Origin: Bacteriovoracaceae bacterium | GTDB lineage: Bacteria > Bdellovibrionota > Bacteriovoracia > Bacteriovoracales > Bacteriovoracaceae | Direction of reading: 5' to 3' | DNA: 64,000 nt | Assembly: GCA_025210745.1 (NCBI GenBank) | Contig: JAOARC010000038.1 | Coordinates: forward strand, 1 to 64,000 | In this document: piece by piece, positions 1-64,000 of the stretch | Layout of the letters: each line of letters begins with the position of its first letter | Numbering within the stretch: the stretch's first letter is position 1 | The notes under the pieces: generated by a model | What the model was told of the DNA's origin: nothing | Seen by the model: the letters and a program-made list of their open reading frames with translations, nothing else | The model's database searches: none | Position numbers and translations under genes: made by a program

Positions 1-245
1 GTATCTTTAACATCTACAGCTAGCACATCATCTGTTCTAAGCATTGAATGAGTATAAACTGCTAAAGTGTTATCATCTTCATCAAGCTCACTTAATATTT
101 CTTGGTTGTCATATATATATTTTCTTTCATATGAATTTGCAGAATGAACATGATCAGTAATTTCTTTTTTATACCTTCTTCCTACTGCATCATAATTATA
201 ACTTCCATGTGATGAGCTTAATCTGTTTCCTAGATTGTCATAAGT
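1..245 (-). pseudogene. Third Rhs YD-repeat fragment (orphan tip, partial, runs off window)
   Basis: The minus strand encodes YD-repeat sequence nearly identical to the large Rhs gene at 9751-18174 and the orphan at 4884-6587. Base 1 corresponds to base 10661 of the parent. The copy starts abruptly at 245, has no start codon, and continues past base 1, where its own C-terminal tip would lie. Relative to the parent, 195 bp are missing in frame: the SYNYDA motif is fused directly to YDAVGRR, with the repeat GCATCATAA at the joint. Some residues match the parent (HVHSANSYERK) and others match the orphan (LDEDDNTL), so it is a mosaic. Probably a silent tip cassette. Confidence 0.8.
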
Positions 246-251
246 CTATAA

Positions 252-476
252 TTTTCACTAAGTTCATTCAGTGCTGCTTGGTTAGTATCTGATGAAAAGA
301 TTAACTTAGAAGATATAAAAGAAATTACATTATCATCAGAAGAATTAAATATTGAAATGCTTGAGCTTAAAGATGGTTCTATAATTGATAAGTATGACAT
401 TGATTCAATTGATCTAAAGAAGATTTTTAAAGATCAGGTTATAATTAAGGCTGTTGGTGATGGGTCTGGTGGATAA
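252..476 (+). pseudogene. Relic open frame without start codon
   Basis: A plus-strand frame of about 74 codons follows the end of the Rhs fragment. It reads like real protein (acidic and Ile/Leu-rich, with LKDGSIIDKYDIDSIDLKK) and ends at a TAA after GDGSGG. It has no ATG, GTG or TTG near its beginning and is on the strand opposite to all its neighbours. It is probably the C-terminal remnant of a gene cut when the Rhs fragment was joined here. Family not recognised. Confidence 0.3.
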
Positions 477-524
477 AAAACTATCATACTGTAATCAAAT
501 CTTAGTAAAAAAATTTATAAAGCA

Positions 525-1064
525 TTAATAAAGAAACTTGAGTATAGTAATAACTATTGTTACAAGCCAAAATGGAGCTAAAACACCATAATTGCATATC
601 CAAAAAGAATGTTCTTTGTCTATATCTACGTTGCTTTTAACTTGAATACGGCCTTCAGACTTTAGTTTTGCCCATTTGGCAAAATCAATTAAGGCTGATT
701 GCATAAAATCAAAATTTACAAAATCTTCTTTTTGATCTTCAAAGTAATCAACTCTAAGCCAAACTCCTCCAGGTGAGTGCATAATATTAAGCTCAATTTC
801 TTTGATTTTTACTAGTTTAAACTTTGAAGTATAGTTTCTATTTATAACAATTATTTCATCTTCTAATAGAATTAATCTCTCACGAAACACTTTTTTCAAA
901 ATAAAAAAGTAAAAGAATAGTGGTAAGGATAAAATAAATAATAAATATCTTAAATGTACAGAATCATACAAAACTATAAATAATAACAAAGGACATAATA
1001 AAACAGTAAGAGTCCAAACTTTTCTCAGTCTCTTCGATACAGAAATTTCTTGTGAATTACTCAT
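525..1064 (-). CDS. Small membrane protein with PH-like soluble domain, possible immunity protein
   Basis: 179 residues. Two adjacent hydrophobic helices lie at about residues 17-55. A soluble, beta-rich stretch (about 60-145) begins in the manner of bacterial PH-like membrane proteins (ERLILLEDEIIVINR). A further membrane helix lies at about 155-178. It belongs to the run of genes downstream of the orphan Rhs tip. Two other genes in the run (1696-2238 and 3856-4224) have the same layout of helix pair followed by a beta domain. Membrane immunity proteins would suit toxins that attack membranes, but that role is inferred from position only. No strong ribosome binding site is visible. Confidence 0.6.
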   Translation of the reverse strand: MSNSQEISVSKRLRKVWTLTVLLCPLLLFIVLYDSVHLRYLLFILSLPLFFYFFILKKVFRERLILLEDEIIVINRNYTSKFKLVKIKEIELNIMHSPGGVWLRVDYFEDQKEDFVNFDFMQSALIDFAKWAKLKSEGRIQVKSNVDIDKEHSFWICNYGVLAPFWLVTIVITILKFLY

Positions 1065-1106
1065 ACTAAAAATTTATATTATCCGATGTCAATCTACCAC
1101 GATTAC

Positions 1107-1638
1107 TTATATAACCGACAAAAAAGTTCTTCTAACAAAATCATAGGAAAGGTTATCAACAAGTACACTACCAAAAGGTAACTTAGAAACTTCAATATAA
1201 GATTCTCTTTCACTACTACACATAATTACAACTTTTAAATTACTCTTATTTTTATCACCTAAATCAACTTTATAAATAAAAACATTATCACTAGAGTATA
1301 CTAAATCATGATTAAAATTACTATTCAGTTCAATCATATTTCGTAGACTCATAACACTATCTTTTACATTACAAGCATAAAAACCAGAGTATCGATAAGG
1401 ATCGTTCTTGCGCATTCTAGTACTATATAAAAATTTGATACAAAAAATACTGGTGTAGATTAATGTTAACAATGCAACAATATGCATGTGATCGATAACA
1501 CTAAAATCAAATTTATAAATATGCATATCAGGAAAAAGATAGCTGACTGCACCTATAAAAGAGAATAAGCATAATAAAGCTATTAAGAAACAACTTTATA
1601 CAAGATCTCTTATTTTTTACTCTTTGTTTTTTACACAT
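1107..1638 (-). pseudogene. Small two-helix membrane protein, frameshifted near the N-terminus
   Basis: The intact part (from an ATG at 1526) has one membrane helix and a soluble tail. The frame stays open upstream of that ATG for about 20 more codons and encodes a second hydrophobic helix (FLIALLCLFSFIGAVSYLFP), but this has no start codon and meets a TAA. A start at 1638 (MCKKQRVKNKRSCIK), with an AGGA box 8 nt before it, lies in another frame and would join this helix if one base were gained or lost near 1588-1597. The simplest reading is a gene of about 177 codons broken by one indel. Family unknown; part of the post-Rhs run. Confidence 0.45.
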
Positions 1639-1695
1639 AAGTTCTATCCTAATTATTCTACTTAAACACTAAAACGCTACCTTCTTAAAGTTCGT

Positions 1696-2238
1696 TTATA
1701 TATAGCTTAAAGGATCTACTTTTTTTATATACAGTATGCCATCTCTATCTTTTCCAGATGTTCTTATATAAAATCGATCTTTTAACACAGGAAAGCTTTT
1801 TATCATAGCCTTAATAAGTTTTTTTCTATTTTTAAGGTCATAAGCAACAGGAAAACGACTCTCTCCTTCAAATGTAATCATTAACCTATTTGATTCTAGT
1901 ATGATCCTCTTTAACAATGAAACATCAATATGTTTTTTCTTGCGCCCTCTTAATAGATAAAACTTACAATCTTCAATACTAATCGAATTATAATATGCAA
2001 GAGTATACTTATAAAGGATCATGATTAGAATAAAGAGAATCAATCCCTGCGAAGAATATAACATAAGTACATCTTCTTTCAGTATGTAATTCAACAATGT
2101 ATCTTTTGCTCTAACTAGTCCAACAATTATCACAATAGAATTGATGACTAAAATCATGTATAATAAATATAAAAATATTTTTGCCTTTAGCAAAAGGTCA
2201 AAAAGAGAGTTTAATTTCTTACATTCATTAAAATTCAT
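1696..2238 (-). CDS. Small membrane protein with PH-like soluble domain, possible immunity protein
   Basis: 180 residues. An N-terminal helix at about 18-42 and a second at about 58-82 are followed by a basic, beta-rich cytosolic domain (about 83-180) that begins ISIEDCKFYLLRGRKKKHI. The layout matches the neighbours at 525-1064 and 3856-4224. The sequence shows no catalytic motif. Position behind an orphan Rhs toxin tip makes immunity a reasonable guess; other membrane-stress roles are equally open. Confidence 0.55.
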   Translation of the reverse strand: MNFNECKKLNSLFDLLLKAKIFLYLLYMILVINSIVIIVGLVRAKDTLLNYILKEDVLMLYSSQGLILFILIMILYKYTLAYYNSISIEDCKFYLLRGRKKKHIDVSLLKRIILESNRLMITFEGESRFPVAYDLKNRKKLIKAMIKSFPVLKDRFYIRTSGKDRDGILYIKKVDPLSYI

Positions 2239-2268
2239 TCTTTTGTATATCCTTCAGAGTCGGAAACT

Positions 2269-2552
2269 CTACATAAAACGTTTATTTTCGAACCTTCCTT
2301 TAACTTCCTCAACAAGTCTTTCCGCTTCATTTAATATAGAAAATAAAACAGTCACTGCCCTTAATAGACTGTCTCCATCTAAACATTTTATAAAGGGTTT
2401 TCCTTATTATTTATAAACGTTTTTTGTTCTTTTCTTCTTTTTATATAAAACCCCAAAGTCATAGAAAGTGAAATAAGAATAGCAATTACGATATAAGGAA
2501 ACAACCGTATGTTTTTATATTCCAATATATAAACTAATGTAGTTAATCTCAA
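2269..2552 (-). pseudogene. Possible small membrane protein split by a frameshift
   Basis: Two short frames abut in the otherwise gene-free 2239-2634. The first (TTG at 2552 to TAA at 2388) reads as a membrane segment followed by a basic stretch (LFPYIVIAILISLSM, then FYIKRRKEQK). The second overlaps its end in another frame, has no start, and reads as an amphipathic helix (LRAVTVLFSILNEAERLVEEV) ending at TAG 2269-2271. Joining them near base 2400 gives a protein of about 93 residues. The rest of the gap shows nothing else. Confidence 0.3.
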
Positions 2553-2634
2553 AGCCTATCGAAAAGAGAAACAAGAGACTAAGAAAGTCTTTTACACATC
2601 TAAACATAACTACTAATTCCTATAATGAGAGTTC

Positions 2635-3279
2635 TTATTCTTTGTATTTGTCTAACAAATCATCAACAGCATTCGGAGATAACTGCTGCTCTTTTGGAAC
2701 TTCAAGTAATCCTTTTCTGATCTTCATCTTAGCTCTTTTCTTTATAGCAGCATTATATTTTTTTAATATATCCTTAGTTTTGCTCTCAATAACGTAATAT
2801 ATTCTTTTATAATCTTTTGATTTACTAGCAGCAATACCGGCTCCAACACCCCCTAGTAAAAACCATGCTGGATTTATTTTTTCATCAGAAGAATCGTAAA
2901 ATGCTTTAATATTTCCAATATATGTCTTTTGACCTTGATTCAAGTTAAACTTGACTTCTTTAAAGTCTTCCATAAAAAACAACTTCGTCTCAAGACCTTT
3001 TCTACATGCCAATCTTGTTAGGAAATTCTTCCCATGAAAGGCCTTTCCAATAAAAAAACCATTTTCATCTATATTAATAAAAGAATCTTTTTCAGAAGTT
3101 TCAAAATCTGTAAAAATTAAATTACAAGTACCTGTAACTTCTTGGCCATCAAACCACACTCTCATTGATCCAAAATAAATACCTTCTCCTTTTTCAAGAG
3201 AATTTTCTTTAAAGTTAGAAGAAGAACTTGCACAACTACATAATAACGTTATTAATATTACAAATGATACCTTTTTCAC
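2635..3279 (-). CDS. Predicted lipoprotein, unknown function
   Basis: 214 residues. The N-terminus MKKVSFVILITLLCSCASS is a signal peptide with a Cys in lipobox position, so it is probably lipid-anchored. A beta-rich middle (about 30-130) precedes a Gly/Ala helix (LLGGVGAGIAASKSKD, about 141-156) and a basic helical tail. It lies in the run of accessory genes downstream of the orphan Rhs cassette, where lipoproteins could serve as periplasmic immunity. The gene directly behind the main Rhs gene (9104-9754) is also a lipoprotein, but no clear similarity between the two is visible. Confidence 0.6.
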   Translation of the reverse strand: MKKVSFVILITLLCSCASSSSNFKENSLEKGEGIYFGSMRVWFDGQEVTGTCNLIFTDFETSEKDSFINIDENGFFIGKAFHGKNFLTRLACRKGLETKLFFMEDFKEVKFNLNQGQKTYIGNIKAFYDSSDEKINPAWFLLGGVGAGIAASKSKDYKRIYYVIESKTKDILKKYNAAIKKRAKMKIRKGLLEVPKEQQLSPNAVDDLLDKYKE

Positions 3280-3349
3280 TTATCCTCCTATAATTTGATA
3301 GTAAAAGCTATTTCTAAAGTATCTTATCAAGGAATCTGAAACTTTAAAA

Positions 3350-3800
3350 CTAGCTACAACAATATGCTTTAATTATTAATCTTTTTGGCTCACAAAACTC
3401 AGAGTAATTAACTAATTGTATAAGATTAATCTTTAGTCCACTTAATCTCCGGATCATAATATCACTTACAGTTTCACATTGTTTTTCTCTTTTTATAACT
3501 AAATCTGCTTTTAAGGGTTTTATTTCTCGAACCAATTTACATTCTGACTTAATTTTCTCTTCATTATTCTTTATATATTGCCTCACATCTTTTAACTTTG
3601 AGTGATTTTTAGAACAAAGTCCACCACTACGAATAAAATCTTCTAGCGTTCCTCCACCAGCGAGAAATGCCATGTACTTTAAATAACATGGAGAATTGTA
3701 TGAATAATCCTTAGAATAAATGAAAGTTGAACATGCCTGTTTCCCAATAGCAACATGCGAGAAAATAAATATAGAAAAAAAATAATCTTACTTTAAACAA
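3350..3800 (-). pseudogene. Exported Cys-rich small protein, signal peptide split by an indel in T8
   Basis: The intact part (from an ATG at 3673) encodes 107 residues with paired cysteines. Its frame stays open upstream through ACSTFIYSKDYSYNSPC and a hydrophobic stretch (FFSIFIFSHVAIGKQA) but has no start codon. The neighbouring frame starts at TTG 3800 with a typical basic n-region (FKVRLFF) and enters a run of eight T bases at 3775-3782. Seven Ts would fuse the two into a complete signal peptide and a mature protein with eight cysteines. This is either a plain frameshift or a phase-variable switch currently off. Confidence 0.4.
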
Positions 3801-3855
3801 TTTTCTTTATACTCCGTTTAAAACTTATCATGTCCACTTAGGTAAATAATCTTCC

Positions 3856-4224
3856 TTAAACTTCTGCATTTGATTTAATTCTTTTAATCAACTCATCATA
3901 ATCATCGGAGTAATTAATTTGCATAATATATGGAAACTTTTTTAATCGTAATAAATACATATTCTGATCAACCTTTTTAAAGCTTTTTATAGAGCTCCAT
4001 TTAACTATGATCACTCTAAAAAAAACCAAGCCATCTTTTCTAACGAATACATTGTTAAAAATGAAGTAGAATAATATAATAATCAATGGAACAATAAATA
4101 AAAAAAGTACTAACTCTTGTTTTTCAATATATAAATGAATTCCAATTAAAGGCATTAAAGCTAAAATTATTTTATATATTCTCTTAACTTTAAACCTATA
4201 TAGTTTCTTATCATTTAAAACCAA
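3856..4224 (-). CDS. Small membrane protein with PH-like domain, possible immunity protein
   Basis: 122 residues. Two hydrophobic helices (about 18-35 and 38-58) are followed by a compact beta domain that begins NVFVRKDGLVFFRVIIVKW, as in short bacterial PH-type membrane proteins. It starts 28 nt after the stop of the outer-membrane-like gene behind the orphan phospholipase-like Rhs tip, so it is among the first candidates for that toxin's immunity. A soluble domain held at the inner membrane would fit protection from a lipid-attacking toxin, but this is inference. Confidence 0.6.
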   Translation of the reverse strand: MVLNDKKLYRFKVKRIYKIILALMPLIGIHLYIEKQELVLFLFIVPLIIILFYFIFNNVFVRKDGLVFFRVIIVKWSSIKSFKKVDQNMYLLRLKKFPYIMQINYSDDYDELIKRIKSNAEV

Positions 4225-4251
4225 TTAAAACCTCGAGTTGTAATTTCTCGA

Positions 4252-4860
4252 TTAAAAAGAATAACCTAGTGCAAAGTTCAGATTAAAATCTCCAGTAAGC
4301 TCCCTAGAATCAATATTTAAATTATTTTGATTAATATTCGAGTAGTTTGCCATCACATATCCCAAACCAAAAATATAAGAAAAATTACTATCTCCGAAGT
4401 TACGCTCAGCATTTAAATTAAAAGCATAAATATAAGCATTATCTTTCTCATTTCGAGCGATATCTCCCATGAATTGATACTTTCCAACTCCAAATAAAAT
4501 ACTTGGTTTTATTCTAATTGAGTTCAATTCAAAAATATATCCTAAGCGACCAAGTAAATACGAGTGCTCAAGGGAGTAATGTTGCTGTGGACCAACTCCG
4601 TTAATAAACAACGTGTAGTTTTTACTTAGGGACATATAGCCTATGCCTAGAAAAAACTTACTACCTACAAGTAATCTTTGAACTTCGATTCCATACTGAC
4701 TTGTTTCACCGTGAGATTGAAGCTTCGAGCTTTCTGTATCTACAGATGATGCCGTTAAAGTAGGTTCATACTTTAAATATACTGAGTATGTACCTTGGGA
4801 GTAACTTGTCCCCACAAATATAAGCATTAACATTATAAAAATATTATACATTTTCACCAC
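4252..4860 (-). CDS. Outer-membrane beta-barrel-like protein behind orphan Rhs tip
   Basis: 202 residues. A Sec signal peptide (MYNIFIMLMLIFVGTSYS, using the Met at codon 4) precedes alternating hydrophobic/polar strands typical of a small barrel, ending in a C-terminal Phe (LGYSF) as outer-membrane proteins do. It begins 23 nt after the orphan Rhs stop at 4884 on the same strand, the usual position of a cognate immunity gene. A barrel would be an unusual immunity protein. It could instead be an unrelated surface protein carried in the cassette. Confidence 0.65.
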   Translation of the reverse strand: MVKMYNIFIMLMLIFVGTSYSQGTYSVYLKYEPTLTASSVDTESSKLQSHGETSQYGIEVQRLLVGSKFFLGIGYMSLSKNYTLFINGVGPQQHYSLEHSYLLGRLGYIFELNSIRIKPSILFGVGKYQFMGDIARNEKDNAYIYAFNLNAERNFGDSNFSYIFGLGYVMANYSNINQNNLNIDSRELTGDFNLNFALGYSF

Positions 4861-4883
4861 CTACCTTTATTATAGCCCACAAC

Positions 4884-6587
4884 CTAGAATTTAACACCAA
4901 AAACACCAAGAATTTTTTCAGCAATCTTTATATTGACACCAACAATTGTTCTGGTAAGACTCCATGCTCCAGTAACAACACCAAAAGCAGTATGTCCAGT
5001 GCCACTAACAAAGCCACCAATATCACCTTTAAACAATGATGCTAAAGCGTGATCGACACCTCTTTTAGCTAAGGTAAATTCACTTTTAGACTGATCAAAG
5101 GTAAGATTTGGATTACCAAACTCAAACCAATCATTAATACTAGAATAAAGCTGATCATGAGAATAACAAGCTTCATCTAATTTATCGACTGGCTTTAATG
5201 GTGATCCAATTGGATTTCCATAACTATCATAACCACCACTTGGTCGAAAACCTTTTTGTGGAGCTTTGTTTTCGCTATTTCCACAATAGTAGCCATGTGT
5301 ATCAGGAGGAAACTTTCCTGATGGGTCGACTCTATTTATTGAGTTATTAAGAGCATATAAATATAAATTCACAACGGAGCTTGGGTTTATTAAACGGCCA
5401 GAAACAGGATCCTCCTGCATAAACCTACCAATCTCATTCATCATATACCTAGCCCTAAAATACATAAGCCCAGATTCATCATGTTCCCTATTAGTAAATC
5501 CATAACTAGTTTTAATAAGTGGATTTGAAGTAATATCGCTTCCAGCTGAATCAGCAATCTTCAAAACCTTACCAAAACTAGAATAAACATATCTTTGAAT
5601 TAGACTACCAGAAGAATCAACAATTTCAGAGATAGATCCAATTGCATCTTTAGTAAAAAAGTATGATCCAAGAGAAGCTATCTTTGTATCTTTAACATCA
5701 ACCGCTAACACATCATCAGTTCTAAGCATTGAGTGAGTATAAACTGCTAAGGTGTTATCATCTTCATCAAGCTCACTTAATATTTCTTGGTTGTCATATA
5801 TATATTTTCTTTCATATGAGTTTGATGTATTTATATGATCAGTAATTTCTTTTTTATACCTTCTTCCTACAGCATCATAAAAATAGCTATGAGTTTTAAT
5901 TAAAGAGTTATTCGTATACTCTTCAATTGAAGTTAATTGATTTTCTGAGTTGTAGTTATAATTTGTAAAATTTGTTGTATTAGCTTTATCCTGTCTAATA
6001 GTTAGGTTTCCATCATTGTCATGGACATAGTTATATTTATAATCGCTAGTAATCCTAGCTTTTTTAGGATCATAGTTATAACTTCCAGAAGATGAGCTTA
6101 ATCTGTTTCCTAAATTATCATAAGTAAATACTTCGTTTAAATAATCACCACTTGCTTCTGAATTACTTGCACTTGTTAATTGATTTAAATTGTCATAACC
6201 AAAGTTTTTGGATCCAAAGGTATTTGTTACACTTGTTCTATTTCCAAGAGCATCTCTTGTATAAGCAAATTGAGAGATTGGGTTATTATTTGTTTTTAAA
6301 TGATCAATATTTGTTAAGAATCCATTATCATCAACACTTATAACTGTTTTAGATCCAGGACGATTAATTTGTTTTAATCTATTTGCATTATCATAGATAA
6401 ATCCAAAAGATTCTCCCTTATGATTTGTAATACCAGTTAATCTATTAGCATTGTCATAAGAGTAGCTAAAGTTTCCATAAGGAGTATTTGTAGCTGTCTT
6501 TATTCCTTCATCATTATAAGTGTAGTTTAAAGTTGAACCAGGCATATCAGTATTTGCTACAGTTTCACTTGTAACAAAATAATCTGA
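4884..6587 (-). CDS. Orphan Rhs tip with phospholipase A2-like C-terminus, lacks own start
   Basis: About 390 codons of YD-repeat sequence match the C-terminal shell of the 2,807-residue Rhs protein, ending at RFMQEDP. From there the sequence is unique: DPSG junction, then a tip with YCGN, PVDKLDEACYSHDQLY and a hydrophobic Gly-rich end. The D..C..HD..Y helix with an upstream YCG loop resembles the phospholipase A2-like fold (Ca-loop plus catalytic His-Asp), so the predicted activity is membrane-lipid hydrolysis. The first Met (6545) is internal to the homologous region and has no ribosome binding site. Homology stops sharply at 6587. This is a displaced cassette that would be expressed only after recombination into the full-length gene. 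Confidence 0.8.
   Translation of the reverse strand, partial: SDYFVTSETVANTDMPGSTLNYTYNDEGIKTATNTPYGNFSYSYDNANRLTGITNHKGESFGFIYDNANRLKQINRPGSKTVISVDDNGFLTNIDHLKTNNNPISQFAYTRDALGNRTSVTNTFGSKNFGYDNLNQLTSASNSEASGDYLNEVFTYDNLGNRLSSSSGSYNYDPKKARITSDYKYNYVHDNDGNLTIRQDKANTTNFTNYNYNSENQLTSIEEYTNNSLIKTHSYFYDAVGRRYKKEITDHINTSNSYERKYIYDNQEILSELDEDDNTLAVYTHSMLRTDDVLAVDVKDTKIASLGSYFFTKDAIGSISEIVDSSGSLIQRYVYSSFGKVLKIADSAGSDITSNPLIKTSYGFTNREHDESGLMYFRARYMMNEIGRFMQEDPVSGRLINPSSVVNLYLYALNNSINRVDPSGKFPPDTHGYYCGNSENKAPQKGFRPSGGYDSYGNPIGSPLKPVDKLDEACYSHDQLYSSINDWFEFGNPNLTFDQSKSEFTLAKRGVDHALASLFKGDIGGFVSGTGHTAFGVVTGAWSLTRTIVGVNIKIAEKILGVFGVKF
5407..6587 (-). repeat. 1,181-bp Rhs core repeat, copy B
   Basis: Near-identical to 10382-11562, with the same length and therefore no net insertion or deletion. 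The left edge falls at the codons for EDP, just before the variable tip; the right edge falls at the codons for SDYFV. This is the homology that would let the orphan tip replace the tip of the main gene. Confidence 0.85.
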
Positions 6588-6646
6588 ACTGACTCTTCTT
6601 CTTTAGCAATACCCCCCGCATACCGCCTACGGACTACAGCTATAAA

Positions 6647-6694
6647 CAAAAAGCTATGCTTTTTGACTATTATTCCTTAAGCGTCAGCTTAAGG
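6647..6694 (-). terminator. Paired hairpins at the end of the four-helix-bundle gene
   Basis: Two perfect 8-bp hairpins: CCTTAAGC/GCTTAAGG (6675-6682 with 6687-6694, overlapping the stop codon) and CAAAAAGC/GCTTTTTG (6647-6654 with 6658-6665). The second ends in a T run on the minus strand, as an intrinsic terminator would. Confidence 0.5.
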
Positions 6695-7001
6695 ATTCTA
6701 TTAATTTATATAAATATGCTCCAAGTTTATCTGCTTGCTTATGAAGTCCTACTTTTGAATTAGCTAATATTAAAACCCCTTGAGTTTCTTTAGCTGAAGC
6801 ATAAGCTATTTGATAAAATCTTCTTTTTGCTCTCTTTGTTCTTTGAGCATTTCCTTCAACAAGGTTTAAAACAACAGAGCTAGAAGATCTTCTGATCTGA
6901 TCTTTAAGATAATACGGAAGCTTTAGCTTAAGAACTTCACAATATAGCTCATCAGCAAGATGTAATGATTTAAAGTTTGAGTCGAATCTAGTTTTTTGCA
7001 T
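6684..7001 (-). CDS. Four-helix bundle protein (23S rRNA intervening-sequence / S23 family)
   Basis: 105 residues with the family signature LKDQIRRSSSSVVLNLVEG followed by a basic segment, RRFYQIAYASAKE and a last helix. The family includes ORFs inside 23S rRNA intervening sequences and free-standing genomic copies. It also resembles the accessory protein Avd of diversity-generating retroelements, but no reverse transcriptase is nearby. The start has a good AAGGAA box. A long perfect hairpin lies just upstream (7016-7076) and two hairpins lie downstream, so the gene looks like a compact self-contained insert between the kinase remnant and the orphan Rhs tip. Function in the cell is not established; RNA binding is likely. 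Confidence 0.85.
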   Translation of the reverse strand: MQKTRFDSNFKSLHLADELYCEVLKLKLPYYLKDQIRRSSSSVVLNLVEGNAQRTKRAKRRFYQIAYASAKETQGVLILANSKVGLHKQADKLGAYLYKLIESLS

Positions 7002-7015
7002 AAGTACTTTCCTTT

Positions 7016-7076
7016 GTTAATGTTTTGAGCTTTTTTGCTCTCACAAAAAGTGAGTAAAAAAGCTCAAAACATTAAC
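7016..7076. repeat. 21-bp perfect inverted repeat upstream of S23-family gene
   Basis: Arms GTTAATGTTTTGAGC plus six T (7016-7036) and their exact complement (7056-7076) enclose a 19-nt centre that itself pairs CTCAC/GTGAG. In the transcript this would be a long hairpin about 10 nt before the ribosome binding site of the four-helix-bundle gene. Could be an element end, a terminator for upstream genes, or an RNA target of the protein. Confidence 0.7.
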
Positions 7077-7106
7077 CTACGAAAGTAAAAAACTTAGTAT
7101 AGAAAT

Positions 7107-7143
7107 ATTCCAAGGCACCGCATCCCGATTGGGAGCCTGGAAT
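7107..7143. repeat. Nested palindromic repeat, copy 1
   Basis: ATTCCAAGGC pairs with GCCTGGAAT around an inner TCCC/GGGA hairpin. It shares the core CACCGCATCCCGA with the element at 8577-8622, and the two bracket the kinase gene. REP/MITE-like. Confidence 0.5.
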
Positions 7144-7196
7144 CTCAAAAACTATCAAAAACTATTAAGGCCATAATACTTTTAAATCTCTCCAAA

Positions 7197-8546
7197 TTAC
7201 TCGCCATTTCCTAACATTATAAAGTTACTTAGATTTAAAGTAATTTTTTCCCGAGTATCTTCTGGCAAGGGTAAGAACTTATTACTACTAACGCCTTCTG
7301 GCAAAACCTCACCTATAGTCATTCTAAATATTTCTAATCTCTCAAAATCTGTATAGTTATGCATATTAGCTTTTTCACCGATGAATAAACAAACAATAAT
7401 ATGACTTCCCACAACCTTTGATTCAACTACAAACCCTACGAAATCAGGAGAATCCCCGTCCGTTATTAACGGGCATCTAATTTGAGACTTTGCAATATCA
7501 TCCCCCAAACTAACAACTGAAGTTTGAATATATCTACCAAACGAAGGTGCAACTTCGGAAATAAACTTCTTAATAACTTTTATATAATTATTTCTTAGAG
7601 TTTGAAGACCAATCTGCTTCCGTTTTAGCTGCTCAACACTTAAAGAGTTAGCATGAAGAGTTAGTACAGACTTAGCCTTTTCGATATCACTTTTATTCTT
7701 GTCACTTATATTAGGAATTATACTCCTCAGGCTTTCTAGAGATTGCCATCGATTTTCAATTTCATTACGAAACCCAATATCAAACATCTGATTCCAGATA
7801 TCTTTATTAATAAATTTATTAACTTTATCTTGGATACCATCTCTTTGATGTGGCATTTGATTTTTTTCATCTATTAAAATTCGAGGATACTCTTTTGTAA
7901 GTAGAAAAAAAGCGATACCGACAATAAATGTAATATCACTCCTAAAGTCTACTTTTTGAGACGATCCAGAAGACAGTTCAGGAAGCCTAAGAAACCGATT
8001 ACCAAGCTCTTCTCCAACTTTGGTTTCAAACAAGCCATCATTTGAATGAGCTATTCCAAAATCGACTAACAATATCTCCTCTCCTCGCAGCATAATATTT
8101 AATGGTTTTATATCACGATGAACAAACTCATCTTTATGACATAGCTCTACTAAAGATATTAGCTGAACCAGGAATTTTGATATGTCACTCTCACTCATCT
8201 TTTGAGATGTAGTAAATTCTTGTAGGTCAATGCCTTCAATAAAGTCTGCAACATAATAAAGGTCTACTTGTTTATCTGCAAAAAGGTCAGAGTTAGATTC
8301 AATTATTTTAGGCACAACTTAAAAGTCTAAAGTCTTGCAAATACTAACTTCTCGATGAAACCTTTTTCTTTTTTCTAAACTTTCACAATTTTTTAATTTT
8401 TTTAAAAAGTATATTTCATTATCAGCATTTGAAACTTTAAAACCTATACCTTGTCCCCCCTCACCAACTCTCTTTATAATTCTATAGCCATAATATGATT
8501 CAAGCTCATCACTCATAGAGCTCCTTATTTTTATAAATCGTATCAA
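7197..8546 (-). pseudogene. Ser/Thr protein kinase interrupted by one in-frame TAA
   Basis: The N-lobe (8546-8322) has a glycine loop (VGEGGQG), the VAIK-type Lys (FLKKL) and the helix-C Glu (REVSICK). It stops at TAA 8319-8321. The same frame continues with no shift: VVPKII, hinge, HRDIKPLN catalytic loop, DFG, a LPEL replacement of APE, SDI, then a C-terminal domain of about 150 residues without recognised motifs. Together this is about 449 codons with the stop at the usual place between helix C and strand 4. A GTG at 8315 could restart translation but would give a kinase without ATP-loop or Lys. Either a nonsense pseudogene, readthrough, or a base error. Palindromic repeats flank it. Confidence 0.8.
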
Positions 8547-8576
8547 ATTATATGTAATTGTGAATAAAAGGTTCTT

Positions 8577-8622
8577 GGTTCCAAATCGGGATTCACCGCA
8601 TCCCGAAAAGTATCCCGGAACC
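8577..8622. repeat. Nested palindromic repeat, copy 2
   Basis: GGTTCC (8577-8582) pairs with GGAACC (8617-8622) around TCGGGA/TCCCGA. It contains the core CACCGCATCCCGA seen again at 7107-7143 on the other side of the kinase gene. Confidence 0.5.
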
Positions 8623-8735
8623 CACGTTCCTTAGGTTAAGCTGTAGATCAACTATATACTATAAAGGTCATTACAGTTATTTTCATGATTTTTTCATTTT
8701 CAAGATTCATCTGGCAAAGTCAAGCTTCAAAATTT

Positions 8736-9107
8736 CTAATCAAGTTGTAAATCACAATCAAAAACTGTAATTTTTATACCTTCAGGGCATCCCTTTATAC
8801 CAACATTCACCAATACAGTATCTCCCTTTTGTATATGAGCTATCTTTTTCGCTCTTTTTACTATTCTTTCACATGAATCTAACGGTTTTTCCCAAATTTC
8901 CCTCTTCGCCCTAGGAGTAATTTCACTAATTTTTTTACACTTTTTTACGCTTGCCTTTTTCCTAAAAACTTTAACATTTGTGGTTTTAATTTTTTTTAAT
9001 AAAGCCTCATTAACTGTTTCCCGTACACCTCCTGTAGAAATACTCAACTCGAAGCTAAAGGCGTTATTAAATATTGCAATTAAAACAAAAAAATAAAGTA
9101 ATTTCAT
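8736..9107 (-). CDS. Small exported protein, third gene of the Rhs operon
   Basis: 123 residues. A Sec signal peptide (MKLLYFFVLIAIFNNAFS) is followed by a basic, helical domain with four cysteines (KKCKK, DSCER, KGCPE, FDCD) that could form two disulfides in the periplasm. Its start overlaps the stop of the preceding lipoprotein by 4 nt, so it is translationally coupled to it and through it to the giant Rhs gene. No family recognised. Periplasmic partner, immunity or secretion helper of the Rhs lipoprotein are all possible. Confidence 0.7.
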   Translation of the reverse strand: MKLLYFFVLIAIFNNAFSFELSISTGGVRETVNEALLKKIKTTNVKVFRKKASVKKCKKISEITPRAKREIWEKPLDSCERIVKRAKKIAHIQKGDTVLVNVGIKGCPEGIKITVFDCDLQLD

Positions 9108-9754
9108 ATATTATTATAAACCTCTTTCGCTATTTTAGTATGGACCGACGAGTTTGCACTATTTGGATTATTTACAAATGGCATTACAAATATCAATAAA
9201 GTTTGCCTAACATCAAGAATTTCATTATTGATCTCTGTAACACTATCTACTTTTTTATTAATAACTTTAGTAGTATATGATCTTTTCCCCCAATAAGGTA
9301 TCAATGCTAAAGAAATAAAATTCAGTGTTTGCCATACCTTATTAAAAGAGGATGCATTTTCCACAACATTGAACTCTATATGAAAATCAGACTGATCCTC
9401 TTTAACAACTTTATATGCATTCCCTTGTTTCTTTAAACTGGCAAAGACTTCACATACAATACGATAACCATAAGCTGTATTCGTAATAGCCATTTTTTGC
9501 ATTATCATGCCTGTCCTGCTTAGATCACAGCCATCATTCTTAGAAAGTTCTTTTATTAATTCATCGCTAGTCTTTATTATATGTTTATTCTTTCCAGTCT
9601 TTAAAACAACTTTAAAACTAATTTTTCTCTCAGGACTTTTTACCTTATGATTCTTCACTAAATGGCGACTATCCTTTACAAAAGAAGCACACCCTTGGAC
9701 AAAGAATAATAAAGACATTGTTAATAAATTTAATTGCTTCATTCTTATCATCAT
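9104..9754 (-). CDS. Lipoprotein coupled to the Rhs gene, candidate immunity protein
   Basis: 216 residues. Signal peptide with lipobox-like FVQGC near residue 22 (start MMIRMKQLNLLTMSLLFF), then a mature domain of mixed beta and helix with few cysteines and no recognised fold. The ATG overlaps the Rhs stop codon by 4 nt (9751-9754), the tightest coupling in the locus. This is the standard position for the immunity gene of the main Rhs tip; lipid anchoring would place protection in the periplasm, consistent with a membrane-active tip. The role is inferred from position. Confidence 0.7.
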   Translation of the reverse strand: MMIRMKQLNLLTMSLLFFVQGCASFVKDSRHLVKNHKVKSPERKISFKVVLKTGKNKHIIKTSDELIKELSKNDGCDLSRTGMIMQKMAITNTAYGYRIVCEVFASLKKQGNAYKVVKEDQSDFHIEFNVVENASSFNKVWQTLNFISLALIPYWGKRSYTTKVINKKVDSVTEINNEILDVRQTLLIFVMPFVNNPNSANSSVHTKIAKEVYNNI

Positions 9755-12700
9755 ATATTAAATCCTAGTATATCATTTTCGGGCTCCTTATCATCCAGAG
9801 CTTCTCCTGTCTTTGCTACAATTGTAGGTATAAGAGTACTAGGTAGTAAGAACAAATAAGCTTCTTTTTTAATGAAAGCACCTAAAGCCCCTCCAGGAGC
9901 CTTTGCTCCACTAAAAAAACTATAGCCTCCATATCCCCCTGTGATTGCTCCAGCAACAAGACCTGTAATAACCCCACGAGAGAATCCATCATCAAATGAA
10001 TCTCCTTTTAATGTACTAATTATACCTCCTGTTAATCCTCCGGTTAACGCCCCAACAAACGCCCCAGCCCCAATACCTGCCGTTGTACCAACAATCATAC
10101 CGACAACAGAACTCCCTGTAAATGATGCCACTGTTGGGGCTATCCCAGCAGACACAGCCCCACCAACTACTCCACCTAACGCTCCGGCTACTGCACCTAC
10201 AAGTATTCCTTCCAATATATTTCCACCTGTTAAAGCAGCAAAAGCACCTCCTAAAACTGCACCTACAATAGCTGCTGTAACAATAAATCGCCCATCTGGA
10301 TCAACATTCATAACCGGATTATTACCAGTATATATAAACTTATTATTAATTGTAATTGGATTAACTTTTACACCAGGATGCGGATCCTCCTGCATAAACC
10401 TCCCAATCTCATTCATCATATACCTAGCTCTATAATACATAAGCCCAGACACATCATGCTCTCTATTAGTAAATCCATAATTTGTTTTAACAAGTGGATT
10501 TGAAGTAATATCAATTCCAGCTGAATCAGCTACTTTTAAAATCTTACCAAAACTAGAATAAACATATCTTTGAATTAGACTACCAGAAGAATCTAAAATT
10601 TCAGAGATTGATCCAATAGCATCCTTAGTAAAAAAGTATGATCCAAGTGCTGCTACTTTTGTATCTTTAACATCTACAGCTAGCACATCATCTGTTCTAA
10701 GCATTGAATGAGTATAAACAGCTAGTAAGTCATCATTTTCATCAAGCTCACTTAAGATTTCTTGATTATCAAATACATATTTTCTTTCATATGAGTTTGC
10801 TGAATGAACATGATCAGTAATCTCTTTTTTATACCTTCTTCCTACAGCATCATAAAAATAGTTATGAGTTTTTATTAAAGAGTTATTTGTATACTCTTCA
10901 ATTGAAGTTAATTGGTTTTCACTATTGTAATTATAATTTGTAAAATTTAAATTATTCGCCTTCTCCTGTCTTATTGTTAGATTTCCATTATTATCGTGGA
11001 CATAGTTATATTTATAATCACTAGTTATCCTAGCTTTTTTAGCATCATAATTATAACTTCCATGTGATGAACTTAATCTGTTTCCTAAATTATCGTAAGT
11101 AAATACTTCGTTTAGATAGTCTCCAGTTGCTTCAGAGTTACTTGCACTTGTTAATTGATTAAGATTGTCATAACCAAAGCTCTTTGTTCCAAAAGTACTA
11201 GTTACACTTGTTCTATTTCCAAGAGCATCTCTTGTATAAGCAAACTGAGATATTGGATTATTGTTTGTTTTTAAATGATCTATATTTGTTAAAAATCCAT
11301 TATCATCAACAGTTATAACTGTTTTAGATCCAGGCCTGTTGATTTGTTTTAATCTATTTGCATTATCATAAATAAATCCAAAAGATTCTCCCTTATGATT
11401 TGTAATTCCAGTTAATCTATTAGTGTTATCATAAGAGTAGCTAAAATTTCCATAAGGAGTATTTGTAGCTGTTTTTATACCTTCATCATTATAAGTGTAG
11501 TTTAATGTAGAACTAGGCATATCAGTATTTACGACTGTTTCACTTGTAACAAAATAATCTGATCCAATTTTTTCATAAGTATATGAGATATTTGAATCAC
11601 TATCAGATATACTTGTTATATTTTCATTTTCATCATAGACGATGTTATAGATATTATCTGGTAAGATCTTTTTTACCATTCTATTCATTGTATCGTATTC
11701 ATATGATTTATTATTTCCGTTTGGATCAATCTCAGAAATTAAATTTCCATTAACATCATACCCCATTGATGTCTCAAACCCTAATGGAGAGGTTTTCTTT
11801 ACTAGACGATCATTAACATCATATTCAAATATAGTTTCATTTCCATGAGGATCAATAATTTTTGTTAGATTTCCGTTGTAATCATATTCGTAGGCTGTGA
11901 TATCACCTACTGGATTAGAGCTACTTATTCCCGTTTCAACTCTAATTAGTCTATTAAAGTCATCATAATCATATGCAGTTATAATATTATTTGGGTCAAT
12001 TTTTTGGGTTATGTTTCCAGCATTATCACGAACGTAACTAGTTTGCTCTCCCATAGGACTAATCCTCTTAGCGAGGTTTCCTGTTATAGGGTCATACTCA
12101 AAAGTCGTAATCTCACCTTCGTCATTAGTAATGGTATGTACAAGGCCATTAGGATAGTATGTTCTAGTTACTGTTTGATTATTTTCATCTGTTTGAGATA
12201 AAAGATTTCCAGCGATGTCATAACTATAACTTTTTGTCTTATTATTTACATCTTTAGTTGTAACAGGATATCCATACTCATTATAAGTATACTCTTCTTT
12301 TTTATCTATGGATGAATCATACTTTTCTAGAAGATCACCTTGCTCATTATATAAGAAAGTCGTATAGCTTCCATCATTTTTAATGATCTTAGTTGGACGT
12401 CCCTTAAAATCTCTTTCGATATTAGTTTCTCTTCCCTCTGCATCAATAATTTTAGTTACAAATCCATCCAAATCTTCAAGAAGTTTAGTTTCTACTCCTT
12501 TAGCATCAGTAAATAATTTTGCTAGCTCATTTTCATCATCTTCATTTTGATAATTTTGAAGCTCACCATTGTTTGCAAGACTATTAGATAATGAATCTGT
12601 AATTGTCTCTCCAACTGAAGTTTCAGAGTTATCAGGAGCAATGACTTTAGATAATCTTTGCCAGTCATTATACTCATAGGCCTGTCTATTTCCTCTTTGG

Positions 12701-15700
12701 TTAAATTCTTCAGTGATATATCCTCTTTCGTTATATACAAATGATCGAGAAGATCCATCGCTAAAATCAATTCTAGTTAGTTTCCCATCACCGTAAGTAA
12801 ATGATGTTAACTTTCCAGTTGGATCAACAAATGTATCTAGCAGTCCTGATGAATAAGTTAGAGTACTTTTTCTTCCTGTATAATCTACGATTTCAAAAAG
12901 GTATCCATCATTATTGTAGTTAAAATCAAATCTATTATTATTCTTATCAATTGAAGAAATTTGTTTTCCTAAAGAGTTAAACTCAACCTTTGATCCATCT
13001 CTGTATACTCTTTCAAATGATCCATCTAAATTTTTCTTTAGGGTTGTATTTGAATCAGCGATTGATTTATAAGTTTTTATACCTGAACCTAAAGAATTGA
13101 AATTAACTTTTCTAATTCTTTTATTAGCTTGATCTAATATTAATAGATTATTATTTGAATCTAATGCAATCTTTTTTGGATTACAAATAGACACTGTTAA
13201 CGCTGCATCACCATCTTTTACATTCAGCTGCCCAGATTGACATAGATTATTTCCAGCAACCTGAGATGTTGTATTGTTTATAAGATCAAGTCTTACAACT
13301 CTATGGTTATTTGTATCTGCAACATAAAGATAAGAATTATCTTCATCTAAAGCAAGCCCATGTGGGTTTCTAAGACTAAGTTTATTTAAAGTATTAGTAT
13401 CTAAAGGTCCAGAGATCCTATCTCTACCAGCAATTGTTGATATTTTGCCATTAGTATCGATTCTTCTAATAAGCCCATTTTCAGAAGATATGTATAATCT
13501 TCCACCACTATCAGCAACAATTCCTCTTGGATGATAAATAGAAGTACTTATGGCATCAACATTACTAAGTGAATCAACAGGATCAACAGTTCCCTGATTT
13601 CCAGCAATATCAGTTACAATATTATTATCAACATCAACTTTTCTAATGAGGTTGTTTCCAGTATCAGCAACGTAATAAATATTTGATTCTGTTAAACTTG
13701 GAACAAAGTCTTCAGGTTTATTAAAGCCTGATGTTGTCAATGAACCTGATGCATAAATTGACTTAGGAATAGATCCACTTCCTTGCATTATTGGTGCACA
13801 TCTCGTTGTTTCTGGTAACCAGTACGGATCTGTTCTAACATCTTTTTTCTTATTACTAATAAAATAACTAGGTGTTGATAAGTCACAATTTTGACCAATC
13901 TGCTCTTGACAATGAGGCTGTATAAGTCCCCAAAAACCACTTATTAACCCCGTATACACTAATGGATCTGGAGACTTCATAGTTCCAGAAATTAGAGTGT
14001 TATCACTAAAAATTGCTCCTAGATTATCTAAAAAAATATTTTTATCATTATTAAAATAAAGTTGAGTTATTTTTTTAGATATAACTTCGTCGTATAAAAC
14101 TCGACGGCAATACCAATTATGTACTGTTGAAGAATAAGAACCAAATGTGTTAGTAGATCTATAATAAATTAAATTTCCAGTATTTCCTACGCTCACAGAA
14201 TATTTATTTAGCTCTCCATCTTCTTCGACTACATTTGTCTGAAGATCAACAACTTGAATATTAGACTTATTATCAACATATTTAATTTCATTATTAAAAT
14301 AATTAAATACACTAATCCCCTCTGTGTCGTGGACTATGGTTTCAATAGAGTTATCTAAAACGTATGAAGTTATATTTCCATCTGTTTCTTCAATCGTTAT
14401 TTTATCATTTTGTGGATTCAAAATCTCTTGTGTAAGACCTAATTTCCAACCTTGTCCAAACTCAGAATTCTTTTTATTTTGCACTAATACTCTTGACTGA
14501 AGATCTTCGGGGAAAACTGTATTAAACAAAGTCTGATCTTGTCTTATCCATCTTGTTTTTCTTCCAAAAAGACTTTTTGTTCTTACTCTTGTTGTACTTT
14601 TAACAAAATGCTTATATTCGATTTCATAAGAAGATCTAGCAAAGTAGTTTTCAGAGTTCAATGAAGCTAAATCCATTGCATAAGATACTATTCCTTGCTT
14701 TGGAGCATTTGGAGCTTGCATATTAACTTCGCCTGAAGCAATATCTGCAATAAAAAATTCTGACTTAATGTTTTTAGGCGTTGTCCAGACTTGCTGAACT
14801 GTATTTGCACTTAAACTTGACACAAATCCTGCTTGTGCCTGCTTATCTCTAGATATTTGATAATTTGATAAATTAAATATATTAGATACAATTACATTTG
14901 GAGATGCCCATGAACTCTTATAAATAAAATTAGGTGCAAAATCTTCTCCAAATGTTTTATAACTAGGCAGTCTAATGGATGTAGATAAAGACCCCTTAGC
15001 TGTATTAAAGCCAGGTGTTACAGAGGACTCACTTACCATAGGTGACACATCAAGCCCATAAGGAGCTGCAAAAATTTCAGAAAAATGAGTTATACCATCT
15101 CCTGGAGTAGTTACAATTTGATTTCCTTGTACTATAGCAGCACCATCAATTTCCCACAGGCCTGTTGAGCTATTTTTAGACATTATGACTAGTTTTGTTC
15201 CTGCTTCAAAATCATTCACATTTGGTAAAGTAACTTGAACTGGTTCTGAAAAAGTTAACCCTGATGGTTCAAGAGCAAATACTGTATCAGGTCTTGCTCC
15301 TTCAAAAACCTCAATAGAAGTTTTATCGATAGGTATTTCAATCATATTAATAGATTGCTCCACTCCGTCAGGAAAGTTTGCTGCATCAGCTGGTATCTGT
15401 AAACTCACACCAGGTGCATGACTAGATGTAACAGTTACTGCTTGTCCTTCAATAATATTAGTTTGCGTTCCATCCAGTAATAAAGGAGAAAGATATATAA
15501 CTCTTTCCATTACATTTCGCTCTTTTAAGCCAACGGAATAGTTTATAGCCACAGCAGAGTATTGTTTTTGTCCCATTGTAAATGCTTCACTTACTGTAGA
15601 GCCATCAATCAGTATTCTTTGATCTCCAATAGCTGGATCAGAAATATTAAATACACCGTTTGTATCCGTTACTACAGATTGACCAGAACTTACAATGCTA

Positions 15701-18174
15701 ACTGTCACCCCAGGTATTGGAGTATCATTAACATCTTTTATCACACCAGCTAAAGTTGTATCTGCTTTATATTCCAGCTCATAAGACTCATCAAGGTTAA
15801 GCTGTGAATTTTGAGCTTCGATTGTCACATTATTTGTAAAATTTAACTGAGCCTCAAAAGACCCATCTGCATTAGCATTCACAGTAGTATTATTAAAGAA
15901 ACCTCCACTAAGATCGATTTCTAATCCTGAAAGTGCAGCACCTTGCGCTCCAATAACATTAATCTTACCGTTATGGCCTACTAGTGATACAAGGTCTATT
16001 CTAATTAGCTTTAAAAAGACTTCATAAGATAAAGTATAAGAGCTTTGATTTCCAATAAGGTCTGTTGCTACAATTAATAAGTCTACATCACCTTCACCTT
16101 GTTCTACTCGATAAGAGTTAAATGAAAGCTTATCTGCTGCAATATCAACATTTTGTCCATTAATTGTAACAGATGCGAGTTCTTCATTTGATAATGCACT
16201 TACTGTATGCATCGTTGTTCTTAAAACAGAATTATCTTCAGGTACGAACCCTGATAATATAGGACCTACTGTATCGAGATTAACTGTTAATGTTCCTAAA
16301 ATACTTTCATTTCCAGCAAGATCAAATGCTTTATAGGTAATATTGTTCTGTCCCTCTATTAAGTTAAAAGAAAAATTATCTCTTGCAGCCATTATAAAAT
16401 TATCATTATTATAAATCTCAACTTTATCTAAGTTCTGCTCTGTAATATCTAATAAAAGCGTATATGAGGATGAATTAACAGTTTCATTATCTTGGGATAA
16501 TAAGGAAACAATTGGAGCTGTTGTATCTTTAATGACACTGATTGTTTTTGAATCCGTATTTCCAACTTTATCGTAAGCTATAACTTCAATCGTATTATTG
16601 ATATCTGAAACAGAAATAATCTCATCGATATTTACTGAAGATACTTCCTTTACAAGGTTTCCATTTAAAATGATTTCATATTTTTCAAAATAATCATCAC
16701 TAACTGTCCCAATAATAGTAAGTTCATTTGAATTTATATAAAGATTATTTGCGTTTGCTAAATGTAATACTGGATCTGTCGTATCTAAAATGATTGTTTT
16801 ATAAGCAACTTTTTTATTTCCAACTTTATCGAAAACCTCTACTCTTACTTCGTTTGATCCTTCTACTAAAGTAAGATTCTGAGTAATGTTTTTATCTACC
16901 GTTTCAACAATAAGATTGTCAGCTAAGTAAACTTGTAGTTTATCAAAATAAAGGTCATTTGCTGATATACTTAAATCATATGAAGCATTTACAACATACT
17001 CTTTATCCATATCCATTAAAATTGTAGGCATTGTAGAATCTGTACAATAATCAATCTTTATTGTACCAAGTTGATCAAAATTTGGATCAATAAAGATTTT
17101 TTCTAATTCAAAGTCATAATAAACTGATACTTGATTATTATCTACTAAAGCTTGTAAAGTCGATGGATCAATATATCTTGATTTAACGGCAAAATTATTT
17201 TCAAAGTCCATAGTAGAAGTGGCAAGACGGCCTAATCTAGATAAACCGTCTCCATAATCGCCACTTCCAAGATCAATATTAATCCCACCCACTAGATTAA
17301 TAATATCGTGATATCCATAACCTACTTCATCTTCATTTCCAGTTGGAATGGTTGAGTTTTCATCATATAAAACTCCTCCAATAACCAAGGGTCTATTGCC
17401 GTGAATTTGCCTAACTTTATCGACCACCATTTGAGGGGTAATAAGATAGTTGTAATCTCTTCCTCCAACGATAACATCACGCCATGAAATATCATCAGAA
17501 ATACAATGCTTAACAAAAGTTTTCTTCTCAGCATTCTGTCTATCCACAACAGCAGTTATTCCTTCTGGTAATTTAGCACAGATATCTTGTTCATCAGCAA
17601 TGAATACAATTGCTAGAGCGGCATCTTCTCTAAATATCCCTTGCATTTTTGAAGCAGCAAGCTTTGCTGGAGTTAGCCCTTCCATCAAAGATAACATTCC
17701 CACTTCTCCACCATCAGTTTGTCCTTGTTGATGCGGAGAAAAAATCTTTAAATCTAAATATGTTTTAATTTGTGAAACGCTAAGCTCGCTAGACTTTAGA
17801 ACGTGAGGCTCATTATTTTTTTGGTACATAATACCCGACTGACTCCCATCAGGTGAATGAGCAAGCATAACCCCAATATTATAATCTACTCCATCTGGAA
17901 GAGAGTTTAATAAATGATGAAATCCATTAGCAATATTCGACCTTTCTTGCTTTATAGATCCAGAAGTATCTGGAACTATAAGTATGTCTAACTTTCTATT
18001 TACATTAGTTGATTCAATCTTATGATAATCTTCATAACAAATAGGACTTACTTGCACATCAGCAGGCTTTGGATTATTTGCAAAAGAATCATTTACTGCA
18101 TTTGTAACATTATTATCTGAAGAATCTTGACAAGAAATCGCAAATATTAATAAAAAAACAAATAAGAACTTCAT
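9751..18174 (-). CDS. Giant Rhs/teneurin-like lipoprotein (vWA, Ig, NHL, YD repeats)
   Basis: 2,807 residues. Lipoprotein-type signal (LLIFAISC, Cys about 15). von Willebrand A domain about 58-340 with MIDAS DTSGS. Ig-like repeats about 390-725 with recurring ILDTTDP-type linkers. CarboxypepD-reg-like domain about 800-860 (GVTVSIVSSG). ZU5-like segment about 915-985. Beta-rich region to about 1500. NHL repeats about 1508-1680 (YVADTNNHRVVRLD). YD shell about 1738-2595. Rhs junction EDP, then DPDG, then a tip of about 210 residues that is mostly Gly/Ala/Val hydrophobic. The NHL plus YD order matches teneurins and bacterial toxin-complex relatives. Likely surface-anchored, with the YD shell enclosing the C-terminal tip. 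Two coupled genes follow. A divergent 280-bp spacer precedes it. Confidence 0.85.
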   Translation of the reverse strand: MKFLFVFLLIFAISCQDSSDNNVTNAVNDSFANNPKPADVQVSPICYEDYHKIESTNVNRKLDILIVPDTSGSIKQERSNIANGFHHLLNSLPDGVDYNIGVMLAHSPDGSQSGIMYQKNNEPHVLKSSELSVSQIKTYLDLKIFSPHQQGQTDGGEVGMLSLMEGLTPAKLAASKMQGIFREDAALAIVFIADEQDICAKLPEGITAVVDRQNAEKKTFVKHCISDDISWRDVIVGGRDYNYLITPQMVVDKVRQIHGNRPLVIGGVLYDENSTIPTGNEDEVGYGYHDIINLVGGINIDLGSGDYGDGLSRLGRLATSTMDFENNFAVKSRYIDPSTLQALVDNNQVSVYYDFELEKIFIDPNFDQLGTIKIDYCTDSTMPTILMDMDKEYVVNASYDLSISANDLYFDKLQVYLADNLIVETVDKNITQNLTLVEGSNEVRVEVFDKVGNKKVAYKTIILDTTDPVLHLANANNLYINSNELTIIGTVSDDYFEKYEIILNGNLVKEVSSVNIDEIISVSDINNTIEVIAYDKVGNTDSKTISVIKDTTAPIVSLLSQDNETVNSSSYTLLLDITEQNLDKVEIYNNDNFIMAARDNFSFNLIEGQNNITYKAFDLAGNESILGTLTVNLDTVGPILSGFVPEDNSVLRTTMHTVSALSNEELASVTINGQNVDIAADKLSFNSYRVEQGEGDVDLLIVATDLIGNQSSYTLSYEVFLKLIRIDLVSLVGHNGKINVIGAQGAALSGLEIDLSGGFFNNTTVNANADGSFEAQLNFTNNVTIEAQNSQLNLDESYELEYKADTTLAGVIKDVNDTPIPGVTVSIVSSGQSVVTDTNGVFNISDPAIGDQRILIDGSTVSEAFTMGQKQYSAVAINYSVGLKERNVMERVIYLSPLLLDGTQTNIIEGQAVTVTSSHAPGVSLQIPADAANFPDGVEQSINMIEIPIDKTSIEVFEGARPDTVFALEPSGLTFSEPVQVTLPNVNDFEAGTKLVIMSKNSSTGLWEIDGAAIVQGNQIVTTPGDGITHFSEIFAAPYGLDVSPMVSESSVTPGFNTAKGSLSTSIRLPSYKTFGEDFAPNFIYKSSWASPNVIVSNIFNLSNYQISRDKQAQAGFVSSLSANTVQQVWTTPKNIKSEFFIADIASGEVNMQAPNAPKQGIVSYAMDLASLNSENYFARSSYEIEYKHFVKSTTRVRTKSLFGRKTRWIRQDQTLFNTVFPEDLQSRVLVQNKKNSEFGQGWKLGLTQEILNPQNDKITIEETDGNITSYVLDNSIETIVHDTEGISVFNYFNNEIKYVDNKSNIQVVDLQTNVVEEDGELNKYSVSVGNTGNLIYYRSTNTFGSYSSTVHNWYCRRVLYDEVISKKITQLYFNNDKNIFLDNLGAIFSDNTLISGTMKSPDPLVYTGLISGFWGLIQPHCQEQIGQNCDLSTPSYFISNKKKDVRTDPYWLPETTRCAPIMQGSGSIPKSIYASGSLTTSGFNKPEDFVPSLTESNIYYVADTGNNLIRKVDVDNNIVTDIAGNQGTVDPVDSLSNVDAISTSIYHPRGIVADSGGRLYISSENGLIRRIDTNGKISTIAGRDRISGPLDTNTLNKLSLRNPHGLALDEDNSYLYVADTNNHRVVRLDLINNTTSQVAGNNLCQSGQLNVKDGDAALTVSICNPKKIALDSNNNLLILDQANKRIRKVNFNSLGSGIKTYKSIADSNTTLKKNLDGSFERVYRDGSKVEFNSLGKQISSIDKNNNRFDFNYNNDGYLFEIVDYTGRKSTLTYSSGLLDTFVDPTGKLTSFTYGDGKLTRIDFSDGSSRSFVYNERGYITEEFNQRGNRQAYEYNDWQRLSKVIAPDNSETSVGETITDSLSNSLANNGELQNYQNEDDENELAKLFTDAKGVETKLLEDLDGFVTKIIDAEGRETNIERDFKGRPTKIIKNDGSYTTFLYNEQGDLLEKYDSSIDKKEEYTYNEYGYPVTTKDVNNKTKSYSYDIAGNLLSQTDENNQTVTRTYYPNGLVHTITNDEGEITTFEYDPITGNLAKRISPMGEQTSYVRDNAGNITQKIDPNNIITAYDYDDFNRLIRVETGISSSNPVGDITAYEYDYNGNLTKIIDPHGNETIFEYDVNDRLVKKTSPLGFETSMGYDVNGNLISEIDPNGNNKSYEYDTMNRMVKKILPDNIYNIVYDENENITSISDSDSNISYTYEKIGSDYFVTSETVVNTDMPSSTLNYTYNDEGIKTATNTPYGNFSYSYDNTNRLTGITNHKGESFGFIYDNANRLKQINRPGSKTVITVDDNGFLTNIDHLKTNNNPISQFAYTRDALGNRTSVTSTFGTKSFGYDNLNQLTSASNSEATGDYLNEVFTYDNLGNRLSSSHGSYNYDAKKARITSDYKYNYVHDNNGNLTIRQEKANNLNFTNYNYNSENQLTSIEEYTNNSLIKTHNYFYDAVGRRYKKEITDHVHSANSYERKYVFDNQEILSELDENDDLLAVYTHSMLRTDDVLAVDVKDTKVAALGSYFFTKDAIGSISEILDSSGSLIQRYVYSSFGKILKVADSAGIDITSNPLVKTNYGFTNREHDVSGLMYYRARYMMNEIGRFMQEDPHPGVKVNPITINNKFIYTGNNPVMNVDPDGRFIVTAAIVGAVLGGAFAALTGGNILEGILVGAVAGALGGVVGGAVSAGIAPTVASFTGSSVVGMIVGTTAGIGAGAFVGALTGGLTGGIISTLKGDSFDDGFSRGVITGLVAGAITGGYGGYSFFSGAKAPGGALGAFIKKEAYLFLLPSTLIPTIVAKTGEALDDKEPENDILGFNI
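10382..11562 (-). repeat. 1,181-bp Rhs core repeat, copy A (in main gene)
   Basis: The parent copy of the repeat at 5407-6587, with equal length and only scattered substitutions. It ends at the EDP codons, so the DPxG motif and tip are outside the shared segment. Confidence 0.85.
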
Positions 18175-18454
18175 AGTATCACCTACGTATAATATTAAAC
18201 ATTAACAAAATTTTTCAAATTATAAGTTGCAAATTCTATTCGGGTACGAATAAATAAAAATTAGAAAAGAAAAATAAATGGCTCTAATTTTCAACCATAA
18301 TACCCGACTTATACACATTGAATTACAGATAAGAAAAAAACAAAGTAATTGAAAAATATGATCAAGAAATGAAAGAAAATCACCTTAAGAATATTCTTGC
18401 TATTTGATCAATTTATCTTAAAATTCTTTTATAGTTATTTTTAAGGAGGAAAAA

Positions 18455-18913
18455 ATGAAACTAATATTAATACTTATGCTTGCCTTATTTTCAATGACAA
18501 CTTTTGCTAAAAAAAATATCTGGACTCAATGTGGTATAGGTGCAATGGTATTTAGCAAAACAGGTTGGGCAGCAGCAACGTCAAATATTACGTGGGATCT
18601 AGGAACAACAGCAACTTCAAGTCAAGTATCTTCAGATGACCAATGTGCAGGAAAATCAGCTTCTGTCGCGAAGTTTATCTTTAGAAATTATGCAAAAGTA
18701 GAAGAAGACACTGCAATGGGTGGTGGAAAATATACAACTGCAATGCTAGATATTTTAAAATGTGATCATCTTGTTAGAGAAAAAATTATTAAAAACAGTA
18801 AATCTTATCTCAGAACAGATTTAAACGGTACAAATAAAAAAGCTGAAAACTATTTTAATAGCTTAATCCAAAATATTGAAAGCAACTTCAAGCATAAGTG
18901 TCAAACAGTTTAA
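18455..18913 (+). CDS. DUF3015 family exported protein
   Basis: 152 residues. Signal peptide MKLILILMLALFSMTTFA, then the DUF3015 pattern: a CGIGAMVF opening, alternating Thr/Ser-rich strands (WAAATSNITWDLGTTATSS) and a DQCAG motif, with a helical Cys-containing C-terminal half. Very strong ribosome binding site (AAGGAGG, 5 nt before ATG). Function of the family is unknown. Its last 16 nt overlap the next gene, a DUF4105 protein, so the two are one transcription unit. First gene right of the divergent spacer with the Rhs gene. Confidence 0.85.
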   Translation: MKLILILMLALFSMTTFAKKNIWTQCGIGAMVFSKTGWAAATSNITWDLGTTATSSQVSSDDQCAGKSASVAKFIFRNYAKVEEDTAMGGGKYTTAMLDILKCDHLVREKIIKNSKSYLRTDLNGTNKKAENYFNSLIQNIESNFKHKCQTV

Positions 18914-20730
18914 ACTATAAAACACAGTATTACTTTATATTAGTAATACTGTGTTTACTATTATCAAATCTAGCCATTGCAAACCCTTTACATATTAAAC
19001 AAAAACTAAAAGTCCTATCTCAAAAAAAAACTTGGTCAAATCTTCTTCACTATAGCAACCATAAAAGTGATATAAAAAGTAAAAGCTTTTTTCTATCCAA
19101 AGAAGGAATGTTTAACTTAGAAAGTGAAATCGTCTCTAATTATCATTCTTTTTTTATAAAAAAAAATATAAAAAAAATATGTCGCTTTCGAGCAAGATAT
19201 CTGTGGCTAAGCAAGCAACTTAAATACACAACAACTCTTCTATCGAAGTGTAAACATTATAAAAATTGGACTAAAAATAAATCTATAAAATCAGTAAGCC
19301 TTATATTTGCATCCGGATACCTAGATAACCCTGCATCATTTTTTGGCCATCCTATGCTAAGGTTTAATTTTACAAATAAAGATGCTCTAGGGTTGCTTAA
19401 CATTGGCATAAATTATGGAGCGCTTACTCCAGCCTCTCCTCACCCAATTAAGTATGTTATAAAAGGCCTACTTGGTGGGTATTCTGCATCTTTTTCGGAA
19501 GCAAAGTTTTTTCATACTGTTGCAACTTATGCAGATAACGAACTTAGAGATTTATGGGAATACAAGCTAAGACTTACACCTTGGGAAAAAGAACTTTTAA
19601 TATCTCATGTATGGGAATTACTTGGTGTGAAGTTTCCTTATTATTTTATCTCTGATAACTGTGCCTTAAGAATGGCAAAAGTTCTTGAACTTATTATTAA
19701 TAAAAAACTTATGAATTCATTTTCCCCAGCTGCAGTACCTCATGACTTACTAAATAGATTATATAAAACAGGCAAAGTATCACAAATAAATTATATTCCA
19801 TCAACACAAAGTGAAATGAGTAACTACTATAATCACTTAACTGAATATGAAAAAAATATTTTTAAAAGATCTATTTCAACTCCAAAAAAAATAAAAGCTC
19901 TTCTAAAAAATTTAAATAATAAACAAAAAATTCATATTCTTGACTCCCTTATAAAGTACTATACATTTGTAAATACTAAATCTCCAAGCTCTAAGTCCAA
20001 AAAAAATAGAAGAAATATTCTTCTTCTAAGATCCCAAATTGAAATAAAAAGTCATTCTTTTTTTACAGCTACACCTCCTAAAGGCTTACATCAAGGACAA
20101 CCTCCGGCAGCATTAAAAATTGGCCTTGGAAAGCTTCAACAAAACAGTTTTATGTTTTTTGGAGTAAGAGGCGCATACTATGACTTAGTCTCCCCTGTAC
20201 TCGGACATAATCTTAACTCTGAATTAATTATGGGGCAAGTATATGCTAATATATACGCAAACAAGCTACATCTAGAAGACCTTACTCTTCTTTCAATAAA
20301 ATCTCTAAATCCATCTAATACTGGATTGCCTTTAGATGACGCTCTTGCATGGAATATCAAAGCTTCATTTAGAAGTGCCTTTAACAACTCAAAAAAGATT
20401 TTACTTGATCTTGCACCTGGTATTGGAAAATCTTATAAATCTAAAGATCATTCATTATTTTATATCTTCATTGATTCATTAATAACATCGGAAAAAAGAA
20501 TAAGAGGAATTAACTTAGGGCCAAAGGCCGGTTTTGTTATTAATAGCTCTAAATTGCTAAGATCAAAGTTAGAGCTTGCCCAATATCACAATATACACAA
20601 GCAAAGAAAAACTAATACTGTTTCATTGGAAACGAGAATTATTAATAAAAAATATCACGACTATCAAATCAACATAAAGTCTTGGCAAGAATATACACAA
20701 TATAGCATTATGAGTAATTTCTATTTTTGA
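18898..20730 (+). CDS. DUF4105 domain protein, exported
   Basis: 610 residues. Hydrophobic signal segment at about 10-28 (YYFILVILCLLLSNLAIA). The DUF4105 core spans about 135-260, with LIFASGYLDNPASFFGHP and the YYFISDNCALR motif. The C-terminal half (about 390-610) is beta-rich, like an outer-membrane or surface domain. Conserved His and Cys residues in the core could be catalytic, but no activity is established. The chosen start at 18898 lies inside the end of the DUF3015 gene; it gives a proper signal peptide. Probably acts at the envelope together with its neighbours. Confidence 0.85.
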   Translation: MSNSLNYKTQYYFILVILCLLLSNLAIANPLHIKQKLKVLSQKKTWSNLLHYSNHKSDIKSKSFFLSKEGMFNLESEIVSNYHSFFIKKNIKKICRFRARYLWLSKQLKYTTTLLSKCKHYKNWTKNKSIKSVSLIFASGYLDNPASFFGHPMLRFNFTNKDALGLLNIGINYGALTPASPHPIKYVIKGLLGGYSASFSEAKFFHTVATYADNELRDLWEYKLRLTPWEKELLISHVWELLGVKFPYYFISDNCALRMAKVLELIINKKLMNSFSPAAVPHDLLNRLYKTGKVSQINYIPSTQSEMSNYYNHLTEYEKNIFKRSISTPKKIKALLKNLNNKQKIHILDSLIKYYTFVNTKSPSSKSKKNRRNILLLRSQIEIKSHSFFTATPPKGLHQGQPPAALKIGLGKLQQNSFMFFGVRGAYYDLVSPVLGHNLNSELIMGQVYANIYANKLHLEDLTLLSIKSLNPSNTGLPLDDALAWNIKASFRSAFNNSKKILLDLAPGIGKSYKSKDHSLFYIFIDSLITSEKRIRGINLGPKAGFVINSSKLLRSKLELAQYHNIHKQRKTNTVSLETRIINKKYHDYQINIKSWQEYTQYSIMSNFYF

Positions 20731-20778
20731 ATATTTTGCCTCTTTATAAATATATTCTATTAGTAATATAATCAATAT

Positions 20779-21429
20779 ATGAAAAAAATATACCTCATAT
20801 TTATTATTCTGCCTTTATACTCCTACGCTGAAATTAATTTATCAGCAGGACCTACTTTTATAAAGTCTGATCATGCTAAAAGTTCTGACAGCTCTCATAT
20901 TAATGAAGCTGGACGTGGCTTTGGTGCATATGCCGATGCTGAAATAGTATCACCATTTTATATTTCTCTTAATTTAGCTCTTCAATACTCTGCAGAATCT
21001 CTTAGTATCAACTACAATTATACAAACCCAAAAGACTCTTCAGAGGTTGGTCAATTGAATAATTTATCTACTATTTACTCTAGAATAAGTGCCGCTCCAA
21101 GCATCAGAGTTTATTTTCTTAATATGAATAAGCTAAAACTATTTGTCGGTTTTGGAAAAATATATGGACTGGGAAGCTTTATTCACAATCAAGAAGAATA
21201 CGAAGAGCAAACAGGCTCTTCAAGTGGTTTTTTAGAAAGCGCAGAACTTAGCTTTAGTGGAAATATTAAAGAAGCTGGACTCAAATATTTCTGGAAAAAG
21301 AAATTTGGTTTACAGGTTAGTTACAAACAAGAAATATATGAGACAACGAAAATAGCAACTCTTAATAACAATAAAATTGACAGACAAAGTGATCAAGTAA
21401 TTATTTCTTATATTGCAAAAGTTAACTAA
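20779..21429 (+). CDS. Outer-membrane beta-barrel protein
   Basis: 216 residues. Signal peptide MKKIYLIFIILPLYSYA, then alternating strands (FGAYADAEIV, YISLNLALQYS, IRVYFLN, LFVGFGKIYGLG) of a small eight- to ten-strand barrel. Follows the DUF4105 gene by 48 nt on the same strand and probably shares its transcript. It ends 11 nt before the convergent transporter gene. Precise role unknown. Confidence 0.75.
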   Translation: MKKIYLIFIILPLYSYAEINLSAGPTFIKSDHAKSSDSSHINEAGRGFGAYADAEIVSPFYISLNLALQYSAESLSINYNYTNPKDSSEVGQLNNLSTIYSRISAAPSIRVYFLNMNKLKLFVGFGKIYGLGSFIHNQEEYEEQTGSSSGFLESAELSFSGNIKEAGLKYFWKKKFGLQVSYKQEIYETTKIATLNNNKIDRQSDQVIISYIAKVN

Positions 21430-21439
21430 ATCTTTTTTA

Positions 21440-22444
21440 CTAAAATTTTCCTTCGATAATTTCTGCTATTTTTCTTGTATAACGAAACTCTTCACATACA
21501 ATTTTAATTGCGACAGTCATCGGTACGGATAAGAACATACCTGCAATCCCCCATATTAATCCCCACAATATTAATGAAACCAATACTGTTACAGGATGTA
21601 TCCCTAAACCACTTCCCATTAATTTGGGCTCAAGAACATTTCCAATGGCAAATTGAATCAATGGCAAAAAAAGTAAAACGACTATTAGCGATGGAGTAAA
21701 ACCAAACTGTAAAAGAGCTATCGGAAGAGGTAGTATTATAGCAACTACTGATCCGACACTAGGAATAAAGTTTAACAGAAAAGTTAAAATAGCAAACATA
21801 ATGGAAAGATCTAAACCGATTGCAGCCATAACTATCCAACTTAAAAATGCCGTTACAAAAGAGACTGCTATTTTAGTATCAGTGTATAGTGATATGCTCT
21901 TGCCAATTCTCTCCAATGATTTATTACGATGTTTACTTGAACTAGAACTTAAAAATATGAAAATCAGTAAGAGAAAAACCAGCAATGTATTTCCAACAAA
22001 ATTACTTGCAAAAGAAGCCATTGATTTTGATATATTAAAAATAGGAAGCTGCAAAATATTCTTTTTAACAAGAGACTTATCAAATATGACTCCATTTTCA
22101 TTTAATAAAACAACCATTTTATCTATAAAAACATGGAGCTTTTCTTGATAAAGAGACAAATCACTTAAGAATGAATTTATTGATACAACCGAAGCAAAAA
22201 TGAGCAATGCAATTATTCCAGCAATAAAAAAGAATGTAATAAGAATTGAAGTCGCTCGTCTTACTTTTAACTTCTCACTCAAAAAATGCGGCAAAGGGTT
22301 AATTGAATAGAATAAAAATAAAGATAACACATGTGGAACAAATACATCTCTAGCAAAATAGAGAACAAAACACGACGCTATCACAGCAAGTGTAAAACTT
22401 GATGCCGTCAACACTTTTAAATAATTTTTATCTTCTGTACTCAT
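21440..22444 (-). CDS. AI-2E family transporter (permease)
   Basis: 334 residues, about the usual family length. Two N-terminal helices, a central soluble loop, and C-terminal helices containing the family motifs FLLNFIPSVGSVVAIILPLP (about 224-243) and GSGLGIHPVTVLVSLILWG (about 275-293). The family (formerly UPF0118) exports autoinducer-2 in TqsA and includes Na+/H+ antiporters, so the substrate cannot be stated. Transcribed alone. It marks the left border of the defence island. Confidence 0.9.
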   Translation of the reverse strand: MSTEDKNYLKVLTASSFTLAVIASCFVLYFARDVFVPHVLSLFLFYSINPLPHFLSEKLKVRRATSILITFFFIAGIIALLIFASVVSINSFLSDLSLYQEKLHVFIDKMVVLLNENGVIFDKSLVKKNILQLPIFNISKSMASFASNFVGNTLLVFLLLIFIFLSSSSSKHRNKSLERIGKSISLYTDTKIAVSFVTAFLSWIVMAAIGLDLSIMFAILTFLLNFIPSVGSVVAIILPLPIALLQFGFTPSLIVVLLFLPLIQFAIGNVLEPKLMGSGLGIHPVTVLVSLILWGLIWGIAGMFLSVPMTVAIKIVCEEFRYTRKIAEIIEGKF

Positions 22445-22606
22445 AAAAAACCAGATATCCTTTTATAATATAGTAAACTTCAACACAATTATTTAGCTTG
22501 TTTGAATATTCTCATATATGCAAACCTTAGTATATATAAAAATAAATTTGCTCAAGCAGTTGCTCTCTCTGCACATACAATTTACAAATATTTAGATATT
22601 CTTCTG

Positions 22607-23056
22607 TCATCTTTTTAAAATTTTCCTGACTAACTCTAGATCAACCTTAGTATTTAATTGCCTTGAGTGTGCCACTAATTTCAATATAGCTCCTTCAAGC
22701 TCTCTTATATTATTACTGTATTTTTGTGCTATTGTTTGAATTATAGACTCATCAAGTTCAAGGCTTTGTCTTTTTGCATACTTCTTTAATATTTCAATTC
22801 TTGTTTCTAAGGCAGGTGATTTTAAATCGATCAATAAGAATGATGACAGTCTTGTCAAAATTCTTTTTTCAATACTAAGTAAATCACTTGGTGCTTTATC
22901 GCTACTTAAAATTATCTGAGCTCCTTTTGACTTAAGATTTTTTATTATATTCAAAAACTCACTTTGTGTTTTTGGTCTGTTTGCTAATTCTTGAATATCG
23001 CCAACAACGAGAACATCCACTTCTGTATACTTTTTATGAAAGGTATCTATTCTCAA
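22607..23056 (-). pseudogene. DnaA/Hda-like AAA+ fragment lacking Walker A
   Basis: 149 codons align with the second half of the DnaA AAA+ domain: FHKKYTEVDVLVVGDIQELA (Walker B region, with the usual first Asp replaced by Gly), ILSSDKAP (sensor 1 region), RILTRLSS, and NNIRELEGAILKLVAHS (sensor 2). The Walker A loop and everything before it are missing, and there is no C-terminal DNA-binding domain IV. The only start is a TTG at 23056. Recognisable homology begins where a head-to-head WYL gene fragment begins, so a deletion probably removed both N-termini. A functional short paralogue is less likely. Confidence 0.7.
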
Positions 23057-23077
23057 AAAATGAGATTGGCCTATTAG

Positions 23078-24016
23078 CCTTGTTATATTTTTATAAAGCC
23101 AATAAATAGTATTTATTTCTCGCCAAAAGAGCTAATACTTTATAGTACATTTAGAAGATATATAGTTGAACTTACAAAAGAATTTACGATAGAAGGAGAA
23201 CCTGCTCTTTTAGAGTTAGTAGAAAATGAGCAAGTTTACTATACCTTAAACAATAAGATGTTTAAGTACTTTTATCCAACTCACCTAGAATCAGCTTATT
23301 ACTTAGAAGCATATCAAAAGCTAGGTTCTTTACTGGATCATAAAAATCTACAACAAGATATTAAAGATCTTAAAAATGAAGTGTTTAATATAAATGGTAA
23401 AGCTGAAAAAATGTCTCGTATGTTTTATTACATAACAAGGACTGGAAGTAAAAATGACTCACAAGATCTAGAGCATCAAGCAATAATAGTTCAAGCTCTT
23501 ATAGAAAATAAAATCTTAAACCTACAATACAATGATAAAAGCTATAAAGTGCTGCCTCTATGTATCTCTCAATATAGAGATTCATTATATCTAATTGGCT
23601 ACAAGAATAAAAAAGATGTAAACAATATAAGAACTTTTAAATTTAAAAGAATTAGCGATGCTGATATTACAATGGAATCTTTTGAATACCCGAAAGCAAA
23701 AGATTGGAATCCAAAAGAATTCTATGATTCAAGTTCTGGTATAATAACTGGTGATTCGCAAAAATGTACCATTAGAGTATATGGCAATTCTAAAAAACAA
23801 ATATCAGAAAAAGTATTTTTTAATAGTACATTATCAAAAAGTACTAATGAGTATGATGAATACGTAATCAATTATACAAACAGTGATGAGCTACTAGGAC
23901 AGATCTTTGTATATGCACAGGATATTGAGATAGTTGACTGTGATATTACTAGGCAAAAGTTTTTGGATAAGGCGAAAGAGGCGATTTTTAGGAATCGTTT
24001 TGATGATGTGGCTTAG
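23078..24016 (+). pseudogene. WYL-domain regulator, N-terminally truncated
   Basis: From an ATG at 23258 it gives 252 residues, but the frame is open to 23078 and reads as protein (FSPKELILYSTFRRYIVEL), so coding sequence has been lost upstream. A WYL core lies at about 85-150 of the ATG form (ALIENKILNLQYNDKSYKV, LYLIGYKNKK, IRTFKFKRIS), followed by a WYL C-terminal extension. The expected N-terminal helix-turn-helix is absent. WYL regulators often control phage-defence operons, which fits its place beside a Gabija pair. It may still make a ligand-binding domain without DNA binding. Confidence 0.7.
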
Positions 24017-24231
24017 GGAATGGTGGAGGTGGCCACCGAACTATAACTCCCCTATATCATTAATGAAATTTTCAAAGGGTAGCCAAAATAGCCACAACGC
24101 TGTTTTCTCTAGACAGTTTCAGACAAGTCAAGACAGGTTCGAAACTTTAACGAGTTCATGTAAAAGTATACAGGAAAACTATTTATATGGGTAGTCCATT
24201 TCTAACATTAGTAAAAAATAAAACTCATTGA

Positions 24232-25977
24232 TTAATCATAATTATATTTCAAAGTTACATATGGTGTTCTTGAGTAATTTTTTTTCTTTAAAGTTTTTCT
24301 ACCAGTTTCACTAAAAAGATAAAGTTTATGTTTTGCTCTAGATGCAATAACATAAAGTAGTTTAGCAACTTCACGTGAAGTATCAATTGTATTATCGAAC
24401 ATAATTCCCCAATGGGGTAACATTCCTTCAAGTAGCCCAAATACAATTACAACAGCATACTCCTCTCCCTTAACTCCATGACAAGAGTTTATTACTACCC
24501 CTTCATTTTCTTCAAAGAAACTTTTAAAGACTAGAGTATTGTTAATAATATTGAAGTCTTGAACTTTCTTTTTACTCCCCTCAATAAACTTATCATGCTT
24601 TTCCTTTAAAATTGGAAAATCGTTCATGTTCTTATTTGTTAATACCTCTATAAGAGTACCAAAGGATTCTTGTAAATATTCAAACCCATCTTCTTTGTTG
24701 GAACGAGATTTATTTGCTTTTTCAAGAAAAGATAAGGTTGTCATTTCTTTAAGATCTTCTCTTCCAATAATATTAGAAAGTTCTGTAATAGCTTCTCTAG
24801 CCCACATATTTCTTCTTCTAAAATTTCGAGGAGAAGAATCTGTTAGAAATATTTTTGCAAAATAGAACCATACATTATCTCTATTTTTAGAAATTGGAGA
24901 TAATCCAGGAGAATCAATCGATATATGTGGGGCTTTAGCTTTAATATCTCTAGCAATTGGATTAACAAGATCCCATTTAGGAGCAATGATACAAATATCT
25001 GATTCTTTATACCCTTTAGAAGTTTCATTTTGTATAACTTTTATTATTTCATCACTTAATGACTCTTTAGATATAGAATAGTTGTACTTAATTACAGATT
25101 CCAGTTCCTTATCTATTTTTGTAACTATTTGTCCCCTCTTTCCCATTATATCAGAATAATAATCAATTATTTTTTGACTTGAACGATAACATCCATTCAG
25201 CTTTATTTCTAAGAATGTCCTATCGAGTAGATTGCTCAATTCATTTTTATGTAATACATATCCACCTAATGTTGTATAAATTGCTTGATCAGGATCTCCA
25301 ACAAAAGCAAACTTAGTCTCTGGTGATTGTTTTGCAATAAGGCCCATAATTTCATATTGCAAAACTTGGGTGTCTTGATATTCGTCTATAATTACCCAAT
25401 TAAACAATTTTGCTAAGAAACCACAAGCCCTAGGCTCTTCTTTTAAAAATTTAAAGCATATATAAATTAAAAAGTCATAATCTATTAGCTTATTCTTTTT
25501 CAATTCTTGATGATATTTACTCAATATCTTCAACTTTACAGAATTACTCTCTAGATACTGCCCCTTTATATTTAGTTTTGTATTTACACTTTCGTAATAT
25601 GGTATGCCTTCTTCTTTTTTGAACACATCCATTATACTACTTGCTTGAAACTCATCTGCTAACGTAAAACCATGTCTTAATTCTTCAATTTCAGACCTAA
25701 AACTTCTGGTTATCCACTCAAGGCAAAATGAATGGATAGTACCGATCCAGAGTTTTTTAGGTACCTCAACTAACTGGTTTACACGCTCTTTAACTTCTTC
25801 TGCTGCTCTATTTGTGAAAGTCAAGACTGCAATATGACCATTTAAATCTTCATTCTCAATCAATTTAATAACTTTTGAACATATAGCTCTCGTCTTACCA
25901 CTGCCAGGACAAGCGGTTACTAACACATCATCTTCACAGTTTACAAAGTCTAATTGTTCTTCATTTAATTTAATCAT
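24232..25977 (-). CDS. gajB: GajB-like UvrD/Rep-family helicase (Gabija defence)
   Basis: 581 residues with superfamily 1A motifs in order: ACPGSGKTRA (Walker A, about 22), TFTNRAAEEVKERV (Ia), VIIDEYQDTQ (II, about 194), FVGDPDQAIYT (III), INSCHGVKGEEY (V, about 507), YVIASRAKHKLY (VI). Its start overlaps the stop of the OLD-family nuclease by 4 nt. In Gabija, GajB binds and uses nucleotides and works with the GajA nuclease complex to block phage. About 90 residues longer than the first described GajB. It could also be called the helicase partner of a class 2 OLD nuclease. Confidence 0.8.
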   Translation of the reverse strand: MIKLNEEQLDFVNCEDDVLVTACPGSGKTRAICSKVIKLIENEDLNGHIAVLTFTNRAAEEVKERVNQLVEVPKKLWIGTIHSFCLEWITRSFRSEIEELRHGFTLADEFQASSIMDVFKKEEGIPYYESVNTKLNIKGQYLESNSVKLKILSKYHQELKKNKLIDYDFLIYICFKFLKEEPRACGFLAKLFNWVIIDEYQDTQVLQYEIMGLIAKQSPETKFAFVGDPDQAIYTTLGGYVLHKNELSNLLDRTFLEIKLNGCYRSSQKIIDYYSDIMGKRGQIVTKIDKELESVIKYNYSISKESLSDEIIKVIQNETSKGYKESDICIIAPKWDLVNPIARDIKAKAPHISIDSPGLSPISKNRDNVWFYFAKIFLTDSSPRNFRRRNMWAREAITELSNIIGREDLKEMTTLSFLEKANKSRSNKEDGFEYLQESFGTLIEVLTNKNMNDFPILKEKHDKFIEGSKKKVQDFNIINNTLVFKSFFEENEGVVINSCHGVKGEEYAVVIVFGLLEGMLPHWGIMFDNTIDTSREVAKLLYVIASRAKHKLYLFSETGRKTLKKKNYSRTPYVTLKYNYD

Positions 25978-28085
25978 GCTATGAAACTTAACAGCTTTGA
26001 CAGGTTATCGTCACTTTCAAAGACTTCTTTGTACTTAGTAATAACATTTTTTATTTCATTTTTACCGACTAATTCTTTTAATTCTAATATCTCATCAGTC
26101 TCTTCATGATGATTAAGAGAAAAAAGGATCATTTCTTTTAATAATTTCTCATTAAATTTGTTACCAGCTGAAAATGCAATAGCCTCAATAATATAACCTG
26201 GAATAAGAAACTTGTTATTAATTGTATTGGCAAGCTCAACTGCAAACCAACCTTTGCCTAGTTTATTTGCCATTCTTAATGATCTTCTACCGTAAACAGA
26301 AACTTCACTATCTTCGAGTTCATTATTAATTTGTTCAAGTTTACTAGAGTATGTGTCTTTGGCGATTTTTAAGAATGCTTCATTGTTATTCTCATGGAAC
26401 AGCAACTCAACTTCAAATGTATGATGAGCCAGGAAGTAGTTTACAAATTCATTTGACTTAAAATTTTCATCAAGAGCTTTAATTCTTGCGACACCTTTTT
26501 CCTGAGATTTTTTTTGTCTATTATAGAACTTAACCTCATTGGTATCTTTAGGGTCAGGAGGAGTATCTAAATCCAAAATGCTTGTATCCAAATCAGTTAT
26601 AATAGCACACCTTTTTTTTATGCGTTCACTTGAAAACAATACTGCAATATTATCAAAACCTGTCGAGCCTACATTGATTACACTAATCCCGATTTCATCT
26701 AATGTAATTCCTAAGCATTTTTTTATCATAGAAGGAATTAATATATGTTCAGCATCTCCTTCGACTAAAATCACACCTTTTGCAAATAGAAGATTTGTTC
26801 TTACAGCATCTAAGTATCTCTCAACCTTTGTAATAACTGGCTTAGTCAAGCCAGTTGAAGGGAAATAAATCTCAGAAGTGTTTTTCGCAGAACTCAGTAT
26901 ATTAACACTCGATATCCTAGATACAGAAGAAATATGTGTCGAATGAGTTGACACAAAAACTTGTGTGTTATCAGATTTGAGTTTACCAAAAAGAGTCTTT
27001 TGAATATGAGTGTGAATGTGTGCTTCAGGCTCTTCAATCAATAAAAAATGAGTAATCTTATCTTTTCTTTTCTGTTGTTCATATTCGAGTAATTTTATAG
27101 ATAAATAAACTAGATTCGCACCACCTAAACTTAAATCATCTAAGTACCCTTTGTGATCATCGTTTGGATCTCCTACCCATAGAGCTAATGATTGAAATAA
27201 TGAATTTAACTCATCCGGTACTTCAGATTTAACATCTATGGAAGGAGAATAAGAATGCCCTACAGAGGATAAGATTGTGGATTCAATTTCCCTTTTAACC
27301 TCTTTAATTGTTTCTAAAGATGTAATACTCTCATTTAATTCGACAACGTTATTACTAATAGCCTCTAAATCTGCATCACTTACTTCACTCTCAAGTCCCT
27401 CTAACAACTTTTTCAAGGGACTATATTTGGAGTATCGTAATTCTTTCACGGCATCTCTTAATGCTTTTATAAAGGTACAAGAAATTTGGTCAAATATTAC
27501 AAATTTTGCATTAGTATTCCCCCAAAGTTCATCATATAATTTATCGTCAGGGTCTGGGAATTTAAGACTCTCAAAGTCTCCCACATACTTTTTATAATTT
27601 TCATCATCAGAAAGATCAACAGATGCTCTGCAAATACACTTAAATTCATAGTCATCAATTGATAAGCTTGATAATAACTCTACTATCTTTTCATTTTCCG
27701 ATTCATTAGATAATTCATATAATGCTTTTCTAAACTCTAACTTTGGCCTAAACAAGTAAGTATAAGATCCCTTCTCTGGATCTTCTAACTTAGAAGTAGC
27801 ATAAGCCATTAATTTTTCACTTTCACTGTCACCAATTTCATCAAAAAATGATTGAATAACTATCCAATGGCCTTTCCAATCACTTATGGCTCTTGAAAAA
27901 TCTCCAACACTTAGTTTTCTGTTCCTATTTGGAATGGTGTCATCTAATAGCAATCTCATTGCTTGGAAAACATTTGTCTTACCTGAACCATTTTCTCCTA
28001 TAAGAGTATTTATTCCTTTTTTAAAAACAAAACTAGAATTTTTAAAATTCCTAAAATTTCTGATTACCAATTTTGTAATATACAA
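25974..28085 (-). CDS. gajA: GajA-like OLD-family ATPase/TOPRIM nuclease (Gabija defence)
   Basis: 703 residues. ABC-type ATPase: GENGSGKTN (Walker A, about 31-39), signature region SLGGANLVYL (about 317), LLIEEPEAHIHTH (Walker B, about 346), STHSTHIS (H-loop). TOPRIM domain: ILVEGDAEHILIPS (about 446) and TDLDTSILDLD (about 493). Paired with a UvrD-like helicase, this defines class 2 OLD, the GajA type, a DNA endonuclease restrained by nucleotides and released when phage lowers NTP levels. Longer than the original GajA of about 578 residues, mainly between the ATPase halves. Promoter probably in the 195-bp spacer shared with the divergent gene at 28280. Confidence 0.8.
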   Translation of the reverse strand: MYITKLVIRNFRNFKNSSFVFKKGINTLIGENGSGKTNVFQAMRLLLDDTIPNRNRKLSVGDFSRAISDWKGHWIVIQSFFDEIGDSESEKLMAYATSKLEDPEKGSYTYLFRPKLEFRKALYELSNESENEKIVELLSSLSIDDYEFKCICRASVDLSDDENYKKYVGDFESLKFPDPDDKLYDELWGNTNAKFVIFDQISCTFIKALRDAVKELRYSKYSPLKKLLEGLESEVSDADLEAISNNVVELNESITSLETIKEVKREIESTILSSVGHSYSPSIDVKSEVPDELNSLFQSLALWVGDPNDDHKGYLDDLSLGGANLVYLSIKLLEYEQQKRKDKITHFLLIEEPEAHIHTHIQKTLFGKLKSDNTQVFVSTHSTHISSVSRISSVNILSSAKNTSEIYFPSTGLTKPVITKVERYLDAVRTNLLFAKGVILVEGDAEHILIPSMIKKCLGITLDEIGISVINVGSTGFDNIAVLFSSERIKKRCAIITDLDTSILDLDTPPDPKDTNEVKFYNRQKKSQEKGVARIKALDENFKSNEFVNYFLAHHTFEVELLFHENNNEAFLKIAKDTYSSKLEQINNELEDSEVSVYGRRSLRMANKLGKGWFAVELANTINNKFLIPGYIIEAIAFSAGNKFNEKLLKEMILFSLNHHEETDEILELKELVGKNEIKNVITKYKEVFESDDNLSKLLSFIA

Positions 28086-28279
28086 TTAAAACTCCTAAAG
28101 TGATTCATTTAAGTGGGATAAATTCTTTTCGGAATTAACTCATATAAATAAAGAGAAAATTTACTTAAACTATTGAATCTTCATCTATCTCGAAGCTAGT
28201 TCTGATTAATATCTATACAAATAAAAATTAATCTTTTATCAAACTTGAACAAGTCTGACTAAAGCGATACATCATAAAA

Positions 28280-28933
28280 ATGAAATATAATAAGAATTGG
28301 GAAGACATGTCAGAATTTCTAATCCACTTCGCCAAAGGACCAGATCAGGATTCAGCGTACAATGCGATTATGGGAATTCTTTTTGACCAACAGATTAAGG
28401 TAATGAATCCATTTGGATTTGCAAAAAAATATGCGACCGATAAAGAGAATCAAAAATCTGTATGCCTTAGCGAGACTCCTCTTCATTTACTTGAAAGGAT
28501 ATCACAACGAAGAGGCCCCTATGGTATTGGATTTACAAAATCATTTATAACAAGCAAAGGTGGTAACCCTATCTTATATGCCCAGGCTAATGGCCCTCTA
28601 TTTGAGGGACTTGAAAAATTAACACATATAAGCTTAAGCCAAGGAGGTGAACTAGAAGAATCTTTTTGGAAAATTGCACCCTTCATAGACCAAGTTATTA
28701 GCAAACCCAACAAAAGGTACCAATTTGACTGGGAAAGAGAATGGAGAATAAATGAAAATTTAAACTTCAAAGTTACTGATGTTGAATTCTTGATTATCCC
28801 AGAAGATCTCCATGAAGCAGCAGAAGGATTCTTTCTAGATGCTGAAGTTGATAACACGGGACCTAGTTACAAATGCCCATTGATAGATATCCATTGGAGT
28901 CTAGACAAAATCAGAAATACTTTATCTAAGTAG
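28280..28933 (+). CDS. AbiGi/DUF2971-like protein, possible defence gene
   Basis: 217 residues. SVCLSETPLHLLERIS, then YGIGFTKSFI and NPILYAQ, and later WEREWRI. This set resembles the putative abortive-infection AbiGi family and the related DUF2971 proteins, whose activity is unclear. No signal peptide or membrane segment. It is divergent from gajA across 195 bp and lies inside the island, so a defence link is likely but not shown. Could be an accessory gene of the Gabija locus or an independent unit. Confidence 0.5.
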   Translation: MKYNKNWEDMSEFLIHFAKGPDQDSAYNAIMGILFDQQIKVMNPFGFAKKYATDKENQKSVCLSETPLHLLERISQRRGPYGIGFTKSFITSKGGNPILYAQANGPLFEGLEKLTHISLSQGGELEESFWKIAPFIDQVISKPNKRYQFDWEREWRINENLNFKVTDVEFLIIPEDLHEAAEGFFLDAEVDNTGPSYKCPLIDIHWSLDKIRNTLSK

Positions 28934-29030
28934 TTTCCCTCTGTCCCCTACAAAAAGAAGAACAAACACTTAGTCATTTCGGATATTTTTAAAATGACAC
29001 TTTTACTAATAAATCAACTAAAGGTTATAT

Positions 29031-30095
29031 TTAACTCAACTTTTCCATAAAAACTTCTTTAGTTAAGATTTCCATTTCTGGATCACTCAGTAGTGCTTTT
29101 GAATCATCTAGTTTCCTTAGAAGAACATCGATGTTTCTCTTTTCGAGTGAATTGGAAGTAATAAGGAAATAGTAGTCGACCTCCTTACTTTGCCCTCTTC
29201 GATGAATTCTATCAAGACTTTGCAAAAAATGTGCTGTTTGATTAGACATAGACTCATATATTGCACTTCTAGCAGAGTGAAGCGTCACGCCTGCTCCAGC
29301 TGCTGCTGGATTAGCTATAATTAAATTATAGTTTTCATTTTCTTGAAACTTAGTAACAATTTCTCCTCTCTCTTCTGTAGAATTAATGGAACCATCAAAT
29401 CGGAGAGGGTTATATTTTTTAAAATAGTTCATCATAAAATCAATAGATTTTCGATAAAATGACCATATAATAACTTTCTCAGATTTTTTTATGATCAACT
29501 CATTAAGTAGTTTTTCAATTTCCTTAACTTTCGCAGGAACTTCGCTATAGCTCTCATCTACTGCTATTGGGTTTGAGCATATTTGCAATAAGTAGGCTCT
29601 CTTGGCGAGAAAACTGGTAATACTTTTTCTGAATTGTTCTTGAGATGTATTATTTAATTTCTGAATCACTTCATCATGAACTTTATCATATATCTCACGC
29701 TGACAACTTTCCATTTCAATATGCATCTTGTGGATTGTTCTTCCTGGTAAAGAAAGAACCTCCTCCTTAGTTTGCCTAAGATAAAGTGCTCGACTCTCTA
29801 CAACTTTAACTATTTCCTCATAAGACAATTTTGAAAAGGAATTGGAAAAAGCTTCTCCCCCATCTGCAAGATTTATCTGTTCGACTATATCCATTGCAGA
29901 GTTAGGAGCTGGCGTTCCACACAACACAAGACATCTTTTCACAAGCGGTCTAAGATAAAATATGTCTTTTGTTCTTTTTGCATCCGCATCTTTATAATAA
30001 AAGCTTTCGTCGACTATTAGTAAGAAATCATGTGATTTCTTACTAAGTAATTTTTCAAAATGATTTCTCACGCTGGAGATTGATTCAAAGTTAGT
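29031..30095 (-). pseudogene. SNF2-family helicase, C-terminal half only
   Basis: 346 residues from a GTG at 30071. The sequence begins just before motif II (LLIVDESFYY), then CGTPAPNS (III), RQTKEEVLSLPG, IIWSFYRKS (IV), NPAAAGAGVTLHSA (V), LDRIHRRGQS (VI). Motifs I and Ia, meaning the ATP-binding half of RecA domain 1, are missing. The frame stays open only to 30095 before a stop, so the N-terminal part is not present in another frame here. Without Walker A it cannot work as a translocase. It ends the defence island 24 nt from the prfC region, suggesting a truncation when the island was trimmed. Confidence 0.8.
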
Positions 30096-30118
30096 TTACA
30101 ATCAACCACTATTGCAGT

Positions 30119-31768
30119 ATGTTACACTCAAAATTTAAAAATACTCAAGGAACAAAAATGCCCCAAGAAAACAAAAGGTGCACATTCGCAATCATCTCCC
30201 ACCCCGATGCAGGTAAAACAACTGTTACAGAAAAACTCCTATGGTTTGGAGGAGTTGTTCGTGAAGCAGGAATGGTAAAATCTAAATCAGGGGATTTTGC
30301 TAAATCAGACTGGATGCAAATGGAACAAGACAGAGGAATCTCTATTACATCTTCTGTTATGAGTTATCACTATAACAACAGAGCTGTTCACCTACTAGAT
30401 ACTCCTGGGCACAAGGACTTTTCTGAAGATACATATAGAACATTAACTGCTGTTGAATCTGTTCTTATGATGATCGATGGAGCAAAGGGTGTTGAGGGAC
30501 AAACTGAAAAATTAATGGACGTTTGTCGTCTAAGAGATACTCCTGTTACAACATTTATAAATAAGTTTGATCGTGATGCTATGGATCCATTTGAGCTAAT
30601 TGATAATATTGAAAAAAAATTATCTATTCAGTGTGTGCCTATGACATGGCCTATTGGTGATGGAGTTGAATTTAAAGGTGTATATGATTTTAAAACAAAA
30701 GTGATTAGATCTTTTTCAGATAAGACGGATCCATTTAATCCAAGCATAGTGGATGCTAGTGATCTAGACTCTCCTAGTCTTTTAGAATTTATGAGTGAAC
30801 ATCTTTTAGAAAAACTAAAAGAAGATCTTTTAATGGTAGAAGAGCTAATTGAGCCATTTAATGAAGAGCTATATCTTGAAGGAATTCAAACTCCCGTATT
30901 TTTTGGATCAGCTCTTTATAACTTTGGAGTAAAAGAAGTTTTAGATATGATTACTAATCATGCTCCTGGACCAAAAAACAGAGAAGTAAAACTTGCTCCT
31001 TTTGAAATTGATAGTGACAAAAGAGTTGTTAATATAGATGAAAAGAAGTTCACAGGCTTTATCTTTAAGATACAAGCTAATATGGATAAAAAACACAGAG
31101 ATAGAATCGCATTTATGAGAATCTGTTCTGGTGTGTTTAAAAGAAATACAAAATATCTTCATGTAAGATCGCAAAAAGAAATGAAATTTCCAACGCCTCA
31201 GTTTTTTCAAGCTCAAGATAGAGAACTAGCTGAAACAGCTTATCCAGGAGATATTGTTGGTCTTCACGACAGTGGAAAGTTTCAAATTGGAGATACATTT
31301 TCTGAAGGTGAAAAGATTCAATACACAGGAATTCCTTCATTTGCCCCAGAGCTTTTTAAAACCGTAACATTAAAAGATCCACTTAAAGCAAAGCATCTTG
31401 AAAAAGGTCTTAGACAATTATCTGAAGAAGGAGCTACTCAGCTTTTCATTAGAGATATTGGCGGAACTAAAATGCTTGGAGCCGTTGGTGCCCTTCAATT
31501 TGAGGTTGTAAAATTTAGACTTGAAGATGAATACAATGTTAGGGCCGATTATGAAGGAACTCCATTTATAGGAGTTAGATGGTTAAGGTTTTCTGATAAA
31601 AAAGCTGAAGATACTTTTAAGTCAAACTATGGATCAAATATGATGGTCGATGGCAAAGATAGAATCTGTTATGGAGTTAAATCTGATTGGGATTTAAAGC
31701 TTTGTATGGAAAAGAATCCTGAGGTTAAGTTTTATAAAAACTCGGATTATATTGAAAATCATCACTAA
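30119..31768 (+). CDS. prfC: Peptide chain release factor 3 (RF3)
   Basis: GTPase that removes RF1/RF2 from the ribosome after termination. SHPDAGKTT (G1), MEQDRGISITSS (G2), DTPGHKDF (G3), NKFDRDA (G4), followed by RF3 domains II and III. The better start is the ATG at 30158 (MPQENKRCTFAIISHPDAG), which has an AAGGA box 6-9 nt before it and matches the family N-terminus; the upstream ATG at 30119 adds 13 residues. This gives about 536 residues, normal for RF3. Followed by a hairpin terminator. Confidence 0.95.
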   Translation: MLHSKFKNTQGTKMPQENKRCTFAIISHPDAGKTTVTEKLLWFGGVVREAGMVKSKSGDFAKSDWMQMEQDRGISITSSVMSYHYNNRAVHLLDTPGHKDFSEDTYRTLTAVESVLMMIDGAKGVEGQTEKLMDVCRLRDTPVTTFINKFDRDAMDPFELIDNIEKKLSIQCVPMTWPIGDGVEFKGVYDFKTKVIRSFSDKTDPFNPSIVDASDLDSPSLLEFMSEHLLEKLKEDLLMVEELIEPFNEELYLEGIQTPVFFGSALYNFGVKEVLDMITNHAPGPKNREVKLAPFEIDSDKRVVNIDEKKFTGFIFKIQANMDKKHRDRIAFMRICSGVFKRNTKYLHVRSQKEMKFPTPQFFQAQDRELAETAYPGDIVGLHDSGKFQIGDTFSEGEKIQYTGIPSFAPELFKTVTLKDPLKAKHLEKGLRQLSEEGATQLFIRDIGGTKMLGAVGALQFEVVKFRLEDEYNVRADYEGTPFIGVRWLRFSDKKAEDTFKSNYGSNMMVDGKDRICYGVKSDWDLKLCMEKNPEVKFYKNSDYIENHH

Positions 31769-31786
31769 TAAAATATTGTGACTCAT

Positions 31787-31815
31787 CCGCTAGTAAAACT
31801 CTAGCGGCTTTTATA
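31787..31815 (+). terminator. prfC intrinsic terminator
   Basis: CCGCTAG (31787-31793) pairs with CTAGCGG (31801-31807), followed by CTTTTAT. Located 18 nt after the prfC stop. Confidence 0.75.
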
Positions 31816-31950
31816 CGCTCCAATGCTCATTCAAGTACTTGCTATCGACTTTCGTCGAAATAATAAATACTGCAAATATATAGAGAATCATCACTAAATC
31901 AACAACTTACAAAGCTTTATTTAAAATTTAAAAACTGATACAATATAAAA

Positions 31951-32160
31951 GTGAATTAGGTGCAAGTAGTGCTCGACACACTACCTGCTAAAGTCTTATC
32001 TACAAAGCTCTATTACTACAGCGGCTAACTGAAGTAATATTGCGATAAGATTCAACACCCTAATCACGTCTTCCATAACTAAGCCTTTTGTTGGAAAAGG
32101 CGAGCATCAGTGCTCGTCACGGAAGATTTAAGTTTAATAGCTTAAATCTTCTAGGAAGAC
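31951..32160. ncRNA. Candidate structured RNA, two adjacent multibranch domains
   Basis: The 433-bp gap between prfC and korB holds no protein frame but dense complementarity. Domain 1 is closed by 31951-31962 with 32056-32067 (11 bp, two bulges) and contains hairpins at 31962-31988 and 31994-32050. Domain 2, directly adjacent, is closed by GTCTTCC (32068-32074) with GGAAGAC (32154-32160) and contains perfect hairpins at 32083-32101, 32101-32116 and 32122-32151 (11 bp). No match to tmRNA, RNase P, 6S or SRP RNA was recognised. The strand is undetermined. Confidence 0.4.
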
Positions 32161-32201
32161 TCCTCTTGCATGCACAATATTAAATTTATTTCAATTTTGA
32201 A

Positions 32202-33188
32202 CTATACTTGCCAAGTATTAGCAGACTCTAAAAGCTGTTGAATACTTTGATCATTCTTTTGAGCGGCAATCTGAGTGTTCACATCTTGCTCATAGCTTGT
32301 AATATCTTCTTTTGTATATAAAGTTCCAATAGCAACTGGAAGCTCATCATTTTTTTGCGTAAGAAGCTGAGATAAAATTTTATTATGCTTATCAAAAGTT
32401 ACAATTTTATCTTCGTTACCATCAAGTACAACTACTTTTAGATTAAATCCATCCATGATAATTCCCTTATCCTTATCTTTTCCAAAAATAAGTTTTTCAC
32501 CATGAACGCACCTTATTGAATGATCATCTCTAGTAGCTCTATTTGTATAAGCATCATGAACCTTATCATTAAAGATTACACAATTTTGATATACTTCTAT
32601 TACAGAGCATCCTTTGTGCTTGGAAGCTTCTATAAAAGTTTCCATCATATGTTTAGGATCTGTATCGATCGTTCTAGCAAAATAAGTCGATCCTGATCCC
32701 ATTACAAAGTCAGCGGGATTAAATGGATGATCTACACTTCCATAAGGAGTAGATTTCGTTTTAATTCCTTCTTTTGAAGTTGGAGAATATTGTCCCTTAG
32801 TTAGGCCATAGATTTCATTATTAAATAAAATAAGATTCACATCTACATTTCTTCTAATAATATGAGCAAGGTGATTTCCACCAATACTTAGTCCATCACC
32901 GTCCCCTGTTATAAGCCAAACACTAAGATCTGGATTTTGAACCTTAAGGCCTGTCGCAAAAGCTGGCGCTCTTCCATGAATGGTATGCATCCCATAAGTT
33001 CCCATATAATAAGGAAATCTTGATGAACACCCAATACCTGAAATAACAGCTGTATTATGAGGTGCTACTCCTATTTTTGCCATCGCCTGTTGAACACTTG
33101 ATAAAATAGCATAGTCACCACAACCAGGACACCATTTAACTTGTTGATCAGAAGCAAAATCTTTTTTCTTATAAACTACATCACTCAT
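32202..33188 (-). CDS. korB: 2-oxoacid:ferredoxin oxidoreductase, beta subunit (KorB type)
   Basis: 328 residues. Thiamine-diphosphate subunit: WCPGCGDYAIL (N-terminal Cys pair), GIGCSSRFPYY, VWLITGDGDGLSIGGNHLAH and the LILFNNEIYGLTKGQYSPT segment, all as in KorB. With KorA it oxidatively decarboxylates 2-oxoglutarate (or a related 2-oxoacid) to the acyl-CoA and reduces ferredoxin, replacing the dehydrogenase complex step of the TCA cycle. One nucleotide after the korA stop, so cotranscribed. Substrate assignment rests on family resemblance. Confidence 0.9.
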   Translation of the reverse strand: MSDVVYKKKDFASDQQVKWCPGCGDYAILSSVQQAMAKIGVAPHNTAVISGIGCSSRFPYYMGTYGMHTIHGRAPAFATGLKVQNPDLSVWLITGDGDGLSIGGNHLAHIIRRNVDVNLILFNNEIYGLTKGQYSPTSKEGIKTKSTPYGSVDHPFNPADFVMGSGSTYFARTIDTDPKHMMETFIEASKHKGCSVIEVYQNCVIFNDKVHDAYTNRATRDDHSIRCVHGEKLIFGKDKDKGIIMDGFNLKVVVLDGNEDKIVTFDKHNKILSQLLTQKNDELPVAIGTLYTKEDITSYEQDVNTQIAAQKNDQSIQQLLESANTWQV

Positions 33189-33189
33189 T

Positions 33190-35016
33190 TTAAGCTTCCT
33201 CTAATTTTTTGCTGATCATTCCAGTAAGCTCTCTAATTTGAAATGGCTTTCCTTGAACTTTTGTATATGATTCAAAGTTATAATTATATTTAGTTGCAAG
33301 TAAGTTTCTAAGTTGACCTTTATTTAACTCACATACAACGATTCTTTTAAACTTAGAAAAAATCTCATCTAAATTCTTTGGCATTGGATTTAAATATTTA
33401 ATATGCATTAAAGATACATTATCAAATTCTTTAACCGCTTGGTGAGTAGCTCCATAAGTTCCTCCCCAAGATACAATTAAAATATCACCACTATCACTTC
33501 CTTCAACTTCTTGATTAGGAATATAGTTTGCTATTTTTTCTATTTTATCTTGTCTAATATCAACCATTTTTTGGTGATTAGCTGGATCATAAGATACATT
33601 TCCAGTATTTTCTTCTTTTTCTAATCCACCAAGTCTGTGCATCGTATTTTCCATTCCTGGAATGGCCCAAGAACGAACTAATTTTTCTTCACCCCTCTTA
33701 TAAGCAAGATAAGTTTCTTCTTTATAATCATCTGGATTAACAAAATTAGTTTTAATATTTTTATACTCAGAATCTACGTTTGGTATTTTCCAAGGCTCTG
33801 ATCCATTTGCAATATATCCATCACTTAATACAATTACTGGTGTCATATGCTCTAGAGCTAATCTTGAAGCCTCATAGGCCATATGAAAACAATCTGTAGG
33901 ACGACTTGGAGCAACCACTACAACTGGAGACTCTCCATTTCTTCCATTGATGGCCATGTTAAGATCAGATTGTTCTGTCTTAGTAGGAAGACCTGTACTT
34001 GGACCGCCCCTTTGAACATCTACGATAACTAGTGGAAGCTCATACATCATAGCAAGACCTATGGCCTCACCCTTAAGAGCGATACCAGGGCCAGATGAAG
34101 TTGTAAGACCTAAAGCTCCACCAAAACTTGCTCCAATAGCACTACATACAGCAGCGATCTCATCTTCAGCTTGAAAAGTTTTAACGCCAAAGTTTTTATG
34201 TTTTGAAAGCTCATGTAAAATATCTGAAGCTGGTGTAATTGGATAAGATCCTAAGAATAAATTTATACCAGCTTTTTGAGCCGCCATAACAAAACCTAAA
34301 GATAAAGCTGTATTTCCGTTGATTTGTCTATAAAGACCTTTATCAATAGCCGCCTTATCAACAGTGTATCTATCACCAATAGCTTCTATGGTATCAGCAT
34401 AGTTATATCCAGCTTCTAAAGCTTTAGTATTAGCTTCGATGATATTATCTTTTCCTAAAAATTTTTGTTTAATCCAATCTTTCGTTGGTTCAAGATCTCT
34501 AGAGTACATATAGTACGTCATACCTAGAGCGTAAAAATTTTTACACCTTGTTTTAAGTTTTGTATCTAAATCAATTTCTTCTAAAGCTTCTTTTGTTTGA
34601 TTCGTTATTGAAGCATCAATAACATTATAATCTTCAAGTAAGTGAGTTTCTCTAGGGTCAACTTCATACCCAGCTTTTTTAAAGTTTAAACTTGTAAAAG
34701 CATCTTTATTTAAAATTATTGTAGATCCTTTTTTTAGATCACTTAAATTTGCTTTTAATGCTGCTGGATTCATAGCAACTAAAACATCAGGAGTATCTCC
34801 TGGTGTTGTAATTTCGTTTGAACCAAAGTTAACCTGAAAACCAGAAACACCAGCAACAGTTCCTTGAGGTGCTCTAATTTCAGCAGGAAAATCTGGAAAA
34901 GTTGAAATATCATTTCCCATAAATGCACTTGTATCTGAAAACTGTGTTCCAGTTAACTGCATCCCATCTCCAGAATCTCCAGAGAACCTTATAACTACAT
35001 TATCTACGCTTTGCAT
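33190..35016 (-). CDS. korA: 2-oxoacid:ferredoxin oxidoreductase, fused gamma-alpha subunit (KorA type)
   Basis: 608 residues. Gamma domain at about 1-190 opens VVIRFSGDSGDGMQLTG. The alpha domain follows, with GNTALSLGFVMAAQKAG, YPITPASDILHELS, FQAEDEIAA and TTSSGPGIALKGEAIGLA, and the C-terminal domain binds CoA/2-oxoacid. The gamma-alpha fusion of about 600 residues is the bacterial KorA form. First gene of the korAB operon with a good AGGA box before ATG. The 260-bp spacer to the divergent lipoprotein gene must hold its promoter. Confidence 0.9.
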   Translation of the reverse strand: MQSVDNVVIRFSGDSGDGMQLTGTQFSDTSAFMGNDISTFPDFPAEIRAPQGTVAGVSGFQVNFGSNEITTPGDTPDVLVAMNPAALKANLSDLKKGSTIILNKDAFTSLNFKKAGYEVDPRETHLLEDYNVIDASITNQTKEALEEIDLDTKLKTRCKNFYALGMTYYMYSRDLEPTKDWIKQKFLGKDNIIEANTKALEAGYNYADTIEAIGDRYTVDKAAIDKGLYRQINGNTALSLGFVMAAQKAGINLFLGSYPITPASDILHELSKHKNFGVKTFQAEDEIAAVCSAIGASFGGALGLTTSSGPGIALKGEAIGLAMMYELPLVIVDVQRGGPSTGLPTKTEQSDLNMAINGRNGESPVVVVAPSRPTDCFHMAYEASRLALEHMTPVIVLSDGYIANGSEPWKIPNVDSEYKNIKTNFVNPDDYKEETYLAYKRGEEKLVRSWAIPGMENTMHRLGGLEKEENTGNVSYDPANHQKMVDIRQDKIEKIANYIPNQEVEGSDSGDILIVSWGGTYGATHQAVKEFDNVSLMHIKYLNPMPKNLDEIFSKFKRIVVCELNKGQLRNLLATKYNYNFESYTKVQGKPFQIRELTGMISKKLEEA

Positions 35017-35277
35017 AAAAAAATCCTAAAATACAATAAAAATTTAATGATTCTTTATAGTTAGAACTGATCAAATTGAAAAGGTATACAAGTGTAAAAA
35101 TGTATAAAATTTACAGTTTTCACCATAAATATTTAAAGTCAATAACAACGCGTAAAGTCACCTCAAAAGACTTCATTTATTTATAAAAATTTTACAGGGT
35201 CACTATAACACTCAAAAAAATTTTACTATATAAGATTTCACTAAATGACGATTTGACTAGACTCTCGGAGATTCAAC

Positions 35278-35919
35278 ATGAGCAAACTTAACAATACAGT
35301 CCTGACTATTTTTAGCCTCTTAATATTTTCATCATGTCAGTTAACTAATATTCCTATAAGTTTTTTTGTAGAGGGACAAGTTCAAGATTTAGAAGGAAAA
35401 GATATATCTCTTATTGGAAAAGTATGCTTAGAAGCTATCATTAAGATTGACAATGATAAGTATATGCGTTTTTTATGTTCAACTAACGAGATGGAAATTG
35501 AAAGTGGAAGGATCAGTCAAAGCATTATTAAAGAGATAAGTTTTAATGGTAAACATGCTGAGATAATTTCTCTAAAAACATATCTAAACCACAATGATGA
35601 AAAATTATATGGAAAAATACACAACTTGCCTAAAGTAATAGCGCTGCTAAATAACAACCCACTAGTTAATCACTCAATATCAGTTAATTACAAAGTTAAT
35701 TCCAGCCAAATATTAAACCTTGAAGTATCTAAAGTCATTTCATTAGCGCTATCTGCAAGTACTCACAAGATGCAAAACCAAATCTTAAATGATTTTTCTT
35801 ATAAAAACCAAGGAAATCTTAGTCTAGCAGAGTGTAAAGCCCTAGCCCAAGCTGCATCAACTCACAGATTAGCGAATTCTATTTTAAATAGATGCAGTAA
35901 ATTTCAAAGCAATCTATAA
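35278..35919 (+). CDS. Predicted lipoprotein with a C-terminal duplicated motif
   Basis: 213 residues. Signal peptide ending FSLLIFSSCQL with a lipobox Cys at about 20. The middle region is mixed and unrecognised. Near the C-terminus a motif is repeated: ALSASTHKMQNQILN and ALAQAASTHRLANSILN. The spacing suggests a helical-repeat pair. GGAG box 8 nt before ATG. Transcribed alone, divergent from korAB. Function unknown. Confidence 0.7.
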   Translation: MSKLNNTVLTIFSLLIFSSCQLTNIPISFFVEGQVQDLEGKDISLIGKVCLEAIIKIDNDKYMRFLCSTNEMEIESGRISQSIIKEISFNGKHAEIISLKTYLNHNDEKLYGKIHNLPKVIALLNNNPLVNHSISVNYKVNSSQILNLEVSKVISLALSASTHKMQNQILNDFSYKNQGNLSLAECKALAQAASTHRLANSILNRCSKFQSNL

Positions 35920-35986
35920 AGCCAATATTATTTTAAACTAGAAATTTTAGTAGAATCATCTATTAAGTATTTTCTTAATATATAAC

Positions 35987-36280
35987 TTAAAAACTATGAT
36001 TAGATCTATAATCAAGCTTTTTAAGCTGTCGCTTAATTATATGCTCACTAAGAGATGATGCAACAAGTCCAACTTCCCCCTTAGAAAAAGCTTCATCAGT
36101 ATATTTTTGGGCCACATCAATACGATAAAGTGCCTGTAAAAGCTTATCAATATCAACTCTAATAAGATAAATAATCCTATCCGTTAATACCTTGTGTAAG
36201 TGCTCATATGAAAGCTCTAAATGATTAGAGCTTTTAGCTAACCCAAAATATCTCTCTAAAAACTGCGCTAACTCATTCAT
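35987..36280 (-). CDS. Small helical protein coupled to an MscS-type channel
   Basis: 97 residues, predicted almost all helix (LAQFLERYFGLAK, IIYLIRVDIDKLLQALYRID), no signal peptide. Its start overlaps the last 8 nt of the MscS-type channel gene, so translation is coupled. Not recognised as a family. A cytosolic partner or regulator of the channel is possible. Confidence 0.65.
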   Translation of the reverse strand: MNELAQFLERYFGLAKSSNHLELSYEHLHKVLTDRIIYLIRVDIDKLLQALYRIDVAQKYTDEAFSKGEVGLVASSLSEHIIKRQLKKLDYRSNHSF

Positions 36281-37967
36281 CTTTGTCCATATGAACTCTT
36301 AATTGTGAAAATGGTATAACTAAGTTTTGTTCGTTACAAATTTCAACAAATACAGACTGAACTCTTCTTTCTAAGAATTGCTTTTGGCTTGCTAACTTAC
36401 CATCTACTCTTAAGAAAAATCTATAATCAAGAGAATTTGCTCCTGCAGCACTAAACTCTAAAGTTAATTCTTTAAAGTCATCTTTCATACCTGGCAGTAT
36501 CGTTTCAAGCTTTAAGCTAAACTCTTTTTTAAACATAGGTAAAATTTCTTTTAAAGTTTTATCTTGGTGATCGTAATCAATACCAAATATTATTTCTATT
36601 CCAAAACCATTAGATAAATTAACTGGCCCTTGAGCCAAGTAATCCGACGTAGAATAATATTTTACTTGTCCACCAATTAATTTAACCATCACCTGTTCTG
36701 CTGATTGAATCGTTATTTTTCCATAAGTTCCATCAGAAAGTATCGCCCAATCATTAATTTTTGTAGGAAACCAAGGCTCATTTTTGATAATAGGTCTTGA
36801 AGTATGATGTAGTAACTCTCTTGTGTTAACTCTTAGATGTCCACCAACTAAAGAAGGATTATCTAGTTTACAATAATAACCAAGAGACTTTATTTTCCAT
36901 GGAATTCCATTAAAGATAATTCTTTCCCCTTCTCTAATAGCACCTAAATTTAAAACGATTTTACTTTGTTCAATAAACTGTGGAAGGTACTGCCTTAAAC
37001 TCCAAACTAAAGAACCAATTAAAAATAGTATTAATGTTACTAAAACCCAATCATCAAGGGCATAAAGAGTTAATATTCCCATACTAAGAGCAAGCATTAA
37101 AGCAAAAACAGAATAGATTACTCTAAAAGGTCTTATCATCCATGTATAGTTATCTGAAAAGTCACTGCTTCTAGAAGCTCTAATAAGTAATGTCGTAACA
37201 AGCTTATTTTTTCCTAATCTTAAAAACCAAAAAAAGATGGCAAAGACAATAATTGATATTAAAAGATTTTTTCCTTTCGTTGTTAAGAAGCCGAAAATTC
37301 CCTTAGAAAAATTTGTTACAATACTTCCCTTGTCTTTTTCTAATTGAATTAAATTAAAATGAACATCTTCTGATTTAATCTTAATTTTCTCAAGTTCTTC
37401 TTTTGCAATAGCAATTGATTTTTTATATGTATTTGTTAACTTGGATTCAGAATTTGATTTTAAAGCTCGCTTTAATCTTTCAACTGCCAGGCTTGCATTT
37501 TGAACTTTTTTTAATAAAAAAGCTTCTTCATCTTTTAATGCTTGTATTTTTCTTGGCCTTTCACTTATGGACCTTATCCCATCAAAAAAAGGCTGAAAGA
37601 TCGCCTTAATATCATCAGCAAAAGATGTTTCTTTTTTAACACCTTTTTCACTGTCAAGCCCAAGGCTTATATTCGTTGTAGTTTCAATAAAATCCATTCT
37701 AACTGCAACTTCTTTTTTCTCTAGCTTAGCTAAATTCACTTCTAATTTAAATTTTTCTACAGTGTCATTCGAAGTTCTAATCTTTTCTTTAGTATCTAAA
37801 ACTTCATTATGAATTTGAACAAGCTCTTTTCTAATACGAAGTAATCTTTCTTGTTTAATCTTTTCAAAATCAATTGCACTTTGTGTTTTACTAACTGAAG
37901 TCTGATCTAAATTTGTTTGGGCCAATAAAGACAAAGATATCGCCCATAAGATAAATAATAGTTTCAT
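36273..37967 (-). CDS. MscS-family mechanosensitive channel with periplasmic coiled coil
   Basis: 564 residues. Signal peptide (MKLLFILWAISLSLLA), then about 190 residues of charged coiled coil (IKQERLLRIRKELVQI and following), hydrophobic helices at about 228-250 and 275-330, and an MscS-like beta domain at about 345-405 (LGAIREGERIIFNGIPWKIKS). The C-terminal cytosolic domain follows to the end. Larger than MscS itself, like the MscK/YbdG branch. Releases solutes on hypo-osmotic shock. The beta-domain motif is divergent from the textbook form. Confidence 0.8.
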   Translation of the reverse strand: MKLLFILWAISLSLLAQTNLDQTSVSKTQSAIDFEKIKQERLLRIRKELVQIHNEVLDTKEKIRTSNDTVEKFKLEVNLAKLEKKEVAVRMDFIETTTNISLGLDSEKGVKKETSFADDIKAIFQPFFDGIRSISERPRKIQALKDEEAFLLKKVQNASLAVERLKRALKSNSESKLTNTYKKSIAIAKEELEKIKIKSEDVHFNLIQLEKDKGSIVTNFSKGIFGFLTTKGKNLLISIIVFAIFFWFLRLGKNKLVTTLLIRASRSSDFSDNYTWMIRPFRVIYSVFALMLALSMGILTLYALDDWVLVTLILFLIGSLVWSLRQYLPQFIEQSKIVLNLGAIREGERIIFNGIPWKIKSLGYYCKLDNPSLVGGHLRVNTRELLHHTSRPIIKNEPWFPTKINDWAILSDGTYGKITIQSAEQVMVKLIGGQVKYYSTSDYLAQGPVNLSNGFGIEIIFGIDYDHQDKTLKEILPMFKKEFSLKLETILPGMKDDFKELTLEFSAAGANSLDYRFFLRVDGKLASQKQFLERRVQSVFVEICNEQNLVIPFSQLRVHMDKDE

Positions 37968-38049
37968 AGCTCTATTTTACGATAAAACCTTATTAAATCA
38001 TATACTTAGGTGTTTTTTTCCACTCTAAATATGTTATTATATTTTAGAT

Positions 38050-39966
38050 ATGAGTAATTTAATCAGTTTGCAAAATATTAATATGTCTTTTGGAGATAAA
38101 ATAATCTTCAAAAATGCTACTATAAGCCTAGATAGGTATGAAAAGGTTGGTCTAATTGGATTAAACGGAAAAGGAAAATCAACTCTACTTAAAATCATCA
38201 ACGAAGATATTATTCCTGACTCCAGCTCTCCAGCTTTTTTATACGATATGAAAAAAGGTCTTAGTAAAATATACATTCCTCAAAGCCTTCCTCTTAGCGA
38301 TGACTTTCCTCAGGCAAGAAGATATTTTTTAGAATTCTATCCGCAGCTCAAAACCCTCTTTTTTGAACTCAATGATATAGAAAAACAAATTCAAACAAAT
38401 CAAAATGATGATCTTATCAGCAAACAAGGCTCCATTTTAACTCAAATTGAAAACCTTGGAGGTTGGCAGGTAGAAAGTAAGTATTTTTCTTATCTTAAAA
38501 AGTTTGATGTTCCACTAGATAAGCCAATGAAAAAACTAAGTGGAGGACAACTTAGAAAGATTGCAATCAGTATTGGACTAAGTGCGCAGCATGATCTCAT
38601 TCTATGGGATGAACCGACCAACCATTTAGATATAGAAACAATTGAGCTTTTTGAAGATGAAATAAAAAATAAAGCAAATACATTTATCATGATTAGTCAT
38701 GATAGGTATATTCTTAGCAGTATTTGTGACCGTATCATTCATATAGACTCAGGATCTATAGATAAATTCAACGGAAACTATCTAGACTATATTGATCATA
38801 TGCAAGAAGTCGAAAAAATTCGATCTGAAAAGCTTACGAAACTTAAAAACTCTCATAGAAGAGAGCTTGCATGGATGAGACAAGGAATCAAGGCAAGAGG
38901 AACTAGGTCCAAAAAAAGAGTAGAGGGATTTCACAATATTGAAAAAAATATTAAGTCCTTACATGATAAAAGAAAAAAAGAATTAGAACTCAACTTATCT
39001 TCCACTAAGAGAAAAACTAAAGTTCTTATGGAGCTAAAAGAGGCCTCATTTTCTTTTAAAGACACCCCCATATTTAACAATAGTAATCTTACCCTTTTTC
39101 GAGAAGACCGGATTGCTCTGATAGGAAAAAATGGTGCTGGAAAATCAACTCTTTTAAATATAATAATGAATGAATTAAATTTAACTTCTGGACAGTTAAA
39201 AAAAGCTGACAATTTAAAAATAAGTTATTTTTCTCAAAATAGAAAAGCTCTAGATAATAATAAGACTCCTTTTGAGATCATTGGAGATGGGTCTGATCTT
39301 ATCCATATGCCATCAGGTGGAACACTTCATATAAACTCCTACCTAGAAAAATTTCTATTTTCCAGTAGTGAAATAAGAAGACCTATTTCAACTTTAAGTG
39401 GAGGAGAAAAAAATAGATTACAACTTGCTTTATTCATGAAAAATGCTGCTGATATTTGGATTTTTGATGAACCCACAAATGACCTTGATATTGAAACGAT
39501 AGAAACCTTAGAGCAAGCACTTATTGATTATAAACAAGCCGTAATTATCGTTTCTCATGACAGGGCCTTTTTAGATAAAGTAACGACAAAGTCCTGGATA
39601 CTACAAAACAATAAAGTCGAAGAGTATTTAGGTAATTATTCTGATAATGCAGATCTTATTCAAGCAACTTTGATTAAAGAACTGCCATCTAAAAAACTAT
39701 CAACAGCAACTCAAACTCCTCAACAAAAAGTAAAACTAACTAACAAAGAAAAACAAAGACTTAAAACGATCGATAGTGAAATTGAACAAGCAGAAAGTCT
39801 TCTTAATGAACTTGAAACAAAAGCACAAAATTTTGATTTTACAAATATGAATGAGGACAAAACGAATGAATACAAAAAACTTGAAAACAAAATAAAAATG
39901 GCAAAAGAAAACCTCGATGAACTCTACCAAATATGGGAAGAACTAGGTGAAAAGGCGCAACTATGA
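38050..39966 (+). CDS. uup: ABC-F family ATPase (Uup-like)
   Basis: 638 residues. Two ABC cassettes without membrane segments: GLNGKGKST / LSGGQLRKIAI / LWDEPTNHLD and GKNGAGKST / LSGGEKNRLQL / IFDEPTNDLD. An ABC-F linker lies between them (about 245-325) and a C-terminal coiled coil at about 555-635 (NKEKQRLKTIDSEIEQAES), which is the Uup hallmark. ABC-F proteins act on the ribosome or, for Uup, on branched DNA and ribosome-related steps. Overlaps the next gene by 4 nt. Confidence 0.85.
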   Translation: MSNLISLQNINMSFGDKIIFKNATISLDRYEKVGLIGLNGKGKSTLLKIINEDIIPDSSSPAFLYDMKKGLSKIYIPQSLPLSDDFPQARRYFLEFYPQLKTLFFELNDIEKQIQTNQNDDLISKQGSILTQIENLGGWQVESKYFSYLKKFDVPLDKPMKKLSGGQLRKIAISIGLSAQHDLILWDEPTNHLDIETIELFEDEIKNKANTFIMISHDRYILSSICDRIIHIDSGSIDKFNGNYLDYIDHMQEVEKIRSEKLTKLKNSHRRELAWMRQGIKARGTRSKKRVEGFHNIEKNIKSLHDKRKKELELNLSSTKRKTKVLMELKEASFSFKDTPIFNNSNLTLFREDRIALIGKNGAGKSTLLNIIMNELNLTSGQLKKADNLKISYFSQNRKALDNNKTPFEIIGDGSDLIHMPSGGTLHINSYLEKFLFSSSEIRRPISTLSGGEKNRLQLALFMKNAADIWIFDEPTNDLDIETIETLEQALIDYKQAVIIVSHDRAFLDKVTTKSWILQNNKVEEYLGNYSDNADLIQATLIKELPSKKLSTATQTPQQKVKLTNKEKQRLKTIDSEIEQAESLLNELETKAQNFDFTNMNEDKTNEYKKLENKIKMAKENLDELYQIWEELGEKAQL

Positions 39967-40736
39967 TAACGAGAAAAAAACTCACAAACTATCTCAATGG
40001 ACTCTTAAATATTTATGATTATACCGACTATGGTCCCAATGGACTTCAAATTGAAGGAAGAACACAGATAAAAAAAATCGCTTTTGCCGTTTCAGCTACA
40101 GCATATAGTGTACAAAAAGCAATCGAGCTTCAAGCAGACGCTCTGATTGTACATCATGGATTATTTTGGAAGTTTCATGGTCCAAAAACTCTAACAGGAG
40201 CCTTTTACAAAAGAGCCGCACCCCTAGTAAAGAATGATATTTCTCTTTTTGGTTATCACCTTCCTTTAGATGGACACATGGAAGTTGGAAATGCCGCTGC
40301 AATCGCAAACCTCTTAGAATTGACTGATTTAAAACCTTTTGGTGACTACAAAGGAATGCCTACTGGAGTCAGCGGTAAGTTTAAAGAAAAAATAAACTCT
40401 AAAGATCTTGCAAGTAAATTAGAAAAAATTCTAGATCATAAAGTAATACATTCATCTCCTAATGATAATGATGAAATTAGTTCTATGGGAATTATAACTG
40501 GAGGAGCAAATAGTGATTGGATTATGGCCAAAAGAAAAGGTCTTGATAGTTACTTAACTGGAGAAATAAGTGAGCATGACTGGCATGAAGCAAAAGAGAG
40601 TAATATTCATTTTTATGCTGGTGGACATAATGCTACGGAACAATTTGGAGTACAAAGATTACTAGAAAGAATGAGTATAGATTTAAAAGATAAAGAACTA
40701 GAGTTTTTTTATATTCCAAGTTCAAATCCGGCTTAA
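39963..40736 (+). CDS. Nif3-family dinuclear metal protein (GTP cyclohydrolase I type 2-like)
   Basis: 257 residues. Metal-binding motifs ALIVHHGLFWK (about 61-71), YHLPLDGHMEVGN (about 98-110) and AGGHNATEQFGV near the C-terminus. The family forms hexamers with a two-metal centre; its cellular reaction is debated despite the GTP cyclohydrolase label. The start overlaps the ABC-F stop by 4 nt (translational coupling). A shared hairpin terminator follows. Confidence 0.9.
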   Translation: MITRKKLTNYLNGLLNIYDYTDYGPNGLQIEGRTQIKKIAFAVSATAYSVQKAIELQADALIVHHGLFWKFHGPKTLTGAFYKRAAPLVKNDISLFGYHLPLDGHMEVGNAAAIANLLELTDLKPFGDYKGMPTGVSGKFKEKINSKDLASKLEKILDHKVIHSSPNDNDEISSMGIITGGANSDWIMAKRKGLDSYLTGEISEHDWHEAKESNIHFYAGGHNATEQFGVQRLLERMSIDLKDKELEFFYIPSSNPA

Positions 40737-40742
40737 AATAAA

Positions 40743-40770
40743 AAAGGCGCTTTAAAAGCGCCTCATTTTT
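40743..40770. terminator. Bidirectional terminator between nif3-like gene and csp
   Basis: AAAAAGGCGC-TTTAAAA-GCGCCTCATTTTTT: 6-bp GC stem with A/T runs on both sides, so it can serve both convergent genes. Confidence 0.8.
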
Positions 40771-40773
40771 TAA

Positions 40774-40968
40774 TTAGATTTTTTTTACGTTTACAGCGCA
40801 TGGCCCTTTTTGACCTTCACCTACTTCGTATTCTACTTGATCATCCTCAGATAGTGATGCACCATCTACTCCAGAGATATGAACAAACATGTCTTTAGAA
40901 CCATCATCCGGTGTGATAAATCCAAAACCTTTTTCATCATTAAAAAACTTTACTTTTCCTGTTGCCAC
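40774..40968 (-). CDS. Cold-shock protein, CspA family
   Basis: 64 residues, single cold-shock domain: [19 protein letters not shown] (RNP1), DMFVHISGV (RNP2), PCAVNVKKI end. Single-stranded RNA/DNA chaperone. The start codon is GTG, with AGGAG 7 nt before it. The 165-bp upstream spacer is long enough for the structured leader common to csp genes, but no specific element was recognised. Confidence 0.95.
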
Positions 40969-41132
40969 AGTTTAACTCCTAAAATTAAGCTATAAAAATT
41001 CTTTATAACTTGGGTATTAATATTATAAATTTAGCTATAAAAAAAAGAAAACTGGATAACAACTAACTTCAATAAATTTTATAGAAAAATTCATTCAATT
41101 CATTTTAAAACAAAAATGTGTTAATTACAAAC

Positions 41133-42944
41133 TTATTTAACACAAAATTTTTCAACTGTATTTACAGGTCTATCCTCATTATTTTTGTAGCTATGTCCTC
41201 CCAAAATTGTAAGACATGATGCATTAAAGCCAGTAACTTGAGAAAAACCTTTATATTCGTTTAAATATCTTGCCGTATTTTCCCATTTCTTCTTTTTAAA
41301 ATCATATTTAAAAATATGTGGAACATACTCATAAGACCACTTACCCGTTTTAAACATCCCCCCGAACATATAAGCCTCATCACCTATATTCCCACAAGCC
41401 GGTGCAAATGTTCCAAATGGCAATTTTGCAAGTTCATTAAAAGATGCACTCTTTGTATCAAAAACACTAAAATTATCTAATAGGGAAAAGTGACTTGCCC
41501 CTTCAGATATTCCTCCAACTAAGTAAATCTTCCCATCTTTAACAAATGAATTAAAAGCTCTTCTTTTTAATGGGAGTTTTACTTTAAGAGTTTTCCATGT
41601 ATTTTCCTTAATATTATAAACATCTATTTCATCATGGAAAGTTCCATCAAGATCTCCATGCGACTTTGGAGTTGCATCCCAACCACCAATTAAATAAACA
41701 AGATTTCCTACTTTTGCTACAACATTAGATGATCTATTCCTTGGCATATGAGATATAATTTTCCATTTATTATTTTTAATATCATATCTTTCTACAACTG
41801 AAATCGATTTCCATTTTGGATAATTATTTTCTTCATACGCAAATCCACCAAATGCATACAAGTAATTTCCATCGGCAGTAATTTGAAATCCATGACTAGG
41901 CTTTAGTCGTGGAGCTAAGTTAGACCATTTCTTTGTCTTTAAATCATAAACTGTCATTCTCGCTGTAAAAGACTCTGGCGGATATGTATGCTCAGCTCCT
42001 TGGTGTCCACCAACAACATAAATTTTATCTCCATGCTTAATTGTACCAAAAGATGACCTAGACTCTCCAGTCATATCTTTTAGATTGCTAAGCTTATATT
42101 TTTTTACTCCTGATATCTTAGGAGCATAAAAGCTAACACCTGCTTTTGTTAAAAGAACTTTCTCATCTTCCATTTTATTTTTCCAAGATAAAAAGCTTTG
42201 CTTAAATATTGAAAAAACACCATTTTCTAATCTGTCAGATGTATAAATTAAGTTATTATGCCTATCAAATGTTGGTGAAAAATCCATAGATATATTTGAA
42301 GTCGCTTTAAACTTTTCTTTTGTAAATCTATCGTAAACATAGATATCCCAGTTACCATCTATCTTATTTGTAAAAGCAATATATCTTTCATCTTTAGAAA
42401 GAGCCGGGGCCATACCTTTTGATATAACTTCTTTTTTATTTTGTAACATATCAAATAAAACAATTTCTCTATCTTTAGAGCTTAGATTTCTTTGATATAC
42501 AAGCATTTCACCACTTTGAAATGGAGCTGGAAAGTAAGCATCATACTTTTCATCAATATACTTTCTATCTTTATTTTTTAAATTAAGCATTTGAATTTTC
42601 TGTCCACTTTGTGTCTTAATAGAATAAAAAATGGTATTGCTTCTATTTGAAAATCTTGGATGTAAAACAAAACCTTTATCCGTTAAAGCTTTATCTTTTT
42701 TAGAAAGTTTATTTCTTAATACAATTTGAAGATTTTCTCTAGATGTTCCTTTAACAAAAAGATATTTGTTAGAATCATTAGAGATGTCAGGATATAAATG
42801 CCATGAATTCTCTTTTGTAATAAGAGAATAACTTTTTCCATTTAATTTACCTATATGCTTATGGCCTTGAGTTTCAACCATAAAAATAAGTTCATCGGCA
42901 AAGACATAATTAAAAGCCAAAAATAAAACTAAAAAATATTTCAT
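41133..42944 (-). CDS. Exported double-propeller protein (TolB/WD40-like plus Kelch)
   Basis: 603 residues. Signal peptide MKYFLVLFLAFNYVFA. An N-terminal TolB-like propeller at about 20-260 has repeated LxxDxxxxKxV strands, such as IVLFDMLQNKKEVISKG and IAFTNKIDGNWDIYVYD. A Kelch propeller at about 295-600 has double-Gly strands (YVVGGHQGA, YAFGGFAYE, YLIGGWDA, YLVGGISEG, YMFGGMF). Probably periplasmic or surface and involved in protein or glycan binding. Transcribed alone. The fusion of two propeller types is uncommon. Confidence 0.8.
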   Translation of the reverse strand: MKYFLVLFLAFNYVFADELIFMVETQGHKHIGKLNGKSYSLITKENSWHLYPDISNDSNKYLFVKGTSRENLQIVLRNKLSKKDKALTDKGFVLHPRFSNRSNTIFYSIKTQSGQKIQMLNLKNKDRKYIDEKYDAYFPAPFQSGEMLVYQRNLSSKDREIVLFDMLQNKKEVISKGMAPALSKDERYIAFTNKIDGNWDIYVYDRFTKEKFKATSNISMDFSPTFDRHNNLIYTSDRLENGVFSIFKQSFLSWKNKMEDEKVLLTKAGVSFYAPKISGVKKYKLSNLKDMTGESRSSFGTIKHGDKIYVVGGHQGAEHTYPPESFTARMTVYDLKTKKWSNLAPRLKPSHGFQITADGNYLYAFGGFAYEENNYPKWKSISVVERYDIKNNKWKIISHMPRNRSSNVVAKVGNLVYLIGGWDATPKSHGDLDGTFHDEIDVYNIKENTWKTLKVKLPLKRRAFNSFVKDGKIYLVGGISEGASHFSLLDNFSVFDTKSASFNELAKLPFGTFAPACGNIGDEAYMFGGMFKTGKWSYEYVPHIFKYDFKKKKWENTARYLNEYKGFSQVTGFNASCLTILGGHSYKNNEDRPVNTVEKFCVK

Positions 42945-42998
42945 TATAAATTCCTTTTTAAAACGTATATCTAATCATCGAAGGAATCGTTTGATATG

Positions 42999-43640
42999 TC
43001 AAACATTCAGATCTATCTTAATATGTCCAAGTTCAATTTCTTTTATTTTAAGGTCATTTTCTAAGCAAATTTGCCTAATCTGCTCTAGCCCCTTACCTCT
43101 TCCTTGATAAATAGAGACTCCATTATTTAACTTAGGTTGCCCAAAGTCTCTATATTCAAAGTAATCTTTATTTAATATGATTTTAATTTCTAAATTCTCT
43201 GTTTCCTTATGAGAAATTGAATTTTTAATCAACTCGTGTAGAACTTTTCTCAAAGAAACAAATAACTTATACTTAAGCTCTATTTTTTGTGACTGGATAG
43301 TAAGTTTCTTTTTAATACTTTGAGAAAAATCAAAAAGGTCACTACTACTATAACTGGCCTTTAAGTCTTTGACTTCAAAGTTCTTAATTCGTTTATATAA
43401 AATATCAAAACTGGGATTTAGCTTATTTTCAATAATTTGGTCTTCAATCAAATGACAAAGATTTGCTAACTCTAACTCATCCATATAAAGACAAGAGCCT
43501 TTTAAAGTATGCACTTTAATAAGACTCTTTTGCTTTAATTCATTATCACTTGACTCTAGATATTTTGTATAAAAAGATCTTGCTAAGATAAGATCTTCAA
43601 TTGACTCAACAATAAAAAGATCAAAAAGGTGATCCTTAAT
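42999..43640 (-). CDS. Minimal HPt plus HATPase protein with apparent ATT start
   Basis: About 213 residues when read from ATT 43640. HPt domain: helix DHLFDLFIVESIEDLILARS, then KVHTLKGSCLYM with the phospho-accepting His. HATPase_c: N-box LHELIKNSISH, G1-like FRDFGQP region (YRDFGQPK), G2 GRGKGLEQI. It looks like CheA reduced to phosphotransfer and ATP-binding domains. A GTG at 43514 would start one codon before the active His and lose the HPt helix. No ATG, GTG or TTG exists upstream in frame. The ATT overlaps the hppD stop by 1 nt and has AGAGGA 7 nt before it. Confidence 0.65.
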   Translation of the reverse strand: MKDHLFDLFIVESIEDLILARSFYTKYLESSDNELKQKSLIKVHTLKGSCLYMDELELANLCHLIEDQIIENKLNPSFDILYKRIKNFEVKDLKASYSSSDLFDFSQSIKKKLTIQSQKIELKYKLFVSLRKVLHELIKNSISHKETENLEIKIILNKDYFEYRDFGQPKLNNGVSIYQGRGKGLEQIRQICLENDLKIKEIELGHIKIDLNV

Positions 43641-44682
43641 CTAGATATCCTCTTTTTTGCTGATCTCTTTCAATAGATCTAAAAAGTGCTCCAAAGTTTC
43701 CTTCACCAAAAGCAAAGTGATTTTTTCTTTGAATAATTTCAAAAAAGATGGGACCAATAACATTTTTAGTAAATATTTGAAGCAAATATCCTTGCTCATC
43801 TCCATCAATTAGGATTTGCAGATCTTGCAGTTTTTTATGATCCTCAGAAACATTTGGAACTCTATCAAAGACTTCTCCATAATACTCATTATCAATATCT
43901 AAAGTTTCAATGCCCTCTTTTTGGATTCCTGCAACCGATGTAATCATATCTTTTGAATGAAGAGCAATATGCTGGACACCTGCTCCTTTATACTCTTCAA
44001 GATATTCATTAATCTGAGACTTTGCTTCTTTAGCTTCATTAATTGGGATACTAAAGCTGCCACATGGAGATTGAAGAGCAAAAGATTGAAGACCAGTTTT
44101 GACACCTTTAATATCAAAATACTTAATCTCTCTAAATCCAAAAATATCTTTATAAAAATTAGACCACTTTTCCATTGTTCCATTTTGAACGTTATTTGTT
44201 AAATGATCGACAAATTCAAAACCAAGATCCGGAACAATTGTCGGATTTTCAAGTTTTTCAAATCCCATTGACTCATAAAAATCTTCTTTATCATAGGTAT
44301 CAACCATATAGATCAAACTATCTCCAATTCCCATAATCGCAGGAATATCTTGACCATCTAATTTATAATCTATTTTAGAGGCTGCTTTAGTAGCGCCTCT
44401 TTTTACCGCCTCTTCCAAAGCAAAGTTTGTATCTTCAAATCTCCAGGCCATAGAACTTACACATGGTCCATGCAGATCATAAAAATTAGACCCAAAAGAT
44501 TGAGGCTGAGAGTTTAAAAGAAAAACAATATTATTTTGTCTAAATAAATCAATTTCTTTTTCTTTGTGAGTCATAACTTTCGATAAACCAAAAGCTAAGA
44601 ATAAATCTTCTAACTTCTTTGGCTCACTACTTGAAAACTCAATAAATTCAATTCCCTTTAAGTTTAAATAGTTTTCGCTCAT
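43636..44682 (-). CDS. hppD: 4-hydroxyphenylpyruvate dioxygenase
   Basis: 348 residues, the bacterial size. Two vicinal-oxygen-chelate halves. Iron ligands in the C-terminal half: FVDHLTNNV (His, about 188), GVQHIALHSKD (His, about 262) and FFEIIQRKNH (Glu, about 325). Converts 4-hydroxyphenylpyruvate to homogentisate in tyrosine breakdown. Homogentisate dioxygenase is not in the window. It starts 11 nt after mltA ends and is followed with overlap by the HPt gene. Confidence 0.95.
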   Translation of the reverse strand: MSENYLNLKGIEFIEFSSSEPKKLEDLFLAFGLSKVMTHKEKEIDLFRQNNIVFLLNSQPQSFGSNFYDLHGPCVSSMAWRFEDTNFALEEAVKRGATKAASKIDYKLDGQDIPAIMGIGDSLIYMVDTYDKEDFYESMGFEKLENPTIVPDLGFEFVDHLTNNVQNGTMEKWSNFYKDIFGFREIKYFDIKGVKTGLQSFALQSPCGSFSIPINEAKEAKSQINEYLEEYKGAGVQHIALHSKDMITSVAGIQKEGIETLDIDNEYYGEVFDRVPNVSEDHKKLQDLQILIDGDEQGYLLQIFTKNVIGPIFFEIIQRKNHFAFGEGNFGALFRSIERDQQKRGYLD

Positions 44683-44693
44683 TTTATATCCTT

Positions 44694-45812
44694 TTATTTT
44701 TTAAGCATTAAGAAATATTGCCATCCTAGAGCATTCATATTATTGGCAAGATACTGCGCTTGTCGACCATAACCTTGATAAAGATCTGCTCTTGCAGCTC
44801 CTCTTATTCCACCACCAGTATCTTGCGTAATAAAAAATCTATTCAGTTTTATTTTCTTAGAATCTTCTTTTTTATGATAAATTCTTCCATCTATATTTAC
44901 AAAACTAAGTAATCCATATGTTTTATATAATCTCTTATCTGTTGCCATACTTCTTGCTTGAGTTAATGGAATATTTTTAACTCCTACTGGCTCCGATTTA
45001 GAAATTTTAAAATACACATAGTTTTGAGAAGAAGAAATAATTTCTTTTTCTTTTTCTGGGTTTGCTAAAATATAATTTCGTTGGGCCTCTACACTTCTAT
45101 CTGTCGTAAGATAACCTTTTTTCAACATATATGTAGATAACATAGAAAAAGGCTTTCCATTGGTTCCATCATAACTTAAATTATACAAAACCTTTTTTCC
45201 ATCTTCTATAGTCTCAACAACACCTCCACCTTCAACATGCATTAACCAAATATCATACCTGTTGTCTTTTACATAAAATAACAAAGAGTTCTTTCCCTCT
45301 AAAATCCCATCAAACTCAATTTGTCCTCTTGTATAACTTCTATGTTTTTTCAAATGAGGCTTTTTATAAATTGGATATTTATAAACATCAGTTTTTACCT
45401 TTGATCCATATAGTTTCGGAGAATAATAACTCGTAAATCTAGCTTGTCCTTTTTTATGACCTGTTTCATCACTTCTTGGGATAGACTTATATATATCAAA
45501 GCTTCTATTTATAGAAAGAGAAAGTAAATTAGTACAAGAACTTTTAGCTGTTATCTCAATACATTCTTGCCAGTGAGTGATTAATGAATCTAACTTTTTT
45601 AACGTCTTTATCTGATCTTGTGTCGTATACGCCTTACCACCAAAAACAAAGCTCTTATTATAAGTTTTAAGTGAACGTAACTGCCTTTTTATAGCAAGCT
45701 TCATATGCTTAAAATCTAAGTCATCTTTAAATTCAATTTTTTTATTATACTTTTCTACTAAGGGTAGAGAAAAAACGCTTGTAGAAATGATTAGTAATAA
45801 AATCTTAATCAC
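44694..45812 (-). CDS. mltA: Membrane-bound lytic murein transglycosylase A
   Basis: 372 residues. Signal segment MIKILLLIISTSVFSLP. MltA domain with GQARFTSYYSPKLYGSK and WLMHVEGGGVV. C-terminal 3D domain with FITQDTGGGIRGAARADLY, which carries the catalytic Asp, then YGRQAQYLANNM. Cleaves peptidoglycan glycan strands to 1,6-anhydro ends. No clear lipobox, so it may be periplasmic rather than lipid-anchored. In the run between the GNAT gene (73 nt upstream) and hppD (11 nt downstream). Confidence 0.9.
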   Translation of the reverse strand: MIKILLLIISTSVFSLPLVEKYNKKIEFKDDLDFKHMKLAIKRQLRSLKTYNKSFVFGGKAYTTQDQIKTLKKLDSLITHWQECIEITAKSSCTNLLSLSINRSFDIYKSIPRSDETGHKKGQARFTSYYSPKLYGSKVKTDVYKYPIYKKPHLKKHRSYTRGQIEFDGILEGKNSLLFYVKDNRYDIWLMHVEGGGVVETIEDGKKVLYNLSYDGTNGKPFSMLSTYMLKKGYLTTDRSVEAQRNYILANPEKEKEIISSSQNYVYFKISKSEPVGVKNIPLTQARSMATDKRLYKTYGLLSFVNIDGRIYHKKEDSKKIKLNRFFITQDTGGGIRGAARADLYQGYGRQAQYLANNMNALGWQYFLMLKK

Positions 45813-45885
45813 AATAGCTCCTTACAAAAATCAATAACATACGATAAGAAATTGGAGTAGCTTAGTCAAATGATAGCGCAAAGGG

Positions 45886-46389
45886 TTAAAACTTAATACC
45901 CATCATAACAAGATGCGTCTGGGGATCTTCAAATAAAACGCCAAATTTGTATTTTAAATAAAAATTAAAACTTGGATGTTTAGAGTTCGTGAAGACATGC
46001 AGCGCATTAACACCATTTTTCTTTAATTTACTAAACAAAAAATACATAAGCTTTGCCCCAAGTCCCATACCTCTAGCATGAGCGCTCAAGTTAATATGTA
46101 AATGAGCTGGATATTGAGCAACAAATTCTTCTTTATCTTCATAATAACTAAACACACTTAATAAATTTTTATCTAATATTGTCATAGGACAACAAATAAC
46201 ATAACCAATAACTTGGTTGTCCTTAAGTGCGACAAAACAAAATTCTTCAAATCGATTAAGATAATCATCAAGATATTTCTTTCTAAACGCATCTTTTTGC
46301 TCTAAAGATGAAAAAGTTTTTACAGAACTTGTCTCAAAAAATATTTCACACACTTGCTCATAATAGCTTTTATTATATCTATCTATCAT
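45886..46389 (-). CDS. GNAT-family N-acetyltransferase
   Basis: 167 residues. Acetyl-CoA motif A: HINLSAHARGMGLGAKLM (Q/RxxGxG/A type), then HVFTNSKHPSFNFYLKYKFG typical of the C-terminal strand. Acts on an unknown amine substrate. ATG overlaps the stop of the nucleotidyltransferase-like gene by 4 nt, so it is translated as part of the lysR-led operon. Confidence 0.85.
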   Translation of the reverse strand: MIDRYNKSYYEQVCEIFFETSSVKTFSSLEQKDAFRKKYLDDYLNRFEEFCFVALKDNQVIGYVICCPMTILDKNLLSVFSYYEDKEEFVAQYPAHLHINLSAHARGMGLGAKLMYFLFSKLKKNGVNALHVFTNSKHPSFNFYLKYKFGVLFEDPQTHLVMMGIKF

Positions 46390-47408
46390 TTTAAAGCATA
46401 CTCCATTCTTTTTGAAAAAATATACTTCGCCCTATCCTTAGGTTTTATATTCACAAGAGATATTTCTAATGTCTTAAAAAATAATTTATCAATGTCAATG
46501 TTCTCTATATTAAGAAAGTTGAAAATAGTCACAATCTCTTCCCTAGAAAAATGATCCTTTAAAGTCTTAAAGCTCTTTTCATTTAAACTTTCAATATTAA
46601 AAACACCCTTTACAGAAAAGCCTAACTTTTCTAACAACATTTTTCTTTTATTCTTTAAACTAATCGACTTATTGATCGATTCATCTAATTTCCTTCTATG
46701 GTTATCAAAGATGATAAGAGGATCTTCTTCTATACCAAACACATTCTTTAAAAAGCTCAGAGGTCTTGGACTTTTATTAGCTTCACTCCTAAGATAGTGT
46801 GCAGAAAAATCATAATTTTTCATTTGTTCTAATTTGTTTTCTAAATTTTCAGAAAATGAAAACTTTAACTTCTCTTTAAAACGATAAGCTCTTAAATAGC
46901 GAACAGGATCAAAAATAAAGTCATCACTACAATTATTTAGAACTCTATTACTAAGATCAAGAACACCATTACAAGGATCAACAAGTTCAAATCTTCCTTC
47001 ATCATACAAAAACATAATAGCATTTAAAGTAAAGTCTCTTCTTTTAAAAGCATTATCAAAAGTTTCTACAAACTTAAAAGAAAAATTCTTATGACTAATA
47101 TCTTCTTTGTAATTTTCTATTCGAGGCCTAGATATTTCAAAATTATAATCTCCTTGGCAAAAAGTTATAATTTCAAAATCATTTTCTATATTTGCTTCCA
47201 AAGCTTCACACAAATTTTTATAATCTGCTTTTTTATTTTTTTTTCGAACCTCTATATCAATATCATAGGAGAACGAACCTTCAATAAGATAGTCTCTTGT
47301 AAATCCACCTATTAATCCAGCACTAAATCCTTGAGCATTTATAGTCTTAAGAACATCAAGAATTTGCAGCGGAAGCTGTGACTTAAATTTATTTAAATTA
47401 ACTTTCAT
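46386..47408 (-). CDS. tRNA nucleotidyltransferase / poly(A) polymerase family protein
   Basis: 340 residues. Class II nucleotidyltransferase head: AGLIGGFTRDYLI, YDIDIEV (catalytic Asp pair), KRRDFTLNAIMF, DPCNGVLDL, DPVRYLRAYRF. The GGxxRD loop has Thr in place of Val. The C-terminal part is shorter and divergent, so CCA-adding versus another nucleotide-transfer role cannot be decided. Starts inside the end of lysR (11-nt overlap) and overlaps the GNAT gene by 4 nt. Confidence 0.8.
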   Translation of the reverse strand: MKVNLNKFKSQLPLQILDVLKTINAQGFSAGLIGGFTRDYLIEGSFSYDIDIEVRKKNKKADYKNLCEALEANIENDFEIITFCQGDYNFEISRPRIENYKEDISHKNFSFKFVETFDNAFKRRDFTLNAIMFLYDEGRFELVDPCNGVLDLSNRVLNNCSDDFIFDPVRYLRAYRFKEKLKFSFSENLENKLEQMKNYDFSAHYLRSEANKSPRPLSFLKNVFGIEEDPLIIFDNHRRKLDESINKSISLKNKRKMLLEKLGFSVKGVFNIESLNEKSFKTLKDHFSREEIVTIFNFLNIENIDIDKLFFKTLEISLVNIKPKDRAKYIFSKRMEYALK

Positions 47409-48303
47409 TTGCTTCTAGTCTATCAACTTCTTTTTTAAGAAAGTCATATAAAGTTGTAACTTTTAAACTCTCTATATCTTCAGCATGATAAACAAAATTA
47501 ACTTTAGATTGAGCAATAGAATATATTGGACCTAAAACTTCAAGATTATTGAAAAAAGGCGATCTTTTAAAAACATGGTAAGGCACAGCTGCAACTCCCA
47601 TTCCTTTTGAGACAGCAGCTAAAATATTACCAAAGGAATTCACCGTTAACCTTGGCTTTAAGTTCCTTGGTATTTGACCAAAGTGTGCTCGGCACCAATT
47701 ATAAAAAAGAGTATCTTTTACATCAAAAAAGATATGATCTAATTCTGAAAACTCTTTTAATGTAATTTCTTTATCAATATTTAGCTTATTAGAGTATACT
47801 AGAACCATTTGTTCTTCGTGAAGAACCTTATGTGCAGCATGAGCAGGAGTTAACTCAGAAGGTAAAACTAAGCAGTCCAACTCCGAACGATCAAATTTCT
47901 TAAGCAGTCCATCGGTAGAATCCATCTTCACCTGAACAGAAAGATCAGGAAGATTTTCAGAAAACTCCACCATTCTGTGAATAATCCAAGACTTTCCAAG
48001 ACCAAACATAGTTCCCAGCTTTACCTCACCGATTATTTTATTATTTGCATTATGAATCTCACTAATAGCTTGATCTAACCTTTTAAAATAATTTTTACCA
48101 ATTTTAGCAAGCTTAATTCCACTAGGAGTCAAAGTTACTTTTTTTCCAACCTTAGTAACAACATTAAAGCCAACTTTTGCTTCAATACTCTTTAAATTCT
48201 GACTAACAGCCGACTGAGTTATCCCCAAAGCTCCTGCAGCTTCTGATAAAGTTGAACTGGCCTCAACGGCCATAAGAACATTTAATTGATTTGAGTCGAT
48301 CAT
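47398..48303 (-). CDS. LysR-family transcriptional regulator
   Basis: 301 residues. N-terminal winged HTH: LSEAAGALGITQSAVSQNLKSIE (HTH about 18-40), KVTLTPSGIKL. Substrate-binding domain about 90-295 with GEVKLGTMFGLGKSW. Leads the operon with the nucleotidyltransferase, GNAT and possibly mltA, hppD and the HPt gene. A perfect 47-bp palindrome lies directly before its start and includes its ribosome binding site, so strong autoregulation is likely. Target metabolite unknown. Confidence 0.9.
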   Translation of the reverse strand: MIDSNQLNVLMAVEASSTLSEAAGALGITQSAVSQNLKSIEAKVGFNVVTKVGKKVTLTPSGIKLAKIGKNYFKRLDQAISEIHNANNKIIGEVKLGTMFGLGKSWIIHRMVEFSENLPDLSVQVKMDSTDGLLKKFDRSELDCLVLPSELTPAHAAHKVLHEEQMVLVYSNKLNIDKEITLKEFSELDHIFFDVKDTLFYNWCRAHFGQIPRNLKPRLTVNSFGNILAAVSKGMGVAAVPYHVFKRSPFFNNLEVLGPIYSIAQSKVNFVYHAEDIESLKVTTLYDFLKKEVDRLEANES

Positions 48304-48307
48304 AAAA

Positions 48308-48354
48308 AAGCCTTCTTGTATATATTAGTTTAACTAATATATACAAGAAGGCTT
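48308..48354. promoter_or_regulatory. Perfect 47-bp palindrome covering the lysR ribosome binding site
   Basis: Two exact 23-nt arms (AAGCCTTCTTGTATATATTA and three more bases; complement at 48332-48354) around one base. On the lysR strand the second arm contains AAGAAGG, 7 nt before the ATG, so a folded transcript would hide it. TTGACT sits just upstream, with TATATT or TATTAG inside the palindrome as a possible -10. So it may be a DNA operator, an RNA switch, or both. Confidence 0.75.
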
Positions 48355-48418
48355 GAAGTCAATATTTTTATAAGTCTTTGACAATTTTCTTTTGAATACC
48401 TTAAAAGGCTTCAAAGAA

Positions 48419-48440
48419 AAAGCCCCAAAAAAGGGGCTTT
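48419..48440 (-). terminator. fusA intrinsic terminator
   Basis: AAAGCCCC (48419-48426) pairs with GGGGCTTT (48433-48440), followed on the minus strand by a T run. 9 nt after the fusA stop. Confidence 0.85.
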
Positions 48441-48448
48441 AGATAAAC

Positions 48449-50611
48449 TTAATCGTCGTTAGATAATTTCTCTTGTCTTGCTTTAATTACATCAGCTTGG
48501 ATGTTTGCAGGACACTCTTTATACTCAGCAAATTCCATAGAGTATGTTGCTTTACCAGCAGTACCAGATCTTAGATCCGTCATATATCCAAACATTTCAG
48601 CAAGTGGAACTTGAGCATTTACAATTGTTTCAGCTCCATTTCCAGTTTCAGAACCTTGAATAAGTCCTCTTCTTGAAGATAAATCTCCAATAACAAAACC
48701 TTGGAATTCATCTGGAGTTTCAACTTGAACTTGCATGTATGGCTCAAGTAAAACAGCATCAGCTTTAGAAATACCTTGTCTCATCGCTTGACGAGATGCA
48801 ATTCTAAATGCCATATCTGATGAATCGACATCATGGTATTTACCATCATTTAAATCAACTTCAACATTAATTAATGGGAAAGCCGCTAATGGACCTTTAT
48901 CCATAATATCTTCAAAACCTTTTTCACATGCACCAATAAATTCAGTTGGAATAGATCCACCTTTAATATTGTTATTGAACTTAAAGTTTTGATCATCATT
49001 ATCTCTATTTTCAGCAGTAAGAGGTCTAATTGTTCCAACAACTTGTCCAAATTGACCAGACCCACCTGTTTGCTTCTTATGAGTATAATCAAAAGCCGCT
49101 TCAACTCTAATTGTTTCTCTATAGTTAACCTGTGGAGCACCAACTTCTACATCAGCTTTGTACTCTCTTTTAAGTCTTTCTACATAGATTTCTAAGTGAA
49201 GCTCACCCATACCTGCAATTCTTGTCTCTCCTGACTCTTCATCAGTAAAAACATGAAATGTTGGATCTTCTTTCTTAAATCTAGCAAGACCTTTAGACAT
49301 CTTAGCTTGCTGATCTTTATCTTTTGCTTTAATTGAAAGTTCGATAACTGGAATTGGAACGTGCATTCCCTCACAAGAAATATTTAACATGTCATCGTTT
49401 GCAACAAATGTATCACCCGATGCACAGTCTACACCAACCATAGCAATAATATCTCCAGCTCCTGCCATCTCAATATTTTCTCTATCGTTAGAGTTCATTC
49501 TAACCATTCTACCAATTCTAATTTTTTTCTTAGTTCTTGTATTGTAAACAGTATCACCTTTAGTTAATTTACCTTGGTAAATTCTTGTATATGTTAACTG
49601 TCCAAATTGCTCATCAGTAATTTTAAATGCCATACAAACAAGTGGCTTTTCAAAATCAGGCTCTAAAGTAATTTTCTTATCCCCTTCTTTTGTTTCTTCA
49701 ACTCCACCTGGTTTCTCACAAGAAAGCGGTGAAGGTAAATACCTTGCAACTGCATTTAACAGAGGCTGAACACCTTTATTTTTAAAAGCTGATCCCATGT
49801 ACACAGGAGTTAACTGAAGAGTTTGAACACCAACTTTGATACACTTATGAAGCTGCTCTTCATTTGGCTCATTTCCTTCTAAGTAAGCTTCCATAACATC
49901 ATCGTCGAACTCTGCAACTGCATCAATCATTGCAGCTCTTTTTTCCTCAACAGCATCTACCATATCAGCAGGGCAATCTTCGATTCTAACATTCTCACCA
50001 TTATCGCCATCAAAGTAATAAGCTTTCTTAGTTACTAGATCAACAACTCCAGCAAAGTTTTCTTCAGCTCCAATTGGAAGTTGCATTAAAACAGCATTAT
50101 GATTTAGTTTTTCTCTAAGCTCATTTGCACCTTTTTCAGCACCAGCTCCCATTCTATCCATTTTATTTAAGAAGGCTAATCTTGGAACATTATATCTTTT
50201 CATTTGTCTATCAACAGTAATCGACTGAGCTTGTACCCCAGAAACTGAACATAGAACTAAAATTGCACCATCTAAAACTCTTAATGATCTTTCAACCTCA
50301 ACTGTGAAGTCAACGTGGCCAGGAGTATCAATAATGTTAATCTTAATTGATTTTCCATCACCTTCAGCAAAAGTAATTCCTTCTTTAGCAATACCGTGCC
50401 AATTAACTGTTGTCGCAGCAGATGTAATCGTAATCCCTTTTTCTTTTTCAAGTTCCATATGGTCCATTTTTGCACCATCACCACCACCACGAACATCTTC
50501 GATTTTGTGGATCATGTCACAGTAAAAAAGGATTCTTTCTGTTAATGTTGTTTTTCCTGAGTCAATATGGGCTGAAATCCCAATATTTCTCGTTTTAGGT
50601 AAATTCTTCAT
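48449..50611 (-). CDS. fusA: Elongation factor G
   Basis: 720 residues. GTPase of ribosomal translocation: SAHIDSGKTTLTE (G1), KGITITSA (G2), DTPGHVDFTVEVE (G3), NKMDRMGA (G4), then EF-G domains II-V. GGAG box 5 nt before the ATG. Transcribed alone here, without the usual rpsL-rpsG-tuf neighbours, and followed by its own terminator, so it may be one of two EF-G copies. The sequence looks like a canonical, active factor. Confidence 0.95.
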   Translation of the reverse strand: MKNLPKTRNIGISAHIDSGKTTLTERILFYCDMIHKIEDVRGGGDGAKMDHMELEKEKGITITSAATTVNWHGIAKEGITFAEGDGKSIKINIIDTPGHVDFTVEVERSLRVLDGAILVLCSVSGVQAQSITVDRQMKRYNVPRLAFLNKMDRMGAGAEKGANELREKLNHNAVLMQLPIGAEENFAGVVDLVTKKAYYFDGDNGENVRIEDCPADMVDAVEEKRAAMIDAVAEFDDDVMEAYLEGNEPNEEQLHKCIKVGVQTLQLTPVYMGSAFKNKGVQPLLNAVARYLPSPLSCEKPGGVEETKEGDKKITLEPDFEKPLVCMAFKITDEQFGQLTYTRIYQGKLTKGDTVYNTRTKKKIRIGRMVRMNSNDRENIEMAGAGDIIAMVGVDCASGDTFVANDDMLNISCEGMHVPIPVIELSIKAKDKDQQAKMSKGLARFKKEDPTFHVFTDEESGETRIAGMGELHLEIYVERLKREYKADVEVGAPQVNYRETIRVEAAFDYTHKKQTGGSGQFGQVVGTIRPLTAENRDNDDQNFKFNNNIKGGSIPTEFIGACEKGFEDIMDKGPLAAFPLINVEVDLNDGKYHDVDSSDMAFRIASRQAMRQGISKADAVLLEPYMQVQVETPDEFQGFVIGDLSSRRGLIQGSETGNGAETIVNAQVPLAEMFGYMTDLRSGTAGKATYSMEFAEYKECPANIQADVIKARQEKLSNDD

Positions 50612-50725
50612 CTTTACTCCAAAGTAATGAGTTTAAAGTTATTAATACATATTATATTGTGTCAAAAAACATAGTGATATTAAGAAAAAACTTATTTCAA
50701 GTCAACGTTAATTAAAAGAATAAAG

Positions 50726-51469
50726 CTAGTGAAGATAAGATTTTTTTAAATTAATCATATACTGATCTTCAAGCTCATAAACTCCACTTTTACAAACGAC
50801 ATAGCTATAACCCACTACATCTCTAGTTTTTTCAAAAACTTCAGCCAAAACCAAAGGATACTGCGTGCCATCATCACACAAACTACGAAATTGCCTTTGA
50901 AGTTTCTTAGAATTAACTTTAGTTATCAAATTATATACTGTTTGAGATGTCAAAGTTACAAAATTTCCAGACTGAAGAAGCCTAACGACATCTCCTTCAT
51001 TTGCTCTACCAGAACTTAAAATACTCTTTCCAACATTATTTAAAAAGTTCATTAAAGATATAGAAGTTCCCACAAAGTTTTTTGCCATCCCTTCTTCCAA
51101 AATACATAAGTTCTCATCTTCACATAAAACATCACACAATAAATTTTTATCATCAGAACATCTTACTACAACTTCTTTAGAATAATTCTTAGTCCAATAC
51201 GCTTCAACGAAAAAGTCTGGTTCTTTTTTTACAGGCTCAACCTCTATTTGTGCTTGAGGCTTATAATTCAAAAACTGATATTGTACTTCTTTGGAACACT
51301 TTTTTGTCGTCTTATAAGGTAAGTATCCTTGACCAAATTTTTTATCACACCACTTATATGCCTGACTATCTATTATAGGCTTACATCTAAACTTAATCCC
51401 AACATCAAGCTTTAAACAAACAGCAAAAGAACTAGACGTAACTAAAACCAAAAGTAATATATATTTCAT
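50726..51469 (-). CDS. Exported Cys-containing protein of unknown function
   Basis: 247 residues. Signal peptide MKYILLLVLVTSSSFA. Many cysteines, including VRCSDDKNLLCDVLCEDENLC, and a helical second half (EGDVVRLLQSGNFVTLTSQ). The start codon shares one base with the stop of the 898-residue gene (TAATG), so the two are coupled and probably work together in the periplasm. Not recognised as a family. Confidence 0.7.
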   Translation of the reverse strand: MKYILLLVLVTSSSFAVCLKLDVGIKFRCKPIIDSQAYKWCDKKFGQGYLPYKTTKKCSKEVQYQFLNYKPQAQIEVEPVKKEPDFFVEAYWTKNYSKEVVVRCSDDKNLLCDVLCEDENLCILEEGMAKNFVGTSISLMNFLNNVGKSILSSGRANEGDVVRLLQSGNFVTLTSQTVYNLITKVNSKKLQRQFRSLCDDGTQYPLVLAEVFEKTRDVVGYSYVVCKSGVYELEDQYMINLKKSYLH

Positions 51470-54165
51470 TATTTTTCCTTTCTTACTAAGTGCTTACATG
51501 CTGAATCGACAGTTACATAATTTTTAAAATCATCCATTATTTCAGAAGAGCATATCCTCGACTTATTTCCTCTTAATTTTACTTTTACTAACTGTTCACA
51601 GCCTTTAATTTTTAAATAAGCATATTTCCTAGACATTCTAACATTCGTCCCAACCACAGGTGCCGTAAAAAATGTTGAGGCTCTTGTTACAAGACTACTT
51701 TCACAGCTATTATCTAAGCATGTCTTTCCCTTCCTTAATTTCCTTGCACATACTTTTGAAATAGTTCCCTTTTTTCGATAACTATGTCCAACATTTACTA
51801 AGTTTGCATCCCAGCTACGTGGAATATCATTCGGATCTTTTAAGTTTTTATAAAGCCTATAGATACCTCTTGCTAAAAAATAACCAACCCTTGTAACAGG
51901 ATTAATTTTTGAAACTGCACCTGATATACTTTGCAAATTGATAGCACACGTAAAACACCCCTTAGTACTGGAATTAGAAGAGTTCATATCTGAAGCACTC
52001 ATAACTGTTAAATTATTACGATCACGTCTTCTACAAGCATTAAAACTAATTCCATTAAAAGCATAATAAGATCTAGGATCAAAGCTTCCATCAGAAATAG
52101 AGAGATTACAAGGAACTCCTAACAAGAATCCAAAGTCTAAACTTAGTGCCCCTCTAATTCTCTTTTTACTAAATTCAGGTGAAAATCTAACTTTTCCATC
52201 TTCAATGAGCTTATTAAATGATACTGCTTTTTTAGGGTCAACAATTCCCGTTACATATACTGGACTGGGTAACAATCCAAACATTGCACCAGATAACATA
52301 TCATGAAAAAATTGAAAAATAGTAGTCTTAGTCTTATACCAAGGATCATAAACACCACAACTTGTTCTTTCTGCCATTGGATTTAACATACTTGGAGTTT
52401 GAATCGTTCCTGTTAAAGGTATTAAAGAATTAGAATATTGAACAACTGCATAAAGATCAATAATTGAATCTAAATACAATCTAACACAGTTGGCTCCATT
52501 GCTACATATAATATTGCTTTTTCTTTTATCTACATTATAAGACTTTAATGCGATAACAGGTTTTTGATAATTAATAAGCTCATCTATTGTTTGAGTTTTT
52601 CTTGTATGAGGTTTTTGAAAAACTTGTTCTTTATACCAAGAATGAAAGCCTTCCCTTGACGTTTTGCCGTTTTGATTAAAAACACCTTTGGCTTCCATTT
52701 TATTACATTTAAATCTAACCTCTTTTGCTAATTCCTCATAATAAGAAAATAGATCCTGAACTTTTTGACCTGAGAGTTTTTCCACCGTTCGATTAAGAAC
52801 ATCTGTCTTTTCTAAAATTTCAAAATCTTGCCTTAAAAAGCTTAGTTTTTCACTAGAAGCGACTAAAAATTCTGAACACATATAATAAAACTGGTTTGTC
52901 AAAAGTTGCTTATGTTCATTACTTTCAACTTCCTCAATTTGCTTAAGGTCTTTTTCAATAAGGCTTCTTATATCTTTTTTAGTTAAACTATTTCGAATAA
53001 CACTTAAGTTATTAATTGCCTTTGCTAACTTTAGCTTTATATAACCTCTTGCTTTAGTAAAATTATTTCTAAAATTAGAACTCCATTTAGTAGCATTTTC
53101 ATAATTACCTAAATTAAGAATATCAGTATTAACATCAGTGATTGGCCTTGCCAAAAGATCATGCTCTGGTCCCATTGGTATTTGCTCTAAAACATCACTT
53201 TGAAAGATAGAACTTTCATTACTTGATTGAGCAAAAAATCTCATTGTATTCATAGATAAGCTTTTTGCATCACAAGCCGGAGCTGTTATACTTTTACATC
53301 CATTAGGGATAAGAATAACAGTTTCTTCTATCGCAACACTCTTTAAGATTTTTTCAAAAGGAAAAAGTAATTGTTCACTTTCCTTTGAATATCTGTAGGC
53401 CCAGGAAAAATATACTTTCAGAGAGTCCCAAAACTTAAAACCAATTTTACTCCATACTTCATCATTAAGATTAATAAGGTCAATTTGAAAGTTGGCAACT
53501 TTTAAATCTTTTTGTGCATCGATATCATCACACTTAGCAAGATAAGAGTCACTGTCAACAACAGTTTTCCCAATAGAATTCATCACACTTGCGTTAGGCT
53601 TTGTCCCAAAAAGGTGTGATTGAATCGGAGAGAATTTTTTTAAGTAATAACAAGAATAATTTTCTGTATTCTTTTTAACAAGTCTATTTGAAACAAAGCT
53701 TTTTTCATTTTTTTCTAAGTCATTCCAAAGGTTTTCTATATGAGAATAAAGGTCTTCACAATTGCCATTTTTACTACAACTTAGCGCAACCTGTTTATAG
53801 TAATCAGACTCTAACAAAGGTAGCTCTCCATTCATAAGCTTAGTTGCAATTAACTCTAAAAGAGAATTTACTGTATATCTAAATTTAGAAATACTTAAAG
53901 CTACTTCTTTTTTAATATCTAAATTTGCATTTGTTGCAAATCGATGAATTGCCTTAGCTGGATTTACATTATCAATCATAACAAATGCTGATTTTGTAGG
54001 TAGCTTGGAGTCAAGAGCACATCTGGCCCTATTCGTAAATTTTAAATCGTTAACTTTCAATTCATCAGAAATATTATCTTTAATATTCCAAAGGTCTACT
54101 GATTGAGATAAGCAAGACAAAGAAAATAAGCACATTGCCACAATAAGAAGTGATTTCTTTTTCAT
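51469..54165 (-). CDS. Large exported protein of unknown function
   Basis: 898 residues. Signal peptide MKKKSLLIVAMCLFSLSCLS, with a Cys near the cleavage site that could be a weak lipobox. Long helical N-terminal part (about 40-540) with scattered Cys pairs. The C-terminal part (about 570-890) is richer in Gly/Pro and has many cysteines (FNACRRRDRN, KGCFTCAI, CARKLRKGKTCLDNSCESS). No enzyme motif seen. Followed with TAATG coupling by the 247-residue gene. Probably lineage-specific. Confidence 0.7.
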   Translation of the reverse strand: MKKKSLLIVAMCLFSLSCLSQSVDLWNIKDNISDELKVNDLKFTNRARCALDSKLPTKSAFVMIDNVNPAKAIHRFATNANLDIKKEVALSISKFRYTVNSLLELIATKLMNGELPLLESDYYKQVALSCSKNGNCEDLYSHIENLWNDLEKNEKSFVSNRLVKKNTENYSCYYLKKFSPIQSHLFGTKPNASVMNSIGKTVVDSDSYLAKCDDIDAQKDLKVANFQIDLINLNDEVWSKIGFKFWDSLKVYFSWAYRYSKESEQLLFPFEKILKSVAIEETVILIPNGCKSITAPACDAKSLSMNTMRFFAQSSNESSIFQSDVLEQIPMGPEHDLLARPITDVNTDILNLGNYENATKWSSNFRNNFTKARGYIKLKLAKAINNLSVIRNSLTKKDIRSLIEKDLKQIEEVESNEHKQLLTNQFYYMCSEFLVASSEKLSFLRQDFEILEKTDVLNRTVEKLSGQKVQDLFSYYEELAKEVRFKCNKMEAKGVFNQNGKTSREGFHSWYKEQVFQKPHTRKTQTIDELINYQKPVIALKSYNVDKRKSNIICSNGANCVRLYLDSIIDLYAVVQYSNSLIPLTGTIQTPSMLNPMAERTSCGVYDPWYKTKTTIFQFFHDMLSGAMFGLLPSPVYVTGIVDPKKAVSFNKLIEDGKVRFSPEFSKKRIRGALSLDFGFLLGVPCNLSISDGSFDPRSYYAFNGISFNACRRRDRNNLTVMSASDMNSSNSSTKGCFTCAINLQSISGAVSKINPVTRVGYFLARGIYRLYKNLKDPNDIPRSWDANLVNVGHSYRKKGTISKVCARKLRKGKTCLDNSCESSLVTRASTFFTAPVVGTNVRMSRKYAYLKIKGCEQLVKVKLRGNKSRICSSEIMDDFKNYVTVDSACKHLVRKEK

Positions 54166-54302
54166 TTTAAAGTTTCCTAGTTAAGTTCTAAAAAGCTTTA
54201 TACTTGATGAATGAATATGACTCAATGTGATACGTAATTTTTACAAGTAATATCCTTACTTTTATCTCATAAAAACAAATACTTACAACATCTCGATAAA
54301 AA

Positions 54303-54330
54303 AAAGCCCCTAGATTCCTAGAGGCTTAAT
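54303..54330 (-). terminator. Terminator of the exported-protein cluster
   Basis: GCCCCTAG and CTAGAGGC pair with one mismatch around ATTC, with A run on the plus strand giving T run on the minus strand. 24 nt after the stop at 54354. Confidence 0.65.
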
Positions 54331-54353
54331 ATAAAGATCAATATCTATAATTA

Positions 54354-54956
54354 TTACTTAGGTGCTGTACATCCCTTAGCTTCTTTCATGATAGTCGTAT
54401 AGAACATAATCATTGCTTCTTTAGCTGGATCAAAACCTCTTCTTGTATTTCCATCTTCATCCATTAAGTCATACATATATCTATTCATAGAAATATATAA
54501 TGACCTTGGAACATTAACTGTTTGAGTACATCTACCTGCAGTAAACTCTAAATTAACTCCCCAGTAGTCTCTTGGACAGTTTAAACAGTTTTGAGCCCCA
54601 CCGCCAGCAACAACGACAGTACCTCCACCGTTACCACCAAACTGGTTATTATTAAATCCTTCACCAAAAGAAAAAGATGCCGTAAATCTTCTATCATTAG
54701 AAGTTACAGAATGAATTGTACAAAGACCTGCTCTATTACATGCAAATTCCATATCTCTATCAATCATTGCTAAAACATTTTCATTTGAAAACCTGTTAAA
54801 ATCAAATTCATCAGAACCGTCACCAAAGTCATCGTATTGAGTTTGAGATGTTTGAGAATCATCTCCACCACCCTTTTGTGCCATTGAGCTAAAGCTTACT
54901 ACTAATAATAAAGCTAATAATAATTTCATATTGTGTCTCCGTTTTTTAAAAACCAC
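54354..54956 (-). CDS. Exported protein with Gly/Asn-rich linker
   Basis: The likely start is the internal ATG at 54929 (MKLLLALLLVVSFSSMAQ, a clear signal peptide), giving 191 residues. Mature form: acidic N-terminus (DDFGDGSDEFDFNRF), short Cys-containing domain (FACNRAGLC), a Gly-rich linker (NNNQFGGNGGGTVVVAGGG), QNCLNCPRDYWG, and a helical end. The ATG lies 16 nt after the preceding stop, so it is the third gene of the 57527-54354 cluster. Not recognised. Confidence 0.65.
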   Translation of the reverse strand: MVFKKRRHNMKLLLALLLVVSFSSMAQKGGGDDSQTSQTQYDDFGDGSDEFDFNRFSNENVLAMIDRDMEFACNRAGLCTIHSVTSNDRRFTASFSFGEGFNNNQFGGNGGGTVVVAGGGAQNCLNCPRDYWGVNLEFTAGRCTQTVNVPRSLYISMNRYMYDLMDEDGNTRRGFDPAKEAMIMFYTTIMKEAKGCTAPK

Positions 54957-56535
54957 ACTTTAGTGCGGGTAATTTATTATTTTTATACTTTTGCTTTGTA
55001 AATATATCTTTCTTTGTCACTTCTTTAACTAGCATTTTGTAATTCATTCCATTTTTTTTCAATTTAAAATCTACGATAATTTTAATATAATTTGCTTTTA
55101 TATCCTTACAATTTTGTAACGTTCTATCGCAAAGCCTAGAATAATATGGTGGCCATACTTTATAGTTTAAATATTGTCTTAATGTATCAAGAGCACTTGA
55201 AAGGCCATCAAGCCTTCTATCAAAATTTAAACCATCTACAACTCTTATTTGAGGCAAGAGCGCTTGCTCTCTAATTTCATTAATATCAGGTATTTTTGAA
55301 ATGTCTGATCTTCCAAGTCTTGGTAGATGTTGTTCGATTCTTCCATACTTTCTTACAATATGATTTTTAAATCTTTCAAAATCAAACTTTGGATCATCAA
55401 ATTCAAATACTAATCTAAAATTATCTTTTTCATTAATATAATGAGATGGAATATTAAACCCAGCTCCAGTAATTAATCCTTGGTAACCAGGCTGAGCGAC
55501 ACCACCATCAATCCAAGAAGTTAAATACTCATATTTTTCTTTTTTCTCGCTATAAGCTTTTAAAGCGATATTTGCGACAACAGGAGTGGCAAAGTCACAC
55601 TCTCCATGACAGATTCCATTTTTACATTTTCTAGCACATCTATTATCTACAAAAAACTTTGGTTTAAAGATAACGTAATCACCTCTAAACTGAATGAAAG
55701 GCTGCGCAACAAAAGGCTTTACATCAACCCAGCTTGTCGGAAACGTTGGATGATCTAATCCAAAGTCATCTGAAGACTCCATAAAGTCTGATTCAGCATT
55801 TGTAATAATTCTAACTGGAATAGAATCTAGTGCTTCTAATTGAATACTTGAACCTGAATCATCTCCGGAAGCATAATAGTTTACATTTCCTTTAAGATCC
55901 ATTGGTTGAACACCAAGTTTTTTCACACCTTCATATGTTGTACACTCTTTTTTAATTCTTGTTTTAATTAAATAAGTTGACGTAAAATTTGGTTTAACAA
56001 AGCAAAATCCCCCGCTAAATACAGCTTTATGAGTGTTAATCTTTTTAACTGTACACCCCGGTTGATCTTCTTTGATATTTAAAGGCATATTACCTTCATC
56101 TTCGATATATGTTTCAACGCAGTTTTTGAAGTAGTTCTTCTTTTCTACGAATAATTTCTTTTTTTCTTCAAAAGACATTAACTCATACGGTGCATTTTCA
56201 ATCGTACAGTTAGATGGTCTAATATTGTCCGTATAACTAAAACTTTTGATGCTATCATCAAACTCAATGATCTGCGGACCATTTGCAATCATTAAGTATT
56301 TATTAGAAAGAGCTAATTTATTACAATTAAATGCTCTTACAACAGATTTATCATGATGTGCTTTCTTTTCATTAAAAAAGAAAGATCTCTTATTTTTTAG
56401 AGAGGTCGCTATAGAGATTTGATCTAAACTTTCAAACTCACAAGCAAAACTTGATCCACTAATTAATAAAAATGTTAAAACTAATAATTTATTCATAAAA
56501 CCTTTGTTCTTATATGGACCTTCGCTTATTAGCAA
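54946..56535 (-). CDS. Exported protein with Cys cluster, unknown function
   Basis: The likely start is the ATG at 56496 (MNKLLVLTFLLISGSSFA), giving 516 residues. Contains a disulfide-rich loop (NRCARKCKNGICHGECDF, about 310-327 of the long form) inside an otherwise beta-rich protein. The last third (FDDPKFDFERFKNHIVRKY onward) is helical and basic. Located 60 nt after the first gene of the cluster and 16 nt before the third, so the three are probably cotranscribed and act in the envelope. No family recognised. Confidence 0.7.
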   Translation of the reverse strand: MLISEGPYKNKGFMNKLLVLTFLLISGSSFACEFESLDQISIATSLKNKRSFFFNEKKAHHDKSVVRAFNCNKLALSNKYLMIANGPQIIEFDDSIKSFSYTDNIRPSNCTIENAPYELMSFEEKKKLFVEKKNYFKNCVETYIEDEGNMPLNIKEDQPGCTVKKINTHKAVFSGGFCFVKPNFTSTYLIKTRIKKECTTYEGVKKLGVQPMDLKGNVNYYASGDDSGSSIQLEALDSIPVRIITNAESDFMESSDDFGLDHPTFPTSWVDVKPFVAQPFIQFRGDYVIFKPKFFVDNRCARKCKNGICHGECDFATPVVANIALKAYSEKKEKYEYLTSWIDGGVAQPGYQGLITGAGFNIPSHYINEKDNFRLVFEFDDPKFDFERFKNHIVRKYGRIEQHLPRLGRSDISKIPDINEIREQALLPQIRVVDGLNFDRRLDGLSSALDTLRQYLNYKVWPPYYSRLCDRTLQNCKDIKANYIKIIVDFKLKKNGMNYKMLVKEVTKKDIFTKQKYKNNKLPALKCGF

Positions 56536-56555
56536 AGGCCCTATATATTGGTCGC

Positions 56556-57527
56556 TTATTCAGCTTCGTTAATTTCTGTGTAAGTACAGATTTGAGCTTT
56601 TTGGTGCTTCCACTTTCTTAATTGAGTAAGAAGATCGTTATCATTTCTTCTGTTTTCTAAGAATGTATATCTGATTTTACAAAATCTTGGAGTATTTGAG
56701 TTTCCAAGGTTAATCCACTCTTGTAATAAGAAAAGGTTTTGACCAAAGTTGAATGCTCCAAAGTTTGAAGAAGCCAAAAATTGGTTTCCAGTAACAACAT
56801 CACCGTTAATTTGGTGTGCAAGAGCATCATTATATGTTGTTCCAGTTGCTGGATTACCAGTTCCTGCATACATGTATGATCCTTTACCTTGAACATCACA
56901 AACAGCTTGAGCTTTAACAACTAGTCCAGATAATTCTTCATAAGTCTTGATAGTTGAACTTAAGTCAGTGATCGTAGCTTGTGCTTTAAGAGCAAAGTTT
57001 GGAGAATTGTTTGCTGAGCCAGCAAATTGTCCTGCATAAAAATACTCAATCTGAGGTCCTCTATAACATACGTCTAAGAAAAACTCTGCTCCGTATCTTT
57101 CAGAACCAAAGTTAAAAGATAAAGAAGTTAACTGCTTATTCCACTCGTTGTTTGCAGTGAAAACTCTATTGTATCCATTAACACCTGCAATTTTTTTAGT
57201 ATTAGCAATTGTTCCAGCATACTCACCATTGTCTGTCCAATCAGCGTGTCCTGCTTGTAAAAAGTCATGTCTGTACTCTCCAGCATCCGAGTTATACCCA
57301 CCAGTACATACACAGTTACAGTCATTATCATCAACACAAGTTCCAGGATTACAAGACTCTTTTGTTACTCTGTCATAACATACTCTTTCATTGTGTCTAG
57401 CATGTTTTAGACCAGCATCACATGGGTAAATGCTTGGACCTGATGAGTTAACGTCAAATTTGAATTGTAAACTAACAGCGCTTGCAGAAAATGCAACTAA
57501 TGACATTACTACTAATAATAGTTTCAT
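56556..57527 (-). CDS. Exported protein with EGF-like Cys-rich motif
   Basis: 323 residues. Signal peptide MKLLLVVMSLVAFSASA. A dense Cys segment follows at about 52-77 (CNPGTCVDDNDCNCVCTGG), resembling EGF-like loops, then a mainly beta domain with aromatic residues. Good GGAG box 5 nt before the ATG. First gene of the cluster with 56496-54946 and 54929-54354. The cluster could encode a surface structure; nothing in the sequence fixes the function. Confidence 0.7.
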   Translation of the reverse strand: MKLLLVVMSLVAFSASAVSLQFKFDVNSSGPSIYPCDAGLKHARHNERVCYDRVTKESCNPGTCVDDNDCNCVCTGGYNSDAGEYRHDFLQAGHADWTDNGEYAGTIANTKKIAGVNGYNRVFTANNEWNKQLTSLSFNFGSERYGAEFFLDVCYRGPQIEYFYAGQFAGSANNSPNFALKAQATITDLSSTIKTYEELSGLVVKAQAVCDVQGKGSYMYAGTGNPATGTTYNDALAHQINGDVVTGNQFLASSNFGAFNFGQNLFLLQEWINLGNSNTPRFCKIRYTFLENRRNDNDLLTQLRKWKHQKAQICTYTEINEAE

Positions 57528-57738
57528 TTTGTCTCCTTAAAAATAACCAATTAATTTGGTTCAATATTAAAATCTATAAATTTTTTCTACATTTTCAAAA
57601 ATACAAGGTCAAGCTAGATTAAAGATATATTGAATAATATACAAAACTAATATTCCAATAGGATTTTTTACTATTTTTTATACATAAATAAAGTAAAATT
57701 AATATTGAAAATTAAAAAAAAATCCTCATAATATTAAT

Positions 57739-58371
57739 ATGTTAAGTACCGATTTATCTAAAGAGAATTTATACAGTGGGGTGAAATCTATAATAGAACT
57801 CCCCCAAGATCATATACACTTAAATCAACAAAAATTATATACATTATTTAGCATCGCATTCCAATACATGCTATTTATTTCAAGTAAAGAAAGTGGTCAT
57901 TACATTATTCGAGTTGAAGACAGCTACTTATTAAACAAGCTTATTAAGAACTCAAAAGATCTATCAACCAGAAGGTTTATGCAAAAAATAGCACTTCCAA
58001 GAAAGTTTAAATATGGAAATGCTATTTTTCATCTAGACTTTTTTAATTTTACGACTTGGAATGCAACAAGTGAAATACCTAAAAATAGAATTAAAGGTGC
58101 AATTATAGTAAAAGGCACCACAAAAAAAATGATGGATACGCCAGATGAAATAGATGAAGAATATAAAGTGGCCTTAGAAGCAATGCCTAAAGACTATCAC
58201 ATCTACTCTCTTAAAGAAGTTTGTCCTAGAACAATAACAATTGCATTTGATGAAAGCTATGAGGGATTAACCGAACATAAGTTTTCTTTTATCAAAGAAA
58301 AACCCAAAGAAGACTTAGTAAAAGGTGTAAAAATAAGTAGCGACGTAGACTTACAAAACCTAGAAGACTAG
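57739..58371 (+). CDS. Cytosolic protein of unknown function
   Basis: 210 residues, no signal peptide or membrane segment. Mixed helix and strand with a positively charged centre (LSTRRFMQKIALPRKFKYG) and an acidic tail (SSDVDLQNLED). Divergent from the exported cluster; the 210-bp spacer holds both promoters. Start chosen at the first ATG; no strong ribosome binding site. Not recognised. Confidence 0.6.
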   Translation: MLSTDLSKENLYSGVKSIIELPQDHIHLNQQKLYTLFSIAFQYMLFISSKESGHYIIRVEDSYLLNKLIKNSKDLSTRRFMQKIALPRKFKYGNAIFHLDFFNFTTWNATSEIPKNRIKGAIIVKGTTKKMMDTPDEIDEEYKVALEAMPKDYHIYSLKEVCPRTITIAFDESYEGLTEHKFSFIKEKPKEDLVKGVKISSDVDLQNLED

Positions 58372-58414
58372 CTTTTAACAACTTAATATCAACTGATTGT
58401 CTGGTAAAAATTTT

Positions 58415-58537
58415 TTACTAGAGAGCTGGATAATAATTAAGATGTGTGTGTGAGGTTTTGGGAGAAGTCTTTATTCAAAGATCTTCAAAGAAGGGGCGGC
58501 GCTATATATTGATAAGTATCAACCAGCTCTCTAGTAA
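58415..58537. ncRNA. Candidate structured RNA, three-stem layout
   Basis: Between two convergent genes. A perfect 15-bp closing stem: TTACTAGAGAGCTGG (58415-58429) with 58523-58537. Inside are a hairpin GAAGTCTTT/AAAGATCTTC (58464-58472 with 58477-58486, one bulge) and a perfect hairpin TTGATA/TATCAA (58509-58514 with 58517-58522) that abuts the closing stem. The unpaired middle has GGGGCGGCGC, GC-rich for this genome. No riboswitch or known RNA was recognised; strand undetermined. Confidence 0.4.
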
Positions 58538-58660
58538 GATTTGGTCCAACCCCTGTGCACCTTTTATATATACAATCTGTGTGCCAACTTTTATTTTTCA
58601 TAAGTACTTGATAACAGGACTATGTTTCACGGTGCATTATGGTTCATTATGACAATTGAG

Positions 58661-59428
58661 TCACTTTGACCATGAAGCAAGTGCTAAAGGGATCTGTTTG
58701 ATACTATTAATATCATTTAAAGCAAGACCACAAGATGGGGTAATAAAGCCATTGAGTCCTTTTAAATCAACTGATTGGTATATATTACTAGATTTTGTAT
58801 TCCAAATTCCGAAAAATAATTCTTTATCCGAATATTTTTGAAGTATATGCTTATGGTGCTCATAGTCAAAACTCAAACCATCAAAGTAACCTTTAACTTT
58901 ATCCAAGGGTTCATTGCTACAACAATGAATTCCTAGTTTGTAAAAATCTTTTTTAAGTATAGCTATAATAGCTTCAAATAATTTATAATCGTATTCTTTA
59001 CTTATTCCATATAAAGGCTCATCTAGAAAAAGATAGCAATTTGATTTCTTATTAATACTTATATTAATTGATTCTACATAGTACTTTAAAAGAATACTAA
59101 TAGTATTAGTATCAAGCCTATGCTCAAATATACTTAAAAAAGTTAATGGCCCTATCACTTGCCACTTATAAATCATTTTTCCAAGTTTTTTATAAAACTG
59201 ACCTTTTAAACAAATGGGGATTTTATAAGCTGATAACTCTCTTGATTTAAGTTTAAGTTTATTGTTTTCATATATAATACTTTGTCCATTACAAAGTTGA
59301 AGATGCATAAACTCATTTTCATCTAAATAAGGAAGTGATGCTAATACTGGTAAATCAAAGTTAAATGAAAAATCAATCGCATCTTTTTTGGATTTAAAAG
59401 GTAAAGATCCAATATGTGTTGTTTTCAT
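58661..59428 (-). CDS. MetE-like (cobalamin-independent methionine synthase C-terminal-like) protein
   Basis: 255 residues, a single barrel-type domain. THIGSLPF at the N-terminus, QVIGPLTFLS, FLDEPL (about 135), GIHCCSN and ITPSCGLALND correspond to the zinc and homocysteine-site motifs of MetE-type proteins: His and Cys in HCC, Cys in SCG. Much shorter than MetE (about 750), so it is a stand-alone relative and may transfer methyl groups in another setting. Its start overlaps the cysteine desulfurase stop by 1 nt. Confidence 0.75.
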   Translation of the reverse strand: MKTTHIGSLPFKSKKDAIDFSFNFDLPVLASLPYLDENEFMHLQLCNGQSIIYENNKLKLKSRELSAYKIPICLKGQFYKKLGKMIYKWQVIGPLTFLSIFEHRLDTNTISILLKYYVESINISINKKSNCYLFLDEPLYGISKEYDYKLFEAIIAILKKDFYKLGIHCCSNEPLDKVKGYFDGLSFDYEHHKHILQKYSDKELFFGIWNTKSSNIYQSVDLKGLNGFITPSCGLALNDINSIKQIPLALASWSK

Positions 59429-60537
59429 TAAAGCTTATCTACAACACTTTGAAGCCTAGAAAGAACTTTTTCTTTAACTTCTAAAGACTGATAAGAAATT
59501 GAAAGTCTTAAATTATTCATAGAGTATTGCTTATAAGGACTTTCTTTAAGTAAAGCCGATTCTTGTATTGAAGAAGAGCTACAAGCTGATCCTCTAGAAA
59601 GACAAATTCCATTCATATCAAATATAGATTGAATAATATCTGCCTTTTCTTTTTTATGAATAAAGACAATTGTATTACATGACGTACTTTGATGATCAAA
59701 AATAACTTCCAAGTTTTCACTAGAATTAATAATTTTTTTTATTTCATTTTTAAATGAGATCATTTTTGCATAATCAGTTCCACTAATAGCATCTTCCATA
59801 GCAAGTTTGATTGTCTTTATTGATAATGGGTCCATTGTTCCAGATCTAAAATCTTGCTGATTACCACCAAAAATAATTGGTCTAACCTGAAGATCATTTT
59901 TATAAAGAGTAAAGCCAGTACTTTTTAATGCTCCAAATTTATGAGCTGAAAACGAATAAGCATCTAGTCGTTTTAATTCATTCCATCTTTCAAAGCGACA
60001 AACACTTTGAACAGCATCCACATGTACTTTACAAGAAGTACTTTGCTTAATCTTCATTGCCTTATCTAAAGAATTAATAACGCCAGATTCGTTATGAATA
60101 TACATAAAGTTAATCCAGACATTACTCTTATCTTTTATTGAATGAATGCACTTAATAAATTCTTCTGTATTAATTGAACCATCTGCCAATGGAGATATTT
60201 CATGACATAAAACACCATGTTTTTTTAAAAAGTTTGCAACTTCAATAACAGCAGGATGATCTGTTGTTTGATAAACAAGAGCATCAGCGCCTTCAAATAT
60301 TGTATTTATAGATTCAGTTGCACCACTTGTGTATACGATCCCATAATCTTTTAAATTAAAGACTGTGTTTAATAGATAGCTACTTGTATCATTTATGACT
60401 TTTTTAGATCTTCTACCTAATTCATGAGTAGATGAAGGATTTGCAAATGCAAAATCCCCTTTAGCAAGGTAGGCTTTTACCGACTCTGCTAAAGGGGAAG
60501 TTGCATTATAATCAAGATATATTAAATCTTTTTTCAA
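59428..60537 (-). CDS. Cysteine desulfurase (NifS/IscS family)
   Basis: 369 residues. PLP lysine in YSFSAHKFGALKSTG (about 197-211), N-terminal LDYNATSPL, TSGATESINT, HVDAVQS and the active-site Cys loop SRGSACSSSS (about 320). Takes sulfur from cysteine for Fe-S clusters or tRNA thiolation. Located 8 nt after the Rrf2-type regulator; no IscU scaffold is in the window. Smaller than E. coli IscS (404), like the NifS-type short forms. Confidence 0.9.
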   Translation of the reverse strand: MKKDLIYLDYNATSPLAESVKAYLAKGDFAFANPSSTHELGRRSKKVINDTSSYLLNTVFNLKDYGIVYTSGATESINTIFEGADALVYQTTDHPAVIEVANFLKKHGVLCHEISPLADGSINTEEFIKCIHSIKDKSNVWINFMYIHNESGVINSLDKAMKIKQSTSCKVHVDAVQSVCRFERWNELKRLDAYSFSAHKFGALKSTGFTLYKNDLQVRPIIFGGNQQDFRSGTMDPLSIKTIKLAMEDAISGTDYAKMISFKNEIKKIINSSENLEVIFDHQSTSCNTIVFIHKKEKADIIQSIFDMNGICLSRGSACSSSSIQESALLKESPYKQYSMNNLRLSISYQSLEVKEKVLSRLQSVVDKL

Positions 60538-60545
60538 CTTAAAAG

Positions 60546-61124
60546 TTACTGATTGATTTCACCAATATTTGGTCTAATAATAGATCCCATATCAGAAGAA
60601 ATTGAATTAGTTCCAGTTGTATTCATTGATGAATTCATATCTGATGATGTATTAATTGTATTGCTTGCAGTTGTCGTTGCAGCCTTTCTTTTTAAATCAC
60701 CTAAAGTTGTTGTTGTTAGATATTCTTGCATTAAGATACCTAAGTTTTCAAAGAAACCTTTAGTCAGGTTAAATTCTGTTGTTTCAACTTTTACAGACTC
60801 ACCTTCAGCAGCTTTAACTTCAACTCCTGAGCTTGGGTTACCAGAGATATCTCTAGCTGGGTTGATATTTTCACCAACACACTCTAATACGTCTCTTACA
60901 GTGATTTCATCCATTGATCTAGCAAGAACATAACCACCACCTGGTCCTCTAACAGACTTTACAACTCTACCAGTTCTAAGCTTTCTAAATAACTGCTCTA
61001 AGTAGTGTAAAGAAATAGATTGTCTTGTTGAAATTTCTTGTAGTCTAACTGGATTTCCACTTGAGTGAAAAGTTAGGTCTAACATTGCTCTTACAGCGTA
61101 ACGCCCTTTCGAAGTAAGTCTCAT
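60546..61124 (-). CDS. Rrf2-family regulator (IscR-like) with one Cys only
   Basis: 192 residues. Winged helix RLTSKGRYAVRAMLDLTFH, ISLHYLEQLFRKLRTGRVV, SVRGPGGGYVLAR, all as in IscR. The cluster-binding segment reads LECVGENINPARD, with a single Cys where IscR has three. A C-terminal extension (about 150-192) is Ser/Thr/Asn/Met-rich and low complexity. GGAGG box 7 nt before the ATG. Leads the operon with the desulfurase and MetE-like genes, so it probably regulates them. Confidence 0.85.
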   Translation of the reverse strand: MRLTSKGRYAVRAMLDLTFHSSGNPVRLQEISTRQSISLHYLEQLFRKLRTGRVVKSVRGPGGGYVLARSMDEITVRDVLECVGENINPARDISGNPSSGVEVKAAEGESVKVETTEFNLTKGFFENLGILMQEYLTTTTLGDLKRKAATTTASNTINTSSDMNSSMNTTGTNSISSDMGSIIRPNIGEINQ

Positions 61125-61414
61125 TTTTCATCCTCCATAATAAATAAAACAGGTCTTAACTTTAACCAAATTGATCTTTTTCCGTGATCTTTTTATGAGT
61201 CTAATTAACCGAATAAATCAGTTTAATCATAACTCACTTATAAGTATGACCTTTTTTGATCGCTACCGTCAACTGTTTAATAAAAAACTTTAAATAAAAT
61301 TAACTTACATTTGCCAATAGACATAAGTGTTTGAAATAAAAAGAGTTTTCAAGAAAGTCATATAAATACAAAACGGAGTAAGTCAGGCATAAAATGCCCA
61401 ACAGCTTTAATTAA

Positions 61415-61849
61415 CTATAAGTCTGTATACTTTTTAAGTGTAAAATTTCTAATATTATCTTTTGAAGAAGGCTCTATCTCCAATTGATAAAAACTCATAT
61501 CACTACTTATTTGGCGCTCAATTTGTTTAACAAATCTATTTCCCCACTCGACAAGAAAGTATTTTTTCCCACTCAGCTGCAGGTCTAACTCAAGATGAAC
61601 TATTTCTTCTTCATTTTCTAATCTATAAAAATCGGCATGAACAACATCACCAATTTCATTTATAATACTGTAGCTAGGACTCATCGTATCTTTGGAATTT
61701 ATAAAGACCTTGGCAAAAGTAGTTTTTCCCATTCCCATTTGACCTTCTAAAATAATAACGCTTGGATTATCAATCTGTTCTTTAAGCTCTGTACAAATAC
61801 AACTTAAATCTTCTTCAAGAACTTTTTTCCACTCTTTTACAACTTTCAT
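61415..61849 (-). CDS. tsaE: tRNA threonylcarbamoyladenosine ATPase TsaE
   Basis: 144 residues. Walker A GQMGMGKTTFAK, SPSYSIINEI, HADFYRL, and YFLVEWGNRF, all family marks. Works with TsaB/TsaD in making the t6A modification of ANN-decoding tRNAs. Starts 5 nt after nnrDE ends and is the last gene of the pdxJ-nnrDE-tsaE run. The 290 bp after it, up to the Rrf2 gene, hold only that gene's upstream region. Confidence 0.95.
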   Translation of the reverse strand: MKVVKEWKKVLEEDLSCICTELKEQIDNPSVIILEGQMGMGKTTFAKVFINSKDTMSPSYSIINEIGDVVHADFYRLENEEEIVHLELDLQLSGKKYFLVEWGNRFVKQIERQISSDMSFYQLEIEPSSKDNIRNFTLKKYTDL

Positions 61850-61854
61850 AGAAT

Positions 61855-63438
61855 TTATAATTCACCTTGATCAATGCTTTTAAAGATATCACTTAAAGAT
61901 TCAATAACAGATGAAGCTGTCATTGACCTAACTCCATACTTCTTCGCTGCTTCACTTGCACATAAAGAATGTAATAATACAGAAGATTTTATCGCTTTAT
62001 TAAATTGCTCATATCTTTTAGTAAGGCTTAATTTTTTATCAATAATACCACTTTGAGATATAAGTCCACCAATAAAACCAGCAAGAACATCCCCAGAACC
62101 TGATTTTGCCAAACCATCGTTTGGCATATAATTAAAACTAATATCACCATCGGCTAAGGCCAAGAAAGTACATGGTCCTTTTAAAAGAATATTACAATTA
62201 ATCTTTCTTCTAAGCTCTTTTAGGATAGAAACAGGCTCTCTTTGTACTTTAGCTTCATCAATAGCACAAAACTTAGCTAGCTCACCGAAATGAGGAGTAA
62301 TAACAGTTGGAGCATTTCTTAACTTAAAGACATTTTCATCTTCAGCTAAGGACATTACATTAATGGCATCTCCATCTAATACAACTGGGCCACTAAAGTT
62401 ATTTAATACTTCTAAAACAATCTTTCTTGCTCGAGTAGACCTTGCTAAACCTGGTCCAATAACAATAGATGAATATTTTTCCAAGTCTTTAATAAGTCTT
62501 GGCCATTTATCAAGCTCAATTGGAATATAACCAGTCATAATATCGGGAGTTAATCTCGAAATAAATTCTTGATACTGAGGATACCAAGTCGCCGCTGTTA
62601 CCAGACCAGCCCCCACCTTTAAAGATGCTGTTGCCGCTAAAACTAAAGACCCTGTTAATCCATGAGACCCCCCTAATACAAGAGTATGGCCATATACTTT
62701 TTTATCAGCAAACCTATCTCTTGTGCCAAGAAGATCATAAAGATCTTGTACTTTTAATAACGATTTATCTGAGTCTTCAAATAGTACTCTAGGCATGCCG
62801 CAATCAACAACTTCTATCATACCTGTATAATGAACAGCATCACATAAATAGTAACCTTGTTTTAATACAGTATTAGATAAAGTGAGATCAGCCTTTATGG
62901 CATTTCCTTGCACCACTCCAGTATCTGCACACACACCCGTTGGAACATCACAACAAACTGTAAATGATGAATATTCATTTACAAAGTTAATGGTTTCATA
63001 AAGAAAATTGGATAGAGGTAAAGTAATACCTGTTCCAATAATTCCATCAATAACCATAACTCTAGAACTTAATTGTTCAAAAAAACCGACTAATTCGTCC
63101 ACTGAAGAAATTGATTTTAAGCTTACATCAAATTTTTCACTAAAGCTTATTTGATGAGCAAGCTCATCACATTGTTCACTTTGATTAAATAAAGTAAAAG
63201 CTGTTACACTATAACCAAGATTTTTTAAGTTTCTTGTAACTAAAAGAGCATCGACAGCATTAAGTCCTGGACCTAAAAGAGAAACGACATCAATCGTTTT
63301 ATCTCCTTTTAAAATATTCTTATCCAAATAGTTGGCTGCTTCTTTACCATAGTTTTCGGACCTTAAACTAGCATTAATGCCAACTTCATTACATTTTTCA
63401 ATTACGCCATGCATTTGTTTAACGTTAAAGATATTCAT
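61855..63438 (-). CDS. nnrDE: Bifunctional NAD(P)H-hydrate epimerase/dehydratase
   Basis: 527 residues. The N-terminal YjeF epimerase domain (about 1-215) has VVSLLGPGLNAVDALLV and IDGIIGTGI. The C-terminal ADP/ATP-dependent dehydratase domain (about 235-515) has LVLGGSHGLTGS, IVIGPGLARS, VLDGDAINV, TPHFGELAKF and GSGDVLAGFIGG. Repairs hydrated NADH and NADPH. ATG overlaps the pdxJ stop by 4 nt. Confidence 0.95.
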   Translation of the reverse strand: MNIFNVKQMHGVIEKCNEVGINASLRSENYGKEAANYLDKNILKGDKTIDVVSLLGPGLNAVDALLVTRNLKNLGYSVTAFTLFNQSEQCDELAHQISFSEKFDVSLKSISSVDELVGFFEQLSSRVMVIDGIIGTGITLPLSNFLYETINFVNEYSSFTVCCDVPTGVCADTGVVQGNAIKADLTLSNTVLKQGYYLCDAVHYTGMIEVVDCGMPRVLFEDSDKSLLKVQDLYDLLGTRDRFADKKVYGHTLVLGGSHGLTGSLVLAATASLKVGAGLVTAATWYPQYQEFISRLTPDIMTGYIPIELDKWPRLIKDLEKYSSIVIGPGLARSTRARKIVLEVLNNFSGPVVLDGDAINVMSLAEDENVFKLRNAPTVITPHFGELAKFCAIDEAKVQREPVSILKELRRKINCNILLKGPCTFLALADGDISFNYMPNDGLAKSGSGDVLAGFIGGLISQSGIIDKKLSLTKRYEQFNKAIKSSVLLHSLCASEAAKKYGVRSMTASSVIESLSDIFKSIDQGEL

Positions 63439-64000
63439 ATACGTCCCATAACCCTCAAAAGTTTTTCAATAGACTTATTTATTCCACAAAAAATGCTATC
63501 ACTAATAATCCAGTGTCCAATATTATACTCAGCAAATAATTTATTCTCACAAAGAGGTTTTAAACTCTCATCTGTCAGCCCATGTCCTGCATGAAAACCT
63601 ATTGCTGCTGATTCAATTTGAGTTTTTGCTTTTTTAAACTTTTCTATAAATAAACTTATATCTCCATCTTCTAAATAAACTTTTGCATATTCTCCCGTAT
63701 GTATTTCGACTGCATCTACCTTAAGCTCAATACAATGATTTAAAACTGCTTCATCCGCTTCGACAAAAAGAGAAATTTTAGTCTTGGGAGCATTTTTTTT
63801 AATCAACTCCATCGCTTCTTGTAATCTTAACAATGTATCTGCATTCTTCAGATCAAGACCGCCTTCTGTTGTCTTTTCTTCTCTTTTTTCAGGAACAATA
63901 CATACCCAATCAGGCTTTATATCAATTGCAATATCAACTATTTGCTTATCCAAACCAATCTCTAAGTTAAATAACTTATTGTGCTCTTTAGTCACTTGCT
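63435..64000 (-). CDS. pdxJ: Pyridoxine 5'-phosphate synthase, C-terminal part (cut by window edge)
   Basis: The visible 186 or so residues match PdxJ from its second strand on: LFNLEIG, CIVPEKREEKTTEGGLD, VSLFVEAD-type strand (ISLFVEADEAVL), AVEIHTGEYAK, GFHAGHGLTDESLKPLC, YNIGHWIISD. Makes pyridoxine 5'-phosphate from deoxyxylulose phosphate and an aminoacetone phosphate. The first about 55 residues lie beyond base 64000; the GTG near 63995 is an internal Val codon. Overlaps nnrDE by 4 nt. Confidence 0.9.
   Translation of the reverse strand, partial: QVTKEHNKLFNLEIGLDKQIVDIAIDIKPDWVCIVPEKREEKTTEGGLDLKNADTLLRLQEAMELIKKNAPKTKISLFVEADEAVLNHCIELKVDAVEIHTGEYAKVYLEDGDISLFIEKFKKAKTQIESAAIGFHAGHGLTDESLKPLCENKLFAEYNIGHWIISDSIFCGINKSIEKLLRVMGRI

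Follow-up and report, generated by a model that had tools for sequence, protein, structure and literature searches.

A teneurin-like lipoprotein of the Bacteriovoracaceae with a predicted integrin-like head and downstream tip cassettes

Teneurin-like proteins (TLPs) of bacteria were defined in 2026 as polymorphic toxins with diverse tips and downstream immunity genes (Raoelijaona et al., 2026, PMC13018210). According to the main text of that study, a TIP domain is present in 96% of TLPs and those of Gram-negative bacteria are exported as lipoproteins, with delivery stated to be unknown. Three of the tips tested there inhibit E. coli; the bacterium is permeabilised by a hydrophobic tip if this is exported, and growth returns with one immunity gene. 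The same text proposes bacterial teneurins as ancestors of the animal neuronal receptors. Two other described systems are relevant to the locus reported here. In enterobacterial rhs loci C-terminal tips are displaced, and a dissociated core has the same sequence as the attached one (Jackson et al., 2009, PMC2935791). In Bdellovibrio the protein Bd0875 is a surface-exposed predation adhesin (Tyson et al., 2024, PMC11003981).

The locus and its teneurin-like body

The window (the whole stretch of 64,000 nt that was analysed) forms the start of contig C16 in a fragmented 2.72-Mb assembly of 50 contigs that is 88% complete. A first-pass annotation had placed here a 2,807-codon gene followed by two genes, each overlapping its predecessor by 4 nt; its coordinates, the codon count and both overlaps (ATGA at the junctions of the main gene with g2 and of g2 with g3) were recomputed and agree (Table 1). 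It had further described a lipoprotein signal, Ig-like repeats, NHL repeats and a YD shell. The lipobox is read directly in the sequence (LIFAIS-C15-Q) and the repeats were recovered by Pfam, the Ig-like ones as three Glucodextran_B stretches. Additional to that description are a transthyretin/carboxypeptidase-regulatory domain and a second, truncated core with another tip.

Table 1. Features of the locus (window coordinates; residue numbers are those of the main protein)
Feature	Coordinates	Strand	Details and evidence
TLP/Rhs lipoprotein gene	9751..18174	-	2,807 aa
Lipoprotein signal peptide, lipobox FAIS-C15-Q (aa 1-15)	18130..18174	-	sequence; lipoboxes also in vWA homologues
MIDAS vWA head within small beta domain (aa 44-380)	17035..18045	-	homologue alignment, model, fold search
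MIDAS motif D69-T-S71-G-S73	17956..17970	-	D, S, S invariant in 13 homologues
Three Ig-like (Glucodextran_B) domains (about aa 385-715)	16030..17022	-	Pfam, 5e-14
Transthyretin/carboxypeptidase-regulatory-like domain (aa 807-856)	15607..15756	-	below Pfam cut-off; seen in homologues too
Putative FN-plug and shell start (about aa 1050-1475, inferred boundaries)	13750..15027	-	aa 780-1960 model against TLP 9ifo
NHL propeller (aa 1480-1694)	13093..13737	-	NHL 1e-13, TEN_NHL 5.5e-12, both above cut-off; 9ifo/9pt5 match spans NHL
YD/RHS shell (about aa 1700-2628)	10291..13077	-	RHS repeats 6.8e-50; 20-row core alignment
Conserved shell Arg and two Asp-Pro motifs (R2584, D2597, D2625), putative autoproteolysis site	10291..10431	-	invariant in 20 aligned cores
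Variable tip, 179 aa	9751..10290	-	22% Gly, 19 GxxxG, three hydrophobic segments
g2, putative lipoprotein immunity gene, 216 aa	9104..9754	-	4-nt overlap; homologue after another TLP tip in L054
g3, small exported protein, 123 aa	8736..9107	-	4-nt overlap, signal peptide
Orphan cassette 1, truncated YD core	5407..6587	-	89.8% DNA identity to main gene; dN/dS 0.14
Orphan tip 1, PLA2-like, CYSHD motif	4884..5315	-	homologous tip in L187, weak match in L053
Exported beta-barrel-like partner of orphan tip 1	4252..4860	-	homologous to L187 partner, z 7.7
Orphan cassette 2, 5' part, running off contig	1..245	-	88-93% DNA identity to main core

The YD shell lies C-terminal to the NHL repeats in the same frame, and the model suggests a putative FN-plug before them. 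The earlier view of NHL plus YD as a teneurin-like arrangement is upheld by comparison with known structures. The best PDB sequence matches of the body are to the bacterial TLP 9pt5/9ifo (1.7e-34 with the single sequence), and a 19-row profile gave 2.2e-63 for the TLP, 2e-30 for teneurin-4 and about 2e-31 for T6SS Rhs proteins. When a model of residues 780-1960 was compared by Foldseek, the top 13 matches were fly, human and mouse teneurins and the TLP (E 4e-32 to 4e-22), with 2e-30 for the TLP against 2e-15 for the T6SS Rhs proteins. This model aligns over about 1050 columns with 9ifo, a chain modelled from the plug onward according to the TLP paper, at a TM-score that is low (0.26) because the modelled piece is truncated and multi-domain. 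The window protein and BiTLP (9pt5/9ifo), as the latter is presented in the main text of Raoelijaona et al. (2026), have in common the order of TTR, a plug (putative in the window protein), NHL and YD shell, lipoprotein export, the Arg/Asp/Asp self-cleavage motif (with 13 residues from Arg to Asp in both), a polymorphic tip and a gene directly downstream. The window protein is thus a form of the TLP kind already described. Animal teneurins share the ordered body of TTR, plug (here putative), NHL and YD but are transmembrane receptors with an external Tox-GHH end, and have neither lipobox nor vWA head. The main text of the TLP paper lists six phyla, Bdellovibrionota not being among them, and makes no mention of vWA domains, Bdellovibrio or displaced or orphan tip cassettes, whereas the window has both a MIDAS head and such cassettes. 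What is added here is the presence of TLPs in the Bacteriovoracaceae, the head of predicted integrin-beta fold and the displaced-tip cassettes.

The T6SS Rhs effectors (RhsA 7q97, Tse5 8cp6 and Tse15) also have the YD shell and the self-cleavage motif, and one of them, Tse5, is a membrane-acting toxin. They differ from the window protein, to which they are the weaker structural match; it has a Sec/lipoprotein export route and, as the first-pass annotation had noted, no PAAR/T6SS adaptor: its Pfam matches include no PAAR or VgrG N-terminus. The T6SS sheath gene VipA was found in 0 of 125 genomes of the family (the control was positive), which makes delivery by a T6SS very unlikely, and this route was rejected.

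The MIDAS head

The vWA domain at the head of the protein gave no match in Pfam or PDB sequence searches and fold prediction was therefore used. The first 385 residues can be aligned with 12 relatives, and D69-x-S71-x-S73, D194/E195 and Y353 are invariant in the 13 homologues of the head. The AlphaFold model (pLDDT 79) matches integrin-beta headpieces (E about 1e-7 to 1e-8), the SpaC pilus adhesin and the inter-alpha-inhibitor vWA (best 3.5e-8, prob 1.00). On the model, then, the TLP head has an integrin-beta fold, and the MIDAS-bearing vWA domain proposed from the letters alone is corroborated by both motif and predicted fold.

This head resembles the MIDAS adhesins Bd0875 and Bd1483 (Tyson et al., 2024), which likewise have a lipobox and a DxSxS MIDAS domain set into a small beta domain to which both ends contribute; the lipobox and the DxSxS vWA fold are both present in the window protein, and the conserved small-domain Tyr of Bd0875 (Y349) corresponds to Y353. 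The likeness is one of published features, and the window head differs in being fused to a teneurin-like toxin body. Such a fusion was seen in only two of about 19 full-length homologues, the window protein and one from another genus (locus L052), whose heads group together in the tree (support 0.97). Relatives of the head elsewhere in the family are usually separate lipoproteins in which it is followed by RCC1-like repeats. These MIDAS-vWA lipoproteins with RCC1-like repeats (L052, 1875-2957, minus strand, and L035-L044) are widespread in the Bacteriovoracaceae, are candidate contact adhesins and are not described in the literature consulted.

The first-pass annotation had suggested a possibly predatory host. 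The genome belongs to the GTDB family Bacteriovoracaceae, which has predators among its members and contains genomes labelled Halobacteriovoraceae, Halobacteriovorax and Bdellovibrio sp. MAGs; the host is a marine bacterium and predation is a trait of members of its family.

Tips, partner genes and displaced cassettes

It had been proposed that the tip is variable and that the genes coupled downstream are exported, and homologues lacking either tip variation or a coupled gene were named as what would speak against this. Across the family the tips are mostly unrelated beyond a conserved DPxG motif, and most do have exported partners. Sixty-nine tips following this motif were found at 40 loci, and since these include a second Rhs clade with a shorter motif, the statistics apply to the family's Rhs/TLP tips at large, of which the vWA-bearing form is only a part. 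Gly-zipper or hydrophobic tips number 25 (including that of the window), HExxH tips six and PLA2-like tips three, the last assigned below Pfam cut-offs, and Tlde1 (4.8e-10), DUF4329 and DUF6973 are represented once each. The Tlde1 domain, which targets peptidoglycan, is an Rhs tip at L176 (4603-5001), in a family without T6SS.

A partner gene starts within -20..+35 nt of the tip stop in 57 of 66 cases. An N-terminal hydrophobic stretch or lipobox was found in 45 of 53 partners (85%) and 26 of 88 control genes (30%; Fisher p=1e-10), a crude count over genes of at least 90 aa with unbiased start choice, in which signal peptides are not separated from membrane anchors. These recurrent export or membrane signals, as read from sequence, suggest the cell envelope as the site of action. 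Similar tips had similar partners in three of 15 tip pairs (0.06 expected, p=2e-4), and the partners in the other 12 had no detectable similarity at the threshold used. All three PLA2-like tips (those of the window orphan, L053 and L187) precede an exported protein of about 200 aa with a terminal aromatic residue, which may be a small outer-membrane barrel; homology between the partners of the window orphan and of L187 is clear (z 7.7) and does not, by sequence, extend to the third.

The attached Gly-zipper tip of the window is probably a membrane-active polypeptide, and it is probably a toxin whose partner is an exported immunity gene. The candidate for the latter, g2, belongs to a wider lipoprotein family with members also away from tips, and the idea of a family confined to tips was rejected since relatives occur elsewhere. 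No family or recognisable kin was found for g3, which is linked to the system by position and signal peptide alone; a relationship to the 113-aa gene behind orphan 2 found no support on comparison.

A 1,182-nt piece of core in an open frame shares strand and contig with the main gene and lies about 3 kb downstream of it. Its identity to the main core is about 90% throughout and ends at the GGATCC that encodes the DP motif, where the tip changes abruptly (Gly-zipper in the main gene, PLA2-like in orphan 1). Between the two cores dS is 0.47 and dN/dS 0.14, which indicates that both copies evolved as coding sequence during most of their divergence. The arrangement of truncated cores and alternative tips downstream on the same strand is that of the enterobacterial rhs loci, in which, however, the cores are identical (Jackson et al., 2009). 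The dS of 0.47 and the DNA identity of 89.8% reject a recent displacement with identical cores in the window; the displacement would be older, or the donor a diverged strain. To our knowledge, the enterobacterial proteins that undergo such displacement have neither NHL nor vWA parts. The start of the window overlaps that of a 6.1-kb contig (C23, locus L045) by exactly 75 bp, and the array probably extends into C23, which carries a Gly-zipper tip together with its lipoprotein partner, a further tip and a degraded core; the join falls in repeated sequence. Downstream same-strand cassettes of similar layout are present in three relatives (G054, G024 and G062).

In other Rhs clades long series of tips occur at a spacing of roughly 0.9 kb (L173 in G115:C13, L174 in G047:C6 and L175 in G050:C13), each tandem cassette consisting of an Rhs tip and a membrane-protein partner. 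Two further genes of the window lie on the minus strand between g3 and orphan cassette 1. A Ser/Thr protein kinase gene (7197-8546) is interrupted by one in-frame TAA (8319-8546 / 7197-8315) and is either degenerate or the product of an assembly error. Just upstream of the cassette is a gene for a 23S rRNA intervening-sequence (four-helix bundle) protein (6684-7121), preceded by a long inverted repeat (TTTTGAGCTTTTTTACTC...GAGCAAAAAAGCTCAAAA).

Mode of action and neighbouring genes

We consider it likely that the product of the locus is a polymorphic toxin of the TLP kind that is anchored at the surface and swaps its tips; to judge from the sequence, it is most likely contact-dependent and directed at the envelope. 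Toxicity, immunity, autoproteolysis, contact trigger, target and surface exposure are what we infer for the window system, as follows. The protein would take the Sec route of export and be held in the membrane through the lipid at its N-terminus, and the membrane-proximal MIDAS head and Ig-like domains would hold or sense a contacted cell. The C-terminal tip would lie enclosed by the putative plug, the propeller and the YD shell, and may be released by the shell's own Asp/Arg protease; the Gly-zipper tip would then act on the contacted cell's envelope, while g2, an exported lipoprotein whose translation is coupled to that of the toxin, would shield the producer. New tips would enter when homologous recombination takes place within the shared core, and the previous tip would be pushed downstream with its partner gene as a cassette. 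A TLP of a predator lineage whose adhesion head is integrin-like offers a testable hypothesis of delivery, by contact through the head, and the tip cassettes indicate that TLPs diversify in the manner of rhs genes. A more specific scheme, in which the MIDAS head senses the gripped cell and gates release of the capsuled toxin, and the downstream spare cassettes of tip and immunity gene recombine into the expression site, is tentative and we rather doubt it in full; if true, such a head-gated weapon would be a single molecule that both adheres to prey or kin and delivers a toxin.

The Bd0875-like head favours contact with prey, and the polymorphism of cassettes and partners favours kin conflict. 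The protein might accordingly be an effector of predation, its head gripping prey as Bd0875 does and its tip damaging the prey envelope, with the downstream genes accessory or self-protective and no part played in kin competition. The resemblance of the MIDAS head to a predation adhesin (Tyson et al., 2024), the predators in the host family and the envelope-acting tip types, which would suit periplasmic entry into prey, are in keeping with this. We nevertheless regard it as unlikely, since polymorphic tips, partners specific to each tip and the displacement of cassettes are typical signs of conflict between kin or competitors, the MIDAS head is confined to two of the full-length homologues and predation is established for members of the family rather than for the window organism itself. 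It is less probable still that vWA, Ig, NHL and YD parts serve purely in adhesion or signalling and that the hydrophobic tip serves as a structural end or for docking to a membrane. An integrin-like head, the role of animal teneurins as adhesion receptors and a Gly-zipper tip with no recognisable catalytic motif would all agree with an adhesin, but PLA2-like, metalloprotease-like and Tlde1 domains occupy the tip position elsewhere in this locus and in relatives, and most tips have an exported partner gene.

That the tip is fixed and the orphan cassettes are products of random decay or of assembly seems very improbable. The assembly is indeed fragmented, the nearby kinase gene is interrupted and pieces of core on C23 are degraded; against this, orphan 1 lies on one contig in an open frame under purifying selection (dN/dS 0.14), and the same layout recurs downstream in the three relatives named above.

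In a check for conserved neighbourhoods none of the flanking genes recurred near the TLPs of relatives. Divergent from the TLP gene and adjoining it (18455-20730, plus strand) are genes for a DUF3015 protein and an Lnb_N periplasmic protein. Directly after TLP tips in L055 and L059 lie exported genes of DUF3015-like appearance, and these two partners are homologous to each other (3e-18). Further along the window (24232-28085, minus strand) a coupled pair of genes for an OLD-like ATPase/TOPRIM nuclease and a UvrD-like helicase has, by Pfam only, a likeness to Gabija-type defence.

Follow-up and report, generated by a model that had tools for sequence, protein, structure and literature searches.

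The element at positions 31951-32160 of the window (the whole stretch of 64,000 nucleotides from a Bacteriovoracaceae bacterium that was analyzed) is probably one copy of a type I toxin-antitoxin-like module, and it probably works as such systems do. It belongs to a multicopy unit that combines a tiny hydrophobic peptide, an mRNA predicted to be locked against translation, and a predicted antisense promoter that overlaps it, and this combination is the architecture of a type I toxin-antitoxin module. From this layout we infer that both strands are transcribed, that the antisense RNA acts as a repressor, and that the peptide is toxic. Type I toxins are too short for gene callers, and this makes such modules hard to find.

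The element sits between prfC, which ends at 31768, and korB, which is encoded on the minus strand and ends at 32202. Both names are retained from an earlier sequence-only reading and are presumably right, since the translations look right. A separate terminator-like hairpin for prfC lies at 31787-31807, apart from the element. Read on the plus strand, 31951-32160 folds into two back-to-back multiloops with −75.5 kcal/mol, compared to −42.8 ± 4.2 kcal/mol for dinucleotide shuffles (z = −7.9), and none of 200 shuffles was as stable. The predicted fold of the minus strand reaches −78.0 kcal/mol. The sequence-only reading had described a densely folded 210-nt structure that belongs to no known RNA class, and both points are borne out, the first by the shuffles and the second by Rfam, which gave no matches in the window at the gathering threshold and only a chance-level best match (E 2.2) in a permissive scan. 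A tRNA or tmRNA identity was tried for the element and rejected. 6S RNA (RF00013) was rejected as well, being present in 15 of 16 genomes at sites other than the element, as was a c-di-GMP-I riboswitch or Bdellovibrio merRNA-like RNA (RF01051), which matched in none of 16 genomes of the bacterial family. To the left of prfC, the large minus-strand open reading frames (ORFs) at 25974-30071 of the window resemble, on visual inspection, an OLD-type ATPase/nuclease and an SNF2-like helicase fragment, and are possibly a defence island.

The element had been tied to the prfC-korB spacer, and this does not hold, as it is one of four copies in its own genome (contigs C16, C19, C31 and C43). A DNA search of relatives found more copies in three further genomes (G001, G010 and G016). 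The copies occupy intergenic gaps without conserved partners, and in G016 the prfC-korB order is kept while the spacer holds two unrelated small genes and not the element. The arrangement is thus not conserved, and both a cis-regulatory role for prfC or korB and a syntenic locus were rejected. A covariance model built from 19 copies gave 97 matches in 34 of the 129 genomes of the order, covering 11 of 48 genera and all within one bacterial family, and none in the remaining ~240 genomes of a 369-genome sample of the phylum. Positive genomes carry 1-10 copies, and tandem head-to-tail copies with a spacing of ~300-490 bp occur in six of them (G016, G041, G119, G123, G132 and G138). Records with the motif come from Bacteriovoracaceae, Halobacteriovoraceae, and other Oligoflexia and Bdellovibrionales. 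Lachnospiraceae and similar matches to a genome-wide DNA pattern were rejected as chance, because the model gives none or a weak 22.6 bits for those checked. Phage and plasmid records gave no DNA or peptide match, and pattern matches in IMG/VR are not true members. A phage or plasmid origin was thus rejected, with no true member in the phage, plasmid and viral collections.

The stretch had been read as having no coding frame, which was wrong. A conserved ORF of 26 codons plus stop lies on the minus strand (32076-31996) and encodes MEDVIRVLNLIAILLQLAAVVIELCR, a hydrophobic, candidate type I toxin-like peptide; the typical peptide in one genus is MEEMIRVLTLIILLLQLAVILRMN. The near-invariant TCTTCCAT of the family, which reads ATGGAAGA on the minus strand, is the start codon followed by Glu-Asp/Glu. 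The ORF is found at the equivalent place in 80 of the 86 copies examined and is intact in ~75. Most copies have AAAGG or AAGGA a few nucleotides upstream of the ATG, and a Shine-Dalgarno (SD) sequence is present in 62 of 66 distinct copies, in the window as AAAAGG at 32084-32089, 7 nt before the ATG. Over 270 pairs, codon positions 1, 2 and 3 take 31, 18 and 51% of the differences, and changed codons score 1.86 on average by BLOSUM in the ORF frame, compared to −1.32 to 0.94 in the other five. Judged by these sequence comparisons, the substitution pattern of the ORF is of the coding type. A few copies have decayed by a deletion, a frameshift or loss of the start codon. Among them is L010, one of the four in the own genome, which lacks the ATG.

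The 66 distinct peptides have a median length of 24 amino acids and a mean GRAVY of 1.74 from residue 5 onward. Type I toxins are small (<60 amino acids) and usually hydrophobic, and the predicted peptides share this size and hydrophobicity. A peptide profile run against the 369 genomes matched in 31, all of them RNA-positive and at essentially the same sites. It also detected a further peptide copy that the RNA model missed (G071:C17:115514-115582). TisB was the sole toxin family touched in either Pfam (PF13939, 11.4-12.7 bits against a curated cut-off of 25) or NCBIfam (TIGR04459, 12.9-13.8 bits against a cut-off of 38), and five of the seven tested peptides gave no TisB match. Neither collection gave a match to Ibs or to an AapA family.

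The coding, hydrophobicity and SD evidence would also fit a non-toxic, regulated small membrane protein that modulates a membrane partner, in which case the mRNA structure and the antisense RNA would only set its level. In favor of this reading, the toxicity of the peptide is a prediction, and the copies often lie near surface-polysaccharide genes. However, copies that are multiple, tandem, patchily distributed and in part decayed, together with the tight translational lock described below, suit toxin modules better than a protein with a fixed partner, and a non-toxin of this kind is considered unlikely.

Each copy examined in the own genome and in relatives has the same two-domain fold. Compensatory changes in homologs, which the sequence-only reading had named as a check, were found at 31 of 55 pairs in the training alignment (A1, 19 copies), where the covariation score is 0.281 compared to 0.121 for shuffled alignments and at most 0.116 for slid structures. 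An independent alignment (A4) comprised 28 copies from outside the model, aligned with MAFFT and folded with RNAalifold without the model. It recovered de novo the outer stem with its adjacent hairpin, the apical stem, and the hairpin of the second domain; of 27 pairs, 16 are changed on both sides.

In the window, all of these helices are described on the minus strand. The outer long-range stem (helix 1) has its 3′ strand at 31951-31960, which pairs with codons 4-6 at 32059-32067; it shows compensatory changes and is among the stems recovered in A4. A 3′ UTR hairpin with G.U pairs lies at 31962-31988 (helix 2), and seven of its nine pairs are changed on both sides. The anti-SD/SD hairpin GCCUUUUCCAACAAAAGGC (helix 5) occupies 32083-32101 with 92.6% of cells paired. 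A second 5′ UTR hairpin, CGAGCACUGAUGCUCG at 32101-32116 (helix 6), has 98.5% of cells paired, shows compensatory changes and also appears de novo in A4. The 5′ strand UCUUCCGUGAC at 32116-32126 (helix 4) is the partner of GUUAUGGAAGA over the start codon, and its A.C cells become G.U on the minus strand. The closing helix of the second domain is near-invariant, so its support comes from conservation and G.U exchange and not from covariation. The second multiloop had been drawn as closed by 32154-32160, which proves to be one of two options: AGGAAGAC at 32153-32160 is an alternative partner for the start-codon strand, while the family as a whole uses GGAAGA at 32121-32126. Only the window copy has the long hairpin near 32120-32150.

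In RNA helices, G.U pairs are expected to be commoner than A.C mismatches. When the helix cells are read on the plus strand, A.C outnumbers G.U by 76 to 32 in the training set (A1) and by 172 to 92 in a larger alignment of 56 copies (A3), and by 41 to 2 in the 3′ hairpin (helix 2). In addition, the minus strand is the more stable in 17 of 19 copies, with a mean of −64.7 kcal/mol compared to −54.0 kcal/mol for the plus strand. Because A.C exceeds G.U on the plus strand and the minus strand folds more stably, the RNA that folds and functions is most likely that of the minus strand. As a lesson of method, when A.C is more frequent than G.U in a “covarying RNA”, the opposite strand should be read. 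A plus-strand family of sRNA genes with its own promoter was the first reading of the data and was dropped after this count. The undescribed-looking RNA of the sequence-only reading thus stands in part: it is real, covaries and matches no class, but the idea of a stand-alone non-coding RNA on the plus strand does not hold. A dispersed family of small plus-strand non-coding RNA genes, with the minus-strand ORF as a by-product of symmetry, could account for the promoter on that strand and for the fact that the plus strand folds well too, but the excess of A.C, the better folding of the minus strand, the codon-position pattern and frame score, and an SD that keeps its place before the ATG make it very improbable.

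The fold of the minus strand is predicted to bury the signals for translation. Averaged over 66 distinct copies, the SD has a pairing probability of 0.90 compared to 0.59 with shuffled flanks, and the AUG has 0.91 compared to 0.64, with 0.70 for the AUG of the window copy. In the window, the SD lies inside the hairpin at 32083-32101, and either 32116-32126 or, as an alternative, 32153-32160 covers the AUG. By these folding models, the SD and AUG are predicted to be hidden in hairpins in nearly all copies. A structurally blocked toxin mRNA is a common, though not universal, trait of type I systems, and the predicted pairing of SD and AUG agrees with it.

The opposite strand carries a sigma-70-like promoter, often with an extended −10, which ends a few nucleotides before the outer stem. 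Over 79 copies, the mean promoter match on this plus strand is 8.90 compared to 7.90 ± 0.09 in shuffles, and it has one preferred position. In the window, the extended −10 TGATACAAT of the predicted antisense promoter lies at 31936-31944 with a predicted start at ~31950; the −35 is weak in this copy, and its promoter taken alone does not rise above chance in a simple scan. From the promoter position, a predicted antisense (antitoxin) RNA would run on the plus strand from 31950 to 32130, at least across the ORF and ribosome-binding site (RBS). A plus-strand transcript would be antisense to the whole mRNA and fully complementary to it. The peptide strand shows no sigma-70 promoter enrichment (8.14 compared to 8.26), and a sigma-70 promoter for the peptide mRNA was rejected for this lack of enrichment.

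In the proposed mechanism, the minus strand would be transcribed into a compact mRNA with a strong fold. It would encode a hydrophobic peptide of ~24-27 residues, which is predicted to be placed in the inner membrane. An anti-SD hairpin would hide the Shine-Dalgarno sequence, a strand of the 5′ UTR would hide the AUG, and a 5′-3′ stem would bind the early codons to the 3′ end. With the SD and AUG hidden and the 5′-3′ stem formed, the full-length mRNA should be poorly translated. The sigma-70-type promoter on the plus strand, just past the 3′ end of the mRNA, would yield an antisense RNA that reads back across the entire ORF and the RBS, and this RNA would silence the mRNA through duplex formation and RNase III cleavage. 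If the supply of antisense RNA failed, or if the mRNA were refolded or processed, the peptide would be made and the membrane disturbed.

Conserved spacing runs beyond 32160, where the end of the element had been set, to a box at 32189-32201. This box, TTTCAATTTTGAA, is the counterpart of the palindrome TTTCAnnnnTGAAA of the family. In 44 of 69 copies, compared to 6.9 in shuffles, TGAAA is found at +45 to +95 from the end of the core, mostly at +68 or +80. The distance of TTTCAnnnnTGAAA is fixed though the intervening sequence is not conserved, and where found, the box mostly lies at −123 to −138 relative to the ATG. The recA upstream regions of seven genomes lack the TTTCAnnnnTGAAA box; LexA control of the box was rejected on this ground, and SOS control is unsupported. 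The recA upstream regions of five genomes (L239, L240, L241, L243 and L245) share the direct repeat TTCCGTAA..TTTTCCGTAA, and those of two others, G100 and G041 (L242 and L244), hold CTTACGCA..CTTACGCA. These repeats are candidate lineage-specific SOS boxes.

Several known type I systems resemble the module in part. Ibs/Sib of Escherichia coli, which exists in five copies, was first noticed as a ~140-nt repeat and has a tiny hydrophobic peptide opposite an antisense RNA that spans the whole ORF and RBS, as is predicted here, and Ldr and Ibs/Sib are likewise multicopy and tandem (PMC4147584). Unlike Ibs/Sib, to which Pfam, NCBIfam and Rfam gave no sequence relation, the mRNA here folds into two domains and is longer, and both its SD and its AUG are predicted to be buried. 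AapA/IsoA of Helicobacter pylori has several chromosomal copies, a peptide of ~30 amino acids and an antisense RNA opposite the ORF, and the AapA mRNA is inert through a 5′-3′ long-distance interaction and SD-sequestering hairpins (PMC6733600). The module shares with it the multiple copies and small peptide and, by prediction, the opposite-strand antisense RNA and the 5′-3′ mRNA lock. However, the 3′ end pairs with the SD in AapA/IsoA, whereas here it would pair with codons 4-6 while a local hairpin holds the SD. TisB/IstR-1 and Zor/Orz of E. coli have peptides of a similar kind (29 residues) and a structurally sequestered RBS (PMC7708055), and zor/orz has been found as tandem copies (PMC11264685); the module also has tandem copies and a predicted sequestered RBS. 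The pairing sites of IstR-1 and Orz lie far upstream of the RBS, whereas the predicted antisense RNA here would overlap the ORF, and tisB is LexA-controlled, whereas the box here is absent from the recA promoters of the same genomes. By layout, the closest systems are Ibs/Sib and AapA/IsoA, and by peptide flavor TisB, at scores below the cut-off. The module is not a member of TisB or of any named family.

Most likely, the module represents a new family within a known kind of system, the type I toxin-antitoxin modules. The bacteria that carry it belong to a mostly predatory group, in which dormancy and control of the membrane play a central role. Within the literature that was searched, the family is apparently the first of type I seen in the phylum: full-text searches found no type I module for Bdellovibrio or Bdellovibrionota. 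According to a 2025 paper, type I modules are known only from Proteobacteria, Firmicutes and Tenericutes (PMC12390103). A more specific and decidedly tentative proposal is that of an undescribed type I family, confined to Bacteriovoracaceae-type bacteria, with a triple translation lock (anti-SD hairpin, buried AUG and 5′-3′ stem), with a dedicated control box, TTTCAnnnnTGAAA at a fixed distance, in place of a sigma-70-like toxin promoter, and in some genomes with mobilization by a RAYT-like transposase into surface-polysaccharide islands; in predators, such a family might contribute to dormancy, to phage defence or to the attack/growth switch. The ~97 covarying copies offer a comparative model for the co-evolution of toxin mRNA folding, start-codon burial and antisense control.

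Copies of the family are unusually often found in or beside surface-polysaccharide clusters compared to control regions (L009, L012, L013, L018, L073-L081, L084 and L088). Among the neighbors within 3.5 kb, NAD-epimerases number 10 of 139, compared to 2 of 125 for control regions from the same genomes, and glycosyltransferases of group 1 and family 2 number 7 and 6, with controls at no more than 1 each; these counts are not independent, because some of the loci are orthologous.

Some copies adjoin genes for Y1 (RAYT-like) transposases. A MITE/REP-like mobile element, whose palindromes would serve as single-stranded DNA for such an enzyme, would account for the copy, Y1 gene and inverted repeats that form one unit in G100, for the Y1 gene next to a copy in G071, and for the inverted repeats around copies in G016 and G121. 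However, significant flanking inverted repeats are found at few of 68 copies, Y1 genes are not commoner in positive genomes (15 of 34 compared to 47 of 95), and the coding selection and positioned promoter would be left unexplained. As the main explanation, a mobile element of this kind is disfavored and has very little probability, while mobility of some copies is compatible with the toxin-antitoxin reading. Similarity to a transposon end, named earlier as a possible refutation, applies to a few copies elsewhere and not to the window copy, which has no significant inverted repeats. In the G100 unit (L199 4235-5370; G100:C13, ~501.2-502.4 kb), the copy is followed by the Y1_Tnp gene and bounded by the inverted repeats AGGTACGCGGTTACTTTTCG and CGAAAAGTAACCGCGTACCT, with the right end doubled, and this is apparently a mobile unit that carries the peptide module. 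In G071 (L207 1684-2404; G071:C21, ~202.2-202.9 kb), the copy adjoins a Y1_Tnp gene in the opposite orientation. At three loci in G016 (L016, L014 and L015) and one in G121 (L089), an inverted repeat, GGTACNCGCTTCCTTTTCGC or GCCAAAAGGTATGCCGTACCTTTTGGC, flanks the copy on at least one side, and the inverted repeat of G016 is also present at sites without the module.
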